Shown here: positions 1 through 64,000 of the stretch, piece after piece
How the letters are laid out: every line of letters starts with the position of its first letter
Numbering within the stretch: the stretch's first letter is position 1
Assembly (NCBI RefSeq): GCF_002007645.1
Contig: NZ_CP019791.1
Span: 1,426,001-1,490,000, forward strand
Direction of reading: 5' to 3'
Length of the DNA stretch: 64,000 bases
Source: Anaerohalosphaera lusitana
GTDB taxonomy: Bacteria; Planctomycetota; Phycisphaerae; Sedimentisphaerales; Anaerohalosphaeraceae
Program-made: the position numbers and the translations under genes
Notes under the pieces: generated by a model
Databases searched by the model: none
Told to the model about the DNA's origin: nothing
What the model saw: the letters and a program-made list of their open reading frames with translations, nothing else

Positions 1-1
1 T

Positions 2-148
2 CCTATCGAATGTCAGTTTACCCATGTTAAGGAATTCGTCATACGCGGAACTAATTATCAAAACCACAATGAGCTTAAAATCGCTCTGAATAGATACGTA
101 GCATATCGCAATAAAAAAAATCAGCAAAAGTTAAACTTAGATAATTGA
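2..148 (+). CDS. IS630-family transposase, C-terminal end only (cut by window edge)
   Basis: The window opens inside a reading frame that stops at 146-148. Its last 48 residues contain PIECQF, then KEFVIRGTNYQNH and a basic tail with RYVAYRN. This resembles the end of IS630-type DDE transposases, where the third catalytic acid lies in a PIE motif followed by a conserved aromatic/basic tail. Only the part after the catalytic Glu is visible, so completeness cannot be judged. It differs from the IS630 element at 39.4 kb, which has NPIERLW at the same place. The stop lies 26 bases before the FecR start, where an ECF sigma gene is often found in planctomycetes. Confidence 0.7.
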   Translation, partial: PIECQFTHVKEFVIRGTNYQNHNELKIALNRYVAYRNKKNQQKLNLDN

Positions 149-174
149 AACGGCACTAGTTTAGAAAGTCTATA

Positions 175-1845
175 ATGGATCAGGCTTTAAAAAATGAACT
201 TGAAGAATTGCTGACTCTTTCTCTGGAGAAAAATACCTCTCAAGAGCAAGTCGATAGATTGAATGCAATTCTTGATGAGGATCCAGAGGCATTAAATCAT
301 TGCCTGGACTTTTATTCAATGGTGGCTTACCTTAATCAAAGCCGAGAGATATGCGATGTATTTCTTAATGAGTTAAATAGTGAGTGTGATACGCAGATAC
401 GTTTTTTGAAAGAGATGGCAGAGTTTGAAAAAACGGCTCCAATAATTGAGATTTCTGAAGAAAAGCCGAAAAGGGAATTGATCCAGAAAGTGGTTTATCC
501 ACAACGTGAAAAGCGGAAGTTGTCAAAGTTTCAGCTTTTTACGCTTATGGTTAGTTTCGCTGCTATGTTCTTTATTGCACTTTTTATTGGGTTTGTCCCG
601 CCCAGGAGGCCAGGGGTTGATGTGGCCGCACTGATTGATCAAATCGACGCCGTATGGGATGAAAACATGCAAATTCCCGGCACAGACGGCCGTATGCTTC
701 AGGACACCTACTCCTTAACTAGCGGCTATGCCACATTCTGTTTGGACAATCAGGCTCAAATAACGGTCGAAGCACCTGCTGAATTCTCATTGATCAGTAC
801 CGATGATGTTAAGCTTATCCGCGGCCGAATTTATTCTGTTGTCCCGCCGCAGGCTCAAGGATTTACGGTCAAAACCAACAATTCCAAGATCGTTGATCTG
901 GGTACAGAGTTCGGCGTTGAAGTAGATAGTTATAACAATACCCAAGTTCATGTGATTAAAGGCAGAACGATACTTTTTGCTGGTTTACCAAATTCCAATA
1001 AAAAACAATTTGAACTTAGCGAAGGCAAGGCTAAGAAAGTTTACAATGACGGCTATGTTAAAGATATCGAAGTAATCGAAGATGAGTTTGTTCGAAAGAT
1101 TGACTCCGACTCAAAGATGATCTTTAAAGGTGAACCTGTAACCGGCAAGCAAGGTTTTGTCGCTTACCACGATTTTGGTGCTATTAGCGGGCAGGAGTCT
1201 AAGGGCAACATTACGACTCACCATAGTGGAAGTGGTGAGTTAGGTTATGATTATAATGATTCCCCCAGGGCCTTGATTACTTATGCTGACGGCTCGGAAA
1301 CGGGAGTACTTTTTAGCATTAATCGTGCAAACGCGATCGACTCGCGTGATGAAGGTCAAGTCCGTCCACCGGCGACTGGTACGCCGGCTTATTCCCTGTT
1401 CAATGTGCCAGGACTGAATCTAAACAATGGTAATATTGGTGTAGGTAACACGGATAGCCGCCCGGAAAACTATGAAATTATGACATTGACCCTGAGAGGT
1501 CTCGATCCTGGAATGCTTTATGACCTTGCTTTCTATGGCGATCGAAGTGAGACACGTAATACTGGTCTGGATCGTTTCACACTTGGCGGTGCCGATACGG
1601 CTGTCAACATAAGCTCAACAGGTGTGATCGACAGATTTACCACTGAGATGGAAACTTCAAAAAATGCTGACCGTGGGCATGTGATCCGGTGGATGAATAT
1701 CGATCCTGGTGCCGACGGAATCATCACAGTGAAGGTGGATGCGGGCTTCTACGGCGAGGAGAATAATATCGTTTATCTTACGGCAATGCGGCTGGAAGCA
1801 TTAGCTCCAGGTGAAGCCAATTATAACAGTTTAATCAATGAATGA
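175..1845 (+). CDS. FecR-type membrane anti-sigma/regulatory protein
   Basis: This 556-residue protein is a likely transmembrane regulator of an ECF sigma factor. Residues 1-110 form an acidic, helical cytoplasmic region like the sigma-binding part of planctomycetal anti-sigma proteins. One membrane segment lies at about 120-141 (FTLMVSFAAMFFIALFIGFV). A FecR domain follows at about 185-270, with the typical F-x-V-x-T-x-x-x-x-V-x-D-L-G-T-E-F-G-V core. The outer part (about 330-556) is a beta-rich extension with YDLAFYGDR, a jelly-roll-like segment often attached to FecR in this phylum. No good ribosome site precedes the ATG (AGTTTAGAAAGTCTATA). The partner sigma gene is not visible; a transposase end lies just upstream. 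Its position before about 20 kb of secreted carbohydrate-active genes suggests, by inference, that it may control them. Confidence 0.8.
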   Translation: MDQALKNELEELLTLSLEKNTSQEQVDRLNAILDEDPEALNHCLDFYSMVAYLNQSREICDVFLNELNSECDTQIRFLKEMAEFEKTAPIIEISEEKPKRELIQKVVYPQREKRKLSKFQLFTLMVSFAAMFFIALFIGFVPPRRPGVDVAALIDQIDAVWDENMQIPGTDGRMLQDTYSLTSGYATFCLDNQAQITVEAPAEFSLISTDDVKLIRGRIYSVVPPQAQGFTVKTNNSKIVDLGTEFGVEVDSYNNTQVHVIKGRTILFAGLPNSNKKQFELSEGKAKKVYNDGYVKDIEVIEDEFVRKIDSDSKMIFKGEPVTGKQGFVAYHDFGAISGQESKGNITTHHSGSGELGYDYNDSPRALITYADGSETGVLFSINRANAIDSRDEGQVRPPATGTPAYSLFNVPGLNLNNGNIGVGNTDSRPENYEIMTLTLRGLDPGMLYDLAFYGDRSETRNTGLDRFTLGGADTAVNISSTGVIDRFTTEMETSKNADRGHVIRWMNIDPGADGIITVKVDAGFYGEENNIVYLTAMRLEALAPGEANYNSLINE

Positions 1846-2137
1846 TGTGTTCCAACAGCATAAAGAGTTGGTGTGTTCGAGATTATCAAACTTGATTGTA
1901 AAAGGGCATAGTTTAAAGCGAAAATCAAAACTGTGACGCAAAAGGACGGGTCTTTGTCGCAAAATGAGGTTGATTGATATTTCAGGTTTATTTATATTTA
2001 AGTATGATGATTCGATATCGCCATCTTAGTTTCTAGGAGTTTCTTTAAGTATTCTTCACCCCATCTTAGTGCTGTTCTGTGTTGGAGTGATGAGCTTTCT
2101 GCGGCGTACAGGAATCGGAAATAGAGGGGCATGAAAG

Positions 2138-3202
2138 ATGAAAAGGCATGAAATAATTAGTATTTTGGTAATCGCCATGTCAGCCCCATGGACGAGTACC
2201 GGGTTAGCCGATGTCTCGGGAAGTGTCCGGACATCCCCCAATTTTAAGGAAGGGCTCACCAATGTTAATCACGCCTGGTTAGATCGTATTATGTTTGAAC
2301 TTAGTCAGGGGAATCTTTTGGAGGCGACAAATAAGCCTGCAAATGATACCGCAACGGAAGGGGCATGCGACAGTAAAGATGCATCTAAGTCGATTGTTAA
2401 ACTTGCCAATGTTACATACAAAAAGACCGTAGACATCAACTCAAACCCGGTTGCCCTTAAGATGTATCATAGATATCAGCCGAAGAAAGTTTCTGAACCA
2501 TTGCCGGCAATTCTGCTGTTCTTTGGAGGCGGATGGTCTAGCAGAAATCTTGGCCAAATGGAAGAGTTTTGCAAATATTTTGCCGCCAGGGGCATGATCT
2601 GCATGGCTCCTGATTACCGTGTCTCGTCCGTTGAAGGAACAAGCCCGTATGAAGCGGTAAATGATGCAAAATCCGCCGTAAGATGGGTTCGTGCCAATGC
2701 ATCAAATTTAAAAATTGATCCTGATAGAATTATTGTCGGTGGTGGATCGGCCGGTGGTCATATTGCTGCCTGTACAGAGATCATTACCGGCTATAATGAG
2801 CCGGGGGAGGATTTGAGCGTCAGTTCAAAGCCTAATCTGCTTTGTCTCTTGAACCCGGTTGTAGATACAACCAAGAACGGCTACGGTTCGAGGCGGTTCA
2901 CTCCCGAAACTGATAAAGAGCTATCGCCATTTCACCATATCACCCCGGATGTGTGTCCGACAATCATTTTTCATGGCACTGATGATACCACGGTACCATT
3001 TGAAAATGTCGAACGATTTACACAGAAAATGCATGATAACAGCAATACCTGCAAACTCGTTTCATTTGATGGTAAAGCTCACGGATTCTTTAATCATGTA
3101 AATTTTCGGCCGGATAAAGATCCTGCTGATTTTAAAGTTTGTGCTGAAGAAAGTTTTAACTTCTTTATTGCCAATGATTTTGGAAGGGGAGGTGATCCAT
3201 AA
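2138..3202 (+). CDS. Secreted alpha/beta-hydrolase esterase (BD-FAE / acetylesterase type)
   Basis: This 354-residue exported esterase is of the kind that removes acetyl or feruloyl groups from polysaccharides. An N-terminal signal peptide covers about residues 1-24 (IISILVIAMSAPWTSTGLA). The alpha/beta-hydrolase core shows an oxyanion-hole loop LLFFGGGWSS (127-135, in place of HGGG), the nucleophile elbow GGGSAGGH with Ser204, Asp283 in HGTDDTTVPF and His315 in GKAHGFFNH, so the triad is complete. GAGGGG seven bases upstream supports the ATG at 2138 over an out-of-frame ATG at 2131. It lies between the FecR gene and the LamG cluster. The substrate cannot be read from sequence; carbohydrate ester is inferred from family and neighbours. 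Confidence 0.82.
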   Translation: MKRHEIISILVIAMSAPWTSTGLADVSGSVRTSPNFKEGLTNVNHAWLDRIMFELSQGNLLEATNKPANDTATEGACDSKDASKSIVKLANVTYKKTVDINSNPVALKMYHRYQPKKVSEPLPAILLFFGGGWSSRNLGQMEEFCKYFAARGMICMAPDYRVSSVEGTSPYEAVNDAKSAVRWVRANASNLKIDPDRIIVGGGSAGGHIAACTEIITGYNEPGEDLSVSSKPNLLCLLNPVVDTTKNGYGSRRFTPETDKELSPFHHITPDVCPTIIFHGTDDTTVPFENVERFTQKMHDNSNTCKLVSFDGKAHGFFNHVNFRPDKDPADFKVCAEESFNFFIANDFGRGGDP

Positions 3203-3329
3203 ATAAATTGTAGATGCGGTCCGGGAGAAAATAGTATGGTAAAAAAGCGTATTTGGCGTTGGCATCACTTTCGAATACCGTCAAGTCAGTGCTGAGTAAT
3301 TGATGATTGGTTGCTAATGTTAGTGTTGG

Positions 3330-3363
3330 AAGTTTTGTTAAAAATCGTTTTTTAACAAACTTT
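3330..3363. promoter_or_regulatory. Large AT-rich inverted repeat in LamG gene leader
   Basis: AAGTTTTGTTAAAAA and TTTTTTAACAAACTT face each other across a three-base centre, with one bulged T, 24 bases before the ATG at 3387. The right arm has no run of T after it, so it is not a clear terminator. It could be an operator or an mRNA leader hairpin. No equivalent was seen before the paralog at 15706. Confidence 0.4.
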
Positions 3364-3386
3364 ATGGTCTTAGTTTAGGGAGAAGT

Positions 3387-5492
3387 ATGATGAAGAAGCT
3401 ACTGTTAACTCTTGTTTTGTTGGTTGCCTTGGTTGGTATGGCCCAGGCAGAATTAATTTTTTCAGACGATTTTGAGTCCTATTCTGAAGGGGCAACTCCT
3501 GATTGGTACAATCCTAAAGGTGATGTCACGGTCGCGATCGACGACGGCTCTGTTTTTGAATCTGAAAATCAATATGTACATATCAATGATCCGGGTACGC
3601 AAACAACAGTATTGCGAGAACATTTATGGTATCATGTAGGAACTGATTACCCATCGAACACGTTTGCTACTCTGTCATTCGATATTAACGAACCTGATGA
3701 TAATGGCGGTGCCAGCTTCTACGTTAAACTCACTGATGGTACGGGGTCTAACTGGCTTAACCCATCTTCTGCGAGTGTCAGTTTTCTGAACGGCAGTATC
3801 TCGGCAAATGGTCAAACTGCATCTTACTCACTCGATATGCCGCACCATATTGATATCGTTGTGAATATGACAGGAGCATCAGGATCTTATTCCGGCACCA
3901 CGCTTCAGAGTTATCGCTATGACGTCTGGGTAGACGGTCAACTGGTTTTTGCCAATGTAGATTTTGACGGTGCAGCCACCCAGATTCTTGGGATCAACTT
4001 TGCAACAGCTAGCACCGGTTCGCAGTTAATGAATTTGGATAATGTTGAATTTCGCGATGAGATTTTTGTCGGTGAAGACCCCAGGGCTGCCAGTAATCCT
4101 GACCCAGCAAGCTTGCAGGAAGATGTTCCGCTGACCAAGGCATTGTCCTGGGAAGCAGGCATCGATCCAGATACAGGCAACTACGTCGATGTCTCTGAAT
4201 ACCATGTTTATATTGCATCCATCCTGGATATCAACGAGCTGGCGGACCCCAACTTGCTGGTTACTTATCCCGCCAATATCATCTCGGATGTTGTAGCTGA
4301 GACTGGATCTAATGGCGGTTCATGGACACCTCCGGCAGGTCTTCTTGCTCGAGACAATATCTACGCATGGCGTGTAGATGAGAAGCTGACTGACGGTACA
4401 ATTCTGACAGGAGCTAACTGGGGATTTTCAACAGTACTTTCTATACCTGATCTCAATGCCGCACTGCCGGAAGATGCTGTAGTCGGCGTTGGTGAAGATG
4501 CCGAACTTACCGTTGAAGCAACCAATCCATTCACTGGAGATTCTTCAGGATTGTCGTATCAGTGGATGTATTCGGCGGATGGCGTGACTTATTCTCCCGT
4601 GGGCACCAATAGCCCAGTTATGGCTATTACAGATGCCCAGGTTGCTGACCAGGGATATTATTACTGCGACGTAACCATTGACAGTAACAGTGAAACCGTA
4701 TCCAGTAAAATTGCACTGTTAGTCGTTAAGCAGGCATTGGCTCACTGGACAATGGATCAGGATGATTTTGTTAATGGCCAGTACGTTGATATCGTTGGTA
4801 CTTATAGCACCGAACCCAATTCAGCACCAACGTTTGTAACCGGTGCCGGTCCTGATGAACCTGCATTGGGTGCAGCAGTGATCAACCCTGACAGCTTTGC
4901 TGCTATTGGTACCTGGAACCCTCTGGAGTCTACAGGCCAGATGACTATCAGTGCCTGGCTCAAATGGGATGGAACAATTGGCGAGTACGGCAATGATATT
5001 CTGTCCAAGGGTGATGGCTGGGGTGCAGACATCATGATGTGGGCATTCAAGGTCCGTGGAGTTTCTGGCGGTAATGCGGGTGTTTGGTTCTATAGTCAGC
5101 CGGACTACGGTATAAGAGTTTCCGGACTGCTTCCTGAACAAGTCTGGACACATATCTGTCTGGCATTCGATTCGGGGCAGGCACGGCTTTACGCCGATGG
5201 CGAACTGGTAGCAACACGCAACAACTTTGCTTTAGGAACCGACACAGAATCATCCTTGAAGTTGGGCGGGGGTGCCGCATTCCCAGGTGCTATGGATGAA
5301 GTTATGATACACAACTACGCTATGTCAGCCGACGATGTAGCAGCCCTTTATTATGAAACTTCCCAGGAAGCTCTTTGTTTGTATCCTCCATCGATAGATC
5401 TAAACGACGACTGCCGTGTGGATCTAACAGATTTTGCAGTTCTTGCTCAAAACTGGCTTGAATGCGGAATGGTTCCGACTTGTTTGCCTTAA
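3387..5492 (+). CDS. Secreted LamG/Ig-like protein with dockerin-like C-terminal tail
   Basis: This 701-residue secreted multidomain protein has no recognised catalytic residue. Order: signal peptide (1-21, LLLTLVLLVALVGMAQA); a beta-sandwich starting FSDDFESYSEG (about 25-225, like domains that bind or coat glycans); an Fn3-like segment (about 230-350); an Ig-like domain ending DQGYYYCDVTID (about 365-445); a LamG/concanavalin-like domain beginning LAHWTMDQDDF (about 450-655); and a tail with DLNDDCRVDLTDF, then NWLECGMVP and a final Cys. GGGAGAAGT upstream fits a ribosome site. The LamG half is nearly the same as in the genes at 7387 and 15706. Likely role, inferred: glycan or cell-surface binding. 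Confidence 0.75.
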   Translation: MMKKLLLTLVLLVALVGMAQAELIFSDDFESYSEGATPDWYNPKGDVTVAIDDGSVFESENQYVHINDPGTQTTVLREHLWYHVGTDYPSNTFATLSFDINEPDDNGGASFYVKLTDGTGSNWLNPSSASVSFLNGSISANGQTASYSLDMPHHIDIVVNMTGASGSYSGTTLQSYRYDVWVDGQLVFANVDFDGAATQILGINFATASTGSQLMNLDNVEFRDEIFVGEDPRAASNPDPASLQEDVPLTKALSWEAGIDPDTGNYVDVSEYHVYIASILDINELADPNLLVTYPANIISDVVAETGSNGGSWTPPAGLLARDNIYAWRVDEKLTDGTILTGANWGFSTVLSIPDLNAALPEDAVVGVGEDAELTVEATNPFTGDSSGLSYQWMYSADGVTYSPVGTNSPVMAITDAQVADQGYYYCDVTIDSNSETVSSKIALLVVKQALAHWTMDQDDFVNGQYVDIVGTYSTEPNSAPTFVTGAGPDEPALGAAVINPDSFAAIGTWNPLESTGQMTISAWLKWDGTIGEYGNDILSKGDGWGADIMMWAFKVRGVSGGNAGVWFYSQPDYGIRVSGLLPEQVWTHICLAFDSGQARLYADGELVATRNNFALGTDTESSLKLGGGAAFPGAMDEVMIHNYAMSADDVAALYYETSQEALCLYPPSIDLNDDCRVDLTDFAVLAQNWLECGMVPTCLP
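4735..5490 (+). repeat. LamG-plus-tail segment repeated at 8995-9751 and, more divergent, at 17038-17803
   Basis: The DNA coding for the LamG domain and dockerin-like tail is strongly similar at nucleotide level to that of the gene at 7387. Many runs are identical, for example around GTAACCGGTGCCGGTCC and GGCGAGTACGGCAATGATAT. The gene at 15706 carries a third, more diverged copy. This is a dispersed coding repeat formed by duplication and probably kept alike by gene conversion. Confidence 0.7.
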
Positions 5493-5533
5493 ATTATCTT
5501 AATTGTAATGAAAGCTCTAATAGGAGATTAATA

Positions 5534-7273
5534 ATGAATACTAAGATTAGTATATTGCTTTTAATTGTGGCTCTGTTTGTTTCGGCCCCTGTCTTTGCGA
5601 CAACGGTGACATTGGACGGGCCCTGGTATACGGGTTCGGGCAGTGGAACTCCCTCACTGTCTGACCCCAACGCCGCCAGTTTTACCTGGGGCACGCCGAA
5701 TAGTACTGAGACTGCTAATAGCAGTCATTTGTGGTCGTATTTTGCCGATCAGGGCCTCTACGAAGACGGCGATTCGATTACGCTGTCGTTTACAGTTACG
5801 CCGGCGGATGCCACTGCGACTGGCGGAACATTGAGATTTGGTTTGTTTGATAGCAACGATCTTCAGGTACTCAACAACCTTAACCAGGCCACCGGAGATG
5901 ACGGTTTCCTTGAGACGTTGGGATATTTTTCGCAGTGCAATCAGGGCTCAGAAACAAATACGTCTTACCTGTTTGCTCGAACAGAAGGTAAAACAAATGA
6001 GCTTAGTTCCACCAGTCTTGTTGAACAGGTCACAAGCGGCGACGGATTTCCGAGGTTGACTGTGGGCACACCATACGACGTGACGCTGACCGTCACACGC
6101 AACAGTGCCACCGAATATCTTGTCACTTCGACGATCAATGGTGCTGTCGTAGGCGGTACAACCGCAACGATTAATGCAACATCTTTTGACATGGTGGGCT
6201 TCCTGAATGCAGGGACCGGCATTGAGAGTATGGAATTGGCTAATTTGCAGGTAACTGCTGAAAAGGTTCCGTTCATTACCGGCCAACCGGAAGATGTGAG
6301 CGCACTCGAAGGTGACCCTGCCTCATTGACGGTCACTGCGGTCAATCCCACTACCGGTGATGCTACCGGTTTGAGTTATCAATGGTACCGTGGCCTGAAT
6401 GGCGATACCACGACACCGGTGGGAGCGGATTCGGCTACGTATACGATTCCTTCTGTTACAATTGCTGATGAAGGAAGCTACTACTGTATCGTCACACTGA
6501 CCGGCAACGGTCAAGCCGAATCCCAGGCAGCAGCCCTGACCGTGAAACGTTTACTGGTTCATTGGCCCTTAGACGGGAACCCGAACGATCCGGCTGGTGA
6601 TTATGACGGCATCGAATATGGAGATCCGAATTATACGACGGGAGGCGGAGGATTGATCGGTGAGGCGATTGTCCTTGACGGTGTGGATGACAGGATAGAA
6701 TACACCTTCGCCCAACAGACGGAAATGCCGCAGTTTACAGTGACATTCTGGGCGCAGACATCGGATCCTGATCAGAGTGATTCTACGAGTTTGTTTAACA
6801 ATGGGGACGGTGCTTCTGTAAGCAATTTCCAGATTGATATGTCAGGAACCGGGGATTACGACTACACTGGTGGATATGCATCCGGGACCTTTGGGGCGGC
6901 CGAAACTGATACATGGATATTGCTTGGGGTGACGTATGATGGAACGACGACCAGACTCTATGCTGATGGTCAGCTTGTCGATTCCGCAGGTGACCAGCCC
7001 AACAATCGTTTTGATCGGTTCTGTGTCGGTGTAAATCGTGGTACCAGCAGATATTTCCAGGGCATCATCGATGATTTTCGTGTATATAACTATGCTCTGA
7101 CAAATGTCGATATGGCGCTTGTCTATACCGATGTAATGGGCGGCGAAATATGTGCCCAATCACCAGCCTATGATCTGAATGATGACTGTAGAGTCAATTT
7201 ACACGACTTTGCAATATTAACAGCGCAATGGCTTGAATGCGGAAGAGTTCCGGCAGAAGCGTGTGATCAGTAA
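5534..7273 (+). CDS. Secreted Ig/LamG protein with dockerin-like C-terminal tail
   Basis: This is a 579-residue exported protein. The ATG at 5534 is preferred over an upstream in-frame start at 5462, which would overlap the previous gene: TAGGAG lies eight bases upstream and a signal peptide follows at once (MNTKISILLLIVALFVSAPVFA). Then come a beta-rich domain (about 25-240), an Ig-like domain with LSYQWYRG and GSYYCIVTL (about 245-335), a LamG domain starting LVHWPLDGNPND (about 340-540), and the tail DLNDDCRVNLHDFAIL, QWLECGRVP, Cys. It lies 41 bases after the previous LamG gene, probably in the same transcript, and is followed by a strong terminator. It is less similar to the other LamG genes. 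Binding role inferred; no catalytic motif seen. Confidence 0.75.
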   Translation: MNTKISILLLIVALFVSAPVFATTVTLDGPWYTGSGSGTPSLSDPNAASFTWGTPNSTETANSSHLWSYFADQGLYEDGDSITLSFTVTPADATATGGTLRFGLFDSNDLQVLNNLNQATGDDGFLETLGYFSQCNQGSETNTSYLFARTEGKTNELSSTSLVEQVTSGDGFPRLTVGTPYDVTLTVTRNSATEYLVTSTINGAVVGGTTATINATSFDMVGFLNAGTGIESMELANLQVTAEKVPFITGQPEDVSALEGDPASLTVTAVNPTTGDATGLSYQWYRGLNGDTTTPVGADSATYTIPSVTIADEGSYYCIVTLTGNGQAESQAAALTVKRLLVHWPLDGNPNDPAGDYDGIEYGDPNYTTGGGGLIGEAIVLDGVDDRIEYTFAQQTEMPQFTVTFWAQTSDPDQSDSTSLFNNGDGASVSNFQIDMSGTGDYDYTGGYASGTFGAAETDTWILLGVTYDGTTTRLYADGQLVDSAGDQPNNRFDRFCVGVNRGTSRYFQGIIDDFRVYNYALTNVDMALVYTDVMGGEICAQSPAYDLNDDCRVNLHDFAILTAQWLECGRVPAEACDQ

Positions 7274-7295
7274 GCTCAATGTTTTATAATAAAAA

Positions 7296-7330
7296 GTCCG
7301 CGTCGCTTCGACGCGGGCTTTATTTTCTTT
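7296..7330 (+). terminator. Intrinsic terminator after the 3387/5534 LamG pair
   Basis: A nine-base stem GTCCGCGTC / GACGCGGGC (one G-T pair) closes a short GCTTC loop and is followed by TTTATTTTCTTT. A near-twin with the same GGGCTTTATT ending lies after the gene at 15706. Confidence 0.85.
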
Positions 7331-7386
7331 ATGCAGTTTTGTGTGATAATAGATGAAATTTGATTTTTAAATGGAACCTGGTCAAG

Positions 7387-9753
7387 ATGAGTATTATTAG
7401 TAAAAGAATAGTTTTGTGCTGGCTTTGTATGTCGGTTTTATTAGTTGCTAATTCTGTTTTGGCCCAGGCTCCTGAGACTTTTACTCAGAACGTGACTCAT
7501 GACGGCCAGACAATTACCTTGCAAATGGTTAAAGATTCTGTTCGAGGACCAGATTTCGAAGTCTTGGTCCAAAATGCCCAAGGCAATTATAATTCGTGGC
7601 AGCCTGGCGAAGTACGAACTTATATAGGTACTGTTTATCAAAGACCTGATGCCTATGCTGCTGGTATCTTGCTTGATAACGGGACATTCAAGGCAAGGGT
7701 GAACTTTGATCGCGGCAAAAGCTGGTGGACCCTGGGCAATTCTGTATACGATACCCACGGGACTCAATCAACTACTTATAATATCCCAACGATGCCCACT
7801 GTGTCGCCTGGCAAGGCAGGTTCCAGTACGTACAGCTTTGGGGTGGGGTTTGATTCGGACTACCAATATTATGCTCGTCGGGGCAGTGTCGCAGACTGTC
7901 TCGAAATGATGGAATTCACTGCGATAAATGTTAAAGCTCAGTATTTGCAAAATGTAATGTTGATGCCTGAACTGGGCCGAGTAATTATCAGGCCTTACTC
8001 GTCGCAATGCCCCTATGAGGGCGTTGGCGGCAATTTGCTTGGCGAATTCAGAACCCACTGGAATACGTATCATCCTGTTTCTGTGGCACCACGCGATGTA
8101 GCGGCACTGGTGAGCCCGACAATTGGCGGCGGTGTCGCCTGGGTTGGTGTTATCGGTTCCGGTTTTGCGTATTCTTCCAACGGCATCCGCTCAGATGGAT
8201 CTTTTGATGGTGTTTGGCGGCACGAGTTGGGCCATAACTGGGGTACCTCTGATTATCATGCCGGCAGCCCGGAAGGCCCAACAATGATGTGCGGTAATAA
8301 ATATGCCCGTTTCAATGGTCCGGCAGTAAAGTCCATCTTTGATCATCGCGATTCAAGAATTGACCGCTTTACTAATCTCGGCACGTACAGCAAAGTTAAT
8401 TTGCCTCCTTATGCTGCAATGGATTTTCTGGAAGGTATACATGCCGGCCAAAGTGTGACTATTGATGTGATGGCTAATGATCATGATGTAAACGGCCAGG
8501 ATTTGACCTTTTATGATTTCGAAACCTCTTCCTCTCAGGGTGGGACCATAACCCTCTCGGCCGGCACAGGTCCAAATGGCAGAGACGAACTGATTTATAC
8601 TGCACCAATTGGACTTTTTAATGCCAAAGATTATTTCCATTATACCATTAGGGACAGTGCAGGGGCTCGTTCTACGGGTGTTATTATACTGTCACTTTCA
8701 AGAAATTTAACAATAATCGGTCAGCCCGTTGATGAATATGTAATTCCTGACGAACAAGCATCATTTGCAGTTGATGCGGTAAATCCCTTTACAGGTGATG
8801 ATACCGGTTTGTCATTTCAGTGGAAGTATTCAGCAGATGGCAGTACTTATTCAAATGTAGCAGGCGGTACTGGTTCAACGCTCACCATTGCTGCCCCACA
8901 AAGTTCTGACCAGGGTTTTTATTATTGCGATGTGACCATAGATAGTAACGGCGAGATGGTTTCAAGTGAAACTGCCCAGTTAGTCGTGAAGCAGACTTTG
9001 GCTCACTGGACAATGGATCAGGATGATTTTGTTAATGGCAAGTATGTTGATATTGCCGGCTCCTATGATGCCGGTACGAGTTCAGTACCGACTTTTGTAA
9101 CCGGTGCCGGTCCAGATGAACCTGCATTCGGCGCAGCAGTCATTAATCCTGACAGCGATGCTGTAGCCGGCACCTGGAACCCACTTGAGTCTACAGGCCA
9201 GATGACCATCAGTGCCTGGGTTAAATGGAATGGAACCATTGGCGAGTACGGCAATGATATTCTGTCCAAGGGTGATAGTTGGGGCCCAGACACAATGATG
9301 TGGGCGTTTAAAATACGTGGAGTTTCTAGTGGCAAAGCCGGAATTTGGTTTTATAGTCAACAGGACACCGGTATAAGGAGTGCCGGACAAGTTCCAGAGC
9401 AAATATGGACACATATCTCTCTGGTATACGATTCCGGGCAGGCACGACTTTACGTCAACGGCAAGTTAATTACAACGCATGACAACTTTACATTGGGAAC
9501 CGGCACCGCATCTACGTTGAAAATAGGCGGCGGTGGCGCATTCCCAGGTGCTATGGATGAAGTCACAATACATAACTATGCCATGTCAGATGAAGATGCA
9601 GCAACGCTTTATTATGAAACTTCTCAGGAAGCTGTTTGCTTAAACCCACCATCGATAGATTTGAATGATGATTGTCGAGTGAATTTAAGTGATCTTCTAA
9701 TTATGGCGGAGTCTTGGGCGGATTGCGGTCTGGTGCCGGAATGCCGGCCCTAA
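7387..9753 (+). CDS. Secreted metzincin-type metallopeptidase with cadherin-like, Ig, LamG and dockerin-like regions
   Basis: This 788-residue exported protein is a probable zinc peptidase. The ATG at 7387 is preferred to a TTG at 7360 because the signal peptide (SIISKRIVLCWLCMSVLLVANSVLAQA) follows it directly. The peptidase part (about 60-340) has HELGHNWGTSD with His279, Glu280, His283 and Asp289 as third ligand candidate, and a Met-turn in GPTMMCGN (Met300/301), the metzincin pattern. Next come a cadherin-like VMANDHDVNG module (about 345-440), an Ig-like domain (about 445-535), LamG (about 540-745) and the tail DLNDDCRVNLSDLL, WADCGLVP, Cys. The LamG half is nearly identical to that of the gene at 3387. 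It might process surface or glycoprotein substrates; that is inference. Confidence 0.75.
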   Translation: MSIISKRIVLCWLCMSVLLVANSVLAQAPETFTQNVTHDGQTITLQMVKDSVRGPDFEVLVQNAQGNYNSWQPGEVRTYIGTVYQRPDAYAAGILLDNGTFKARVNFDRGKSWWTLGNSVYDTHGTQSTTYNIPTMPTVSPGKAGSSTYSFGVGFDSDYQYYARRGSVADCLEMMEFTAINVKAQYLQNVMLMPELGRVIIRPYSSQCPYEGVGGNLLGEFRTHWNTYHPVSVAPRDVAALVSPTIGGGVAWVGVIGSGFAYSSNGIRSDGSFDGVWRHELGHNWGTSDYHAGSPEGPTMMCGNKYARFNGPAVKSIFDHRDSRIDRFTNLGTYSKVNLPPYAAMDFLEGIHAGQSVTIDVMANDHDVNGQDLTFYDFETSSSQGGTITLSAGTGPNGRDELIYTAPIGLFNAKDYFHYTIRDSAGARSTGVIILSLSRNLTIIGQPVDEYVIPDEQASFAVDAVNPFTGDDTGLSFQWKYSADGSTYSNVAGGTGSTLTIAAPQSSDQGFYYCDVTIDSNGEMVSSETAQLVVKQTLAHWTMDQDDFVNGKYVDIAGSYDAGTSSVPTFVTGAGPDEPAFGAAVINPDSDAVAGTWNPLESTGQMTISAWVKWNGTIGEYGNDILSKGDSWGPDTMMWAFKIRGVSSGKAGIWFYSQQDTGIRSAGQVPEQIWTHISLVYDSGQARLYVNGKLITTHDNFTLGTGTASTLKIGGGGAFPGAMDEVTIHNYAMSDEDAATLYYETSQEAVCLNPPSIDLNDDCRVNLSDLLIMAESWADCGLVPECRP

Positions 9754-9805
9754 ACAGATTCTAAGATATGATGTTCATTTTGATATTAAGAAGCGGAGAC
9801 AAAAA

Positions 9806-10621
9806 ATGAAGAACAAAAAGGCGTTTACACTAATTGAATTGCTAGTGGTAATATCAATCATAGCCCTTCTGTTGGCTATTATGATGCCTTCGTTGTCCAT
9901 GGTTAAGCGAAAGGCTGGAACTGCGGTATGCCTGGCTAACACAAAGAATCTCTCACTCGCCTGGTATATGTATCAGGAGGATAACGCAGGTGCCCTCATT
10001 GGCGGTCGGTCGAGCAAACAGACACCCTGGATTAAAGACCCGATTGACGAGTCCGGCAACGCTTTGCCAGTTTCTCGTCTTTGGGCCGAATCTCCGCCTG
10101 TAACGGATGACGACGAGATTCGCGGCATAAAAGCTGGCTATTTATATAGTTATTTGGAAGCAGACGGTGTCTATAATTGTCCTTCGGATAATATCCGAAG
10201 AGGTTTCGATGGAACAAGGGTTTATGTTAGTTATTCGATTCCCCGTTGTCTTAACGGCGATTTTCCGAAAGAGCGGAAGAAGTTCTCACAAATAACCAGA
10301 CCCTCAATTCGGTATAATTTTGTTGAAAATGCCGACGAGCGAAACTGGAATATGGGTGGCAGTTTCCCCCTTGGAGCCCCGGAGTACACCGGAAATGACG
10401 AGTGGGCCTGGTGGGGACCTTTGGCGGTGAATCATGGCGACAGCAGTGTCCTGGGCTTTTGTGACGGGCATGCGGAAGTTCACAAGTGGAAAGACGAATT
10501 TACAAAATCGCGAGTGGATAAACTCAACGATACAGATTCCAATAATTACGGTATAGAAAGACCCCCTGAGGGCCAGACTGAGGATATTGATTACATGGCA
10601 AGAGGTTGGGCAACTCGCTAG
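9806..10621 (+). CDS. Type II pseudopilin-like protein (prepilin N-terminal methylation site)
   Basis: This 271-residue protein starts with a basic leader and KAFTLIELLVVISIIALLLAIMMPSL: a prepilin peptidase site followed by the Glu5-containing hydrophobic helix of type IV pilins and type II pseudopilins. The globular part begins AVCLANTKNLSLAWYMYQEDN and ends in a region with GFCDGHAEVHKW, the conserved H/G-DG motif of the large planctomycete family of such proteins. AAGCGGAGAC upstream is a reasonable ribosome site. It sits between the metallopeptidase and the multiheme cytochrome. In this phylum such proteins are numerous and of unknown individual function; a role in secretion or a surface fibre is likely. 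Confidence 0.85.
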   Translation: MKNKKAFTLIELLVVISIIALLLAIMMPSLSMVKRKAGTAVCLANTKNLSLAWYMYQEDNAGALIGGRSSKQTPWIKDPIDESGNALPVSRLWAESPPVTDDDEIRGIKAGYLYSYLEADGVYNCPSDNIRRGFDGTRVYVSYSIPRCLNGDFPKERKKFSQITRPSIRYNFVENADERNWNMGGSFPLGAPEYTGNDEWAWWGPLAVNHGDSSVLGFCDGHAEVHKWKDEFTKSRVDKLNDTDSNNYGIERPPEGQTEDIDYMARGWATR

Positions 10622-10840
10622 ATGCTGTTTGAAAACAGATTCTGGAAACTGCCAATATAAACTCTTTGATTCTTGTCGACAACAAGGTATGCGACATGAT
10701 GAGGAAATTCAGGGAGACCGATCAAAAAAATAACTTGTGAAAGTGTGATGGCAAACTTGTTCATAGTGGGATTTCCAGGTTAATTGTGAATTCCCTATGA
10801 AACAGTGCGACTTGAATAAATGGTATTTGTTGTTTAGTTC

Positions 10841-13249
10841 TTGCAAAGAGTAATTTGCTTTGGTAGGCTCAATAAGGTGTGTTGTAAAACTGTTTCTATT
10901 GCCGGCCTTGTTCTGTTTTCTGTTGTAATTGTCGGAATCAGTCAGTTCCGTTCACTGGCAAGTAATCCTCAGCAGACATCTAAAGAATACGTGGGATCCT
11001 CACAATGCCGGTCCTGCCACGAGAAGTTCTACCAACTGTGGGCGCCTTCGTATCATGGTCAGGCGATGAGGCCTTACACCAAAACGTTTGCTCAAGAAAA
11101 TCTGGTTGATCATGAAGAAAGCATTGAGGTTGGTTCCAATAACTATCGTGCCGTAATAGATGGGGAGCCGGGACACGTACTGGAGGTCGGACCTCAGGGC
11201 GAAAAGAAATACCCCATCCTTCACGCGATGGGGGGCAAGGACGTCTTCTACTTTCTGACAGAACTTGAGCGGGGATTTCTACAGGTTCTTCCTGTAGCAT
11301 TTGACGTGCAAGATCAGCAGTGGTTTGATACCGCCGCAAGCGCGGTTCGACATTTTTCCAGCGGAGATGAGGATGAACCGCTCGACTGGAAAAATCGTGC
11401 TTATACTTTCAATACTTCGTGTTACGGCTGTCACGTCAGTCAGTTGGTAAAGAATTACGATCCACAAACAGATACCTATAATACGCAATGGCAGGAACCG
11501 GGGATCAACTGTGAAACCTGCCACGGCCCGGCCGCCGAACATATAAGGGTATGCGAACAAGCCGGCCAGGGCGACGCCCCAGAGGATCTGAAACTGGTGA
11601 CAGTCACACAGAGTCGCGGCTATTCGGCTCATCAGGTAAACGCATCTTGTTCAACCTGTCATGCGAAGGCCGGTCCAATAACCGCAGAGTTTATGCCAGG
11701 CGATGCCTTTTTCAAGCATTACGATCTAACGACGTTGGAGCACCCTGATTACTATCCGGACGGCCGTGATCTGGGTGAGAACTATACTTATACGAGTTGG
11801 CTCATGAACTCCTGCGTTGAAAGCAGCGATCTGGATTGCATGTACTGCCATACCTCCAGTGGTCGATACCGATTCGAGGGATCGCAGGCTAATGATGCCT
11901 GCATTGAGTGTCATGAAGAGAAGGCCGATATCGCAAAGCATTCTCGACACGCCACCGAAACAGGAGTGACAGAATGCGTTCAGTGCCACATGCCCAAAAC
12001 CGAATTCGGCCGAATGGCGCGCAGCGACCACTCTTTCCGGCCGCCAATGCCTTCTGCAACGTTACGCTATAAATCGCCAAATGCTTGTAACATTTGCCAC
12101 ACAGATAAAGATGCTTCCTGGGCGGATGATAAGGTTCGCCGGTGGCACGATGACGATTATCAGGAAGCGACACTTCAGGTGGCCGATCTAGTGGCCCAGG
12201 CACGGCAAGATGAATGGGAAAATCTGCCGCAGATGCTGGATTACATCCAGCAGAAGGACCGCAATGTAGTTTTCGCAAATTCCCTGATCCGTTTGATGCG
12301 CCAAAAATCGGACCCAACCATTGGTTCTGATCTTTGTCATATAATTGTTCACGATAAATCTCCTCTGATCCGTGCAAGCGCAGCCGATGCACTGGGTGGG
12401 TACCTTGATAATGAGAGCATATCTTTACTGGCTGAGGCCACCACTGACGAATACCTGCTGGTGCGGATCAGGGCCGCTGCAGCGCTGTCACCGGTTCCGG
12501 TAGATCAGATCCCACCGGCTTACAAAGCTGCATTTCAAAAAGCCACTGATGAGTACCTCAAGGCAATGATGGCCCGCCCAGACAATGCATTTTCACATTA
12601 CAATCTTGGCAATTTCTTCATGGATAAAAATAAACCAGGTAAAGCCATCAACCGTTTTGAATTTGCCATGAAGCTCGACCATGACCTCATTCTTCCGTAT
12701 GTAAATGCTTCGATAGCGTACAACACCCTAGGCCAGAATGACAATGCCATCGAGACTCTCAAAAAGGCGATTGAGATTGATCCTGAAAACGTTGCCGCAC
12801 ATTTGAATCTTGCCTTGCTGTACGGAGAAACGGGCAATTACAGCCTTGCTGAGCAACATTTCCGCAGGACCTATGAACTCGATGCTGATTCTGCTGCTGC
12901 AGCATATAATCTTTCGGTTCTCCTGGCTGAAAAACAGCCGCTAGAGGCCATAGATTGGGCGCGTAAAGCGGTAGAGTCAGCACCAGATAATACGCGATAT
13001 GTCTTTGCACTTGCTTACTTTTTGCAACAAAACCATAAGACAGAAGAGGCAATTGTCCTGCTGGAGCCTTACGCTAACGCACAAATAGCTGACCCCAATA
13101 TTTATATGCTTCTTGCAAGCATTTACGAAGGACGTGGAGATTTACAAGCAGCAATTCGTACTTATAAAGCAGCTTCCGAGAACGAGCAACTGCCGCAGCA
13201 GATACGAACCAGATTCCGGATGCATGTGCAGCGGTTAAATGGCTGGTAA
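10841..13249 (+). CDS. Octaheme c-type cytochrome fused to HEAT and TPR repeats
   Basis: This protein of about 802 residues has eight CxxCH heme-binding motifs: CRSCH (56-60), CYGCH, CETCH, CSTCH, CMYCH, CIECH, CVQCH and CNICH (416-420). An N-terminal hydrophobic segment (VSIAGLVLFSVVIVG) acts as signal or anchor. After the hemes come HEAT-like helices (about 450-545) and tetratricopeptide repeats (about 555-795, with NPDNAFSHYNLGN-like and AAHLNLALLYGETGNY units). The start is uncertain: TTG at 10841 is the first possible codon after a stop, and GTG at 10877 is an alternative. The architecture is known in planctomycetes and related anaerobes and suggests periplasmic electron transfer, perhaps within a larger complex held by the TPRs. 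Its substrate is unknown. Its place among polysaccharide genes is notable. Confidence 0.8.
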   Translation: MQRVICFGRLNKVCCKTVSIAGLVLFSVVIVGISQFRSLASNPQQTSKEYVGSSQCRSCHEKFYQLWAPSYHGQAMRPYTKTFAQENLVDHEESIEVGSNNYRAVIDGEPGHVLEVGPQGEKKYPILHAMGGKDVFYFLTELERGFLQVLPVAFDVQDQQWFDTAASAVRHFSSGDEDEPLDWKNRAYTFNTSCYGCHVSQLVKNYDPQTDTYNTQWQEPGINCETCHGPAAEHIRVCEQAGQGDAPEDLKLVTVTQSRGYSAHQVNASCSTCHAKAGPITAEFMPGDAFFKHYDLTTLEHPDYYPDGRDLGENYTYTSWLMNSCVESSDLDCMYCHTSSGRYRFEGSQANDACIECHEEKADIAKHSRHATETGVTECVQCHMPKTEFGRMARSDHSFRPPMPSATLRYKSPNACNICHTDKDASWADDKVRRWHDDDYQEATLQVADLVAQARQDEWENLPQMLDYIQQKDRNVVFANSLIRLMRQKSDPTIGSDLCHIIVHDKSPLIRASAADALGGYLDNESISLLAEATTDEYLLVRIRAAAALSPVPVDQIPPAYKAAFQKATDEYLKAMMARPDNAFSHYNLGNFFMDKNKPGKAINRFEFAMKLDHDLILPYVNASIAYNTLGQNDNAIETLKKAIEIDPENVAAHLNLALLYGETGNYSLAEQHFRRTYELDADSAAAAYNLSVLLAEKQPLEAIDWARKAVESAPDNTRYVFALAYFLQQNHKTEEAIVLLEPYANAQIADPNIYMLLASIYEGRGDLQAAIRTYKAASENEQLPQQIRTRFRMHVQRLNGW

Positions 13250-13368
13250 GCTTGAACTGGTGCCGTCACAAAAATGTATATTATATTATGTTTTATTGTA
13301 AAAAAAGCCAAAATGCGATCTTGCAAAATATAGATTGATTTTGCACAACAGTGAAAGACGTTAGCAAA

Positions 13369-15525
13369 ATGAAATTAAACTTTTTTATAGTAATATCACT
13401 GCTGGCATTGTCTGGTAATTACCCAATAGCTTTTGGAATAGAAGGACTTACTGTCGAGTACCTCCGCCAACCAGGCGATGAAGGTGTGACCGTAGCCGAC
13501 TTGAAACCGGAATACGGGTGGATAGTTGATGAGCAGACAGAGTTTCAGAAAGCTTACCAGATTATAGTTTCTTCCTCGAGAGACGCATGTGAGAAAACAG
13601 AAGGCAATGTATGGGACAGCGGCCGAGTCTTGAGCTCAACTTCCAGTAATATCGAGCACGGTGGGAACGCTCTGGAGGAAAATGCAGAGTATTTCTGGAA
13701 GGCTCGCATCTGGGACAAGGGAAACGAGGCTGGGCCGTATTCGTCGATTCAGAATTTTAGAACCGGTGCGCCTGGTAATACGATCTCCTCGGCCAATCGC
13801 TGGCAGATCGAGCGCATAAAGCCTGTGAGGGTCGTCAGAACATCCCCCAAGAGCATATTTGTTGATTTTGGAAGGGCGGCATTCGGTACGTTGGAAATTG
13901 ATTATATAACGCCGGCCAAAGATAGGCTGACTATTCATCTCGGCGAGAAAGCCAAGGGCGGCAGTATAGATCGCGAACCAGGTGGGACCATTCGTTACCA
14001 GAAAGTTGAGCTGGAGGTTCGGCCCGGGCAGACTTCGTATAAAATTGAACTGACGCCTGATAAGAGGAATACTGGTTCGCGGGCTATCAAACTGCCCGAA
14101 TCGTTCGACGTGGTCATGCCGTTTAGATATGTAGAAATTGAAAACATAGATAGTACGTTGACATCCAATAATATTCGTCAGAAGGCGTATTTTTACTATT
14201 TCAATGACCGGCAAAGTGAATTTAGCTGCAGTGATGAACGACTTGAGAATATCTGGGATATGTGTAAATATAGTATGAAAGCCACCAGCTTCTGCGGACT
14301 TTATATAGATGGTGATCGAGAACGTATACCCTATGAGGCGGACGCTTATATAAATCAGCTCGGACATTACTGCGTCGATAATGAATACTCGATCGCCAAA
14401 CAGACGATCGAGTACTTTATTGACCACCCAACCTGGCCTACGGAATGGCTGCTGCATACGCCGATGCTTGTGTACCAGGATTATTATTATACAGGCGATA
14501 CGGAGTTGATCGAAGCATACTACGATAAGCTAAAGCATAAGACGCTCATTGCGCTTGCAAGGAAAGACGGACTGATCTCTACCCATAATGAGAAGGCTGG
14601 CAGTAAAGGATACCTCAAGAAACTTGGTTTCGCCAGTCCGCCGCACAGAGGAATTCGTGACATTGTTGACTGGCCCAGGAATGAGCGTGACGGTTATAAT
14701 ATGGTCGCTGTCAATACCGTGGTCAATTGTTTCTTCTATCGCAACATGCAAATAATGGCCGAATTTGCGGACCTTCTTGGAAAGATCGATGATGCTGATT
14801 ATTATAGGGAAATGGCGGCCAAAGTGAAGCGATCCATAAATACAAAGATGTTTGACGAAAAACGTGGGATCTATGTTGATGGCCTGGATACTGACCATGC
14901 GGCTCTGCACGCAAATATGATGCCGCTTGCTTTCGATATTGTTCCTGATGAGCACATTGACACAGTTGTTGAATTCGTAAAGTCTCGGGGCATGGCATGC
15001 AGTGTTTACGGTGCGCAATATCTGCTTCAGGGTCTCTACCGTGCGGGCCAAAGTCAGTATGCACTGGACCTTATGCGGGCTGCACATCAGCGTAGTTGGT
15101 GGAACATGATCAAGGTCGGGTCAACAATTACACTTGAAGCATGGGATATGAAGTATAAACCAAATGCTGACTGGACTCATGCTTGGGGAGCTGCTCCGGC
15201 AAACATCGTAGCGAGGTTTATGTGGGGTATTCAACCTTCGAAGCCCGGATTTCAAGCTGTTAGGATCAAGCCACAATTGGCTGATCTTAAGCAAAGTATA
15301 ATAACGATGCCGACGATCAAGGGTGCTATTCGCTGTGAATTCAAAGGGAAGAATGCACAGTCGGGCGTTTATATCATCGAACTACCGGGTAATATGACGG
15401 GAGAGTTTGTGCTGCCGGGTGACATCGCCGTCCAACTCAATGACCAGGTTATGAACAACGCGGCAGATGAGTTGAAGCTGATGCCCGGCCGTAATTTGAT
15501 AAAATTTAAAAGACGTTTACATTAA
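13369..15525 (+). CDS. Secreted alpha-L-rhamnosidase, GH78
   Basis: This 718-residue exported glycosidase probably releases terminal alpha-L-rhamnose. The ATG at 13369 is preferred to a GTG at 13351 since it starts the signal peptide (KLNFFIVISLLALSG). An N-terminal Fn3-like region of GH78 enzymes has P-x-Y-G-W and AEYFWKARIWDKG. The beta domain follows (about 130-270), then the (alpha/alpha)6 barrel. Barrel motifs include YIDGDRERIPYEAD, which holds acidic residues of the active centre, WLLHTPMLVYQDYYYTGD, LEAWD, and WTHAWGAAPANI near the end, with the C-terminal beta domain after GIQPSKPGF. These are typical of bacterial GH78. Together with the nearby pectate-lyase-like and esterase genes this points to rhamnose-bearing polysaccharide such as rhamnogalacturonan or ulvan-like glycans. 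Confidence 0.82.
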   Translation: MKLNFFIVISLLALSGNYPIAFGIEGLTVEYLRQPGDEGVTVADLKPEYGWIVDEQTEFQKAYQIIVSSSRDACEKTEGNVWDSGRVLSSTSSNIEHGGNALEENAEYFWKARIWDKGNEAGPYSSIQNFRTGAPGNTISSANRWQIERIKPVRVVRTSPKSIFVDFGRAAFGTLEIDYITPAKDRLTIHLGEKAKGGSIDREPGGTIRYQKVELEVRPGQTSYKIELTPDKRNTGSRAIKLPESFDVVMPFRYVEIENIDSTLTSNNIRQKAYFYYFNDRQSEFSCSDERLENIWDMCKYSMKATSFCGLYIDGDRERIPYEADAYINQLGHYCVDNEYSIAKQTIEYFIDHPTWPTEWLLHTPMLVYQDYYYTGDTELIEAYYDKLKHKTLIALARKDGLISTHNEKAGSKGYLKKLGFASPPHRGIRDIVDWPRNERDGYNMVAVNTVVNCFFYRNMQIMAEFADLLGKIDDADYYREMAAKVKRSINTKMFDEKRGIYVDGLDTDHAALHANMMPLAFDIVPDEHIDTVVEFVKSRGMACSVYGAQYLLQGLYRAGQSQYALDLMRAAHQRSWWNMIKVGSTITLEAWDMKYKPNADWTHAWGAAPANIVARFMWGIQPSKPGFQAVRIKPQLADLKQSIITMPTIKGAIRCEFKGKNAQSGVYIIELPGNMTGEFVLPGDIAVQLNDQVMNNAADELKLMPGRNLIKFKRRLH

Positions 15526-15705
15526 TGTCTTTATTTTGCTTGGAGCTTACTCAAAGATGATGGCTTAAGAAAAGCCGGTAATCAGGCATGGCATAATGGC
15601 AAGGCCGAAGCAGCTATGTTATGGGTTCAAAGCCAGTGCTTGTTATTGCGACTGTTAGTAAAAAATATTAATAATCTTGTAACGTTTAATTGATGGAGGT
15701 AGGTG

Positions 15706-17805
15706 ATGAAGAACTTTATTTTAACTCTTGTTTTGTTGGTTGCCCTTGTCGGCTTTACTCAGGCGGCTACAGTTTTCACGGAAGACTTCGAAAGCTACAC
15801 GGACGGCTCTGTTTTTGACGATCCGGATTGGTTCGTTAATATGGCCACTTATATTTTGGCTGATGACGGAAATGTCTTTACGTCGCCTTCGAATATGTAT
15901 GCTGAGTTCCTTGATGACTCTACCAGCGGTTCATTAATCATATCAAAAGGTGGGTTCGACTTAACCGATTCTGTTGTTTCAGTTTCATTTGACTTTTACG
16001 AGCCGACATCTTCAACTTTCGGCGGCCAACTTGTTATTTGGCCCAGGTCCAGTGCCGGAAACGAATGCGCGGATGTGAGATTCAGTAACGGCTCCATTCA
16101 AGGTTCTACTGAAACATACACATTAGATGAACCGCATCATTTCGACCTTGTTATCAACCTGTCAAACACCTCTGCAGGATATTCCACCGGTGAATCTGTT
16201 GCAGGTTACAGGTATGATGTCTGGTTCGACGGTGTTAAAGTTATTGATGAGAAGGAGTTCCGTGATGATCCAGCGAGTACAGATTCAGAGGTATTAAACG
16301 CAGTTCAATTCAGGGTTTTTAGCAGTAACATACAACAAATTTATGTGGATAATATCGTGGTCCGTGATACGCCTTATGTCCAGGATGCTCGAATAGCTCA
16401 AAATCCTGTCCCAGAGGATGACGCTGCAAATGTAGACTTGGCTGAGGTATTGTCCTGGGACGCAGGAACAGACCCGGCAACTGGCAATCCTGTAAGCGTT
16501 GATGAATACTATGTTTATATTGCCGGTCCAATCACGGATTCAAGTCAGGTTTATGATCCCAATGTTTTTACAGATCAGAATCTTTCGATTGCATCTTCTA
16601 TCATTTCTGAAACCGGATCGAACGGCGGTTCCTGGACACCTCCGGCAGCTTACCTCGGAACAGACACCACCTATGTATGGTGTGTAGATCAAAAACTGAC
16701 CGGCGGTACTATTGTTCCAGGTGTGAACTGGTCATTTACAACAATACCGTCTGTACCTATTCTTAATCCCGAACTGCCGGCAGATACAACAGCAGGTATC
16801 GGTGAGGATGCCGAACTTAGCGTTGAGGCAACTAACCCGTTTACCGGAGATTCTACAGGGCTGTCATATCAATGGATGTACTCGCAGGACGGAGTTAGTT
16901 ATTCAGATGTAGGTACCGGTCCGATTTTGTCTATTGACAGTGCTCAGGCAACTGACCAGGGCTACTACTACTGCGACGTAACCCTTGACAGCAATTCTGA
17001 AACAGTATCCAGCAGAACCGCTTTCTTAATCGTTAAGGAAACACTGGCTCACTGGACACTGGACCAGGCTGATTATGTTGGAGGTGTCCATCTTGATATT
17101 GTCGGCGGACATGATGCCGACCCGAATGGTGAACCAACGTTCGTTACCGGTGCAGGTCCGGACGAACCGGCGTTAGGTGCAGCAAAGATTGAAGCTGACA
17201 CAGATGCTGTTGCAGGTACATGGAATCCATCAGAAACTACAGGCCAGGTCACTGTAAGTGCCTGGATTAACTGGGACGGATCTGGTCTCGCCCAATATGG
17301 TAATGACATTATAGGCAAGTTTGACGGCTATGCTCCAGACACCATGATGTGGTCAATTCGCATCCGGGATATTAACAGTGGTAATGCCGGTATTCGTTTT
17401 TATAATGACAGTGGATTGACGGTACACCCCCAAGGGGTAATACCACCGAATACATGGACTCATGTAGCAGCAACATACGCCCCTGGCGAGGGTAAGGTCT
17501 ATATCAATGGTGAACTGGTGGCAACAGATGCCAATGCGGCATTGGGCACAGGGACAGAATCAGTGATCACTATAGGCGGTAGTGGTATTTTCCCGGGTGC
17601 TATGGACGAAGTTATGATACATAACTATGCCATGTCTCCTGAAGATGTCGCAACGCTTTATTACCAGACTTCTCAGGAATCAGTTTGTCTCTATCCTCCG
17701 TTAGTAGACTTAAATGACGACTGTCTAACTGATTTGCTGGATTTTGCAATTCTAGCTGAAAACTGGATTTATTGTGGAAGAGTTCCCGCAGCAGGTTGCG
17801 ATTAA
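15706..17805 (+). CDS. Secreted LamG/Ig-like protein with dockerin-like tail, paralog of the gene at 3387
   Basis: This 699-residue exported protein has the same plan as the gene at 3387: signal peptide (MKNFILTLVLLVALVGFTQA), a FTEDFESYTDG beta-sandwich domain, an Fn3-like segment with DEYYVYIAGP, an Ig-like domain ending DQGYYYCDVTLD, LamG starting LAHWTLDQADY, and the tail DLNDDCLTDLLDFAIL, NWIYCGRVP, Cys. GGAGG six bases before the ATG at 15706 fixes the start over a GTG three bases earlier. The first 20 codons share long identical stretches with the 3387 gene, so both ends of the gene have been duplicated. No catalytic residues were recognised. It lies 180 bases after the rhamnosidase gene and is closed by its own terminator. 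Likely a surface or polysaccharide-binding component. Confidence 0.75.
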   Translation: MKNFILTLVLLVALVGFTQAATVFTEDFESYTDGSVFDDPDWFVNMATYILADDGNVFTSPSNMYAEFLDDSTSGSLIISKGGFDLTDSVVSVSFDFYEPTSSTFGGQLVIWPRSSAGNECADVRFSNGSIQGSTETYTLDEPHHFDLVINLSNTSAGYSTGESVAGYRYDVWFDGVKVIDEKEFRDDPASTDSEVLNAVQFRVFSSNIQQIYVDNIVVRDTPYVQDARIAQNPVPEDDAANVDLAEVLSWDAGTDPATGNPVSVDEYYVYIAGPITDSSQVYDPNVFTDQNLSIASSIISETGSNGGSWTPPAAYLGTDTTYVWCVDQKLTGGTIVPGVNWSFTTIPSVPILNPELPADTTAGIGEDAELSVEATNPFTGDSTGLSYQWMYSQDGVSYSDVGTGPILSIDSAQATDQGYYYCDVTLDSNSETVSSRTAFLIVKETLAHWTLDQADYVGGVHLDIVGGHDADPNGEPTFVTGAGPDEPALGAAKIEADTDAVAGTWNPSETTGQVTVSAWINWDGSGLAQYGNDIIGKFDGYAPDTMMWSIRIRDINSGNAGIRFYNDSGLTVHPQGVIPPNTWTHVAATYAPGEGKVYINGELVATDANAALGTGTESVITIGGSGIFPGAMDEVMIHNYAMSPEDVATLYYQTSQESVCLYPPLVDLNDDCLTDLLDFAILAENWIYCGRVPAAGCD

Positions 17806-17834
17806 TAATCTCTAATGGTTGTTTTAATGATAAA

Positions 17835-17866
17835 GTCCGTGCCGTTTGGCGCGGGCTTTATTATTC
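17835..17866 (+). terminator. Intrinsic terminator after the 15706 LamG gene
   Basis: GTCCGTGCC pairs with GGCGCGGGC (two G-T pairs) around a GTTT loop, followed by TTTATTATT. It is closely similar to the terminator at 7296, so the end of the gene was duplicated along with its coding part. Confidence 0.85.
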
Positions 17867-17930
17867 TCACGTAAGTTTTGTTAGGCCATAGAAGAAGTCA
17901 GATAAACTTTTTAAATAAGATCTTGCTAAG

Positions 17931-20036
17931 ATGAATATTTTTTGTAAAAAGTGCTTTGTCTTTTTTTTATTTTTCAGTTTATGTTTTGCTCTGTACGCAC
18001 AGTCATACGAAGCGGAAGACGCGGTTTTAAACCAGGTTTTACCCAAAGTCGATCCGGGAGCCTCTGGTGGCTACCGGGTTGCTTACTTTGATAACATCGG
18101 TGATTATATCAGGTTTGATGATGTTACCGCCGGTGACCAATTAGTTATTACATATTCGCTAGGGTTGTCCGAGAGCAAACAGTGCAGTTTATACTGCGAC
18201 AATGTTGACGTGGCAACAGCGGTATTTCATCCTACCGGCTCGTGGGATACCTATAGCCAACTGGGAATATCGGCATCTGCTGAGAGTACTGTAATGTTAA
18301 GAGTCGATGCCGATGACGAACTTGCAAATAGCTATTATTCCAGCGCTTCGATAGATAAAATTGAGCTTTCGTCAACCTACTGGCGCAGCAGCTTATATCC
18401 TGAAAACTGGACACCGGGCTACAAAGATAGCCAGGGACGTTTTCTGCATGATTTTTCCTATGCAGGATACAGGAAAGGTCAAGCCGACCTGGGACAGGCC
18501 ATTCCCTCAACAATTATCGATGTAACCAAACCACCATACAATGCCGATAACACTGGAAATAAAGATTCTACCAATGCCATTCAGGCTGCCATAGACTATG
18601 CAGCATCGGTTGGTGGAGCAGTAGTATACCTGCCCGCGGGCAAATACACTGTAAGCCCTCAAAACAACGATAATTATGCGATTCGTGTCTCTTCGAGTAA
18701 TATTGTTCTTAGAGGTGACGGCCCGGAAAACACGAAAATATTCAATAATGAAACATACATGCGCAGCAAAAGCGTAATTCTTTTTGCGCCGGCTTATGGA
18801 TATTCAGCCTGGTTCACTCCTGTTGCAGATTCTGAAATTGCCATTACTGCTGATATACCTGGACCAACAAATACCATCCAAGTCGCGTCGACCTCGGGCC
18901 TTAATGCTGGGGATTGGATTATTGTTCGCACCGATTGTACCGAAGATTTCATTGCTGATCACAATATGAGCGGCATATGGACCAGCAGTCTTAAGGGAAC
19001 CGCACTTTATCGCCGTATCACAGGCGTTAATCCGATTGCTAAAACCATCACAATTGATATCCCTACACGTTATTGGATGAAGACCCGGGATAATGCCAGG
19101 GTCTACAAGATCCCTGATCATATTGAAGAAGTCGGTATTGAACATTTGTCGATTGGTATGCTTGAAAATCCAAATGATGGACTTGGCGATGGAGACTACG
19201 CAGTTGAAGGGACAGCCGCCTATGAAGTCCACTCCTCTGAAGTGATAACGTTTGCTAATATCGTTGACGGCTGGATAAGTGATATTCAGACCTATCGTCC
19301 AGAAGAAAACACCGGTGACTATCATGTACTTTCAAACATAATATTACTGGAAAAATCACGAAACATCACCGTGAGAGGATGTTCACTAGCCAAGCCCCAA
19401 TACGAAGGCGGAGGCGGCAATGGATATGCCTATATACTTTCAGGCAATGACTGCCTTCTGGTTGACTGCAAGGCATATCATACCAGGCATAATTACTCTT
19501 TCAAAAGCATGTGGACCTGTGGAAATGTACTATATCGATGCGAATCAAAAGACCCACGCCTGACAGCCGATTTCCATATGCATCTAAGTCCGGCGAATCT
19601 TATCGATAGTAATCGCATGGATAACGACACATGGAATGCCAAATATCGGCCCTACGGTACAATCATCCACGGTCACACGACAAGCCAAACGGTCTTCTGG
19701 AATACATACGGAGAAGGCGGAAAAAGCTATCTTATAGATTCCAAGCAATGGGATATGGGTTATGTAATTGGCACTTCCGGCACGGTGGATAATGTTATTC
19801 TGGGTAATTCTTACGGCTCAGAGCCAGAGGATTTCCTGGAAGGCGAAGGCCTCGGCGAAACTCTTGAGCCCCAATCGCTATTTGTAGATCAGTTAACACG
19901 CCGAAACGGCGATGTCCCTTCATATCTTAGAACTCTCACAGCCGATTTTAACAACGACGGTGTTTTCGATATGGTTGATATGTCATACTTTTTTGAACAC
20001 TGGCTCGATTGCGGTTTGGTTCCGCATTGTAACTGA
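17931..20036 (+). CDS. Secreted CBM6/35-like plus pectate-lyase-3-type beta-helix protein with dockerin-like tail
   Basis: This is a 701-residue exported protein. After the signal peptide (IFCKKCFVFFLFFSLCFALYAQ), a carbohydrate-binding domain of the CBM6/35 kind starts SYEAEDAVL and includes GGYRVAYFDNIGDYIRF (about 24-150). The main part begins VTKPPYNADNTGNKDSTNAIQ, then AAIDYAASVGGAVVYLPAGKY, the entry strand of Pectate_lyase_3 / GH28-like right-handed beta-helices (about 195-640). The tail has ADFNNDGVFDMVDM, HWLDCGLVP, HC. Such proteins are polysaccharide lyases or hydrolases, often on pectin-like or alginate-like substrates, but the catalytic residues could not be assigned. A weak hairpin follows the stop. 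Context with GH78 supports pectin-type polysaccharide. Confidence 0.75.
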   Translation: MNIFCKKCFVFFLFFSLCFALYAQSYEAEDAVLNQVLPKVDPGASGGYRVAYFDNIGDYIRFDDVTAGDQLVITYSLGLSESKQCSLYCDNVDVATAVFHPTGSWDTYSQLGISASAESTVMLRVDADDELANSYYSSASIDKIELSSTYWRSSLYPENWTPGYKDSQGRFLHDFSYAGYRKGQADLGQAIPSTIIDVTKPPYNADNTGNKDSTNAIQAAIDYAASVGGAVVYLPAGKYTVSPQNNDNYAIRVSSSNIVLRGDGPENTKIFNNETYMRSKSVILFAPAYGYSAWFTPVADSEIAITADIPGPTNTIQVASTSGLNAGDWIIVRTDCTEDFIADHNMSGIWTSSLKGTALYRRITGVNPIAKTITIDIPTRYWMKTRDNARVYKIPDHIEEVGIEHLSIGMLENPNDGLGDGDYAVEGTAAYEVHSSEVITFANIVDGWISDIQTYRPEENTGDYHVLSNIILLEKSRNITVRGCSLAKPQYEGGGGNGYAYILSGNDCLLVDCKAYHTRHNYSFKSMWTCGNVLYRCESKDPRLTADFHMHLSPANLIDSNRMDNDTWNAKYRPYGTIIHGHTTSQTVFWNTYGEGGKSYLIDSKQWDMGYVIGTSGTVDNVILGNSYGSEPEDFLEGEGLGETLEPQSLFVDQLTRRNGDVPSYLRTLTADFNNDGVFDMVDMSYFFEHWLDCGLVPHCN

Positions 20037-20058
20037 TAACAAGAGATGCCATAATTAG

Positions 20059-20080
20059 AAGCTGTTTTGGAACAGCTTTT
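20059..20080 (+). terminator. Hairpin after the beta-helix gene, related to MITE ends
   Basis: AAGCTGTT and AACAGCTT pair around TTGG, followed only by TTT and AAGAA, so termination would be weak. The arm sequence and the neighbouring AATTAT match the ends of the 160-bp inverted-repeat elements at 27.2, 41.1 and 44.7 kb, so it may be a leftover of one. The rest of the 305-base gap up to 20341 shows no gene or other motif I can support. Confidence 0.45.
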
Positions 20081-20341
20081 AAGAACCTCATTTCCTGAGT
20101 TGGCAGTTGTGTGCTGTGAAATACCATCGACCAACGAAAGCATTTCTTTGGTCCACTTCCAAAATGTGCGAATTTCATCGTGCGTTATCATGTCTGTTGC
20201 GCATTTCTTAGGTGGTTGTCAGTTTTTGATGATTTCAACAGTCACATTACTTACAAAAAGTTTGTTTTAGCCGCTTTGTCAATATATAATCCCTCTCTAA
20301 AAAACTGTTCCATACGCGATAATTAGTTGACTGGGAAGATG

Positions 20342-22738
20342 ATGAAATACGGCTATTTCGATGAGAAGAATCGCGAGTATGTTATCGACAGGTGTGATGT
20401 GCCCGTGTCGTTTACCAATTATCTCGGCCTGGAGAATATGTGCACGGTCATAAGCCACAACTCCGGCGGGTATTCGTTCAAGGGTTCACCCGAGTATGGC
20501 CGAATAACGCGTTTTCGTCCTAATGGGGTGCCGCTGGATCGGCCCGGCCACTATGTTTATCTGCGTGACGACGAGACGGGCAAGTACTGGACCGTTAGCT
20601 GGCAGCCGGTCGGGATCGACCTGAAAGAGGCTGAGTATGTCTGCCGTCACGGTTTGTCGTACTCGAAATTTGAATGCAAATACAACGGTATCATTGCTGA
20701 GAAAACGCTGTTTGTTCCGCTGGGTCATGACGTTGAGCTGTGGGATGTGAAAGTTACCAACACCAGTGACCGCAAGAGGGCGATAAGCCTGTTTTCGTAT
20801 GTTGAGTTTTCCCTTCATCAGATCGATCTGGACAATAAGGACTTCCAGATGGGTTTGTACGCTAGCGGTTCGAGCTGCACAGAAGGTGTGATCGATTATA
20901 CGTTTTTCTATCATCCCGACATGCACCACTTTATGACGGCCGACTTTGAGCCGGACAGCTACGACTGTGTGCGTGATGAGTTTATAGGCAACTATCGCAG
21001 CGAATCAAATCCTGCGGCGGTAGAGAATGGACGCTGTTCGAACAGCAGTAAGCTGGGCGGTAATCATTGCGGTTCCCTGCACAAGCAGTTCGAGATAGAG
21101 CCCGGCCAGACGATCCGCGCAGTATTGATGCTCGGAGCAGGTGGAGCTGAACAGGGCAAAAAGACTCGCAAGATGTTTGCTGATCACTCAGTAGTAGATA
21201 AGGCGTTCGAGCAAATCAAGAATTACTGGCGGTCCAGGCTTGCGAATTATCAGTGCATCACACCTGACGAAGGTGCTAATGTAATGCTCAATACCTGGAC
21301 GCCTTACCAGGCAGCGACTTGTGTTACATGGTCGCGGTTTGCATCGTTCATTGAGGTGGGCGGACGTACAGGTCTTGGCTATCGCGATACCGCGCAGGAT
21401 ACGATCAGTTCATCTTATCTGCAGCCGGATAAGGTTAAGCAGAGACTTGTCGAGTTGATGCGAGCCCAGACGTCCGAAGGATTCGGGCTGCATCTTTTCG
21501 ATCCTGCAATGATGGACGAAAGTGGAGACGCCAAAGCGAATCTGCCAACGGTGCTGCTGTCTGGCGATTCGGATCAGAGTGTTCATATTCCAGAGCTCAA
21601 GGATGTTTGCTCGGATGACGCCCTCTGGCTCGTTGCTGCAGTGTGCGAGTATCTCAAGGAAACGGGCGATATCGATTTCCTGGAAACGGAAGTGACTTTT
21701 GCCGACGAAGGCTCAGCCACGGTTTACGAACATTTGAAGAAGGCCCTGGATTTCTCCGCCAAACACGTCGCGGACAATGGTATATGTCAAGGACTGCGTG
21801 CCGACTGGAATGATTGCATCAATCTGCGGGGCGGCCAGTCTTCAATGGTGACATTCATGCACTACTGGGCGCTTAGGCTGTTTAACGAGGTTGCGGCATA
21901 TCTGAACCGTGACGATGACTCGGAAAGATACAGTGAAATCGCCAGCCGGATAAAGCAGGCTGCTGCGGCAAATCTCTGGGATGGACAATGGTATCTGCGA
22001 GGTTTCACAGCCGAGGGTCGCAAGATCGGCACTGACGAAGACGAAGAGGGCAAGCTGTTTTTGAACGCGCAAAGCTGGGCCGTGATGAGTGGTCTCAGCG
22101 AACATGACAAGGCGATTCGGGCAATGGATGCGGCTTACGATAAACTGTTCGACAGGTACGGACTGCACCTGCTCTGGCCCGCGTATTCCAAGCCTGATGA
22201 CGGTGTCGGCTTCGTGACCCGGGTTTACAAGGGCATCAAGGAGAACGCTTCGATATTCTCGCATCCAAATCCGTGGGCGATCATTGCTGAGTGCATGCTC
22301 GGCCGCGGCGACAGGGCCTTCGAGTACTATACCGCAATGCTGCCTTTCTACCAGAACGACATGATGGAAATTCGTCAGGCCGAGCCGTATTCATATTGTC
22401 AGTTCGTTATGGGCAAAGATCATACTGACCACGGCAGGGCGAGGCATCCGTGGCTGACCGGCTCGGCGGGGTGGTTCTACACTGCCGCAACAAAATGGAT
22501 CCTCGGCGTGCGCCCTACGTTTAAGGGCCTGGAGGTCGATCCATGCGTTCCGAAGGACTGGGATGAGTTTTCCATCGTTCGTAAATGGCGCGGCTCGACA
22601 TTCAATATCTCAGTCAAAAATCCTGACCACGTTTCAAAGGGCGTAAAGAGCATCAAACTCAACGGCCAGGAAATTACCGGCCTAATACCCGTTCAGCAGC
22701 CAGGAACCGACAATGATGTTCAGGTTTTAATGGGTTGA
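20342..22738 (+). CDS. chbP: GH94 phosphorylase, best fit N,N'-diacetylchitobiose phosphorylase
   Basis: This 798-residue cytoplasmic enzyme has no signal peptide. GH94 enzymes split beta-linked disaccharides with phosphate to give a sugar 1-phosphate. The start KYGYFDEKNREYVI is the family's typical N-terminus; ATG 20342 or 20339 is possible. The N-terminal beta-sandwich holds ISHNSGGYSF, the linker has NGRCSNS and NHCGSLHKQF, and the barrel has FASFIEVGGRTGLGYRDTAQD, CSDDALW and RADWNDC with the catalytic Asp at 488. GRTGLGYRDTAQD and the Cys-rich NGRCSNS segment match, from memory, chitobiose phosphorylase rather than cellobiose phosphorylase, which has GIGFRDSNQD. Products would then be GlcNAc-1-phosphate and GlcNAc. 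It is tail-to-tail with GH38. Family 0.95; substrate about 0.7. Confidence 0.8.
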   Translation: MKYGYFDEKNREYVIDRCDVPVSFTNYLGLENMCTVISHNSGGYSFKGSPEYGRITRFRPNGVPLDRPGHYVYLRDDETGKYWTVSWQPVGIDLKEAEYVCRHGLSYSKFECKYNGIIAEKTLFVPLGHDVELWDVKVTNTSDRKRAISLFSYVEFSLHQIDLDNKDFQMGLYASGSSCTEGVIDYTFFYHPDMHHFMTADFEPDSYDCVRDEFIGNYRSESNPAAVENGRCSNSSKLGGNHCGSLHKQFEIEPGQTIRAVLMLGAGGAEQGKKTRKMFADHSVVDKAFEQIKNYWRSRLANYQCITPDEGANVMLNTWTPYQAATCVTWSRFASFIEVGGRTGLGYRDTAQDTISSSYLQPDKVKQRLVELMRAQTSEGFGLHLFDPAMMDESGDAKANLPTVLLSGDSDQSVHIPELKDVCSDDALWLVAAVCEYLKETGDIDFLETEVTFADEGSATVYEHLKKALDFSAKHVADNGICQGLRADWNDCINLRGGQSSMVTFMHYWALRLFNEVAAYLNRDDDSERYSEIASRIKQAAAANLWDGQWYLRGFTAEGRKIGTDEDEEGKLFLNAQSWAVMSGLSEHDKAIRAMDAAYDKLFDRYGLHLLWPAYSKPDDGVGFVTRVYKGIKENASIFSHPNPWAIIAECMLGRGDRAFEYYTAMLPFYQNDMMEIRQAEPYSYCQFVMGKDHTDHGRARHPWLTGSAGWFYTAATKWILGVRPTFKGLEVDPCVPKDWDEFSIVRKWRGSTFNISVKNPDHVSKGVKSIKLNGQEITGLIPVQQPGTDNDVQVLMG

Positions 22739-22750
22739 TGGCCCTGGACG

Positions 22751-25700
22751 TTAACTCTTGGCAGGAACAAGCCGCAGCGTGATTATCTGGAACGGCCGGA
22801 TGTTGAATCGAACTTTGCGCCCATCTGTTTCCAGTTGTTCTTTGTTGTTTTCCAACAGGTCGGCCACATAACAGGAGGCAAGCTCGAAGCCTGCGGTCAA
22901 TTCGACGGGACCTCGGCACTGTGCGGCTTCGTAGAGCCTTACGATGATCCCGCTTCCGTCCTCGGCCTGTTTGATGGTTTCGACAAAGACGTTTTCTCGG
23001 TCCAGACGGACCATTGAAGCCAGGCGTTTAGGTTGTGTCGTTGGATTGTCACTCCGGTGCACGATCAGCGGATCGTTCAACGCATAAGCTCTGCGGACCG
23101 TTTCCATGCTCAGCTTGCCGCTGTGGGGTAATAAAGTGTATCTAAAACTGTGTCGACCTGTGTCCGCGCAGGGGTCCGGCATGGTAGGGCTTCGCAGCAG
23201 CGTGATCCGTATGATGTTGTCTCTAATATCATGGCCGTACTTGCAGTCATTAAGCAGGCTTACTCCATAATCGCCTTCGCTTAGGTCCACCCACTTTTGC
23301 GCACAGACTTCGAATTTCGCCCAGTCCCAGCTTGTATTGTGATGTGTAGGACGATCCACATGGCCCCACTGTATCTCGTAAGTTGCAACGTCAGAAAGGA
23401 TCTCAACCGGAAATGCAGCTTTTAGCAGAACGTGTTTCTCCTGCCAGTCTATTTCGGTTGTGAACTCGATTGCTGGTGAGTTACGTGTAAGACTGATACG
23501 CTGAGTATATGAGCTGTTCAATATTTTACGCTTGATCTCAAGAGTAGCACGAAGCGGACCGGTTTCTGCAACCTTGACCGAATCTGCAGGGTTTGCCAGC
23601 CACATCTTATCGTTGTAGAAGATGTCGATGTCCCAAGCGTCCCAGTCTATCGGCCGATCCTCAAAGGCCTGCAATTGATTACCGATTGCATTTTCACTCA
23701 GCACCTGTCGTTGGCTGATCTTATCGTAGATGCTCGTTATATCTCCTTCGGTATTGAGCTCGATCTTTAGAAACTTATTTTCCAGCAGATTCTGAGAAAC
23801 GGTCAAGGTGTTCCGGATCGGGTCCCTGTCTTTGGAGGAGATTGTGAGCGGCTGTATGCTGAATTCTTCGATTCTGCCGAGGTCGATGAGCGTGCCGTCT
23901 TCGGTGTTCTGGGTTGTCAGAATTTCACCTTGCGAAGTGGTTAGAGTTTCGTTTTCATTCAGCCTGGTGTCCAGCCAGGCGAGATCTGTACGGCAGAAAG
24001 AAGTCGGATTTGCTACGATCAGCCCGGAATTCATTTTCGAAGACAGCGTGTTCAGAGCGGACTTTTTGATTTCATCTGTAATCTGTTCTACCTGGGCATA
24101 CTGCTCCAGAGAGTCTTCGTAGACTTCACCGATGCTGCTGCCGGGTATGATATCGTGGAACTGGTTGAGGCATACCAGCTTCCATGCCCTCGTCAATTCA
24201 TCGTACGGATAGGCGTATCCGTTGTCGGTCAATGCCGCCAGCGAAGCAAGCCACTCGGCGTCGTGCAGAGCAAACTCAGATCTTCGGTTTGCTTTCTTGT
24301 TGTTCGCCTGTGTTGTGTATGTGCCGCGGTGTCCTTCAAGGTAAAGCTCACCGTTCCATTTAGGTAAATCGCTGCCGCACTTCTTCTCGAGTTTCTTAAA
24401 AAAATCGATCACTTTGCCATGTTTGACTCTCGGCATGGAAGGGAAGTTTGCAGTGTTTGCGATGTTTTCCAGCATCTCACGCGTGGGCCCACCCCCGCCG
24501 TCACCATGTCCAAAGCAGGTCATAAGCTCGCTGTGACATTCCTTCTGCCTGCAGTTGGTCCATGTATTGAGCAGCTCTTCGGCTTTTGCGGTCCCGTTGT
24601 AGGTGACCCAGTCGCCCGATTTGGTCGTTCCAAGATGTGTCAGAACTTGAGTCCCATCAAGGCCCTCCCACATGAAGGTATCGTAAGGCATTTGGTTGTA
24701 ACGGTTCCACGACATCTTCGTTGTAAAGAAGTATTCCAGGCCTGCCAGTTTCATGATCTGGGGCAGGTTGTATGCATAGCCGAAAACGTCCGGCAGCCAC
24801 AGTACCGGCGACTCAGCTCCTTTGCCGAAATGCTCAGTAAAGAACCTGCGTCCGAGCAAAAACTGCCTGGCGAGCGATTCGGGCCCTGTGATATTGCAGT
24901 CCGCTTCAACCCACATGCCGCCGACAGTCTCCCACTTACCCTGCCGGACTTTTTCCCTGATGCTCTCGAAAAGCTCAGGATGGTCCTGCTTTACATATTC
25001 GTATAGTTGGGGCTGGCTTTGGGTGAAGATGTATTCGTCGAACTCGTTCATCAATGACAGAACGGTGTGGAATGACCGCCCGCACTTTTTACGGGTCTGC
25101 GCCAACGGCCAGACCCATGCTGCATCTATGTGCGAATGACCAATTGCGGAAATATTGACGTCCAGAGGATTACCGGCTCGTGCGATACCCTCTGTAAGCG
25201 TTTTATGTGCCTCAGGAACGCTGGCATAGAAACCTTTGGCAAGGGGCTCTCGCAGATTGAGGCATCTGAAGGCCTCGTCAAGTGAGTTGAGCACACGTTC
25301 TCTGGCTGGGTTGTTCACATCGAGCGCTGTGACACAGTCCAGAGCCATCCGGGCTACTGCGACGAAGTCCCGTGTTTCAGTGTCGATCGACACCACGTCA
25401 CATCCCTGCATCAAAAGTTTCACATCCGACGTTCCCTCATATATTCCCCATCGCCCCGTATAGCCGTCAAGCGAGAGCAGGTGCTCCTCGCCGTCTATGC
25501 AGTCCTTTGGCAGATAGATGACCTTGTGATACTTATCCAGGCCCGCCAGAGGCTTGCCGTCAATATGTACCAGGGCCTCGGGATGGCAGAAATCCCAGCC
25601 GGGAGCTTCACCGATATTGAACGACAGGGCAACCGGCTCGCAGTCGGCCCATTCAGCAGGAACGGTAAACCTGCTCCGCAGCGTAAAGTTGCTGTACCAC

Positions 25701-25900
25701 TGCCCCCAGTAAGTGCCTGGCTCGATGCGATCCCAGTTCGAATCGTCAACATCCAGGCCAATGTGTCCTTTCTCAGCGGCATTTTCATGCAGCAGATATT
25801 TAAACGGCTCGACTGCCTGTCTAGCCCTGCAAACAAGCGGTTCTATCAGTCGAAGTCTCGTTTGCAATTTTGCCAGCGTCAGGCGTTTTTCGTGTTTCAT
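22751..25900 (-). CDS. Cytoplasmic alpha-mannosidase, GH38
   Basis: This is a 1049-residue GH38 alpha-mannosidase, close to the usual length of the bacterial class. An in-frame start at 25993 exists, but AGGAAG eight bases before the ATG at 25900 favours the shorter form, which starts KHEKRLTLAKL without a signal peptide. Seen: an N-terminal beta domain (LLHENAAEKGHIG, TYWGQWYSNF); the zinc motif GHSHIDAAWVW with His257 and Asp259; the nucleophile in LWLPDVFGYAYNLPQI (Asp371); a helical middle with FHDIIPGSS; and a long C-terminal beta domain. It removes alpha-linked mannose from N-glycans or other mannosides. It diverges from the GH130 gene across 142 bases, which must hold both promoters, and faces GH94 with a 12-base gap. 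Confidence 0.9.
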   Translation of the reverse strand: MKHEKRLTLAKLQTRLRLIEPLVCRARQAVEPFKYLLHENAAEKGHIGLDVDDSNWDRIEPGTYWGQWYSNFTLRSRFTVPAEWADCEPVALSFNIGEAPGWDFCHPEALVHIDGKPLAGLDKYHKVIYLPKDCIDGEEHLLSLDGYTGRWGIYEGTSDVKLLMQGCDVVSIDTETRDFVAVARMALDCVTALDVNNPARERVLNSLDEAFRCLNLREPLAKGFYASVPEAHKTLTEGIARAGNPLDVNISAIGHSHIDAAWVWPLAQTRKKCGRSFHTVLSLMNEFDEYIFTQSQPQLYEYVKQDHPELFESIREKVRQGKWETVGGMWVEADCNITGPESLARQFLLGRRFFTEHFGKGAESPVLWLPDVFGYAYNLPQIMKLAGLEYFFTTKMSWNRYNQMPYDTFMWEGLDGTQVLTHLGTTKSGDWVTYNGTAKAEELLNTWTNCRQKECHSELMTCFGHGDGGGGPTREMLENIANTANFPSMPRVKHGKVIDFFKKLEKKCGSDLPKWNGELYLEGHRGTYTTQANNKKANRRSEFALHDAEWLASLAALTDNGYAYPYDELTRAWKLVCLNQFHDIIPGSSIGEVYEDSLEQYAQVEQITDEIKKSALNTLSSKMNSGLIVANPTSFCRTDLAWLDTRLNENETLTTSQGEILTTQNTEDGTLIDLGRIEEFSIQPLTISSKDRDPIRNTLTVSQNLLENKFLKIELNTEGDITSIYDKISQRQVLSENAIGNQLQAFEDRPIDWDAWDIDIFYNDKMWLANPADSVKVAETGPLRATLEIKRKILNSSYTQRISLTRNSPAIEFTTEIDWQEKHVLLKAAFPVEILSDVATYEIQWGHVDRPTHHNTSWDWAKFEVCAQKWVDLSEGDYGVSLLNDCKYGHDIRDNIIRITLLRSPTMPDPCADTGRHSFRYTLLPHSGKLSMETVRRAYALNDPLIVHRSDNPTTQPKRLASMVRLDRENVFVETIKQAEDGSGIIVRLYEAAQCRGPVELTAGFELASCYVADLLENNKEQLETDGRKVRFNIRPFQIITLRLVPAKS

Positions 25901-26042
25901 GGTGTTCGCTTCCTTGTGACTTCGCAATACATCACAACTTGATAAAATGATGAAACTTCGGCAAAGAGCTTGATTCTTCGCCCTTATCGACATAATCTAA
26001 GGCATTTGAATAAGATTGTCCATCATTATCGGAGAGGCACTT

Positions 26043-27038
26043 ATGGCTGCAAGTTCTAAGATCATAGGCTCATCGTTGCCCAACATTCCATGGCAGGACC
26101 GCAAACCCGGATCCAGCGAGATCATGTGGCGGCACAGCGGCAACCCAGTAATATCCCGCGACCATATCCCGAGTTCCAACAGTATTTTCAACAGTGCGGT
26201 CGTTCCTTACAAGGACGGCTTTGCAGGAGTTTTCAGATGCGATAACAAAAACCGTCAGGCCTGGATACATAGCGGCCAGAGCACGGATGGTATCAATTTC
26301 GAGATCGACCATGAACCGATAGACTTTGAGTGCGCCGAACCCGATATTGCAGAAAGGGTAGAATGGTACGACCCCCGGGTCCTATGGCTGGAAGACCGCT
26401 ACTATGTCACCTGGTGCAATTTCTACCACGGACCGACCATCGGCGTGGGCTACACCTACGACTTCAAGAAATTCTACCAGATGGAAAACGCGTTCCTGCC
26501 CTACAATCGCAACGGCGTGTTTTTCCCTCGCAAGATCAACGGCCGATATGCCATGCTCAGCAGGCCCAGTGACGCAGGCCATACCGCATACGGTGACATC
26601 TTCTATAGCGAAAGTCCCGACATGTGCTACTGGGGCAAACATCGCTTCGTCATGGGCACAACCATCGGCTGGCAGTCAAAGAAGATCGGCCCCGGCCCAG
26701 TACCCATAGAGACTACCGAAGGCTGGCTTATGTTCTATCACGGCGTTCTCTATAGCTGCAACGGCTTCGTCTACAGCATGGGCGCTGCTCTGCTCGACAT
26801 CGATAAACCCTGGAAAGTAGTCGCCCGCACAAAGCCGTATCTGCTCTCGCCTCAGGAATTGTACGAGTGCGTCGGCGATGTGCCGAACGTCGTTTTTCCC
26901 TGCGCCGCACTGACCGATGCTGACACCGGCCGAATTGCCGTCTACTACGGCTGCGCAGACACCGTGACCGGCCTCGCATTCTGCAAGGTCGATGAAATCA
27001 TTGACTATATTAAGGGTAGCTCTAATAATTGCTTTTGA
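26043..27038 (+). CDS. GH130 beta-1,4-mannoside phosphorylase (Man-GlcNAc or Man-Glc type)
   Basis: This 331-residue cytoplasmic five-bladed propeller enzyme is typical in size for GH130. GGAGAGG five bases before the ATG at 26043 fixes the start; a TTG at 26016 is less likely. Motifs: [55 protein letters not shown] with the likely proton donor Asp110, [29 protein letters not shown] and [14 protein letters not shown]. From memory the sequence is very close to the group containing the Bacteroides enzyme that phosphorolyses beta-1,4-mannosyl-N-acetylglucosamine (BT1033), and also to mannosylglucose phosphorylases. It yields mannose-1-phosphate. Its neighbours GH38 and GH94 favour the N-glycan substrate; this is inference. 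Confidence 0.88.
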
Positions 27039-27216
27039 GCGGCAGGTAGAAGATTTTTGCGTTCCGGCAAGGAAGACAGATCAGCTTTAGTTGCCGCTAA
27101 AGCGGTTCTTGTCTGACGCCGCTCGGAATCAAAAAGATTCGCTTGTCCGCCAAAATGAATTGTTAGAGGTACCCTTAAGCAATATTCCCATTAGACGCTA
27201 TATTGCGAAGGCTTCT

Positions 27217-27380
27217 AGAAGTGTTTCAAAACTGCTTTTGGCTTCTCGGTGAGCAATTTTTTCGGCTCGGCAAGGCGAGCGAAATTGGTAATAGCCGAAA
27301 CTATGGCCGATTTTGCTCAACGCAGCCGAACGGAAAAAGGGCAGCCGAAAGACAAATCTGAGTTTTGAAATAGTTTCTAA
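27217..27380 (-). repeat. MITE-like element, copy A (about 160 bp, inverted ends)
   Basis: Read on the minus strand it begins AGAAACTATTTCAAAACTCAG and ends AGCAGTTTTGAAACACTTCT. It shares most bases with the copies at 41147 and 44655, including CCTTTTTCCGTTCGGCTGCG in the left half and GCCTTGCCGAGCCGAAAAAA in the right. It codes for no protein. Its end lies 21 bases before the ATG of the esterase-CBM9 gene, so it forms most of that gene's upstream region. The remaining part of the gap (27039-27216) shows no gene. Confidence 0.8.
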
Positions 27381-27401
27381 GAACCTGGACAGGAGATTTT
27401 C

Positions 27402-30400
27402 ATGAAAGAACGAATTTTTGTTTCGCCTATTCCAAGATCGTTGACTTTGACGTTCATTTTTGTTTGTTTGTGCGGCTTTCCGCAAATTTTAAAAGCGGAG
27501 AAGCCCCAAAGGCACTTGTTCACCGAGGCTCTGCTGCTGGAAAACGCCGGAATGTATGGCCGACGCCCGGTGCATACAGATGCAGTTGTGCAGGAAATAA
27601 TCACGGGTTCCTGGCAGGCTCCGAATGACGGCCAGGCCTTCATGCTTGCCGATGGTACCGAAAAGAACTGGCGAAAAGTCACCGCCGATGATCAGGGCTG
27701 GTTTTCAGAGAAGGGCAGGGGCGGCTACCTCTACGCCACCTACACCAGCGACAGCGAAAAAGTCATGCTGCTGCACATGATGGGCAACAGCATGGCCTAT
27801 GTCAACGGCGTGCCTCGCGTGGGCAGCCGCTATCAGTACCGCGATGCCAACAATCCTTGGGAACCGAACTTCGACCTGACATATCTGCCGGTCAAACTAA
27901 AAAAGGGCGTCAACGAATTTCTCTTCAAACGCACCTGGCGTTCCGGCGGCAGGGTTAAGGCCGAGCTGATCAGCCCCGAATCGCAGATCATGATCATACC
28001 GAATGATACGACGCTGCCCGATCTGCTAGTCGGAGACCCCGTCGACACAGTCGGCGCGACTGTCATAGCTAATTGTACGGGCAAGGCTTTGGACAGTCTG
28101 TACCTGCGTACCAGTTGGGCCGGTGATAAGCAACCCGCCTCCATAAAAGTACCAGTCATCCAGCCCATGTCAGTTCGAAAAGTGGCATTTGCTTTGAAAC
28201 GCCCTGAGTTTGAATCTGCGGGCAAAAAGCAGGTCGAAGTCTCAGTCGTCCAGCAGATTGGAAGCTGGCGATACAAGACACTGCACAGCCGAACGATCCC
28301 GATCCAGGTCAAGCAGCCCCACGAAACTCACAAACGCACCTTCATCAGTGACATCGATAAAAGCGTCCAATACTTTGCCGTTACGCCCGCATCACCGCTC
28401 GACGGCAAGAACGAAAACCTCGCAATGGTCTACAGCGTCCACGGTGCCAGCGTCGAAGCATTGAACCAGGCCGCCTCATATGCCCCCAAATCCTGGTGCA
28501 ACATCGTCTCGCCTACCAACCGCAGGCCCTACGGCTTCGACTGGGAAGACTGGGGCCGAACGGACCTGCTGGAAGTCATGGAAATCGCCGAGCAGCAGTT
28601 CAATCCCGATCCCTCGCGTGTCTATCTGACAGGCCATTCGATGGGCGGTCACGGCACATGGATCAACGGATCGACATTCCCCGACAAGTTCGCAGCCGTG
28701 GGCCCCAGTGCCGGCTGGATCAGCTTCCATTCTTATCGTGGTGCTGAAAAAACGAAAAATGCCTCGCCTATCGAAAAGATGCTCACCCGTGCGGAAAATC
28801 CAAGCGACACTATATCCCTGGCCGAAAACCTCGAGCACAAGGGCATCTACATCATCCACGGAAGTGCGGACGACAACGTTCCCGCCAGCGAATCATACCT
28901 TATGATGGATAAGCTCAAAACTTTCCACAAGGACTACATGTACTACGAAGAGCCGGGCGCGGGTCACTGGTGGGACGATCCCAATACCGCCGGCGCTGAA
29001 TGCGTCGACTGGCCGCCCATGTTCGATTTCTTCGCACGTCACCGTCTGCCCCGAGACGAAGAAATACGTCAGGTTGATTTCGTCACGGCAAATCCTGGCG
29101 TTTCTGCCTGGTCGCACTTGGCGGGCATCGAGGCCCAGCAAAAGCACCTCGAGCCCAGCCGCATCAGCATCCGCTGTAATCCGCCTGAGCGTGCGTTCAT
29201 CGGCACAACCGAAAACGTTGCAAGGCTTAGCCTGAAACTGGACCATCTGCCCGCCGGCGAACCTGTAAGCGTAACCCTGGATGGCTGGAAGATCGAAAAC
29301 ATTGACTGGCCCGAAAAAGCTCAGATCTGGCTCGCAAACAGGGGCGGTCAATGGCAGCAGATCGGCCCGGCACCAACTGCCGAAAAGGGCCCACACCGCA
29401 ATGGTCCGTTCAAAACAGCGTTCGATCACAACATGATGTTTGTCTACGGCACAAACGGGACTGCCGCTGAGAACAAGTGGGCACGCACAAAGGCCCGCTT
29501 CGATGCCGAACAATGGTGGTACCAGGGCAACGGCTCAGTGGACATTATCTCAGACGTTGAGTTCAACAGCGCATTCGACGCCCCAGCCGACGACAAACTC
29601 TCTTCCTACGCTGATCCCGATCGAGGCGTGATTCTCTACGGCAACGCCAATACAAACACCGCATGGAAAACCCTGCTCGCCGACAGTCCGATCCAGGTTA
29701 AACGCAGAAAAGTCACCATCGGCAAACGCGAAATTACCGGCGATGATCTCGCGTGTCTTTTCCTCAGGCCCCACGCCGACAGTGATACCGCGTGTGTCGG
29801 CGTAGTGAGTGGCACAGGCCTGCTCGGCCAGCGGCTGACCGAACGCGTGACCTATCTCTTCGCGGGCTGCAGCTACCCGGACTACACTGTCATCGGACCG
29901 GACATGCTCACCGAAGGCACCAAAGGCGTTCTCGCAGCGGGCTGTTTTGGCAACGACTGGACCGTCGAAAATGGCGAGTTCGTCATTACCAACCGCGAGA
30001 CCGGCGAACAGAAATCCAGCGAGCTGCCTGCCTACATTGATATAGATCCTCGTCCGTTCGTCCATCCACGGCATTACATCGCCGGAAAGGTTTCCGAGCC
30101 GATCACCATCGACGGCAAGCTCGATGAGCCCGGCTGGCGCAAAGCACCCTGGACCGAGCCGCACGTCGATATCGAAGGCATGATGACGGACAAAAAGCCC
30201 TATCTCAGGACCCAGACGAAGATGATATGGGATGATGAATGCCTCTACATCGGTGCCAAACTCCATGATCCGCACATCTGGGGCACGATCACTGAGCGAA
30301 ATGCCGTCATTTTCCACGACAACGACTTTGAAGTATTCCTCGATCCCGATGGTGACAGCCACAACTATTTCGAATTCGAGATGAACGCTTTGAATACGGT

Positions 30401-31079
30401 CTGGAACCTGCTGCTCGACAAGCCCTACAAGCACGGCGGCAATCCTGTTATACGAGAAATGCCCGGACAGAAGACAGGCGTTTTCGTTAAAGGCACGCTC
30501 AACGATCCCAGCGACGAGGACGAGTACTGGACGGTGGAGATTGCCTTCCCATTCGAGGGCATCGAGGAATATGCCGGCACTGCCTGTCCGCCGGCCGACG
30601 GCGATCAGTGGCGGATAAACTTCTCACGCGTACAGTGGCAGCACGAGGTCGTAGACGGCAAGTATGTCCGCGTACCCGCTCGCGACGAAAAGAACCCGAG
30701 CGTTCACGAGAGCAACTGGATATGGTCACCACAGGGCAGGATCAATATGCATCGGCCCGAGACCTGGGGCTATCTGCAATTCTCCGCCCAGCCGCCAGGC
30801 AGCAACATTGCATTTACACCGGATCCAACCGCCCATGCCCGATACCTTCTGCACAAAGTTCTCTATGCCCAGGAAGGATACAAACTCAGGCACGGATCCT
30901 ACGCTGCCGATCTCAAAGATCTCGGATTGCAAAATTTGACGGATGAATCGCTCGCCGGGCCAATAGAGCTGCAAAGCGACGGCAAGGCCTATACCGCAAC
31001 TGCCAAAGTCATTCTTCCCGATGATAAGACTGCAACAGTCTACATAGCTCATACAGGCCGCACCTGGACAGAGTATTGA
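27402..31079 (+). CDS. Large secreted esterase (S9/alpha-beta hydrolase core) fused to a CBM9-like domain
   Basis: This is a 1225-residue exported protein. A signal peptide lies in SLTLTFIFVCLCGFPQILKAE. An N-terminal beta region (about 40-320) has a sugar-binding-like VMLLHMMGNSMAYVNGVPR. The alpha/beta-hydrolase part (about 325-565) has LTGHSMGGHGTW with Ser413, IIHGSADDNVP with Asp490, and GAGHWWDD with His522, so a full triad. After a further beta-rich section, a CBM9-like domain (about 890-1130) shows ITIDGKLDEPGWRKA, DNDFEVFLDPDGD and YWTVEIAFPFEGI. The last 80 residues (LYAQEGYKLRHGSYAADLKDL) recall the globular start of pilins. GGACAGGAG precedes the ATG. It lies in the GH94/GH38/GH130/GH29 cluster and may be the outer enzyme that unmasks the glycan. 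Confidence 0.75.
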   Translation: MKERIFVSPIPRSLTLTFIFVCLCGFPQILKAEKPQRHLFTEALLLENAGMYGRRPVHTDAVVQEIITGSWQAPNDGQAFMLADGTEKNWRKVTADDQGWFSEKGRGGYLYATYTSDSEKVMLLHMMGNSMAYVNGVPRVGSRYQYRDANNPWEPNFDLTYLPVKLKKGVNEFLFKRTWRSGGRVKAELISPESQIMIIPNDTTLPDLLVGDPVDTVGATVIANCTGKALDSLYLRTSWAGDKQPASIKVPVIQPMSVRKVAFALKRPEFESAGKKQVEVSVVQQIGSWRYKTLHSRTIPIQVKQPHETHKRTFISDIDKSVQYFAVTPASPLDGKNENLAMVYSVHGASVEALNQAASYAPKSWCNIVSPTNRRPYGFDWEDWGRTDLLEVMEIAEQQFNPDPSRVYLTGHSMGGHGTWINGSTFPDKFAAVGPSAGWISFHSYRGAEKTKNASPIEKMLTRAENPSDTISLAENLEHKGIYIIHGSADDNVPASESYLMMDKLKTFHKDYMYYEEPGAGHWWDDPNTAGAECVDWPPMFDFFARHRLPRDEEIRQVDFVTANPGVSAWSHLAGIEAQQKHLEPSRISIRCNPPERAFIGTTENVARLSLKLDHLPAGEPVSVTLDGWKIENIDWPEKAQIWLANRGGQWQQIGPAPTAEKGPHRNGPFKTAFDHNMMFVYGTNGTAAENKWARTKARFDAEQWWYQGNGSVDIISDVEFNSAFDAPADDKLSSYADPDRGVILYGNANTNTAWKTLLADSPIQVKRRKVTIGKREITGDDLACLFLRPHADSDTACVGVVSGTGLLGQRLTERVTYLFAGCSYPDYTVIGPDMLTEGTKGVLAAGCFGNDWTVENGEFVITNRETGEQKSSELPAYIDIDPRPFVHPRHYIAGKVSEPITIDGKLDEPGWRKAPWTEPHVDIEGMMTDKKPYLRTQTKMIWDDECLYIGAKLHDPHIWGTITERNAVIFHDNDFEVFLDPDGDSHNYFEFEMNALNTVWNLLLDKPYKHGGNPVIREMPGQKTGVFVKGTLNDPSDEDEYWTVEIAFPFEGIEEYAGTACPPADGDQWRINFSRVQWQHEVVDGKYVRVPARDEKNPSVHESNWIWSPQGRINMHRPETWGYLQFSAQPPGSNIAFTPDPTAHARYLLHKVLYAQEGYKLRHGSYAADLKDLGLQNLTDESLAGPIELQSDGKAYTATAKVILPDDKTATVYIAHTGRTWTEY

Positions 31080-31111
31080 TTGACTTGACGCAGTTTTGGA
31101 ATTGTTTATAA

Positions 31112-31157
31112 AAAGACCAGAGGCAGAGTTAGAATATCGCATCTGCCCCTGGTCTTT
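31112..31157. terminator. Bidirectional terminator between convergent genes
   Basis: AAAGACCAGAGGCAGA pairs with TCTGCCCCTGGTCTTT, 16 pairs with one mismatch, around a 14-base loop. The arm ends give AAAA on one side and TTT on the other. It lies between the esterase-CBM9 gene (+) and the symporter gene (-), so it can serve both. Confidence 0.8.
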
Positions 31158-31182
31158 CCCGCAAAAATCTGTTGGCTGTCGC

Positions 31183-33258
31183 CTAAACGGATTTTCTCTT
31201 TTTCGACACGTCATCATTGTCGCACGCTTGAGGTGCTGAATCAGGCCTTATCGCATCGGCTGTCTCATCAAGATTGCGACCCCCGACAACCCGGCCATCA
31301 TCTGCTTCGTCTGCCTGCTGCGTCTTCAGCTTTCTGTACATGTAGCGCATATCCATAAAGCCGCCGATCGTAAACCAGACAGTCAGCACAACTGACATCG
31401 ACAGAATCAGCCATGTCCATATCTGCCAGAAGCTCAACCAGGCATTCTTTGAAATGCCGCCTTCGTTTGTCTTCTGTATAATGTTGCCCACGATGAATAT
31501 TATAAACCACACCAGGGGCCATGCCAGTGTCACTAAAGCGATCACAGTGTCGCGTTTTGTGAACTCCCTTGTAAAGCCCAGCTTTTGCCAAACAGTCTTA
31601 GCATCGTGCAGCGAAACGGATTCTTCTCCTTTGATCTTGTATTTGCCGCGATGCAGCATGCGATCCATATTGAATGCTTTCTTTCTGCCAATCAGTGAAA
31701 CAGCTACATAAACGCTCACAGATATCACAATGGCGCAGAAAGTGATCTCCTGGCCTGTCAGGAAAAAGTCCGGATTGATGAATTGCTTGATAACCATCCC
31801 GACCAGCGACGTGACCATTCCGATTATCATAGAGGCCCACGCCGCCGCAGTCGTACCCTTGGACCAGTAAAGACCTCCAATTATCACCGTACCCGCACCG
31901 GCCGTGAACACCGAAGCCGATATCGCACAATACATAGCGATGTGCTGCGTATGTTTGAAAAACAGACTGAACAGAAAAATATAAACTGCCACTGCGAAAA
32001 TAGCACCCCGCAGCCACCAGATGTGCTCCTTCGGCCCTAACGGTGTTTTTTTAAAAGGCATCACGATGTCCTGGATAAGCATCGAGCCCCAGGAGTGCAG
32101 ATATGAATCGTGAGTGCTGATAAACGCCCCCAGCATGGCCGCCACCATAAGCCCCAACACCACCGGAGGCAGTAAGGCCCCAATTGCCATCGGTGTTCTC
32201 GCCTGATTCCTAAGCGACTCCACATAGCTCTCATCGATCCTTTCATTGTCGACCTCCAGATTTTCAGTATTGATGCTGTTGATCCTGTTATGTACTACCG
32301 AGGCCTGATCAGCAAAATCTGGATGCGTCAAATATGTCCTAACACATATGGGCAGTACCAGTACCAGGATCATCATCAACACACGAAATCGCCAGTGGCT
32401 GAGCATCATGCCCATTTTCGTTTCATGTGCATTCTTGGCGCAGCTATAATATCCTGCCGTTCCCTGCCACGCCAGCGGCACATAAAATGCAACAATAACA
32501 CCGATCACATAGTACCATTTGTCAAAGTTCTTTTCTCTGCCCAGATCAAATGGGTCTATCAGCGATTTGCCCGCAGGGGCGCTAAGAAGTGTGTCCGAAA
32601 TCTGATCCCATCTGAATGTATACAGCAGATACGCGCAAACTATCGCAAATACGATATACGCCCACGTACCCTGCAGGAAATCCGTGATCATCACTGCGAT
32701 CTGTCCGCCGAGGAACGTAAATACCAGTGAAATGCCGATCAGAACCAGCATCACTGCAGGAAATGCAGATATGGTCATTCCAAGTACATCGAACTGTTCA
32801 GGAATTCCACAAAGCCATATAAAAAACCGTGCCCCGACAGAAGGAAATATACCGAAATTTATCAGGCCTGCTGCAAAAGCGACAATGCCCGCAAATACCC
32901 TGAATTTTTTGCTGTATCGAATTTCAAAGAATTGCGCAAGCGTCAATGCCCTTGTCTGACGAAAGCGATAGTAAGCCCAGCCAGTAATGGCCATGATTAT
33001 CAGAACAGGCCCCTCCATTAGACTCCACCAGACCGAAGTGAAGCCGACATCGTAGTTCTGCTCGAAAAGCCAGACCAGGCTGATAACCCCCATCATCGCC
33101 ATGCCCATTGCAACGCTGATAAGATAGCGTCCTCCGCAACGTTCGGCCGCAAGAAATCCCGAAACACTCTTTGTGTAGCGTTTTGCAGAGATGGCGCCCA
33201 CGGTTAGCACAATCAGCAATGAGGCTACGATCGCCCAGTCAATAGGGGCCATATTCAT
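31183..33258 (-). CDS. Sodium/solute symporter (SSS family), probable glycan or sugar importer
   Basis: This 691-residue inner-membrane protein has about 14 hydrophobic segments. The first is WAIVASLLIVLTVGAIS, followed by the SSS signature region with KRYTKSVSGFLAAERCGGRYL; later segments include FRVFAGIVAFAAGLINFGIF and PPVVLGLMVAAMLGAFISTHDSYLHSW, the conserved STHDSY loop of the family. The long charged tail after the last segment has EADDGRVVGG. AAGGA seven bases upstream supports the start. It is 117 bases after the GH29 gene on the same strand and is probably cotranscribed with it. SSS members take up sugars, sialic acid, amino acids and more. Here the neighbouring cytoplasmic enzymes suggest it imports the oligosaccharide they break down; that is inference. 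Confidence 0.85.
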   Translation of the reverse strand: MNMAPIDWAIVASLLIVLTVGAISAKRYTKSVSGFLAAERCGGRYLISVAMGMAMMGVISLVWLFEQNYDVGFTSVWWSLMEGPVLIIMAITGWAYYRFRQTRALTLAQFFEIRYSKKFRVFAGIVAFAAGLINFGIFPSVGARFFIWLCGIPEQFDVLGMTISAFPAVMLVLIGISLVFTFLGGQIAVMITDFLQGTWAYIVFAIVCAYLLYTFRWDQISDTLLSAPAGKSLIDPFDLGREKNFDKWYYVIGVIVAFYVPLAWQGTAGYYSCAKNAHETKMGMMLSHWRFRVLMMILVLVLPICVRTYLTHPDFADQASVVHNRINSINTENLEVDNERIDESYVESLRNQARTPMAIGALLPPVVLGLMVAAMLGAFISTHDSYLHSWGSMLIQDIVMPFKKTPLGPKEHIWWLRGAIFAVAVYIFLFSLFFKHTQHIAMYCAISASVFTAGAGTVIIGGLYWSKGTTAAAWASMIIGMVTSLVGMVIKQFINPDFFLTGQEITFCAIVISVSVYVAVSLIGRKKAFNMDRMLHRGKYKIKGEESVSLHDAKTVWQKLGFTREFTKRDTVIALVTLAWPLVWFIIFIVGNIIQKTNEGGISKNAWLSFWQIWTWLILSMSVVLTVWFTIGGFMDMRYMYRKLKTQQADEADDGRVVGGRNLDETADAIRPDSAPQACDNDDVSKKRKSV

Positions 33259-33375
33259 GAGAAATTCCTTGTCTAATAAGCCTTGAACACCTGCAGGGCA
33301 GAAGGCGAGTGTTTATAGTCTAAACCGTATCCATTCGTATCTTAGATATTAACAGTTCCGCCGCTTAAATCAAGC

Positions 33376-34782
33376 TCATGCCGTCTGCAATTTTATGGCC
33401 CAGGCGTACTTGAATTGTCTCTCATCGCGCAGCTCCGCCGGGATCTCGACGCTGATCCCGCCATTTTCCTTGCACGATCTGAGGGGTTTGCTTGTCCCCA
33501 AAAGCGATACATTGGCTACTTCGATATTCTTGAGGATTCTCAGGTGTACCTCATTGGGCATTGAATCATCTTCATTCAATAGGCCGATGGCGTAAATATC
33601 GCCTGTCCTTCTGTTCTGTGTGTAGTAAATGTCGTCTCTTTTGTATGGCTCTTCTGGCCTGGAATTATAGATCGCTTCTCCGTTTATTGCCATCCAATCA
33701 CCGATTTCGCTCAGCCGATCATAAGCCTCCTGCTCGAAAGTACCATCCGGCGTCGGCGCAACATTCAGCAGCAAATTGCCACCCTTTGCCGTGACATTAA
33801 CCAGCGTATGTATCAAAAATCGACTGCTCTTGTATTCCGGCGCAAAATTATGTCCCCAGCTCTGGGTCATCGTAATGCACGATTCCCACGGGAATCCCAG
33901 AACTTCGTTCGGCACGGTCTGTTCCGGGGTTCGGTAGTTTTCATACGGCCCCTGTACTGTTCTGTCAACAACGATCAGATCCGGCTGATGAGCCCGAGCC
34001 ATTTTTACTATGCTCGCCATGTCGATGTCCTGCTCCCACTGGGGAATGTCATAGCCCCATGAGCGAACCTCGTCATTGATAGTCGAGTTAGGCCGTACCC
34101 ACCCACCATCCAGCCAGAGTATGTCGATCTTGCCGTAGCCGGTCATCAGCTCCTCAATCTGGTTGTAAGTGAAGTTGCAAAACTCCTTCCACATCTGAGG
34201 ATACTTCCGTGTGTCGTAGTTGTTGCAGCGGTTTGGAGTTGCCCACAGCGGCGACCAGTAACATGGATGATGCCAGTCGGGCTTGGAGAAGTAGACCCCG
34301 TTGATAAACCCTTCTTCGGCGAACTTGCGGAATATCTCACCAGCAACATTGGCTTTTGGATTGGTATGAAACGGGCTTCTGGGGCTTGTTATCTTGAAAT
34401 CCGTTTGCTTCGTGTCAAACATCGAAAAGCCGTCATGGTGCTTTGTGGTGAAGATCATGTATTTCATGCCGGCATATCTCGCAGCCCGGGCCCAGGGCGC
34501 GGGATCGAAGTTTTGGGGATTGAATTCGCTGATCAGTTCGAAATACATCTTTTTGTATTCGGTATATGGCATCCCGCCGCGGTCTTGAAAGGGCTGGTCC
34601 TCCGAGCATAGTCCCCATGACTCGACTATGCCGAGCTGCGAGTACAGTCCCCAGTGCATCATCAAGCCAAACTTGAGATCCTGCCACCGTTCGAGATTTG
34701 CCTCAACAAGCGGATCTTCGGGGGCAATGTAATCCGACTTCTGGAAAGGGTGTTCCTGTCCTTGAAATATCTGATCGGCCAT
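33376..34782 (-). CDS. Alpha-L-fucosidase, GH29, apparently cytoplasmic
   Basis: This 468-residue protein has no signal peptide. The GH29 barrel is clear: FGLMMHWGLYSQLG near the N-terminus, YMIFTTKHHDGFSMFDTKQTD (residues about 110-130), and KIDILWLDGGWV with the nucleophile Asp225. The stretch FLIHTLVNVTAKGGNLLLNVAPTPDG is the typical GH29 end of the catalytic domain. The C-terminal beta domain is shortened to about 100 residues. GGAAG seven bases before the ATG at 34782 gives the start. It leads a two-gene unit with the SSS transporter. Fucose could come from the alpha-1,6 core fucose of N-glycans or from algal and plant polymers. A cytoplasmic location implies import of a fucosylated oligosaccharide; that is inference. 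Confidence 0.88.
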   Translation of the reverse strand: MADQIFQGQEHPFQKSDYIAPEDPLVEANLERWQDLKFGLMMHWGLYSQLGIVESWGLCSEDQPFQDRGGMPYTEYKKMYFELISEFNPQNFDPAPWARAARYAGMKYMIFTTKHHDGFSMFDTKQTDFKITSPRSPFHTNPKANVAGEIFRKFAEEGFINGVYFSKPDWHHPCYWSPLWATPNRCNNYDTRKYPQMWKEFCNFTYNQIEELMTGYGKIDILWLDGGWVRPNSTINDEVRSWGYDIPQWEQDIDMASIVKMARAHQPDLIVVDRTVQGPYENYRTPEQTVPNEVLGFPWESCITMTQSWGHNFAPEYKSSRFLIHTLVNVTAKGGNLLLNVAPTPDGTFEQEAYDRLSEIGDWMAINGEAIYNSRPEEPYKRDDIYYTQNRRTGDIYAIGLLNEDDSMPNEVHLRILKNIEVANVSLLGTSKPLRSCKENGGISVEIPAELRDERQFKYAWAIKLQTA

Positions 34783-34939
34783 CGAATCTTCCGAAAAAGC
34801 TATATGAAAAGGTCATTCGTGTCCTAATTTGATTATGAAATAAGTTAACAGTTAGTGAACCGCAAATCAAGCGGTTAAGCAGCCCTGTCGATTTTCACGT
34901 TCAGTAAAAGAATTAAGAATGAGCTCCGGACTGGTTCAG

Positions 34940-35043
34940 TTGGCTTTTGCTTTATCCGCTAACTGAAAAGGCCACTTTCTCACAACACAGCCGAACGGAA
35001 AAAGGGCCGCTGATAGACAAGTTTGAGTTTTGAAACCGTTTCT
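34940..35043 (-). repeat. MITE-like element, copy D (left half only)
   Basis: On the minus strand it starts AGAAACGGTTTCAAAACTCA and continues through a match to CCTTTTTCCGTTCGGCTG, then loses likeness near the centre. The right half with the second inverted end is missing. Confidence 0.65.
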
Positions 35044-35182
35044 ATGGTCTGGCCGCCTTTTTGTTTTTTTATTTTTCCTGTAACATTTCCCGCTTTGGTG
35101 TGTCTTAAAATACAGCGAATACCCAGAAACCACTTGCTTGCGGACAATTAAAGGATAATATAGCTTGTGGTTTCGGTTGATG

Positions 35183-35210
35183 CTCGGTCTTGAAGGCCGA
35201 GTATGTTTTT
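35183..35210 (+). promoter_or_regulatory. Hairpin with T-run in the leader of the 35271 gene
   Basis: CTCGGTC and GGCCGAG pair around TTGAA, followed by TATGTTTTT. It lies 61 bases before the ATG at 35271 and no gene ends upstream on this strand, so it may act as an attenuator rather than a simple terminator. Confidence 0.4.
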
Positions 35211-35270
35211 AAGTTTCACGCGGGACCGTCGATGGCTGAAAAATTACAATAATCAGTAGGAGGCAGAAAA

Positions 35271-35894
35271 ATGAGCAGAATGTTCAAACTCAATCTTGCT
35301 GTGCTGATGGCTGTTTTGGTTTCTTCGCTCACGTTCTCATACGTGGGTGTAGACAATAAAGGAACCTGGCCCAAGTCTTGGCCCGAAGAACTCGAATCGC
35401 TCCGTGATCAGTCCCGAACTGTAGATGTTTTGCACGGCATTAAGGAAAAAGTTTACGAAATACCCTTCACGGACGCCGATCAGTTTGCCCGGGCCTGGCC
35501 TCACATACTGAAGGTGAAAACACCCGGCGCACCGCTGATCCTCGAAAAGGCTCCTTCGATGTACTGTGTTAGTGGAACTTGTTGCAGTGCGGGGGCACGC
35601 ATTCTAGCACCATCTAATTTATATGTCGGCGAGCTAACTGCAGGCCCGCCTTGGCCCGAAAATCTGAAAACCCCGAAAGGCTCACTGCCGGAATATGTCA
35701 TACACGAAGAAGGCAAATGGATTCCCGCAGATCCAAACAGGCAAAAAGGTGACTATCACTCTCGCCTGCGAGCCCGCACCGACATCGTCCTAATCGTCGA
35801 CGGCGATATCTTGGATCTCAACAAGATTCCGCTCCCGCCTCATACCCCAATCATAGACAACAGATTCAAGGATCAAAGCAAAGATGTAAATTAA
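35271..35894 (+). CDS. Small exported protein of unknown function
   Basis: I do not recognise this 207-residue protein. It starts with a signal peptide (FKLNLAVLMAVLVSSLTFS) and is preceded by a strong ribosome site, AGGAGG. The mature part contains a short Cys-rich stretch MYCVSGTCCSAGARI, a Trp/Pro-rich region (TWPKSWPEELE, AGPPWPENL) and ends VDGDILDLNKIPLPPH. No catalytic motif is visible. It is 30 bases upstream of the lipoprotein gene at 35925, with which it is probably cotranscribed, so the two may work together in the periplasm. Confidence 0.7.
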   Translation: MSRMFKLNLAVLMAVLVSSLTFSYVGVDNKGTWPKSWPEELESLRDQSRTVDVLHGIKEKVYEIPFTDADQFARAWPHILKVKTPGAPLILEKAPSMYCVSGTCCSAGARILAPSNLYVGELTAGPPWPENLKTPKGSLPEYVIHEEGKWIPADPNRQKGDYHSRLRARTDIVLIVDGDILDLNKIPLPPHTPIIDNRFKDQSKDVN

Positions 35895-35924
35895 AAATCA
35901 CAATAATTTTTCAAGGAGAAGCGC

Positions 35925-36464
35925 ATGAAGTTTACAAACCTGCTGACCATCACACTTATCGCCGCGATCATGTTGGCTGCGGGCTGCGGCTCAGAAGAGC
36001 CCGCTGCTGGTACAGATGCCGAAGGCGAGACAACGCAGACCGAAACTGATCAACCTGAAGAACAAACCGAAGCTGAACCCGCTGCAACTTCCGAAACCGA
36101 ACAAAGCACGATGGATCGCCTGCAGGGCACATGGGTCGGTACTGTCGTCGGCTATGACGGCGAGGTCAAGATGACGTTCGCAGAAGGTTCAGCCGACTTC
36201 CAGGCTGATCTGGGCGGCATATCCTACAAGGGCTCGGTGGTCATAAATGAAGACGCCACACCCGCCCAGGCCGACTACACCATCGACGAATGCAAATTCG
36301 AACAGTATATCGGCAAGACGTCACTCGGTATATTCCAGTTTGAAGACGACACACTCGTGCTTGCCGCCAATGAACCCGGCAAAACTGAACGCCCGACCGA
36401 GTTCCAGCCGATGAACGGCACCCAGGTCTTCGAATTCAAACGCCAGATGACCTCAACGCAGTAA
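35925..36464 (+). CDS. Lipoprotein of unknown function
   Basis: This is a 179-residue predicted lipoprotein: a short leader and the lipobox LAAGC (Cys20) are followed by an acidic, Glu/Thr-rich linker (EGETTQTETDQPEEQTEAEP), and then a compact C-terminal domain starting MDRLQGTWVGTVVGYDGEVKMTF. That beta-rich pattern (LQGTWxG...) is common in small lipocalin-like lipoproteins of planctomycetes, but no function is assigned. AAGGAG before the ATG supports the start. It pairs with the upstream gene at 35271 and is closed by the hairpin at 36476. Confidence 0.75.
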   Translation: MKFTNLLTITLIAAIMLAAGCGSEEPAAGTDAEGETTQTETDQPEEQTEAEPAATSETEQSTMDRLQGTWVGTVVGYDGEVKMTFAEGSADFQADLGGISYKGSVVINEDATPAQADYTIDECKFEQYIGKTSLGIFQFEDDTLVLAANEPGKTERPTEFQPMNGTQVFEFKRQMTSTQ

Positions 36465-36475
36465 AGAACGATAAA

Positions 36476-36518
36476 TTATAAGCTGGGGCAGTGACACAAC
36501 CTGCCTCAGCGTTTATAA
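36476..36518 (+). terminator. Hairpin terminator after the lipoprotein gene
   Basis: TTATAAGCTGGGGCAG pairs with CTGCCTCAGCGTTTATAA nearly throughout, around TGACACAAC. It closes the 35271-36464 pair, but the following gene starts just eight bases later (36526), so that gene's promoter or leader overlaps the hairpin. Confidence 0.6.
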
Positions 36519-36525
36519 TCATGGA

Positions 36526-37374
36526 ATGACCAATCGTAATCGCATAGTGAAATGTGCCCGCTGGCTCGCCCGGCGTGTCTGTATCTGGATGGTCCTGCTA
36601 TATACGGGAGGCTTTCTAATGGCTGGCTGTTTTTCAGACAGAATGATCTTCATACCTCCGCCTTCCAGCTATACCGACAGCGATCAGGTGATCAAGATAC
36701 CCGTCGGCGAACATGAAAGCAAAAGTGATAATGAAAATATTTCCGCCTTCCACCTGCCCAACGGCAAGGCCGAATACACGATCCTTTACAGCCACGGCAA
36801 CGCGGAAGACATCGGGCACAACGACTACCTCCTGGCCCGCTTCCGCGATCACGGCTACTCAGTGTTCGCCTACGACTACCGCGGTTACGGCACCAGCGAA
36901 GGCAAGCCCTCCACGAAGCACGCATACGAAGACGCAGATGCGGCATTTAAATATCTGACGGGCGAGCTGGGCACGGATCCGGGCAAAGTGATCGTCTACG
37001 GCCGAAGCGTAGGTGCGGGTCTCGCGACATACCTTGCCGAAAAGCATGACGTAGGCGCACTCGTCATCCAGAGCGGCTTCGTAACCGCCTTTCGCGTCAT
37101 TACACATTACCCAATCCTGCCCTTTGACAAGTTTAAGAACATCGACCGCATCAAAAACATAAACTGCCCCGTGTTTATAACCCACGGCCAGAAGGACAAG
37201 ATCGTAAAACCCTGGCACGGCAAGAAACTCTACGAAGCTGCAAACGACCCCAAACTAAAGCTCTGGGTCCCCAACACAGGCCACAACGAGGACCTGATCC
37301 ACATAGCAGGCGAACGCTTCTGGGACAAAATGGATGAGTTGGAAAAGGCGATCAATCAGAATCAAAGCGATTGA
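36526..37374 (+). CDS. Alpha/beta hydrolase, lipoprotein-like (ABHD13/17-like)
   Basis: This is a 282-residue serine hydrolase. The first 35 residues look like a signal with lipobox (LLYTGGFLMAGC), so it is probably anchored to a membrane. The hydrolase fold shows YSHGNAEDIGHND (oxyanion region), YDYRGYGTSEGKPS, the nucleophile motif YGRSVGAGLA, HGQKDKIV with the acid, and NTGHNED with the His. These match the family of bacterial ABHD13/17-like enzymes once called peptidase S9/S33-like. The natural substrate is not known. No clear ribosome site precedes the ATG, which lies right behind the terminator hairpin of the previous gene. Confidence 0.75.
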   Translation: MTNRNRIVKCARWLARRVCIWMVLLYTGGFLMAGCFSDRMIFIPPPSSYTDSDQVIKIPVGEHESKSDNENISAFHLPNGKAEYTILYSHGNAEDIGHNDYLLARFRDHGYSVFAYDYRGYGTSEGKPSTKHAYEDADAAFKYLTGELGTDPGKVIVYGRSVGAGLATYLAEKHDVGALVIQSGFVTAFRVITHYPILPFDKFKNIDRIKNINCPVFITHGQKDKIVKPWHGKKLYEAANDPKLKLWVPNTGHNEDLIHIAGERFWDKMDELEKAINQNQSD

Positions 37375-37460
37375 TCAGAAAACGAGTGTGAGGTCCTGAT
37401 GGCGGTATTAGTCTTCTCGCCGTTTGACGAGTTATACTGATTTGCAGCGAGGGCATTGAA

Positions 37461-37508
37461 ATGGATTTTGCGATACTGGCAGATCATTGGCTGACTTCAG
37501 CACAATAA
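37461..37508 (+). pseudogene. Remnant of a dockerin-like tail
   Basis: A 15-codon frame reads MDFAILADHWL and a few more residues before a stop. This matches the DFAILAxxWL part of the C-terminal tails at 5.4, 7.2 and 17.7 kb. The frame is open only back to about 37428 and the acidic loop before it is not conserved. It may be the end of a lost exported-protein gene. The match is short, so chance cannot be excluded. Confidence 0.3.
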
Positions 37509-37524
37509 CCGAATAGCGGCGCAT

Positions 37525-37550
37525 AAAAAAGCCCTGCTTTCGGGCAGGGC
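37525..37550 (-). terminator. Intrinsic terminator of csrA
   Basis: On the minus strand GCCCTGC and GCAGGGC pair around a short CCGAAA loop and are followed by TTTTTT. It lies 40 bases after the csrA stop. Confidence 0.85.
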
Positions 37551-37590
37551 TGGTAGTTGCAAGTATTTTGCGAGCAATGGTTTAGGTGTG

Positions 37591-37794
37591 TCAGCCGTTG
37601 TTGGTTGAGGCGCCTTTGACCTTTTGCTGTTTTTCCTTCTGGATGGCTTCGTAGACCTCTTTGCGGTGGACCGATATGCTTCGCGGTGCGGTTATGCCCA
37701 GTCGGACCTTATCACCTCGGACATCAACGATGGTAACTTCCACATCATCGCCAATAATAATTGATTCGTCCTTCTGTCTGCTCAGAACCAACAT
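37591..37794 (-). CDS. csrA: Carbon storage regulator CsrA
   Basis: This 67-residue RNA-binding post-transcriptional regulator starts [20 protein letters not shown] and continues with [27 protein letters not shown], the full CsrA fold including the RNA-contacting L4, R6 and the conserved Arg44-type region. A much longer in-frame reading upstream is not coding: AAGGAG seven bases before the ATG at 37794 and the family's normal length (60-70) fix the start. CsrA dimers bind GGA motifs in mRNA leaders and control translation. The AAGGAG in its own leader could be a self-binding site. A strong minus-strand terminator follows. Confidence 0.95.
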
Positions 37795-38340
37795 TTGCGA
37801 CTCCTTATTTCGCTTGTGTTTCCGTCCATAGAATGGGACAGATATATTCTCAAAACTCCTCGTTTCGCGTTCATTATACGCGATTACAGGATTTACATCC
37901 GCTAAAAAATCGCCCCGAAGGGGGATTTTCTGTTTTGCCGGGCGTTTGACCGCGGCTGGGCAGGTGACGTAAGTGTCATCAACCCATGAAGTTACGCAAA
38001 CATAAGACATAGTACAGCAACTTCAAATTACAATACATACTTCGGCTGTTTGTACGGGGTCGAACAGATAAAATTTCTGAATTTGAGACTTTTTTTGTTC
38101 TGGTACAGGTTTTATGGTACGTAAGTTGTTTCATAGCAGCGTTTTGCCAACGAGGGGTGTTGGGTTATGGGTGGAACCCCAATCGCATTTAGTGAGCGAT
38201 TTTGAGCCGTGTGCTGGTGCTCTTGAGGGCAGGTAAGGGGCACGGTTCATTTATACAAGCGGCGGTTTTGGGTTCTAAACAATCGCTGGACTTGATTTGC
38301 AGCAGGTCGTAAATGCTTAATATAAAAGAGCTTAGCCTTT
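37795..38340. other. 546-base gene-free stretch at the GC-skew switch
   Basis: The stretch holds the csrA leader and a strong hairpin (37904-37929). It has no coding frame that looks real and no DnaA box of the TTATCCACA type. Somewhere here the + strand changes from slightly C-rich to strongly G-rich. A direct repeat GGTAC...GGTAC (about 38102-38121) was noted, without a known function. Confidence 0.5.
37904..37929 (-). terminator. UUCG-type hairpin with T-run upstream of csrA
   Basis: On the minus strand AAAATCCCCC TTCG GGGCGATTTTTT forms a ten-pair stem with one mismatch and a stable TTCG loop. It lies about 110 bases before the csrA start. No gene ends there on this strand, so it may be a leader attenuator or the end of an unseen small RNA. 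Confidence 0.55.
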
Positions 38341-39333
38341 TTACGCGGCGGTGTGTTCTTCGTGTTCGTGTTTTGCGTGGGCGAACCAGACCGCGGACCA
38401 GTAGCCTGCGATGCATCCGATGGAGCCGAAGGCTACGATGTGAAGGGGCAGGATGGAGCCGAGGGCGCGGGGGTAAAAGGCGGAGGGCCAATTCTGGGTC
38501 ATATATTCGAGGATGTCACCCTTGCCGTAGGCGGTCATGGCCCAGTAGACGAGCAGGCAGGTGGCGAGGGTTGTGATGACGTAACTTATGTCCAGGAAGT
38601 ACTTTACGGCAAGTGCTGCCAGGCCGAAGGCGATTATCATGGCAAGTGCTGCCTGCGATGTGGCGACTTGCCCTATGACGGTGCCGAGGCGCGGGTCGCG
38701 CATTCTGACGTCCTGGGCGAAGATGCCGCTGGCGAACTGGGCTATTACAACGGCGGCGACGAGGGCAATTGCAATTGCTAAACCCTTGTTAAAGCCAGGC
38801 TTATGAGCACTTTCGTCTTCGGTCAGGGCGACTTTTTCATTCTTTATTTTCATTGCGGCGAAAACGCCGAGGTAGCCTGCTGCGACGATTGCGAGCCAGA
38901 AAATACCTTCCCATTTGAGGCCGGAATAGAGGTCCATTCTTTGCGTAAGTCCATTATTGACAATGATTAAGTCGAACATCTGGCCCGAACGGAAGGCGAC
39001 GTATGCCAGGCCCGCGGGGGCGGCGAGTGGGGCGAGCTGTCGGCCGTTGGGCCAGGCGGCGAAGTAAGCGAGAAGGCCTGCGAGGGCGGCGAGGATGATG
39101 CAAGCTATTATGGATACTATACTTACGTCGCCGTGGTAGAGGGTGACCGCGCCTTGCGGGAAGGAGGGTTTTAGCATTGGCCAGGCGAAAAAGCCTAGCA
39201 CTACAACGCCTACGATGGCGGCGAGGGCTGCGCGTATGCGGATCATGACCGGGACGCCGACAAAACCGAGTGCGGCGGCGGCGATGATTATGGTTAGAAA
39301 TGATGTAAGTACAATGCCTGCAGTGATTTCCAT
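38341..39333 (-). CDS. Multi-pass membrane protein of unknown function
   Basis: This 330-residue inner-membrane protein has about nine hydrophobic segments (for example GIVLTSFLTIIIAAAALGFVGV, IVSIIACIILAALAGLLAYF, YVITTLATCLLVYWAM). The C-terminus is His/Glu-rich (AHAKHEHEEH). The start at 39333 (MEITAGIVL) is chosen over 39447 because AAAGGGA lies upstream and it begins at once with the first membrane segment. I do not recognise the family. The IS630 element ends 86 bases upstream of this start, so the natural promoter region may have been displaced. Confidence 0.7.
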   Translation of the reverse strand: MEITAGIVLTSFLTIIIAAAALGFVGVPVMIRIRAALAAIVGVVVLGFFAWPMLKPSFPQGAVTLYHGDVSIVSIIACIILAALAGLLAYFAAWPNGRQLAPLAAPAGLAYVAFRSGQMFDLIIVNNGLTQRMDLYSGLKWEGIFWLAIVAAGYLGVFAAMKIKNEKVALTEDESAHKPGFNKGLAIAIALVAAVVIAQFASGIFAQDVRMRDPRLGTVIGQVATSQAALAMIIAFGLAALAVKYFLDISYVITTLATCLLVYWAMTAYGKGDILEYMTQNWPSAFYPRALGSILPLHIVAFGSIGCIAGYWSAVWFAHAKHEHEEHTAA

Positions 39334-39512
39334 CAAATTCCCTTTCGAAAAGTATCTGACTAAATTACCACCGGAAAGGTCGGCTGGCAAGCAAAAAAAC
39401 GGGTATTTGATGTGTGATACGCATTGTGAAATTTTTTCGCGCGCCACGGTTTTAGACTTGCGCCATCGCTAATGATGTGTCATAATTCCTAAAAAATGAA
39501 AGGAAATATGGC

Positions 39513-40082
39513 ATGCACATCAGTGAGATCAAGTACGGTGACCTGCAAAAGTTAAAAGAAAAAGCTCGGATTGAAACCAATGCAAAGCAGCGAGATCGAT
39601 ATCGGGTGGTAGCCCTGGCATTGGAGGGATGGCAAACAAAAGCGATCATGACAAAACTTGATCGCAGCAAAAACTTCGTTCAGCGATGGTGTTATTTCTA
39701 CCGTGATGGCGGCATTGAGGCTATCGCACCAAAACGTCAAAGCGGCAGGCCTACAAAACTGCCACGCAAAAAAGAGCCTGAGTTGATCAAGCGAATTCAA
39801 GATGGACCAACCGATTCAGACGGTGGTGTATGTGTGCTACGCGGCAGAGACATAAGACGGATTCTTGAAAGAGAATTTGGCGTAAAATATTCGCTCTTCG
39901 GCGTCTATGATCTAATGCATAGATTGGGGCTTTCATGTCTAAAACCAAGGCCTAAGCACCGAAAGAACGATCCGGAAAAAATGCAGCAGTGGTTGGAGCA
40001 AGCCCCCTTTTTGTCCAAAAAGTCCGAACAGAAAACCCCGAAAAGAAAATTGAGATCTGGTTCCAGGACGAAGTGCGAATAG
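39513..40082 (+). CDS. IS630 transposase, N-terminal frame (DNA-binding part)
   Basis: This 189-residue frame carries the helix-turn-helix region of an IS630 transposase (GWQTKAIMTKLDRSKNFVQRWCYFYRDGG) and the second winged-helix segment (RGRDIRRILEREFGVKYS, YDLMHRLGLSCLKPRP). It runs to a stop at 40082 and overlaps the next frame by 94 bases. The catalytic part lies in the -1 frame (next entry), so the full enzyme needs a -1 ribosomal shift, as is common in the family, or a mutation has broken it. AAAGGA precedes the ATG. Confidence 0.9.
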   Translation: MHISEIKYGDLQKLKEKARIETNAKQRDRYRVVALALEGWQTKAIMTKLDRSKNFVQRWCYFYRDGGIEAIAPKRQSGRPTKLPRKKEPELIKRIQDGPTDSDGGVCVLRGRDIRRILEREFGVKYSLFGVYDLMHRLGLSCLKPRPKHRKNDPEKMQQWLEQAPFLSKKSEQKTPKRKLRSGSRTKCE

Positions 40083-40561
40083 GCCAGCAAGGAACACTGA
40101 CCAATGTTTGGGCTCCAAAAGGATCCAGGCCTACAGCAGTAAAGCAGACCGAGTATGATTGGGTATATATTTTTGGAGCTGTCAATCCTGTCAATGGCAA
40201 ATCGTCGGCTGTGATTACTCCGACTGTTAACACTGATTATATGAATCACCACCTGAGATTTATAAGCGAGGAGGCAGGCAAAGATGTACATGTGGTTCTG
40301 GTTCTTGATCAGGCTGGTTGGCATATCGCTAAACAGTTGGTTGTGCCGAAGAATATCAGCCTGCTTCACCTGCCTGCATACAGTCCGGAATTGAATCCGA
40401 TAGAACGTCTTTGGGCCTATATGAAGAGTCACTACTTGAGCAACCGCATTTACAAAAATTATGAGGAAATATTCAACGCAGGAACAGTTGCATGGAACAA
40501 TATAACCTCAGAAATGTTCTGCTCAATATGCAATACTGAATGGATTAAGCATGAGAATTAA
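39989..40561 (+). CDS. IS630 transposase, C-terminal frame (DDE catalytic part)
   Basis: This frame has the three catalytic acids in order: Asp in WFQDEVRIG, Asp in LVLDQAGWH and Glu in YSPELNPIERLWAYMK. It has no good start of its own; the first possible codon is a GTG inside the other frame. It lies in the -1 frame to it. A run of five C then five T (40004-40013) and a following AAAAAG fall in the overlap and are candidate slip sites, but no perfect X-XXY-YYZ heptamer was found. It stops directly next to the right inverted end. Confidence 0.85.
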   Translation: MVGASPLFVQKVRTENPEKKIEIWFQDEVRIGQQGTLTNVWAPKGSRPTAVKQTEYDWVYIFGAVNPVNGKSSAVITPTVNTDYMNHHLRFISEEAGKDVHVVLVLDQAGWHIAKQLVVPKNISLLHLPAYSPELNPIERLWAYMKSHYLSNRIYKNYEEIFNAGTVAWNNITSEMFCSICNTEWIKHEN

Positions 40562-40574
40562 TCACAATGCGTAT

Positions 40575-40860
40575 GAGGGCGGTTTGCAGGTGGTGGGCGG
40601 TTAATGCGGATGCATGGACACCTGGTAAATAAGACATTGGGGCTGGAGGGCCGATTTTGGGCGATTTTCGGGGTTGAAAAGTTGGGCAAAAGCAGGATGA
40701 AAGTGAGAAGAAATGGGGTAAAAGTAAGCAAAGATGGGGTGAAAGTGGGGTGAAAGTAACAGGCGGTATCCTACCTGTCAAGTGGGAGATGTTTGAGGGG
40801 CATTTTTTACCACGAAGGGCACGAAGGAGCACGAAGAAAGAGCTGGAGGGGTGCTTTATA
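40575..40860. repeat. Low-complexity and short-repeat region
   Basis: From 40671 to 40770 the strand is purine-rich with repeats of the type GGGGTGAAAGT. At 40811 follows a CACGAAGGGCACGAAGGAGCACGAAG direct repeat (unit about nine bases). No gene was supported. Similar CACGAAGG strings are widespread in planctomycete intergenic DNA. Confidence 0.5.
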
Positions 40861-40879
40861 AATAATGATAATCATGATC
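40861..40879. promoter_or_regulatory. Fur-box-like site 1
   Basis: AATAATGATAATCATGATC matches the classic 19-base Fur consensus GATAATGATAATCATTATC at 17 of 19 positions. No iron gene lies next to it. Confidence 0.5.
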
Positions 40880-41146
40880 AACACGGGGTAGGGGTTTGAG
40901 ATTTTTTAATATGAAGTATTTCGGAGTCGATGTGTATCTTTTTCTTTTTTTAGTCTTTGGGTGTGGTCGGGTAGTGCGGGAGGAGCTATGGGCGTTGCTT
41001 TGTATTTGCACCGTCAGGGTGTTTTTGGGCGTGCATGCGGACACGTGATGTTCTCTGGATCCCAAATTAATTTTGGAATGACACAATGGATGCGAAATTA
41101 CCTCTACTTGCATGGATGTAGGATGTTTGGGCCGGGGCAGAATCCG

Positions 41147-41306
41147 GAAACTATTTCAAAACTCAGATTTGCCTTTCGGCGGCCATTTTTCCGTTCGGCT
41201 GCGTTGTGCAAAATCAGCAAGAGAAAGCTGGGGCTAATTTCACACGCCTTGCCGAGACGAAAAAATTGCTTGCCGAGAAGCCAAAAGCAGTTTTAAAACA
41301 GCTTCT
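41147..41306 (+). repeat. MITE-like element, copy B
   Basis: It begins GAAACTATTTCAAAACTCAG and ends AGCAGTTTTAAAACAGCTTC, with the shared middle CCGTTCGGCTGCGTTGTGC. Composition is even while its surroundings are G-rich. Confidence 0.8.
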
Positions 41307-41537
41307 GCAGCCGTGTCTCTGACGAACTTTTTGGGGGGCCATTCTCGGCGGACTTTTTTCATAATATTATGCGGCTGGGTGGTGAGGCGGATGGTTGGGG
41401 TGCTGGGATGTTTATTTGGTTGGCTGACGTTCTGTGATGATCTTATGTTTTGGCTTGACATTTTGGGGTGTGTCGGTGGATTTCAACCATGTGTGCTTGA
41501 GTTGTTAAATCATGATGAGTTATTTATTGCTTCCCGA

Positions 41538-41556
41538 GATAATGGTAATCATTATC
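41538..41556. promoter_or_regulatory. Fur-box-like site 2
   Basis: GATAATGGTAATCATTATC matches the Fur consensus at 18 of 19 positions. It starts the first unit of a repeat (see 41538-41990). Confidence 0.55.
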
Positions 41557-41717
41557 AACAGGCTCCAGGGCTAGCACTTATTAGGGTATTGCGTGCAGGA
41601 TTATTTCTGTTGGAGAAGGCGTGCTTTTTGGGTTGGTTTGTGCGGTTCGGTTGCGGGATGCTGATGTTGGTGGTGGGGGTGGTTGGTGGATCGTTAGGGG
41701 TGTTTTCCGCTTTCTAA

Positions 41718-41736
41718 GATAATGATAATCATGATC
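41718..41736. promoter_or_regulatory. Fur-box-like site 3
   Basis: GATAATGATAATCATGATC matches the Fur consensus at 18 of 19 positions. Confidence 0.55.
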
Positions 41737-41937
41737 AAAACGCTTTATGGCTAGCGGTATTGGGGGTATTGAGTGCAGGTATACTTTTGTTGGGGGAGGC
41801 GTACTTTTGGGGATTGGTTTTTGTTGTTCGATTGTCTGATGCTGGCTCTTGTGGCAGGTTTTTGCTGGTCAGTTGTGCGTCGCTCGGTAATGGGGTGGCT
41901 GGTTGGTGGATCGTTAGGGGTGTTTTCCGCTTTCTAA

Positions 41938-41956
41938 GATAACGATAATCATAATC
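41938..41956. promoter_or_regulatory. Fur-box-like site 4
   Basis: GATAACGATAATCATAATC matches the Fur consensus at 17 of 19 positions. Confidence 0.5.
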
Positions 41957-42029
41957 AACACGCATTGTGGATTGTAATTTTATAGGCGATTGGTTTTGTG
42001 TGCTGGGTGTTAGTTGTTGCGGAGAGGTG

Positions 42030-42341
42030 TTATTTTGCGGGGGTGAATTTGTCGGTTATGGTGCCGGGGTTGGGGCCGCCTGCGGCTGCTATGGTTGGGT
42101 CGGTGAAGTGGTGTTTGAGGCGGGTGATGTAGTCGGGTTCGGGGCAGGAATCGTCGTCGAAGAAGATCAGGATGCTGCCGTTGGCGTTTTGCGCAGCGGT
42201 ATTGCGCTGGCGGCATGGGCCAAAACCTTTTGCGTGGATCACTTCGATGTCGGCCGGGGCGCAGTTGAGGTTTTCAATGCTGACGGAGCCGTAAGGTCTG
42301 TTGTCTTTTGGCCAGACTGGGATGATAATAGTAAAGTTCAT
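42030..42341 (-). pseudogene. Truncated family 2 glycosyltransferase
   Basis: The 103-residue frame starts MNFTIIIPVWPKD and includes ENLNCAPADIEVIHA, GPCRQRNTAAQNANGSILIFFDDDSCPEPDYI and TIAAAGGP. This is the nucleotide-binding half of a GT2 enzyme with its DxD-like FFDDDS motif. Full-length enzymes have 250-350 residues; here the frame stops soon after GGPNPGTI and the downstream DNA is the Fur-box repeat. It is therefore probably a remnant. The start at 42341 is the first ATG and would lie 17 bases after the WG-repeat gene end. Confidence 0.7.
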
Positions 42342-42358
42342 ACATACTTCAAAGATAA

Positions 42359-43633
42359 CTACTTGCTGTCCGACCACACCCAATTGCCTTTAGTGTCGAT
42401 ATAGCCTTTACGATCCTCAAGTTGAACATATGCTAGGCCGCCTATGAAGCTTCGCATTTGAGGTCTTAGGCCGTAATCCAAATCCGTAACCGCTATCTGG
42501 ATGACCATGTCGCCTTGATTGTTGATATAACCATGATATACTTTATCATCACGTAATTCGCGCACAAATGCCAAAGACCCATTGAAATCACCAGAGCTCA
42601 GGAATCGCTGTTCAATGACGAATTTGCCGTTTTTGTCAATATAACCTCTTAACTTCTCACCGAGTGGCTTTGCTGGGGCAAGTCCATTTGTAAATGGCGC
42701 AACTAGTTTGAATCTTTCTTTATATAGTTCGGTACCGGTGAAATCTACATGATACATGCTTTCTTCTTCAACTTTACTTACAATAAAACCAACGTCGGGG
42801 TCCGGCCAAAAGAAATCAAAACCAGACATGATCTCTTTGCCGGAGAGGTCTAAAACCTGCCCACCTTCTGACTCTGTTGAAACAAAGATGTAGTTGTCAA
42901 ATACTCGGATGAACTCAAACCACTTATCTCTAAAGAGTTTTTCAGACTTTTCATATAAGCCGTATTTGCCATTCTTTTGCACGACTGCGAACCTGCTCTC
43001 TGGCCAGTATATCCTTTCGATCCTGTCGAAGTCAAAGTCCAGAACAGTTTCCGCCTGTAAATCTATTATACCCCATTTCCCGCTAAGCTTTGCAGGGGCG
43101 TAACCGTTACTGAAGTTTTCGACAGCATCATATTTAGGTTCGATCGCAATGGAGCCGCCGGGTTTTATAAAGCCCCATTTGTCATCCACGCGGACCGCAA
43201 TCAGTTCCAGCATATCTGCTGAATTGTAATCCCGGCGTAATGCATCACTGCATTCAAACACCTTTTCCTGCCTGGTGTAATCAAAAAGCTGTCCGTTTTG
43301 CCCATCGAATGCAAACAAAAACCGTTCATCTATGTAGTGCGACGACCATTTCTCCCAACTGCCTGCCAAAGTCGCGATCCCCTCTCCCTCAGCGTCAAAC
43401 GCGATCATACTTTCCGGCGTCCAGGCCACAGTATTACCCACAAAAGGAACACCAAAGTAGATTAGGTCATACTTAGCAGGAATAATGACCCCTTCAGCAG
43501 AATCCAAAACGCCAAATTTACCCTCATAGGTTTCAAGCACGAATTTATAATCACAATTAGAGGTTGCACCAAATAGTGTCTGGCCAATGCCAAGGAGCAT
43601 CAACATTAATTGTGTAAGTGAAAATTTCCTCAT
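42359..43633 (-). CDS. Secreted WG-repeat protein next to an Rhs tip
   Basis: This is a 424-residue protein with a signal peptide (RKFSLTQLMLMLLGIGQTLFG) and many WG-type repeats: GKFGVLDSAEGVIIPAKYD, DKWGFIKPGGSIAIEPKYD, GKWGIIDLQAET, GKYGLYEKSEK, RGYIDKNGKFVIEQRF and RKGYIDTKGNWVW. GAGGG before the ATG at 43633 supports the start over 43693. WG (KWG) repeats form beta-rich propeller-like or solenoid structures of mostly unknown role. It starts 13 bases after the Rhs fragment stop, on the same strand, the place where an immunity gene usually stands in Rhs loci. Composition (C over G) differs from both sides. An immunity role is a guess; the signal peptide would place it outside the cytoplasm. 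Confidence 0.75.
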   Translation of the reverse strand: MRKFSLTQLMLMLLGIGQTLFGATSNCDYKFVLETYEGKFGVLDSAEGVIIPAKYDLIYFGVPFVGNTVAWTPESMIAFDAEGEGIATLAGSWEKWSSHYIDERFLFAFDGQNGQLFDYTRQEKVFECSDALRRDYNSADMLELIAVRVDDKWGFIKPGGSIAIEPKYDAVENFSNGYAPAKLSGKWGIIDLQAETVLDFDFDRIERIYWPESRFAVVQKNGKYGLYEKSEKLFRDKWFEFIRVFDNYIFVSTESEGGQVLDLSGKEIMSGFDFFWPDPDVGFIVSKVEEESMYHVDFTGTELYKERFKLVAPFTNGLAPAKPLGEKLRGYIDKNGKFVIEQRFLSSGDFNGSLAFVRELRDDKVYHGYINNQGDMVIQIAVTDLDYGLRPQMRSFIGGLAYVQLEDRKGYIDTKGNWVWSDSK

Positions 43634-43646
43634 TATAGAGCCCTCT

Positions 43647-44654
43647 TTATTCGCATACAACCTTTTTAAGCTTAGACTTAACTTTATCCTCAATGCTTAC
43701 GGGATCATTTAGGACATTATTTAGGAACTGATTGACTTCCCGTGCAACATTTCCACTGCCAATCAATACTGGGTACGTGCCAATTTGTATGTCTTGCTCA
43801 GCAATGACTACTCTCAATTCTTTGGTATCCTTTTTCCAATCAGTCCACTTCGTACCACCATCTGTAAAAGGTATAGGAATGCCTAGAAACCGTTTACATA
43901 CTCCCACACAACGTTTGACCTGATATTCTACATCAAACTCACCATCCAACCTCACGCGTGAGACGGATCTTTTTTTTGCTTCTGTACCAGTTGGGAAAAG
44001 GTTCATTAGACGATGGTATATGATACTACTACCACTTCCGACAAGTCGCTTTAGTAATCTCTTCAGTATCTTTTTAGCAATGTCGTCGATCTCCATCCCC
44101 GGCTGCTCAGTAATATCTTCAATTTCGTCGATGTCCCCTATGTTACCAATATCTTCCCATTCATCGTAAAAAGTCAGATACAAAGCCAATGAATATCCAT
44201 TGGGCGATAAACCATTTAATTGCACCTCGCAATCGCCCAACTTACAGAGGCCCCAAGGATCCACAGCACACAAAGGGTTAGAACCAATGTATTCATATAA
44301 ACTTAATCCGTCTATATATTCAAGCGGGTCTTTCTGCAGGAATCTTCCTGTTTGGGGGTCGTAGTATCTTGCTCTGTAGTAGTATATCCGGAGTTTGCCG
44401 TTGTCGAGGTTGTCGAGTCTTCGGCCGGTGTATAGGGCGGTGGTGCGGCAGTCGGAGGTGTTGTCGGGGTCGAGGACGTGGACGTTGCCGTAGGTGTCGT
44501 ATTCGTAGCGTTCGATGACGCCGCCGGTGTTGTTGAAGGTGACGGTGGTGCTGTAGAGATGGTCGTGGCCGTAGTAGTAGAGTACGCCGGTTGGGCTGGT
44601 GTGGTAGTCTATGGTGTTGGGGTGGATATTATGGATTTTGTAAAGAGCTTGTTC
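43647..44654 (-). pseudogene. Rhs/YD-repeat protein, 5'-truncated: core end plus C-terminal tip
   Basis: An open frame runs from the MITE border to the stop at 43647. The first 125 residues are the Rhs-associated core: GVLYYYGHDHLYSTTV, RYEYDTYGNV, YYRARYYDPQTGRFLQKDP, LSLYEYIGSNPLCAVDPWGL. After the DPWGL point comes a tip of about 200 residues with CVGVCKRFLGIPIPF, unlike any toxin I recognise. No start or ribosome site was found; the MITE at 44655 interrupts the gene and nothing Rhs-like follows beyond it, so it is an orphan fragment. The DNA for the core is G-rich on the + strand, but from about 44340 on to the tip it is not, so the tip probably came by exchange. Confidence 0.8.
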
Positions 44655-44814
44655 GAAGCTGTTTCAAAACTCAGATTTGCCTTTCGGCGGCCCTTTTTCC
44701 GTTCGGCTGCGTTGTGCAAAATCGGCAAGAGAATAGCTCTGACCAATTTCACACGCCTTGCCGAGCCGAAAAAATTGCTCGCCGGCAAGCCAAAAGCAGT
44801 TTCGAAACAGCTTC
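44655..44814 (+). repeat. MITE-like element, copy C, inside the Rhs fragment
   Basis: It begins GAAGCTGTTTCAAAACTCAG and ends AGCAGTTTCGAAACAGCTTC, giving inverted ends of about 17 bases, and is 160 bases long. It is the best-preserved copy. The Rhs frame stops being Rhs-like exactly here. Confidence 0.85.
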
Positions 44815-44987
44815 TTAATTATAACGGATTGGTGGAGGGGGAACAACCTTTTTTTGCGGGTGGTGGGGATTTCGCGGGTTTTGTACGGGAAAATGCGTGA
44901 TTTGGGTTGTTTTTGGGGCGTTTTTCTGGTATAAAAGGTGGCTTGAGTCTATATCACACTTGTGTTTATAATCTCGGAGCCCTGGCG

Positions 44988-47900
44988 ATGAAGCTTTTCA
45001 GTTTCAATTTCAATTTCAGTTTCAATTTCAATTCCAGTTTTGGTGTTTCTTTTTGGGCGGTTTTGTTTGGGGCGGCTGCGGTTTTTGGTTTTTGCTCCGG
45101 TTCCGCGGCGGGGGGTGAGATCCATGTGCCGGGGGATTATGCGACGTTGGCGGATGCGCTGGAGGGGAGTGTAGACGGGGATGTGATCGTGCTGGCAGAC
45201 GGGGAGTATGAGCCCGGTGGTGTGGTCGATGCGAAGTCGGTTACGATACGCAGTGAGAACGGGCGGGAGAATTGTGTTATTAACGGCTGGGTTTGCAGGA
45301 TGGAGGATGATGTGACGGAGGTTACGAAGGAGCTTAGGGTTGAAGGGGTGACTGTACGGGGTGACGGGGCTAGAGAAGCAGCGATTTGGAGCGTCGGTGC
45401 GAACATTAACGTCAATGAGTGTGTTTTTCAGAACGTCAAAAATGATGCTTTAGTTTGCGAATATGGTAATGTTTCTGTTTCCAGCACAATATTCAAAGAT
45501 AGCCATTATTATGGGGGAGTTTGGGCTATAGGAGGGGAGCTCTGTGTGGAAAGGTGCGAATTTTTAAACAATAATGAGGATTTTCGCATAGGGTATGTTG
45601 GGCCTGAAGTGTCGATTAAAGATTGTTTGTTTGAGAAAAACAGGTCTTGGGACTGTCTTATAAATATTGGGGACGGGGAGGTGACCAACTGTGATGTTTA
45701 CATCACTGGTTGCCGCTTTGTTTCGAATGATGTGCATGAGTCAATCGTAAATATCTGTTCAATATCTGACATCTTAATTGACGATTGTGAATTTATGGGA
45801 AATGATGGAGGATATGGTTTTATATGGTTAGAAGGCGGTCATGTTCAGATTATTGCCTGTAAATTCATAAAGAATAGGGCTCACGATATTTTAATATATT
45901 TGCATGATGTGGTTGGGGGAGTGTTCAACAGTGAGTTTGATAATAATCAAGGTTTAATTCAAACTTCTGGTGAGGTGGTACTAAAAAACTTGACGGTAGA
46001 AGGTAGCATATGCGAGGGTTTACCAGCTTCCATAGAGGCTGAGGAGGGAAGCTTGGAGATTTGCAACAGTATTATCAGGGGAAGTGTGGGTGGAGAGCCG
46101 GACTATCTTAACGATGAGGCACTGGAAGTTGGGGTTGATAGGTATGCAAGTCTTCGGGTTGAGCATTGTAATATTGAAGGGGGGCTGGATGAGGGGATAA
46201 TGCAGGATGAGGGGGCGGTTGTTGAATGGGGTGAGGGGAACATTGATGTTGAGCCGGGGTACTTGAAGTCGGCGGGGGAGAATGGGATTGGAGGACTTTG
46301 GCTGTTGGAGGGTTCGCCTTGTATCGATGCGGGGGATAATTCGGTTGTTGAAAGCGAGGTTGATGCCGGGGGGAATGTGCGTATAGTGGATGGTGACGGG
46401 GATGGTGCTGCGCGGGTAGATATGGGTGCTTATGAGTATGATCCGGAGGCTGCGCTGCTGGAGGTATGGTCGGAGGGGTTTGAGTTTCGGATGATCGAGG
46501 GGAATGACGATGTAGTTGAAGATGAGCTGGTTATAAAGAATTATGGGGAGGGGTCTATCCGCTGGAGGATTCATAATGACAGTCCGTGGGTGCGGGTCAG
46601 TGATTATGAGGGCGCAGCGGATGATGAGGTTGTGATCGGGGTAAAGGTTAGCAATCGCGGGCTTTCGTATGGTGTGCATGAGTTTGAACTGTTGGTGGAA
46701 TTTGAGGGGGCGGCGAATGTTTCGCAGGTAGTGATTCCGTTGGTTGTCAAGGTCGGGCAAAGCTGGAGTGTGCCGGGGGATTTTGGGACGATCCAGGCGG
46801 CGGTTGATGCGGCTGTGACGGGCGATGAGGTCGTTGTGGCTGACGGTGTTTATACTGGTGAGGGGAACCGAGATGTTGATTTCAAGGGGAAGGGTGTTGT
46901 GATTCGCAGTGCGAACGGGCCGGAGAATTGTGTTATCGATTGTGAGGGTAGTGAGGACGATCGGCACAGGGCGTTTGTGGTCGAAAACGAAGAGGGCTGT
47001 TCGGCTGGTATTAAAGGCTTTACGATTTTGAACGGGTACGCGCCCCGGAAAAGGCATGTTGAAACATCGGGAGGAATGACAACCGAATGGTTTGTGGAAT
47101 ATGGCGGGGGGATCGCATGTTTTGGCGGTGATTTGAAAATTGAGGATTGCGTGCTGCGGGTGAATTATTCACAGTTCGGCGGGGCGATATATCTGGAAGG
47201 GTGTAATTCGGAGGTCGTTGATTGCATGATCGAGGGGAATAAGGCCGGTGCCGGCGGGGGGATATATGCGGTCGGCGGTGAAACGTTTGTTGAGGATTGC
47301 AGGGTGGTGGGTAACTTCGCTGAAGGAACGGAGAAATTTGCTGTTTTGAACGGATATCCAGTAAGTTTGCAGGTGCCTGCCGGCGGGGGACTGCATTTTG
47401 ACGGAATGAGCGGTTTGGTAAGCAACTGTGTTGTTGCGGGTAATACTGTTGGGTCCGGGGGAGCAGGCGGTGTGCAGTTTGATGATAGTGAGGTAAGGGT
47501 CGCAAATTGTACGATAGCAGGCAATAGAGCAATTGGGGAAGAAGGTGAAGCGGCGGTTGGTTTTATGTCTATGCCAGCGCTAAGATGGCCGATCGGTTCT
47601 TATGGAGTGCGCGGGAACAATGTGTTTGTTAATTGTATTTTGTGGGGGAATTCAAATGCGAACGGGTTTGATGATATGAGTGGGTATGCGGAGATGGAGG
47701 AGGTGCCTTTTGTGATGGATTATTGTTGTGTGCAGGGGCTTGTTGATGGGCTGGGGGTTGGGAACATCGATGCGGATCCGGAGTTTGTTTCGGCTGGTGT
47801 GTGGGATGACGGCGGGACGGCTGAGGATGCTAGCGATGATGTGTTTGAGGCAGGGGATTATCATTTGGCCAGCCGGGTTTGGCGGTATGACGGCGAGGCG

Positions 47901-48221
47901 GATGAGTGGGTGCGGGACGGTCGTATGAGTCCGTGCGTGGATGCGGGTCGGCCTGGTGACGTGCTGGGCGATGAGCCGGTGGAGATCGGCGGGGAGGCTG
48001 TGTCGAACGTGCGGGTGAATATGGGTGCGTACGGCGGGACGGCGGAGGCGAGCGTTGGGCCGAGGGGGTTGCGGCTGCTGTGTGACCTGAATAATGATAA
48101 TTTTGTGGATGCGGTCGATGTGATGCTGCTGGCGGGTGAGTGGCTCGGTGAGGGGGATTGGCTGTATGCGGATGTGAACCGGGACGGGAAGGTTGATCTT
48201 GGGGATCTGGCGGAGTTTTAG
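44988..48221 (+). CDS. Secreted right-handed beta-helix protein with two-repeat dockerin
   Basis: This is a 1077-residue exported protein. GGAG upstream supports the ATG at 44988. The signal peptide is odd: KLFSFNFNFSFNFNSSF, from a six-base repeat, then VLFGAAAVFGFCSGSAAG. Two beta-helix halves follow, each starting with a very similar entry (HVPGDYATLADALEG and SVPGDFGTIQAAVDA, about residues 45 and 590), then VIRS-NGPENCVID turns and parallel strands. A middle linker (about 505-585) is an Ig/Fn3-like domain. The C-terminus has DLNNDNFVDAVDVMLLAGEWL and ADVNRDGKVDLGDLAEF, two calcium loops of a true type I dockerin. Such helices bind or cut polysaccharide; no catalytic residues assigned. 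Confidence 0.75.
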   Translation: MKLFSFNFNFSFNFNSSFGVSFWAVLFGAAAVFGFCSGSAAGGEIHVPGDYATLADALEGSVDGDVIVLADGEYEPGGVVDAKSVTIRSENGRENCVINGWVCRMEDDVTEVTKELRVEGVTVRGDGAREAAIWSVGANINVNECVFQNVKNDALVCEYGNVSVSSTIFKDSHYYGGVWAIGGELCVERCEFLNNNEDFRIGYVGPEVSIKDCLFEKNRSWDCLINIGDGEVTNCDVYITGCRFVSNDVHESIVNICSISDILIDDCEFMGNDGGYGFIWLEGGHVQIIACKFIKNRAHDILIYLHDVVGGVFNSEFDNNQGLIQTSGEVVLKNLTVEGSICEGLPASIEAEEGSLEICNSIIRGSVGGEPDYLNDEALEVGVDRYASLRVEHCNIEGGLDEGIMQDEGAVVEWGEGNIDVEPGYLKSAGENGIGGLWLLEGSPCIDAGDNSVVESEVDAGGNVRIVDGDGDGAARVDMGAYEYDPEAALLEVWSEGFEFRMIEGNDDVVEDELVIKNYGEGSIRWRIHNDSPWVRVSDYEGAADDEVVIGVKVSNRGLSYGVHEFELLVEFEGAANVSQVVIPLVVKVGQSWSVPGDFGTIQAAVDAAVTGDEVVVADGVYTGEGNRDVDFKGKGVVIRSANGPENCVIDCEGSEDDRHRAFVVENEEGCSAGIKGFTILNGYAPRKRHVETSGGMTTEWFVEYGGGIACFGGDLKIEDCVLRVNYSQFGGAIYLEGCNSEVVDCMIEGNKAGAGGGIYAVGGETFVEDCRVVGNFAEGTEKFAVLNGYPVSLQVPAGGGLHFDGMSGLVSNCVVAGNTVGSGGAGGVQFDDSEVRVANCTIAGNRAIGEEGEAAVGFMSMPALRWPIGSYGVRGNNVFVNCILWGNSNANGFDDMSGYAEMEEVPFVMDYCCVQGLVDGLGVGNIDADPEFVSAGVWDDGGTAEDASDDVFEAGDYHLASRVWRYDGEADEWVRDGRMSPCVDAGRPGDVLGDEPVEIGGEAVSNVRVNMGAYGGTAEASVGPRGLRLLCDLNNDNFVDAVDVMLLAGEWLGEGDWLYADVNRDGKVDLGDLAEF

Positions 48222-48240
48222 TTTTGGAGAATGATCTGTT

Positions 48241-48939
48241 ATGGCTGATGTGGTTGTCGAAGTGAAACGCCTGAATACTCACAGCAGTTGTGAGTTGGTT
48301 GGACATTTGCGGGATGAAACGGCGTGGCTCGATGAGACGTTTTGCAAACCATTATTTGTTCGGGTGTGTTGTGCTGATGATGCAGGCGGGGCAGTGGACA
48401 TGTGTCCTGTGCTGAATCACATTCCGAAGGTGTTTGAGGAGACTCTGGCCTATCTCAATAAGAGAGTGTTTGGTAGAATACAACAGGTTATTTGCGTCGA
48501 TGGGGATAGTCAGGAGTTTTTGAGTGGTTTGTCAGTTCTGCTGGAGGTTGGGGATGACGCATTTCTAGATGAGGTGGAGGGCAGGGTAGGTTTCCGTTGC
48601 CGGGCGGGATTTGTGAAGGCGATGTTGAACTGGATAGTTGATGAATGCGATTGCGGTTTGATGTTTGCAGCAGGAATTCTGTATAAAAAAGGAACTCCCG
48701 AACATGTTGTGGCTGATATGCTGAGGCTGAATGTTCGAGGATCTGAACTAAAACGGGTTTTGGCGGGCGAGCACGTACGGGGATTCTGGGTTTTGGAGTC
48801 CGATTACGACAGTATTTGTTTTTGGCAGAAAAAGAATGAGCTGTATGTTACGGCTGAAGAAGTTGGTGCTTGTATAGCAGGTTTGGGGCTGAGGGTTCAA
48901 GTGGAGTCAGAAGCTGTTTATGGAGATGAATCATGTTAA
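48241..48939 (+). CDS. Hypothetical protein, 232 residues
   Basis: I do not recognise this protein. It starts MADVVVEVKRLNTHSSCELVGHLRDET, nine bases after a GGAG-like site, just behind the beta-helix gene, and has no signal or membrane segment, so it is cytoplasmic if real. It is rich in Cys (12) and acidic residues, with a middle segment EVGDDAFLDEVEGRVGFRCRAGF and DMLRLNVRGSELKRVLAGEH near the end. The composition is natural for a folded protein and no overlapping gene competes, so it is probably expressed. Confidence 0.6.
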   Translation: MADVVVEVKRLNTHSSCELVGHLRDETAWLDETFCKPLFVRVCCADDAGGAVDMCPVLNHIPKVFEETLAYLNKRVFGRIQQVICVDGDSQEFLSGLSVLLEVGDDAFLDEVEGRVGFRCRAGFVKAMLNWIVDECDCGLMFAAGILYKKGTPEHVVADMLRLNVRGSELKRVLAGEHVRGFWVLESDYDSICFWQKKNELYVTAEEVGACIAGLGLRVQVESEAVYGDESC

Positions 48940-48963
48940 GACTAAGGCGGAGTTTTAGGATAG

Positions 48964-49224
48964 ATGAAAAAGGCGAAGAATGTGACGGTGGTGGTGAGTT
49001 GTGTTGTGACGTTTGTTCTGACGTGGCTGGTGGTGGCGGGGGGTGTGTCGATGCTGGGTTACGTATGGAAAGATGTGCCGGAGGTGAATTTGGTTGTGAC
49101 GATCGGGGCGCCTGCTGTTGGGCTGTTTGTGGCGTTGCTAGCGGCGAGACAGAGTTATCGGGCGGCGATGAAGGGGAAGGCGTGGCGGTTGTATGAGGAG
49201 CAGGACGGTGAGGGGGATAAATGA
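48964..49224 (+). CDS. Small two-helix membrane protein
   Basis: This 86-residue protein has two hydrophobic segments, VTVVVSCVVTFVLTWLVVAGG and NLVVTIGAPAVGLFVALLAA, then a basic/acidic tail (RQSYRAAMKGKAWRLYEE). No family recognised. A second frame starts at 48933 in the same DNA, but the membrane pattern makes 48964 the better choice. Confidence 0.55.
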   Translation: MKKAKNVTVVVSCVVTFVLTWLVVAGGVSMLGYVWKDVPEVNLVVTIGAPAVGLFVALLAARQSYRAAMKGKAWRLYEEQDGEGDK

Positions 49225-49251
49225 TCTGTTGATTGTGTAGAGAGGTGAAAT

Positions 49252-50764
49252 ATGCTTAGGCGGAGTTTTGGGGTTTTGTTGATGTTGGGGATCGTTGCGT
49301 GGGTTGTTTTGTTTGCGGATTGTGAGGCGGGGGCGGCTGGTAAGGGGAAGTTGCAGGGCGTGCTGGTTGATGAGGCTGGTGAGGTGGTTGCGGGGGCGGA
49401 GGTGCACCTGCTTGGGCCGGACAGGATTGGGCATTTTACGGAGACGGTGACGACTGACGGGAGCGGTGCGTTTTCGTTCGGGTCGGTGACGGCGGGGGAT
49501 CATGTGCTTGCTTACGGGCCCTTGCTGGAGCAGGGGCGATGGGTTGAGGTTGAAGTGGGCGAGACTTCTGAGGTTGAGTTCGAGCTGGAGGATCGGGGTG
49601 TCGGGGGACTTTCGGGGACGGTGAGTGTGGATGGTGAGTGTGGATGGTGAGCCTGTTGAGGCGGGGAGTATTGTGTTTTTTCGGCAGGATGTCGGGCGGG
49701 TGAGGCTGGTTTGGCCGCCGATGGCGCCGGGGGGTGAAATAGATGGGAAAGGGCGATACGAAATAGAAGCGATCGAGCCTGGTCGATATGTCATGGCGGT
49801 TCATCCGGACTATGGGGCGCGGACGGCGAGTGCAATGGGGGAGAATGAGGCCGGAGCTGAGGAGGAGCTGCTGGAGGTCAATATGGTGCGGGTGGTTGAG
49901 ATCGGTGAGGGGCAGGAGGTGCTGGATGTTGAGGCAGGGGAGCGGGTGCTGGCGGGCAGGATCGTGGATTGGAACGGTGAGCCGGTTGCAGAGGGGGCGG
50001 TTTATGTTAGTCCGGCGGAGGCGAGGGAGGGATGGCATCCACTTTATATGTCCGTGCACAGTCAGACGGATGAGCAGGGGCGGTTTGCGGTAGAGCATAT
50101 GGTTGACGGGGTCTATGATATTTCGGTGCATGATGCGCAGATGGGCGTGCATTTGAAGAAGGGGGTTGTGGTTGACAGCGAAATGGAGGAGCTGGTGTGG
50201 GAGCTGGATGAGGTTGTGAAGGTGGACATGGATGCGGCGGAGCTTGAGAGTTGGGAGCGCGATACGATAATGCCGTATGCTATGGTTGTCTCGCGGGATG
50301 AGCCCAAGTTGATGAGTTTGCGGGATCATGGCCTTGGGGTTGAAGGGTTCGGACGGGCGATGTTTCGGGCGGGGGAGTATGATGTGTTTTTCATGGCTAA
50401 GAGGCAGGGGTATGCGTGCGATGGGCGGCGGGTAGTTTTTGAGGAAGGTATGGAGCTGGAGTCGCCGTTTGTTGAGTCCGGTACGGTCAAGGTTGTGCTG
50501 GATGGTGAGGCGGATGAGGTGGCGGGGCGGACGGTGCGGATCAGGCATGCGGGCGGGGATGAGCTGGTGCGGCTGTATGATCCGATGTGGAGTTATGTGC
50601 CTGATTTGTGTCCTGCGGTTGTGCTGCCGACGTGTTCGGAAGGGGTTACTTATATTTCGTGGCTGGAGCCGGGAGAGTATGAGGTGTTTGTGGAGGGAGC
50701 GGGTGAATCGGAGCGGATTGAGGTTGAGGCTGGGGAGGTTGCGGAGGTGGAGATGGGGGTGTAG
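49252..50764 (+). pseudogene. Secreted carboxypeptidase-regulatory-like (CNA-B/transthyretin type) protein, frame broken by a 13-base duplication
   Basis: The first frame (49252-49650, 132 residues) has a signal peptide (GVLLMLGIVAWVVLFADC) and a beta domain KLQGVLVDEAGEVVAGAEVHLLGPD of the carboxypeptidase-regulatory-like kind. It ends in GTVSVDGECGW. The second frame (49625-50764) goes on with SVDGEPVEAGSIVFFRQD and further such domains. At 49621-49646 GTGAGTGTGGATG stands twice in tandem. Taking out one unit joins the two frames perfectly into a 499-residue protein reading VSVDGEPVEAG. So one gene was broken by a 13-base duplication, or this is a reversible switch. Function probably structural at the surface. 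Confidence 0.8.
49621..49646 (+). repeat. 13-base tandem duplication causing the frameshift
   Basis: GTGAGTGTGGATG occurs twice back to back, followed by GTGAGC. Units of 13 bases shift the frame by one. Confidence 0.95.
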
Positions 50765-50813
50765 TGAGGGGTAGATTTTACAGGGCAGGTTGGCGTGAGA
50801 CGGCGAGTTGTTA

Positions 50814-51161
50814 TTATTTGTTTTGCTGCCAGGGCCAGTTGCCTGTCATTTCGAGTTCGAGGGTTGCGCTTAGGAAGGTTCTTATGAGGACTATGGCGGC
50901 TAGGGCGCCGATGCTGGTGAATGTGAGGTCGAGGGCAACGGTTTTTATGACGTCTGCTGCGATGAGCAGTTCCAGGCCTGTTACTATGCCTCGTGCGAGT
51001 TTCTGGCGGCAGTCGCGGAATGCGTCGTGGTGTTCGGCGCCTTTGAGCAGGGCGATACAGGTGTAGAGGACTGAGTACAGGGAGAGGGCGACGATGATCA
51101 TGATGCCGAGCATTTCCAGTATGGCGGTGCTGTATTGTGCGATCGTTCTGGTCAGTTCCAT
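50814..51161 (-). CDS. DUF1622-family membrane protein
   Basis: This 115-residue protein starts MELTRTIAQYSTAILEMLGIM and has three hydrophobic segments (IIVALSLYSVLYTCIALL, GIVTGLELLIAADVIKTVAL, SIGALAAIVLIRTFLSATLELE), with RQKLARGIVTGLELLIAADVI typical of DUF1622 proteins. The function is unknown. It is downstream of the multicopper oxidase on the same strand with a gap of 139 bases, so it may or may not be cotranscribed. Confidence 0.8.
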   Translation of the reverse strand: MELTRTIAQYSTAILEMLGIMIIVALSLYSVLYTCIALLKGAEHHDAFRDCRQKLARGIVTGLELLIAADVIKTVALDLTFTSIGALAAIVLIRTFLSATLELEMTGNWPWQQNK

Positions 51162-51300
51162 GGCTCTTGTCCGCGACTTGTAGTGTGCAGTCGAGTTTAA
51201 AGGAACTTGTTAGTGCAGACAATCAGCGCATACAGCGAGGGTGTATGGGGAAGCGGTCTATATTTGCGGTAAGGGCCTGGGGCTAGAGGCCGCGTTGCCG

Positions 51301-52761
51301 TTAGTTGTTATTCATTTGTTTGTGCATTTTGCTGCTGTTTTGGTTTATCTGGTGTTTGGGTTCGGGGATGGTTATGCCGTCGTTTTCGAGCTGCTGCTGT
51401 GATGCGGGGTGTGCGACGGTGTCTTCGGGGAAGTCGTATGGGCCTGGGTCGTCGTAGGTTTCGATGTCGTCTCGGACGCGGAATATGTTTGCCATTGAGC
51501 CGAGGACGGTCTGGCCAAACTGAAGTTTGTAGCCGCGCATGGGGATGGAGTTGTCTGGTATGGGCATGCCTGTGCGGGTCATGTCCTGCATGCCGGTGGT
51601 GCCCATTGTCATGTAGCCGGGGATTAGTTTTTTGACTTTTTCGTCGTAGCCTGTGGTGTCCATTCCGAGCATATTGGGGAAGTCGTGGCCCATCTGATTC
51701 ATTGTGTGGTGTGTCATGTGGCAGTGGAAGAGCCAGTCGCCGGGGTTGTCTGCGAGCAGTTCGATTACTTTTGCGGAGCCTACGTTTACGAGGACGGTGG
51801 TTTCGGGGAGGAGGGCTTCTTTGTTTTGTGCCCAGCCGCCGTCGGAACCGATGATCTTGAAAGCGTAGCCATGGAGGTGGATGGGGTGATGGTCCATCGG
51901 GCTTAGGTTGCCGTAGCGGATCCAGACGCGGTCGCCGGTTTTTGCGACGAGGGGCTCGGTGTCGGGGGCAGCTTTTCCGTTCATGGTGAGGACGTTGAAG
52001 TCGGTCATTTCGTTGGGGTTGGGTCGGGCCGTGCCGGCTTTGATGCGCCATTCGTGGAGCATGATGGAGAAGTCGCGGTCGGGGCGTTTTTCGGGGTCGG
52101 GCTGGCGGTCGTGGACGATGATCATTCCGGTGAGACCGAGGCCTTCCTGGGTCATGGAGTCGAAGTGGGGGTGGTACATGAATGTGCCGGAATCGGGGAA
52201 GATGAATTCGTAGACGAAGGTTTCGCCCGGTTTTATTGCCGGCTGAGTGAGGCCGGAGACTCCGTCCATGCCGCAGGGCAGGAGTACGCCATGCCAGTGG
52301 ACGGAGGTTTTTGCGGGGAGGTGGTTTGTGACGTAGATGCGGACGCGGTCGCCCGCTGCGAGTTCGATCATTGGGCCGGGGACGGTGCCGTTGTAGCCCC
52401 AGGTTTTGATGGTGAGACCTTTTGCGACTTCCCATTCGATGGGTTCGGCGATAAGGTGGAAGACCTTTACACCGTCGACGATCTTGTATTCAGCGGTTCG
52501 GCCGTTGGGCACGACGGCGGGGGTGTAGTCGGTTTCGGGTTCGCCTGGCGGGAGGGGGTTTTTGGCGGCTTCGGCCCAGGGGCGAGGCGGGTCCATTTCT
52601 TTCGGCGGGCGAAGGGTCGGGGATTCGTAGTCATATTGCTGCTGGTTTGTCTGTTGCTGGTTTCGGTCAGGTTGTGTCTGGTTGTCCTGCGGCTGGGCGA
52701 GTGCGGACGATGTGATCATAAGGGTCAGTGCGATTATTGTTAATGTGTTTTTGATCTGCAT
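51301..52761 (-). CDS. Multicopper oxidase (copper-resistance type)
   Basis: This is a 486-residue exported multicopper oxidase. The ATG at 52761 is preceded by AGGAG and starts a signal peptide (KNTLTIIALTLMITSSALAQ). All four copper motifs are present: SVHWHG, MYHPHFD (a variant of the HxH motif), HPIHLHGYAF and LFHCHMTHHTMNQM, which supplies the type 1 Cys, His and Met and the trinuclear ligands. A Met-rich segment TMGTTGMQDMTRTGMP near the C-terminus fits Cu(I) binding. It probably oxidises Cu(I) or an organic donor in the periplasm. It lies 65 bases after the TolC-family gene, as the third gene of a copper-type operon. Confidence 0.85.
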   Translation of the reverse strand: MQIKNTLTIIALTLMITSSALAQPQDNQTQPDRNQQQTNQQQYDYESPTLRPPKEMDPPRPWAEAAKNPLPPGEPETDYTPAVVPNGRTAEYKIVDGVKVFHLIAEPIEWEVAKGLTIKTWGYNGTVPGPMIELAAGDRVRIYVTNHLPAKTSVHWHGVLLPCGMDGVSGLTQPAIKPGETFVYEFIFPDSGTFMYHPHFDSMTQEGLGLTGMIIVHDRQPDPEKRPDRDFSIMLHEWRIKAGTARPNPNEMTDFNVLTMNGKAAPDTEPLVAKTGDRVWIRYGNLSPMDHHPIHLHGYAFKIIGSDGGWAQNKEALLPETTVLVNVGSAKVIELLADNPGDWLFHCHMTHHTMNQMGHDFPNMLGMDTTGYDEKVKKLIPGYMTMGTTGMQDMTRTGMPIPDNSIPMRGYKLQFGQTVLGSMANIFRVRDDIETYDDPGPYDFPEDTVAHPASQQQLENDGITIPEPKHQINQNSSKMHKQMNNN

Positions 52762-52826
52762 ATTGTTTTTCTCCTGTGAAGCTGTTGTTAGAGTTATATT
52801 TCCTGGTTGCCTGTCGGGATCGGGGC

Positions 52827-54245
52827 TCAGTGTCCGCCCATTGCCTGTGCCGGGTCTGGTGTCATGGTTTGTGCTGCCGGTTCGGTCATGTAGCCGTTGA
52901 GGAGCAGTTCGACCTGTGTGCGTGCGATCCAGTAGTTGCGGAGCGAGGTTGTGTATCGGAGCTGGGTTTGTATTTCGTCGCGTTTTGCGTCGAGGAGGTG
53001 GAAGAGGCCGACCTGCATTGCGTTGTACTGCAGGTGCGTTTCGAGGGTGATCTGTTCGGAGAGGGGGACGAGTATTTTTTTGTAGTAGCTGGCCTGGCGT
53101 TTTGCGTTTTTGAGGCGGTAGACTGCGGAGCGGCCGGCGGCGCGGAGGTCGATGGCTGCGGCGGTGTAGTTGTCGAGCAGTTGGCGAATCTTTGCGGCTC
53201 CGCGTGCCTCGGCAGCCTGGCCCAGGTCGAAGATGGGGATGCCGGTCGCGAATGCGGGTCCGGTGGTCCATGTGCCGTCAGATTCGCGTTCGGAGGATAT
53301 GCCTGTTCTGAATTCGGCGAACATCTTTTCGGTGACCTCGATGTCCATGCGGGCGGCGACGGCTTCGATCTGTTTTTGAATGACACCGAGGTTGAGGCTG
53401 TTGTTGATGGCGAGCGATTCGATGTTGTCGGTCGGCAGGTCGTTTTCGGGTATGCCGGGCAGTTTGGGCCGGGCGGTCCATTTTGCGGCGCGTTCACCCC
53501 AAAGTCCCATTTTCGCGTTGAGGGTTTCGCGGGCCTGAAGGAGGGCGTTCTGGGAGTCGGCGACGTTGAGTTTTGTCTGTTCGTAGAGCTGGCGGTGTCG
53601 GGCAAGTTCGAGGTCGGTGATGTTGCCCGCGTCGTGGAGGCGCTGGGCGGCTTCGTATGCCGCTTCGGTGGAGAAGAGTATGTCTTCGTACATTGCGTTA
53701 ATCTGGGCGGCGGACTGATATGAGTAGAAGGCTTTGTGGGTTTGTGCGACGAGCTCGAAGACCTTTAGCGTTACGTGGGCCTTTGTTATTTGAAGCTGGG
53801 CCTGTTCCATATCGACGCGGAGGGGTGTTAGCAGTATGTCCATGAAGTTCTGTACGAGTGACATTTCGACGATGTCGTCGTCGTTGGAGCCTTCGAAGAA
53901 GCGGATGGAAAAGTCGAAGACGGGGTTTTTGAACAGGCCCGCCTGGACTAGTTCGGCCTGTGCTATACCGAGCTCTTCGTATACGGCCTGGATGCGGGGA
54001 TTGTTTAGAAGGGCAATCTGGACAGCGTGGGCGGAAATCAGTTCATGATCGAGCATGGTATCAATCTGCTGCTGAATCTTTTGGCCGGCGGGGTTGACGG
54101 TGTCCCAGCTTACATCGTAGGTGGTACGTTGTTTTATGACGCCTCGGACATCCTGGAATGCCGGGGCGGGATCGGTGGAGTTTGAGGAGCAGCCGGTGAG
54201 GAGTGCGGCTGCGGTCAAGAGGAATATCAGTATGTTCCGTTTCAT
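52827..54245 (-). CDS. TolC-family outer-membrane efflux lipoprotein
   Basis: This 472-residue protein has a lipobox LLTGC, then the two long helical halves of TolC proteins with beta segments. Motifs include SAHAVQIALLNNPRIQAVYEELGIAQAELVQAGLFKNP and the second half GIPIFDLGQAAEARGAAKIRQL. The C-terminal tail is Met/His-tipped (MTPDPAQAMGGH). AAAGG before the ATG is a fair ribosome site. It lies between a small lipoprotein and the multicopper oxidase in one operon. TolC proteins usually work with an RND pump and a membrane fusion protein; neither is in the window, so the pump must be elsewhere or the protein has another task. Confidence 0.82.
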   Translation of the reverse strand: MKRNILIFLLTAAALLTGCSSNSTDPAPAFQDVRGVIKQRTTYDVSWDTVNPAGQKIQQQIDTMLDHELISAHAVQIALLNNPRIQAVYEELGIAQAELVQAGLFKNPVFDFSIRFFEGSNDDDIVEMSLVQNFMDILLTPLRVDMEQAQLQITKAHVTLKVFELVAQTHKAFYSYQSAAQINAMYEDILFSTEAAYEAAQRLHDAGNITDLELARHRQLYEQTKLNVADSQNALLQARETLNAKMGLWGERAAKWTARPKLPGIPENDLPTDNIESLAINNSLNLGVIQKQIEAVAARMDIEVTEKMFAEFRTGISSERESDGTWTTGPAFATGIPIFDLGQAAEARGAAKIRQLLDNYTAAAIDLRAAGRSAVYRLKNAKRQASYYKKILVPLSEQITLETHLQYNAMQVGLFHLLDAKRDEIQTQLRYTTSLRNYWIARTQVELLLNGYMTEPAAQTMTPDPAQAMGGH

Positions 54246-54308
54246 GTGTTTGCCTTTCTGTTTAGCAACAGATTATGTGATCAAAAAGCCATGTGGTGGT
54301 CGAATTTC

Positions 54309-54566
54309 TCAGGGCATTTGCTGGGGTGTGTCCATTTGCTGTGACTTCTTATTTTGGATGTGTTCTTTGTGCCGCTTGAATTCGGGAGGTGTCTGGGGGA
54401 GGTTTTCTTCGTCGATCGCTAGAGTGGTGGCAACCGGGTCAAGTGGTGTTGTTTGTGCGTCCGGGTGTGCCGGGTGCGAGGTCGCAGGCGCGGGCATTTC
54501 ATATTTGGCGCAGCCTGCGATGAGAATTATAAATGTAATGGTTGCGACGGCTTTAAAGCTGGACAT
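54309..54566 (-). CDS. Small lipoprotein at the head of the copper-type operon
   Basis: This 85-residue protein has a leader with lipobox LIAGC and a mature part rich in Pro, Thr, His, Lys and Gln, ending KRHKEHIQNKKSQQMDTPQQMP. The His and Met residues near the end could bind copper, but the protein is not recognised. TTGGAG before the ATG supports the start. The TolC gene follows 63 bases later. Confidence 0.65.
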   Translation of the reverse strand: MSSFKAVATITFIILIAGCAKYEMPAPATSHPAHPDAQTTPLDPVATTLAIDEENLPQTPPEFKRHKEHIQNKKSQQMDTPQQMP

Positions 54567-54592
54567 AGGGTGTTCTCCAATTAGTCAATGTT

Positions 54593-54629
54593 CGAAGCCA
54601 TTTCAAATCTCAGTGTTGAAACCGCTTCC
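54593..54629. repeat. Internally deleted MITE-like remnant
   Basis: GAAGCCATTTCAAATCTCAG is followed directly by TGTTGAAACCGCTTC. This is the left end and right end of the 160-base repeat with the middle missing. It lies upstream of the copper-type operon. Confidence 0.5.
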
Positions 54630-54835
54630 AATATGTTTGTATTACAAGGCTAATGGAGGTGTGGTGGGCTGACAAGGTTGGAAATTGCGAGTTTTCGTAA
54701 AAAAGGCCGGTTTTGCGGGCGAGTTCTTTGGGCTGAGTAAAATGGTTTGAAGGATGGTGAGGTTGATTTTGGTTTGCTTGCGGGGTGAAAAGTGGTAGAG
54801 TATACGGGTACTGAAATTCTTTTGGAGGCAGAGCA

Positions 54836-55261
54836 ATGGCGAGTAAATATGATGATGCATTGAATATACTGGCGGTGTTTCATTTTGTGATCGGGGGGCT
54901 GATGCTGTTTTTTGCGTCGGTGCCTATGGTGATGGTGCTGGTGTTCAATTTTGCGAACTGGTTCGGTGGTATGCATGGGCCGAGGATGCATGATGCGGTT
55001 CCGGCTACGATTTTTATGACGTTCATGGGCTTTGTCGTGCTGTCGGTGGTTGTGCTGGGGATATGCGTTATATCGGCTGGGCGGTGCCTGATGAAGAAGC
55101 GGGGATATGTGTTCTGCATGGTGGTTGCGGCGATATTGTGCATTTTCTTTCCGCTGGGGACGCTGCTGGGTGTGTTTACGATCATCGTGCTGATGCAGGA
55201 TGAGGTGCGGCGGATGTTTGAGGGGGGCAGGAGTGGGGTTGTGGAATCTGAGGGGAAGTAG
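54836..55261 (+). CDS. Small four-helix membrane protein
   Basis: This 141-residue protein has hydrophobic segments NILAVFHFVIGGLMLFFASV, MVMVLVFNFANWF, IFMTFMGFVVLSVVVLGICVI and FCMVVAAILCIFFPLGTLLGVFTIIVLM, then MQDEVRRMFEGG. Such proteins (A-L-N-I-L-A-x-F-H start) recur in planctomycetes but have no known function. GGAGGCAGAGCA before the ATG is a strong ribosome site. Confidence 0.7.
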   Translation: MASKYDDALNILAVFHFVIGGLMLFFASVPMVMVLVFNFANWFGGMHGPRMHDAVPATIFMTFMGFVVLSVVVLGICVISAGRCLMKKRGYVFCMVVAAILCIFFPLGTLLGVFTIIVLMQDEVRRMFEGGRSGVVESEGK

Positions 55262-55344
55262 GTCGCTCGTGCGTATCTCGGTTCTTGAAGGTTTTGCATT
55301 AGTTTGTATTTGAAGGGATGATACATGGTTCGATGGGGTAATTT

Positions 55345-56583
55345 GTGCATGGTGATAATGTGTGTTGGTGCGGTGGTACATGGCGCGGGGCGTCGCAACG
55401 GCCGCCCGAGTTGGGGTTGCTCGGCAGCAATGATTATGAAGGATATATAAATGAAAATCTGCTGGATGGGGCGAATGAGGCGGAGGTGAATATATTTGCA
55501 GATATCTGGGACAGCGATCAGGTGTATGCAGAGTTGTACGGGATGCGCGGCAGGTTCGCAGCGATGCGAATCGAGATGCTAGCGAGGGGCGGTATGTGGG
55601 AAAGGGAGAGCGACCCTAATGCATTTGATGTGTTGGTGAAACTGGAGGACGAGGTCAGGGAACTGTTTCTGGAGAAGGCACACGAGGTGTTCGCATTGCA
55701 GATAATTAAGGAAGGTGAGGAGCCTTTTTATGGGTACGGCGGCAATCCGGGGTTAAGCCTGAAGTTGGCGCAATGCGGTTTTGCGTTGGTGAATGAGCGG
55801 GACTGGAGCGGTTTCGGATTTGTAGAGCTCATCGAGGGTGTGTTCAGGCACGCTAAGCAGCTTGAGGGGTGCGGTGAGTCGATGCTGGGAAGGATAGGGC
55901 GGGATGTCCGGATGCTTGGGTATGATGTTCTTCGGAAGAGTATCGAGGAGGGCAGGCTGTCGGCGGAGCAGTCGGGACGGATCGCGAGGGTGCTGGAGGA
56001 CAGTTGGCCCAGTGCGGAAGATGTTTACGATTGTGTGCCGGTTGACTGGGCAGGTGGGCTGGAGACGCTTGGCTGGGCGAGCTCCTTTGGGAAGATATCC
56101 CGCAAGGTTAAGATTTTCGGGGGCGCGGATTATGACGTTATACGGTCGGCGGTTGATCCGGGTGAGGTCGAGCGTGAACTGGAGGCGTACTATTCGGCGG
56201 TTCTGAAGGTGCGGGGAGAGCAGTTCGAGAAGGGGTTGCGGGAGCTGAGGAAGCTGTGGAACGGGGCGCGGATACCGTTGCGGGGCAAGCAGCCATTTCC
56301 CAAGTGCCTGTTCTGTAATTATGCGGAAGTTATGGGCCAGGTTGAAGATGCTTTGGAGGAGCATGCTGTGCTGTCTGTTGCGTTGGGAGTGCGCGGTTAT
56401 TACGAGGAGAACGGTCGTTTGCCCGTTAATTTTGGTGAACTGGGTTTCAAAGTGGATGGTGATGGCAAGGGTTTTGCCAAAAAAGTTCGGTTTGAGGTTA
56501 GCGATAGCGACGATTGTTTGGTGTTGCTGGGTGAGGTTGAACGGACTAAGGTCAGCGTGGCTCTTGCGAGCGGTGCTGAATAA
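55345..56583 (+). CDS. Hypothetical protein with pilin-like C-terminal motif; probable N-terminal frameshift
   Basis: The 412-residue frame begins MHGDNVCWCGGTW, not a natural start. A better start lies at 55325 in another frame: AAGGGATG upstream, then RWGNLCMVIMCVGAVVHGAG, a good signal peptide, which breaks off after about 40 codons. Joining it to this frame near 55385 would give one exported protein starting ASQRPPELGLLG. The body has GFALVNERDWSGFGFVELIEG and a long helical part; near the end HAVLSVALGVRGYYEENGRLPVNFGELGF resembles the segment after the pilin helix in pseudopilins. Family not recognised. A strong hairpin follows. Confidence 0.55.
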   Translation: MHGDNVCWCGGTWRGASQRPPELGLLGSNDYEGYINENLLDGANEAEVNIFADIWDSDQVYAELYGMRGRFAAMRIEMLARGGMWERESDPNAFDVLVKLEDEVRELFLEKAHEVFALQIIKEGEEPFYGYGGNPGLSLKLAQCGFALVNERDWSGFGFVELIEGVFRHAKQLEGCGESMLGRIGRDVRMLGYDVLRKSIEEGRLSAEQSGRIARVLEDSWPSAEDVYDCVPVDWAGGLETLGWASSFGKISRKVKIFGGADYDVIRSAVDPGEVERELEAYYSAVLKVRGEQFEKGLRELRKLWNGARIPLRGKQPFPKCLFCNYAEVMGQVEDALEEHAVLSVALGVRGYYEENGRLPVNFGELGFKVDGDGKGFAKKVRFEVSDSDDCLVLLGEVERTKVSVALASGAE

Positions 56584-56592
56584 AAGGAAGGA

Positions 56593-56621
56593 GCCCCCCG
56601 GTGGGTGTGATTCGGGGGGCC
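56593..56621 (+). terminator. GC-rich hairpin after the 55345 gene
   Basis: GCCCCCCG pairs with CGGGGGGC around GTGGGTGTGATT. The following CTTGTGGTG is poor in T, so it may be only partly effective. Confidence 0.6.
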
Positions 56622-56790
56622 TTGTGGTGTGTTGGCGTGGTGGTTTGCCAACTGGTTCGAATGGAAAAACGGTTATGTGGTTTTTGCAGAGTAGAGTCTA
56701 CACGCGGGTGTGGGGTTTGTAAATCGGGGGATAGCCTTAAAAAGGCATAGGGGAATGATGAGGTTTTTGGCGGGTGTTTTTCGGGTGGCG

Positions 56791-57104
56791 GTGGAATTGT
56801 GCGGGAGGGGATTATGGATTAAGGCGATGTGCGTGTTTTGAGCGAGCAAGCTTATTTGTTGCGTTTGAGGTCGCCACGTCGCCTTCGGCTCCTCGCGATG
56901 ACAGGTTTTTACGTTTTTGCGCCATGGTCGTTGTGCAGGGCGGGTGGGGTTCTGGTTTATTGTACGTGCATGCGCGCTCGTTTTGTTCTCTGGGGCCGCC
57001 TGCGGCGGATGACAAAAACGGCTATGACTTGCGTGTTTTGGGTGAGCAAGCTTTTTTCGTCGCGGTTGAGGTCGCCACGTCGCCTTCGGCTCCTCGCGAT
57101 GACA
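56791..57104. repeat. Two copies of a dispersed repeat (56791-56903 and 57029-57104) in a gene-free stretch
   Basis: Both contain GCGTGTTTTG, GAGCAAGC and then CGCCACGTCGCCTTCGGC and TCCTCGCGATGACA. A third copy lies at 60732-60844. Strings of this kind (GCCACGTCGC...CTCGCGATGAC) are spread through many bacterial genomes as non-coding repeats. The gap 56584-57137 shows no gene. Confidence 0.75.
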
Positions 57105-57137
57105 AATTTATAAAGGTTTATGGGCGTTGGTTTGTGG

Positions 57138-57995
57138 TTAGTTCATTTTGATCCTGCCTTTGAGTTTCAGGCCTGCGATGTTAATCTGGTCGGCGGGTTT
57201 TTGCATTAGTATCTCGAGTTTCATGAACGGGTGGATCTGTGAGTCTGCGAGGATGCGGAAGAAGGTTCGGCCGTCGGAGGTGGTTATCTGGATTGGGCCG
57301 AGGATCTTTTCGTATTGTTTTTGTTTTTCCGTTTCGCTGTAGAGGGCATCTTTGAAGCTTTGCAGGTTTGATAGCTGGAGCTGGTCCTTGTACTGGTCGG
57401 CCATTAGCTGTCTGGCTTTTTTGAGGTCGAGTTCGTCGACGGCTGAGAGGAACTTTGCGGCAGTGTCCCTGAAAGCAGGGGCGTCGGGGCCGGCGTATGG
57501 GCGGATGAGGTTGACGTGAAGGATCTGGAGATCGGAGTCGGAGTCGGCGGGGAGGGCCATCATTTTAATGGTGTATTGGAAGTCGGAGGTGAGCTGGTAT
57601 TGGGCGGTGCAGACGGGGAGGTCGTTTTGGGGGTAGTTCATGAATTCCATGAGGGAGGGCTGCCAGTCGCTGCCGATCTGTTGACGGAGCTGGGTTATGT
57701 CGGCGGTGAATTTGTTTTCGGGCCAGAGGGTCTTGAGGTCGTCGCTCAGGAAGGTAAATGCGTTTTGCGGGTCGTTGTTTTTGAGGGCGGCGAGGAAGGG
57801 GGTGAAATCGCAGAGGGGTTCGGTGCCGTTTTCCCGGGAGGCCTTGGCCATCTGTTCTATTTGTTCGCGGGTGACGGGTATGTCTGCCTGTTGGGCCTCT
57901 TCGGTCATCTGGTCGATGAGCTGGTCCTGGGAACGGTCCTCGCAGCCGATGATCAGTGCGGCGGTTAGCATGGTGAGGATTATGAGGTTTTTCAT
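57138..57995 (-). CDS. Lipoprotein of unknown function
   Basis: This 285-residue protein has a leader and lipobox LIIGC (Cys18). AAGGAAA upstream of the ATG at 57995 favours this start over 58055. The mature part begins EDRSQDQLIDQMTEEAQQ, an amphipathic helical linker, then SDDLKTLWPENKFTADITQLRQQIGSDW and a second alpha/beta half KKARQLMADQYKDQLQLSNLQSFKDAL. The pattern of two NTF2-like or DUF3887-like halves is suggested by the repeated short helical motif, but I cannot confirm it. Confidence 0.65.
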   Translation of the reverse strand: MKNLIILTMLTAALIIGCEDRSQDQLIDQMTEEAQQADIPVTREQIEQMAKASRENGTEPLCDFTPFLAALKNNDPQNAFTFLSDDLKTLWPENKFTADITQLRQQIGSDWQPSLMEFMNYPQNDLPVCTAQYQLTSDFQYTIKMMALPADSDSDLQILHVNLIRPYAGPDAPAFRDTAAKFLSAVDELDLKKARQLMADQYKDQLQLSNLQSFKDALYSETEKQKQYEKILGPIQITTSDGRTFFRILADSQIHPFMKLEILMQKPADQINIAGLKLKGRIKMN

Positions 57996-58170
57996 GGTAT
58001 TTTCCTTGGGCGTTTGTTGGGTATTATAATTTACGTTCAGTTTAGGGTGTATCATGTGAATGTCAAGATTGTGTGAGTTTGTTTGCGGGTGCGGAGATTT
58101 GTTGACGGAGGGGGCGGCGGGGATTATAGTGGATTTTGGTTTTGATGGTCGTTAAGAATTGGAGGCAGTT

Positions 58171-59148
58171 ATGAGTATTGACAGGCGGCAGTTTATTGGC
58201 GGTGCAGCGGCGGCAGCTTTGGGGGCCGGTGCGGCTGTTGGAGCGGAAAACGGCAGGGGCGGTAAGGTTGGTAAATCAAAGAGTGTTAATGCAAAGGGAG
58301 CAGGGCTTATGAGCGGCAGAGGCAATCCGATCGCAATTTCGACGTATTCATTCTGGAGATTCAAAGAGGGGCTGAAGCTGCCTATCGAGCAGTGTATCGA
58401 GGAGGCTGCGGAGATGGGGTTTGACGGGGTGGAGATACTGCATATGCAGATGGAGAGTGAGAAGACGAGCTATCTGAACAAGCTGAAGAAGACTGCGCTG
58501 GTGAACGGGGTGGATCTGTGCGGGATGTCTACGCACCAGGGGTTTGTGTCGCCTGATGAGGAGAAGCGGCAGAGGAATATCGATCATACGATCAAGTGCA
58601 TCGAGCTGGCGTATGAGCTGGGCATTCCGTGTATCCGGATCAATACGGGGACGTGGGGGACGTCGGAGAGTTTCGATGAGCTGATGGAGAATCGGGGTAT
58701 CGAGGAGCCGTTGGAGGGGTATACGGATGAAGATGCGTTTCCGTGGGTGATCGGGAGTATCGAGGAGTGTCTGAAGGTGGCGGAGAAGCGGGGCGTTGTG
58801 CTGGGGCTGGAGAATCACTGGGGGCTGGGCCGGACGCCGGAGGGTGTTTTGCGGATCGTTAACGCGATCGATTCGGAGTACCTGGGCGTACTGACGGATA
58901 CGGGGAACTTTCTGGAAGATCCGTATGACAAGATCGTGAAGATGGCTCCGCAGACGGTGTTTATGCAGGCGAAGACGTATTTTGGCGGGGGGCTTTGGTA
59001 TACGCTGGATCTGGATTATGACAGGATCGCGAAGATCATGAAGGAGTCTGGGTATAAGGGTTATATCTCGCTGGAGTTCGAGGGTCAGGCGGATTATAAG
59101 GAAGCGATCCCGAAGAGTCTGGAGCTGCTGCGAGGGGCGTTTTCGTGA
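58171..59148 (+). CDS. Tat-exported sugar isomerase/epimerase-like TIM-barrel protein
   Basis: This 325-residue protein has a twin-arginine leader SIDRRQFIGGAAAAALGAGAAVGA, so it is exported folded. The start at 58171 follows GGAGG. The barrel is of the xylose isomerase-like/AP endonuclease 2 type: ISTYSFWRF, MGFDGVEILHMQME, GLENHWGLGRTPEG, GVLTDTGNF and YISLEFEG supply the acidic metal ligands (Glu, Asp, Glu). This family is strongly expanded in planctomycetes; most members have no assigned substrate but act on sugars or inositols. It is 41 bases upstream of the PhoD-like gene, so the two are probably cotranscribed. Confidence 0.85.
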   Translation: MSIDRRQFIGGAAAAALGAGAAVGAENGRGGKVGKSKSVNAKGAGLMSGRGNPIAISTYSFWRFKEGLKLPIEQCIEEAAEMGFDGVEILHMQMESEKTSYLNKLKKTALVNGVDLCGMSTHQGFVSPDEEKRQRNIDHTIKCIELAYELGIPCIRINTGTWGTSESFDELMENRGIEEPLEGYTDEDAFPWVIGSIEECLKVAEKRGVVLGLENHWGLGRTPEGVLRIVNAIDSEYLGVLTDTGNFLEDPYDKIVKMAPQTVFMQAKTYFGGGLWYTLDLDYDRIAKIMKESGYKGYISLEFEGQADYKEAIPKSLELLRGAFS

Positions 59149-59189
59149 TTTTATTTTGTTTTTGAAAGGGTTGAGTTTTGATAGGACGT

Positions 59190-60608
59190 ATGCGGATATT
59201 CTGCGCGGCTGCGGGTTTATTTGTTGCTGTTTCTTTTTGCCAGGCGCAGACAAAGAGCGGTATTTCGCTTAGCCAGGGGATAATGGCTGGGGAGGTCGGC
59301 GAGGAAAGTGTGATACTGCAGGCGCGGCTTACGGGCGGGGGAGCTGACGGGCTCGGCGGTATGGCGGGTGTTGGTCGGTTTGAGGTTTCGAAGAGCGAGG
59401 ATTTCGAGGATGTGGTCCGGAGTGAGTGGCTGGAAGCGAGGGAAAGCTGCGATCATATTGTCAAGGCCTGTATTAAGGGTTTGCAGCGTGATACGGAGTA
59501 TTGGTACAGGCTTCGGTTTGGAGCTGATAAGTCGGATGTCTCGGTATCGGAGGTTGGGAGATTTGAGACGCTAGGCGGGGCGGACGCGGCTGAGCCGGTC
59601 AGCTTTGCTGTGGTTGCCGGGATGAATTATAATAAGTTCCATTCGTCGGAGCGTGTCAGCGGTGAGGATAAGCGGCTTGGGTATCCGGGGCTTGAGGCGA
59701 TAAGGTCGGCGGGCCCGGACTTTTTTGTTGGCACGGGTGATAATGTTTATTTCGATCATCCGAGGAAACCGGCGGCGAAGACGCTTGAGGAGATGCGCGG
59801 CAAATACCACGAGCAGTTTTCTCAGGAGCGGTACAAGCGGCTGTTCAGGGAGGTGCCGACGTACTGGGAAAAGGATGATCATGATTTTCGGTACAACGAT
59901 TGTGATCTGACGGGTGACAGGCTGCCGAGTGTGGAGGATGGGATATATTCATTTCGTGAGCAGCTTCCGGTGGTTTGTCCGGGGGATGAGGATGCGGTGA
60001 CGTATCGGACGTACAGGGTGACTAAGGATCTGCAGATATGGCTTGTGGAGGGCAGGGATTATCGAAGTCCGAACGATATGGAGGATGGGCCGGGGAAGAC
60101 GCTGTGGGGGGCTGTGCAGTTGGAATGGCTGAAGGATACGCTGCTGGCGAGTGATGCGACGTTTAAGGTTTTGATATCGCCGACGCCGATGATAGGGCCG
60201 GACGACGCTTACAAGAAAGACAATCATTGCAATACGGGCGGGTTTCGGTATGAGCGGGATGAGTTTTTTGCGTGGCTAAGTGAGAACGGTTTTGACAGCG
60301 GGAATTTCGCTATCGTATGCGGGGACAGGCACTGGCAGTATCATTCGGTTGACCCGTCGGGATTCGAGGAATTTTCTTGCGGGGCGCTGGTTGATGCTAA
60401 CAGCCGAGTGGGCAGGCTTCCGGGGGATAAGCGGTCAACTGACCCGGAGGGCGAGATCGAGCAGCCGTACTGTATGACGGAGCCGTCGGGGGGTTTTCTG
60501 CTGGTTTCGGTATTGCCGAGTTTGAACGAGACGGCCGTGAAGCTGGGGTTTAAGTTTTATGATGAGAAGAAGAACGTACTTTATGAGCACTGTAAAGTTT
60601 CGCAGTGA
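59190..60608 (+). CDS. PhoD-like phosphatase/phosphodiesterase
   Basis: This 472-residue exported protein has a signal peptide (RIFCAAAGLFVAVSFCQAQ). The ATG at 59190 has AGGA upstream; a TTG at 59178 is an alternative. The N-terminal Fn3-like PhoD domain is followed by the metallophosphatase core: GTGDNVYFD, WEKDDHDFRYNDCD, ISPTPMIGPD and CGDRHWQYHS, which hold the Asp, Asn and His ligands of PhoD-type enzymes. A Cys-rich start to the catalytic loop was not found, so the type is PhoD-like rather than a purple acid phosphatase. It is closed by the terminator at 60904. Substrate unknown. Confidence 0.85.
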   Translation: MRIFCAAAGLFVAVSFCQAQTKSGISLSQGIMAGEVGEESVILQARLTGGGADGLGGMAGVGRFEVSKSEDFEDVVRSEWLEARESCDHIVKACIKGLQRDTEYWYRLRFGADKSDVSVSEVGRFETLGGADAAEPVSFAVVAGMNYNKFHSSERVSGEDKRLGYPGLEAIRSAGPDFFVGTGDNVYFDHPRKPAAKTLEEMRGKYHEQFSQERYKRLFREVPTYWEKDDHDFRYNDCDLTGDRLPSVEDGIYSFREQLPVVCPGDEDAVTYRTYRVTKDLQIWLVEGRDYRSPNDMEDGPGKTLWGAVQLEWLKDTLLASDATFKVLISPTPMIGPDDAYKKDNHCNTGGFRYERDEFFAWLSENGFDSGNFAIVCGDRHWQYHSVDPSGFEEFSCGALVDANSRVGRLPGDKRSTDPEGEIEQPYCMTEPSGGFLLVSVLPSLNETAVKLGFKFYDEKKNVLYEHCKVSQ

Positions 60609-60903
60609 TGGGTGATTTATTAAGTGGAAAGAGATATAATCGCGTAATAGTGTGGGATCATCAAGTTGGCCTCCGCAGAATTTAACAGCCGCGCCTTCGA
60701 GGTACTTTGATTGGTCGATTCTCGGCGGACCGTGAAATTATGCGGCAGGGGAGTGTAGATTGGGGCGGCGTGCTTGTTTTTGAGTAGGCCAGCTTTTTTG
60801 TTAGTTTGGGATCGCCACGTCGCCTTTGGCTCCTCGCGATGACAAAATTATATAGGTCCATGGTTGTTGGAGTGGTGAGATTGTGCGGTTGGTGTGAATG
60901 AAG
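60609..60903. other. Gene-free stretch with one copy of the dispersed repeat
   Basis: A repeat copy lies at 60732-60844, starting GTGAAATTATGCGGCAGGGG and ending CTCGCGATGACA. It matches the 56791 copy over most of its length. Nothing else was recognised here. Confidence 0.7.
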
Positions 60904-60932
60904 AAAGGGCCGGTTTTTGCCGGCCCTTTTTG
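60904..60932. terminator. Bidirectional terminator between PhoD-like and GH20 genes
   Basis: AAAGGGCCGG pairs perfectly with CCGGCCCTTT around TTTTTG, with TTTTT on the right side and AAA on the left. It separates the convergent genes. Confidence 0.9.
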
Positions 60933-60990
60933 TTGGGTGTGTGGTTGTTAAGTTTTGCTGATCCGCTTTTTTTGGGTGCGGTCGATTTGT

Positions 60991-62586
60991 TTACTTCTTT
61001 TTTGGCCAGGGTGGGCAGGGTGTGGAATCGGGTTTGAAGGGGTTGTAGTAGTAGATGTCCCATTGTTCGTAGCGGTCGAGGAAGGGTTTGAGGCGGGACT
61101 CGAAGTTTTCTACTGACTTTTGTTCGGGGTCGGTCCAGGCGGATTCTGCGAGGCTTGCCATTCGGGGGAATATCTGGAACTCATAGCGTTTGACGGATTC
61201 GACGTGTTCGGTCCAGAGGTTGGCCTGTATGCCGAGGACGAGGTCCTTTTGCTCGTCTGTCCACTTTTCCGGGAAGTCCGGGAAGGGGATCATGTTAGTG
61301 TGGTTGTTGACGATGCCCCAGCCGGTGTTTGGATGACCCTTGGCCTGGGCGTAGTCCCAGTAGGTCGGGTTGCGGGGGCACATTACCACTTTAAAGTTTT
61401 GTTCGATGGCCTTTTTTAGCTGGTTGGATTTGTTGTGGCGCCACCACATTACTACGGCCTCTTGCGGGGTGATGTTGGCGTCGACGATCTCATCCCAGCC
61501 GATGGCGGTTTTGCCTTTGGAGTTTATCACGCCGATCATCCGCTCGATGAAGTAGAGCTCGACCTGGTGGACATTTTTGAAGTTTTTATCGGCCATGAGC
61601 TTTTTGACGTCTTCGTTATCGTTCCAGTGCTTGATCCAGTAGCGTACCTCGTCGGCACCGAGATGCAGGTATGGTGCGGGGAAGAGGTCGGCGACCTCGG
61701 TGATAATGTCTTCGAGAAATGCATATGTCGCTTCGGAGGCGGGGTTGAATGTGGAGGGTCCGCCTGCGTGTTCTGGGTATGCGGTGACTGCGGCCTTTGC
61801 GTGGCCGGGCATGTCGATCTCGGGGATGATCATGATGTGTCGCTTGGCAGCGTATGCGACAATTTCGCGGATATCTTCCTGGGTGTAGAATCTGGCGGGG
61901 GCGTCTGGGTTTGTTGCATTGCCTATGCCGCCGATGGTGGTGAGTTTAGGGTATTTTTTTATTTCGATGCGCCAGCCTTGTTCGTCGGTGAGGTGCCAGT
62001 GGAAGCGGTTTAGCTTGTGGAAGGCCATGCGGTCGAGGAGTTTTTTGACTTGTTCCTTGCCGAAGAAGTGGCGGGATTCGTCGAGCATGAAGCCTCGCCA
62101 GCCGAAGCGGGGCTGGTCGTGGATGAGGACGGCGGGGATGGTCCAGTCGGTGCCGGTGATCTTTGTGTCGGATTCGATCTGCGGGGGCAGGAGCTGGCGG
62201 AGGGTCTGGACGGCGTAGAAGAAGCCTGCCGGGGCGTCGGCGGTGATGGTGATCTTGTCTTCGGTTACGAGGAGGTGGTAGCCTTCGGGGCCGTGGGTGG
62301 TTACTTCGGCGCAGGTCGTGAAGATGATCGCGGGTTTGCCGGGGGTTTGCTTGTCGGTGATGGTGAGGTCGCAGCCGGCGGCGGGTTCGATGGCGGCGGC
62401 GAGGTACTGGGCTGCGGGTTTGCCTGGTCCGGGGACGACGAGTTGGGTGTCGGGGGTGAGGGTGAAGCTGCCGGGGCGTTCCTTGAGCATTTGAGGTTTG
62501 GGGATGATGTTGATGTCGGCTGCGATGAGCGGGGCTGCGGTGCAGAGGATGAGCAGGGTTAGGATGAGGTTGCGGATTCGGTACAT
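60991..62586 (-). CDS. Exported beta-N-acetylhexosaminidase, GH20
   Basis: This is a 531-residue GH20 enzyme with a signal peptide (RIRNLILTLLILCTAAPLIAA). An N-terminal alpha/beta domain (about 25-145, IIPKPQMLKERPG) precedes the barrel: RGFMLDESRHFFG, HLTDEQGWRIEIKKYP, IIPEIDMPGHAKAA, HLGADEVRYW with the catalytic Asp312-Glu313 (often HIGGDE), and WWRHNKSN. It removes terminal GlcNAc or GalNAc from glycans in the periplasm or outside. It is not next to the GH94/GH38/GH130 cluster, but its substrate would feed that pathway. The stop follows PPWPKKK. Confidence 0.9.
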   Translation of the reverse strand: MYRIRNLILTLLILCTAAPLIAADINIIPKPQMLKERPGSFTLTPDTQLVVPGPGKPAAQYLAAAIEPAAGCDLTITDKQTPGKPAIIFTTCAEVTTHGPEGYHLLVTEDKITITADAPAGFFYAVQTLRQLLPPQIESDTKITGTDWTIPAVLIHDQPRFGWRGFMLDESRHFFGKEQVKKLLDRMAFHKLNRFHWHLTDEQGWRIEIKKYPKLTTIGGIGNATNPDAPARFYTQEDIREIVAYAAKRHIMIIPEIDMPGHAKAAVTAYPEHAGGPSTFNPASEATYAFLEDIITEVADLFPAPYLHLGADEVRYWIKHWNDNEDVKKLMADKNFKNVHQVELYFIERMIGVINSKGKTAIGWDEIVDANITPQEAVVMWWRHNKSNQLKKAIEQNFKVVMCPRNPTYWDYAQAKGHPNTGWGIVNNHTNMIPFPDFPEKWTDEQKDLVLGIQANLWTEHVESVKRYEFQIFPRMASLAESAWTDPEQKSVENFESRLKPFLDRYEQWDIYYYNPFKPDSTPCPPWPKKK

Positions 62587-62722
62587 AGGGCTTCCTTTCG
62601 AGACTCTTGTTTATTGGTTATTCATACTGTTGTTAAAATACCACGAGGGCTGAGGGATTTCAAGTGTGGAATTCTTTTGGTTGATAAACAGAATGGCGCG
62701 GCTGGTGGGAGCGGTAAAATAG

Positions 62723-62746
62723 CAAAGAATTTTACTTGATTCTTTG
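62723..62746. promoter_or_regulatory. Inverted repeat upstream of the YWTD gene
   Basis: CAAAGAAT and ATTCTTTG face each other across TTTACTTG, 105 bases before the ATG. It could be an operator; no T-run follows. Confidence 0.35.
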
Positions 62747-62851
62747 TGGTAAATGATGTAGTGTTGTAGAGGCTTGAATGTGAGAAGTTTGTTTTGTGCA
62801 GTGCTGCAATAGGGGGGATTGCGGCGGCGGTTCTAATTTAGGAGAGGTGTC

Positions 62852-64000
62852 ATGAAAGCTTGCTGTGAGGTAAGGTGCTGGGGGAATTTTTCATTTTCAG
62901 TTTCATTTTCAATTTCAATTCTGCTGGGGATTTGCTGTATTATGGCTGGGACGGCGGAGGCGCTGGATCTTGCGGCTGCTAACGGCAAGAGTCTGAACAG
63001 GTATGACCTTGAGACGGGCGTGGGGGAGAATGTCTTTTCGAGTGCGTATGCTTCCGTGCACGGAGTTGCTTTTGACAGCCGGAACGATGACATATATTAC
63101 GTGACCACGCAGAGCTGGTATAATGATATCAACAGGAACGGTGTTTCAATATATGGGTATCATGACAACAGCATCAGGATGAGCAATCTTGCGTTTGATC
63201 CGGCGAGTCGGAACCTTGTGATACAGTATGACGATGTGCGGTCGCCTTCGACTTATTTTACGCGGTATACGTCGGTGCAGACGCGGAACGTGGATACGAG
63301 TGCGACCAATATCGTGGCTCGCAGGGGGATGTGGACGATAACCGGGTGGAGCGGTTATTATGACCCGTCGCCGATATGGGCGAAGGTCCATGATTATGCA
63401 GACGTGGCGGTGGATTCGTTCAATGGGAAGGTTTACTGGACGGACAGGCTGGAAGGGACGGTACTGCGGCGGAACCTGGACGGATCGGGTGATGTGGAGA
63501 CGATTTACAGCGGGCTGGATAACCCGTATTCGCTGTCGCTGGACGTAGGAAGTTCGAAGCTGTTTTTATCGGATGATACCGGGATACTGAGCGGGAGTAT
63601 GGACGGTGCGGGGGCGCTGAGTGATATTGTCTTGTTCACGGGGGACAGGCCTTCGAGTGTCGATGTCGATCCGTTCTCGCGTGAGCTTTACTGGACGCAG
63701 GATGGATTCGTGAAGAAGGCGAATTATGACGGTTCGGGTGCTGCTGATGTGACGAATGCGGCGGGGAACGCGATAGGGGCGATGACGATAGCACTGGGGC
63801 ACGATGCGGGCAGGACGGCGGGGTACGCTTTTTCTGCTGATGTGGTTATCGATGCGTCGGCAAGTTTCAGCGGGGTGGAAGTGAACGATACGGTGAGCTT
63901 TTTTGAATCGGGCTTTGGTGAAGGTTACGAATTTTGCGTGGAGGGGACGAGCTTTTCGTCGGTGATGCTTTCGGATCTTGCGGGGGGCGATTTCGAGGTT
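62852..64000 (+). CDS. Exported YWTD-type beta-propeller protein, 3' part outside the window
   Basis: The frame runs to the window end (383 codons visible). GGAGAGG four bases before the ATG supports the start. The leader KACCEVRCWGNFSFSVSFSISI is built on a six-base TTTCA repeat like that of the 44988 gene, then LLGICCIMAGTAEA. The mature part is a propeller: NGKVYWTDRLEGTVLRRN, NPYSLSLDVGSSKLFLSD and RELYWTQDGFVKKANYDGSG show the YWTD-type blade repeats of LDL-receptor-like propellers. Such bacterial proteins act mostly in binding. The C-terminus, where a dockerin-like tail may stand, cannot be seen. Confidence 0.75.
   Translation, partial: MKACCEVRCWGNFSFSVSFSISILLGICCIMAGTAEALDLAAANGKSLNRYDLETGVGENVFSSAYASVHGVAFDSRNDDIYYVTTQSWYNDINRNGVSIYGYHDNSIRMSNLAFDPASRNLVIQYDDVRSPSTYFTRYTSVQTRNVDTSATNIVARRGMWTITGWSGYYDPSPIWAKVHDYADVAVDSFNGKVYWTDRLEGTVLRRNLDGSGDVETIYSGLDNPYSLSLDVGSSKLFLSDDTGILSGSMDGAGALSDIVLFTGDRPSSVDVDPFSRELYWTQDGFVKKANYDGSGAADVTNAAGNAIGAMTIALGHDAGRTAGYAFSADVVIDASASFSGVEVNDTVSFFESGFGEGYEFCVEGTSFSSVMLSDLAGGDFEV

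Follow-up and report, generated by a model that had tools for sequence, protein, structure and literature searches.

Planctomycetes break down complex polysaccharides of marine origin. They secrete many lectin-like proteins and enzymes, which raises the question of what keeps these attached to one another or to the cell. A 64,000-nucleotide stretch of the Anaerohalosphaera lusitana genome (NZ_CP019791.1, positions 1,426,001 to 1,490,000; the window, whose own coordinates are used below unless genome positions are named) poses this question on a small scale. Five exported proteins encoded there end in the same short tail with one calcium-type loop and several cysteines. We asked what this tail is related to, how widely it is used and what it may serve for.

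Five exported proteins of the window share a tail

All five carriers are encoded on the plus strand, and an open reading frame check reproduced exactly the protein ends given in an earlier, sequence-only note (5492, 7273, 9753, 17805 and 20036). Sec-type signal peptides, recognized by eye, at the start of all five agree with their proposed export. Carrier 1 (3387-5492) is an Ig-LamG protein (LamG_3, E 6e-20) with a tail at 5376-5489, CLYPPSIDLNDDCRVDLTDFAVLAQNWLECGMVPTCLP, containing all four cysteines discussed below and a C3-x5-C4 spacing. Carrier 2 (5534-7273), for which we shifted the start from 5462 to an ATG behind AGGAG, is likewise an Ig-LamG protein; its four-cysteine tail (7151-7270) has C3-x7-C4. 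Carrier 3 (7360-9753) comprises an M12-like peptidase with Big_9, Ig and LamG domains and a four-cysteine C3-x5-C4 tail (9637-9750), and carrier 4 (15703-17805), a further Ig-LamG protein, has a four-cysteine C3-x7-C4 tail (17686-17802). Carrier 5 (17931-20036) is a pectate-lyase-like beta-helix protein, which matches the BT_3328 lyase family in part, at a score far under the cut-off (83.8 bits). Its tail (19944-20033) has Gly at loop position 6, lacks both C1 and C2 and retains C3-x5-C4.

The tails span 38-40 residues in four carriers and 30 in carrier 5. Their alignment shares D-x-N-x-D, a ligand Asp at loop position 12, the Trp, C-G-x-V-P and the last cysteine. Each contains a single calcium loop, as first noted, and W-x-x-C-G-x-V-P with a cysteine 1-3 residues from the C-terminus is present in all five. 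The proposed loop motif with D-x-N-x-D-C was found in four; carrier 5 has G in place of the cysteine and D-M, while the third protein has D-L for D-F. Other parts of the description needed revision. Instead of two added cysteines, four tails have four: C1 six residues upstream of the loop, C2 inside it at position 6, C3 at W+3 and C4 near the C-terminus. Nor is the distance between the last two fixed, being C-x5-C in three tails and C-x7-C in two.

By eye, the region 175-34782 resembles a polysaccharide-utilization cluster. Besides the tail proteins, it comprises genes for a FecR-like regulator, an esterase, a multihaem cytochrome-like TPR protein and rhamnosidase-like, GH38-like mannosidase, GH130-like, sodium/solute symporter-like and fucosidase-like proteins. 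An IS630-like transposase at 39513-40561 is split into overlapping frames (39513-40082 and 39989-40561).

The tail is related to one dockerin repeat

Compared with solved structures, a profile of the tail matched dockerins best, led by 2y3n_B from Bacteroides cellulosolvens (E 1e-7), whose two repeats were matched separately and which shares a D-L-N-x-D...L-A-Q-x-(F/W) pattern, followed by other dockerins. A profile-profile comparison with non-cysteine loops of the same genome gave a 97% match over loop and helix. By sequence, the tail is thus a half dockerin, homologous to one repeat of calcium loop plus helix. As in PF00404 dockerins, the carriers are exported and often glycan-active, but the tail has one repeat instead of two, Cys for Gly at loop position 6 and two extra cysteine pairs. 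It also falls under the Pfam threshold: on ten lone tails, the dockerin model reached at best 15.9 bits against a gathering cut-off of 22.9. For comparison, the two-loop dockerin at 48084-48212 (plus strand), the C-terminus of a beta-helix-like exported protein (44907-48221), scored 31.4 bits with PF00404.

In an AlphaFold model of a 47-residue tail (mean pLDDT 82), the loop and a single helix at residues 26-38 are confident; Foldseek returned no match for this model. With the preceding LamG domain included (4698-5489), it retrieved only generic jelly-roll lectin folds, the best being a GH43 arabinanase domain; matches of the latter model to toxin lectin domains reflect the common fold only.

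Half-dockerins that work as such are already known. In Ruminococcus flavefaciens FD-1 (PMC5301203, PMC5934362), the group-2 half-dockerins, described as truncated versions of a group-4 (type III) dockerin, bind cohesin with Ka of 10^6-10^7 per M, and their partner is a cohesin of the ScaE type on the cell surface. There, as here, a single dockerin repeat ends an exported protein; in R. flavefaciens it keeps individual exported proteins on the cell surface. That system differs in its known cohesin partner and its occurrence in one species rather than across an order, and the available text describes no paired cysteine brackets. The earlier note had weighed its proposal against the tail being an ordinary truncated type I dockerin, already in Pfam and with known cohesin partners. 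One half of that description applies, the tail being a dockerin-repeat homologue with functional half-dockerins on record (PMC5301203), but the tail has no Pfam entry as such and no known cohesin partner.

Dozens of exported proteins carry the tail

An HMM built from the five tails gave 139 matches across the genome, a single contig of 4.25 Mb. Chance is ruled out as the source of the likeness: with the five training tails left out, the best new match had an E value of 1e-16. Around these matches, ~105 open frames contained a module scoring at least 14 bits, 63 of them in the cysteine form and 42 in a non-cysteine form. A crude hydrophobicity test identified a signal-peptide-like start in 61 of the 63 cysteine-form carriers. 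One module per carrier is usual, and the great majority of cysteine-form carriers have a single loop; the genome also encodes covalent two-loop versions, in which loop and helix follow the same consensus. The Pfam dockerin model matched 13 of the 42 non-cysteine-form carriers, and Dockerin_1 was not among the 25 commonest Pfam families of the 63 cysteine-form carriers. Pfam assigned LamG_3 to 44 and Ig_3 to 26 of these 63, along with NAGLU, GH43 and alpha-fucosidase domains (single cases), sialidase-type domains and others. The claim that the tail sits on different folds thus holds genome-wide, where carriers are many and unrelated, but less so in the window, where LamG precedes the tail in four of five proteins (the peptidase included) and a beta-helix, lyase-like domain in one. 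Several carriers (L063, L064, L072, L087 and L090) have a loop variant with an insert in the calcium loop, for example D-I-T-G-P-D-G-E-P-D-C.

At a profile threshold of E 1e-6, 116 of the 118 genomes from the order Sedimentisphaerales had the cysteine form. Of 150 genomes sampled across the class, 24 matched, all but one within the order, and in a phylum-wide sample only six members of the order did. Outside the order, this amounts to 1 of 127 genomes from its own class and none of 229 sampled from other parts of the phylum. Tail counts per genome are lower bounds, and many genomes have at least about 60. Among named records, a narrow tail alignment, in which the loop insert of one row was taken out for searching only, found six loci, all of Phycisphaerae/Sedimentisphaerales type and including Anaerohalosphaeraceae MAGs; a whole carrier as query found no named relatives.

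Two cysteine pairs vary independently

Of the single-loop modules in the genome, 38 have both C1 and C2, two have one of them (one module each) and 21 have neither (Fisher p 4e-14). The corresponding values for C3 and C4 were 26, two and three, and 30 (p 1e-11), whereas associations across the pairs were much weaker (p 1e-3 to 1e-4). Because many of the modules are paralogues, the events behind these counts are not independent. In a stricter C-terminal listing, all four cysteines occurred in 30 modules, the first pair alone in ten and the second alone in a few; window tail 5 lacks exactly the first pair. The commonest spacings are C1-x6-D and either C3-x5-C4 or C3-x7-C4. Such co-variation is what two separate, putative disulfides would leave. 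A single four-cysteine metal site is unlikely, since each pair is kept or lost as a unit. We infer the disulfides rather than assert them, because neither DsbB (PF02600) nor VKOR (PF07884) was matched anywhere in the genome, despite dozens of exported proteins with paired cysteines. In nearly identical paralogues at genome positions 1380745-1387741 (L063), one tail ends in CGLSPQEVCPQ and the other in CGLSPQEVYAL; the near-identity indicates that the last cysteine was lost or gained recently.

A comparable bracket exists in Excalibur (PF05901), an extracellular domain with a single calcium loop in which an upstream cysteine is bonded to a loop cysteine and which folds only with calcium, as seen by NMR of CbpL (PMC5137146). 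Both are small and extracellular and combine one calcium loop with an upstream and a loop cysteine. They differ in the place of the latter: beside the last ligand in the Excalibur motif DxDxDGxxCE, for Gly at position 6 in the tail loop DxNxDCxVxxxD. The tail additionally has a longer helix and a second cysteine pair, and neither the ten lone tails nor the window carriers gave a PF05901 match in Pfam. Among the literature searched, we found no description of the cysteine-bracketed tail.

A doubly hydrophobic helix points to docking

Pooled over several species, 117 cysteine-form modules are hydrophobic at positions 10, 13, 14, 16, 17, 20 and 21 in 88-100% of cases and vary at 11, 18 and 19; position 10 alone is hydrophobic in 99%, next to the variable position 11. 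The hydrophobic positions lie on two faces of a single helix, one with 13/16/20 and the other with 10/14/17/21. Hydrophobic contacts dominate the 2y3n complex, where mutating Met17/Met50 and Phe27/Phe60 abolishes cohesin binding (PMC8063739). In the numbering used here, these residues are repeat positions 10 and 20. As a 40-residue monomer can hardly bury both hydrophobic faces, we infer that the tail docks, although the conserved face can instead serve packing on the module's own ends.

The reading we prefer, with the balance about even, is that the tail is a cysteine-bracketed half-dockerin that docks exported proteins to a partner other than a recognizable cohesin. A single dockerin repeat, with the calcium loop D-x-N-x-D-C-x-V-D-L-x-D and one helix ending in W-L, would be bracketed by two probable disulfides. 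One of them, C1-C2, would link the chain entering the module to loop position 6; the other, C3-C4, would close a short hairpin with Pro that follows the helix. The tail would probably be folded by calcium, whereupon the hydrophobic helix would dock the carrier, mostly an Ig-LamG protein and in some cases a glycan-active enzyme, to a cell-surface partner or another exported protein. The cohesin-binding group-2 half-dockerins of R. flavefaciens (PMC5301203) serve as a precedent. More tentatively, and at somewhat less than even confidence, this docking may be an order-wide, cohesin-independent system. In it, dozens of exported proteins per cell would display a disulfide-bracketed half-dockerin, read by a receptor or by pairing with another half, and would form a surface-bound assembly for glycan binding and degradation.

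Among the points that count against docking, 34 of 65 cysteine-form modules lie 13-25 residues behind a LamG match, as expected of a LamG accessory. This near-constant distance leaves room for a passive cap, that is, a calcium- and disulfide-stabilized end element that shields LamG and similar domains from proteolysis and has no partner. The usual single copy per carrier also fits such a cap, as do the conserved residues, which are mostly those that a small fold needs. We nevertheless regard it as unlikely: at least 20 modules occur away from LamG, be it attached to unrelated domains, at interdomain positions or close to the N-terminus, and a ~12-residue helix with two conserved hydrophobic faces is not easily buried in a 40-residue monomer.

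Docking could also proceed without any scaffold if half-dockerins of two exported proteins paired in a calcium-dependent manner into a complete two-loop unit. Single EF-hands pair on calcium binding, and the covalent two-loop versions in the genome, which share the loop and helix consensus, offer a model for such a split dockerin that needs no cohesin. The C1-C2 and C3-C4 brackets may, however, fill the place of the missing half instead, and we judge pairing of this kind to be quite unlikely.

The module is portable rather than terminal

The earlier note had called the tail a sorting or docking tag. Docking remains the best reading of that phrase, but internal and N-terminal copies speak against sorting by a C-terminal signal. 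Most modules in this genome, including about nine in ten of the four-cysteine modules, end no more than about 17 residues from the stop codon, as expected of a C-terminal sorting or secretion signal that a dedicated transporter or sortase reads and perhaps cleaves. Against this, four-cysteine modules also occur internally, upstream of sialidase-like domains (genome positions 1553061- and 1555337-) and of an endonuclease-like domain (3552195-), and an internal two-cysteine module precedes a GH16-like domain (1106084-); the names of these downstream domains are sequence readings without individual Pfam assignment. Several non-cysteine loops sit directly behind the signal peptide. As modules are found both internally and right after signal peptides, the tail is a portable domain and not a terminal signal. 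PEP-CTERM and LPXTG signals are strictly C-terminal and have a hydrophobic or basic stretch, whereas the tail has internal copies and no such sortase-type stretch. The C-terminal domains of T9SS cargo are likewise strictly C-terminal and Ig-like, but the tail is modelled as one helix only. One cysteine pair is, moreover, often lost. A sorting signal is thus very improbable.

Cohesins are nearly absent from tail-bearing genomes

That no cohesin is encoded in the window was borne out. Elsewhere in the genome, we found a single cohesin protein, a subtilase of ~1966 aa (contig C1, 2212747-2218644, minus strand), with two cohesins and its own two-loop dockerin-like C-terminus; a relative's genome encodes a 2069-aa counterpart, also with two cohesins. 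Across the order, PF00963 cohesins were detected in six of 118 genomes. With an order-specific profile built from these finds, 16 well-assembled genomes that bear tails were tested, and 14 had no cohesin, two of these 14 being single contigs with 55-60 tails each. We therefore rejected a cohesin as the general partner on distribution. Among the tail-richest genomes, cohesin-positive ones are more frequent than among the others (4 of 20 versus 2 of 98, p 0.007), an excess that genome size may explain. That the tail is an ordinary dockerin bound by conventional cohesins is hardly credible: the two-cohesin subtilase and its counterpart, this enrichment and the cohesin-binding half-dockerins of R. 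flavefaciens (PMC5301203) favour it, but tails far outnumber cohesins in genome coverage and persist in cohesin-free single-contig genomes.

Two related cases from planctomycetes involve cohesins. The 'planctosome' of freshwater Nemodlikiaceae is a hypothetical non-cellulosomal cohesin/dockerin complex (PMC6461901) with a two-protein scaffold and peptidases as clients, while nearly all tail-bearing species lack cohesins. In the available text on Limihaloglobus sulfuriphilus (PMC11557425), the largest scaffoldin listed has two cohesins, like the subtilase here; half-dockerin tails are not described in that text, and scaffoldins of this kind are not a general feature of the order.

Our search found no partner for the tail. 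One candidate group was solo prepilin-like genes (48 genome-wide; 9806-10621 in the window), of which 16 lie within 3 kb of tail genes against 5.9 by random rotation (p 0.004); prepilin-like genes in T2SS-like clusters showed no such excess. We rejected them as partners, the co-location probably stemming from joint polysaccharide gene clusters.

Implications

While functional half-dockerins are already known from R. flavefaciens (PMC5301203), the tail described here appears to be new in its order-wide use, its cysteine brackets and its missing partner. Strongest among the new facts are the independent co-variation of two cysteine pairs, a distribution almost confined to a single order and the cohesin-free status of nearly all carriers. 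In the richest species, some 60 or more proteins per genome display this sharply defined tag, which has no known reader; how secreted lectin-like proteins and enzymes are kept together or on the cell thereby becomes open to direct tests. Should the reader be something other than a cohesin, the dockerin fold would have acquired a second use, and, if the docking proposal is true, the tail would represent a compact, ~40-residue, calcium-switchable tag.
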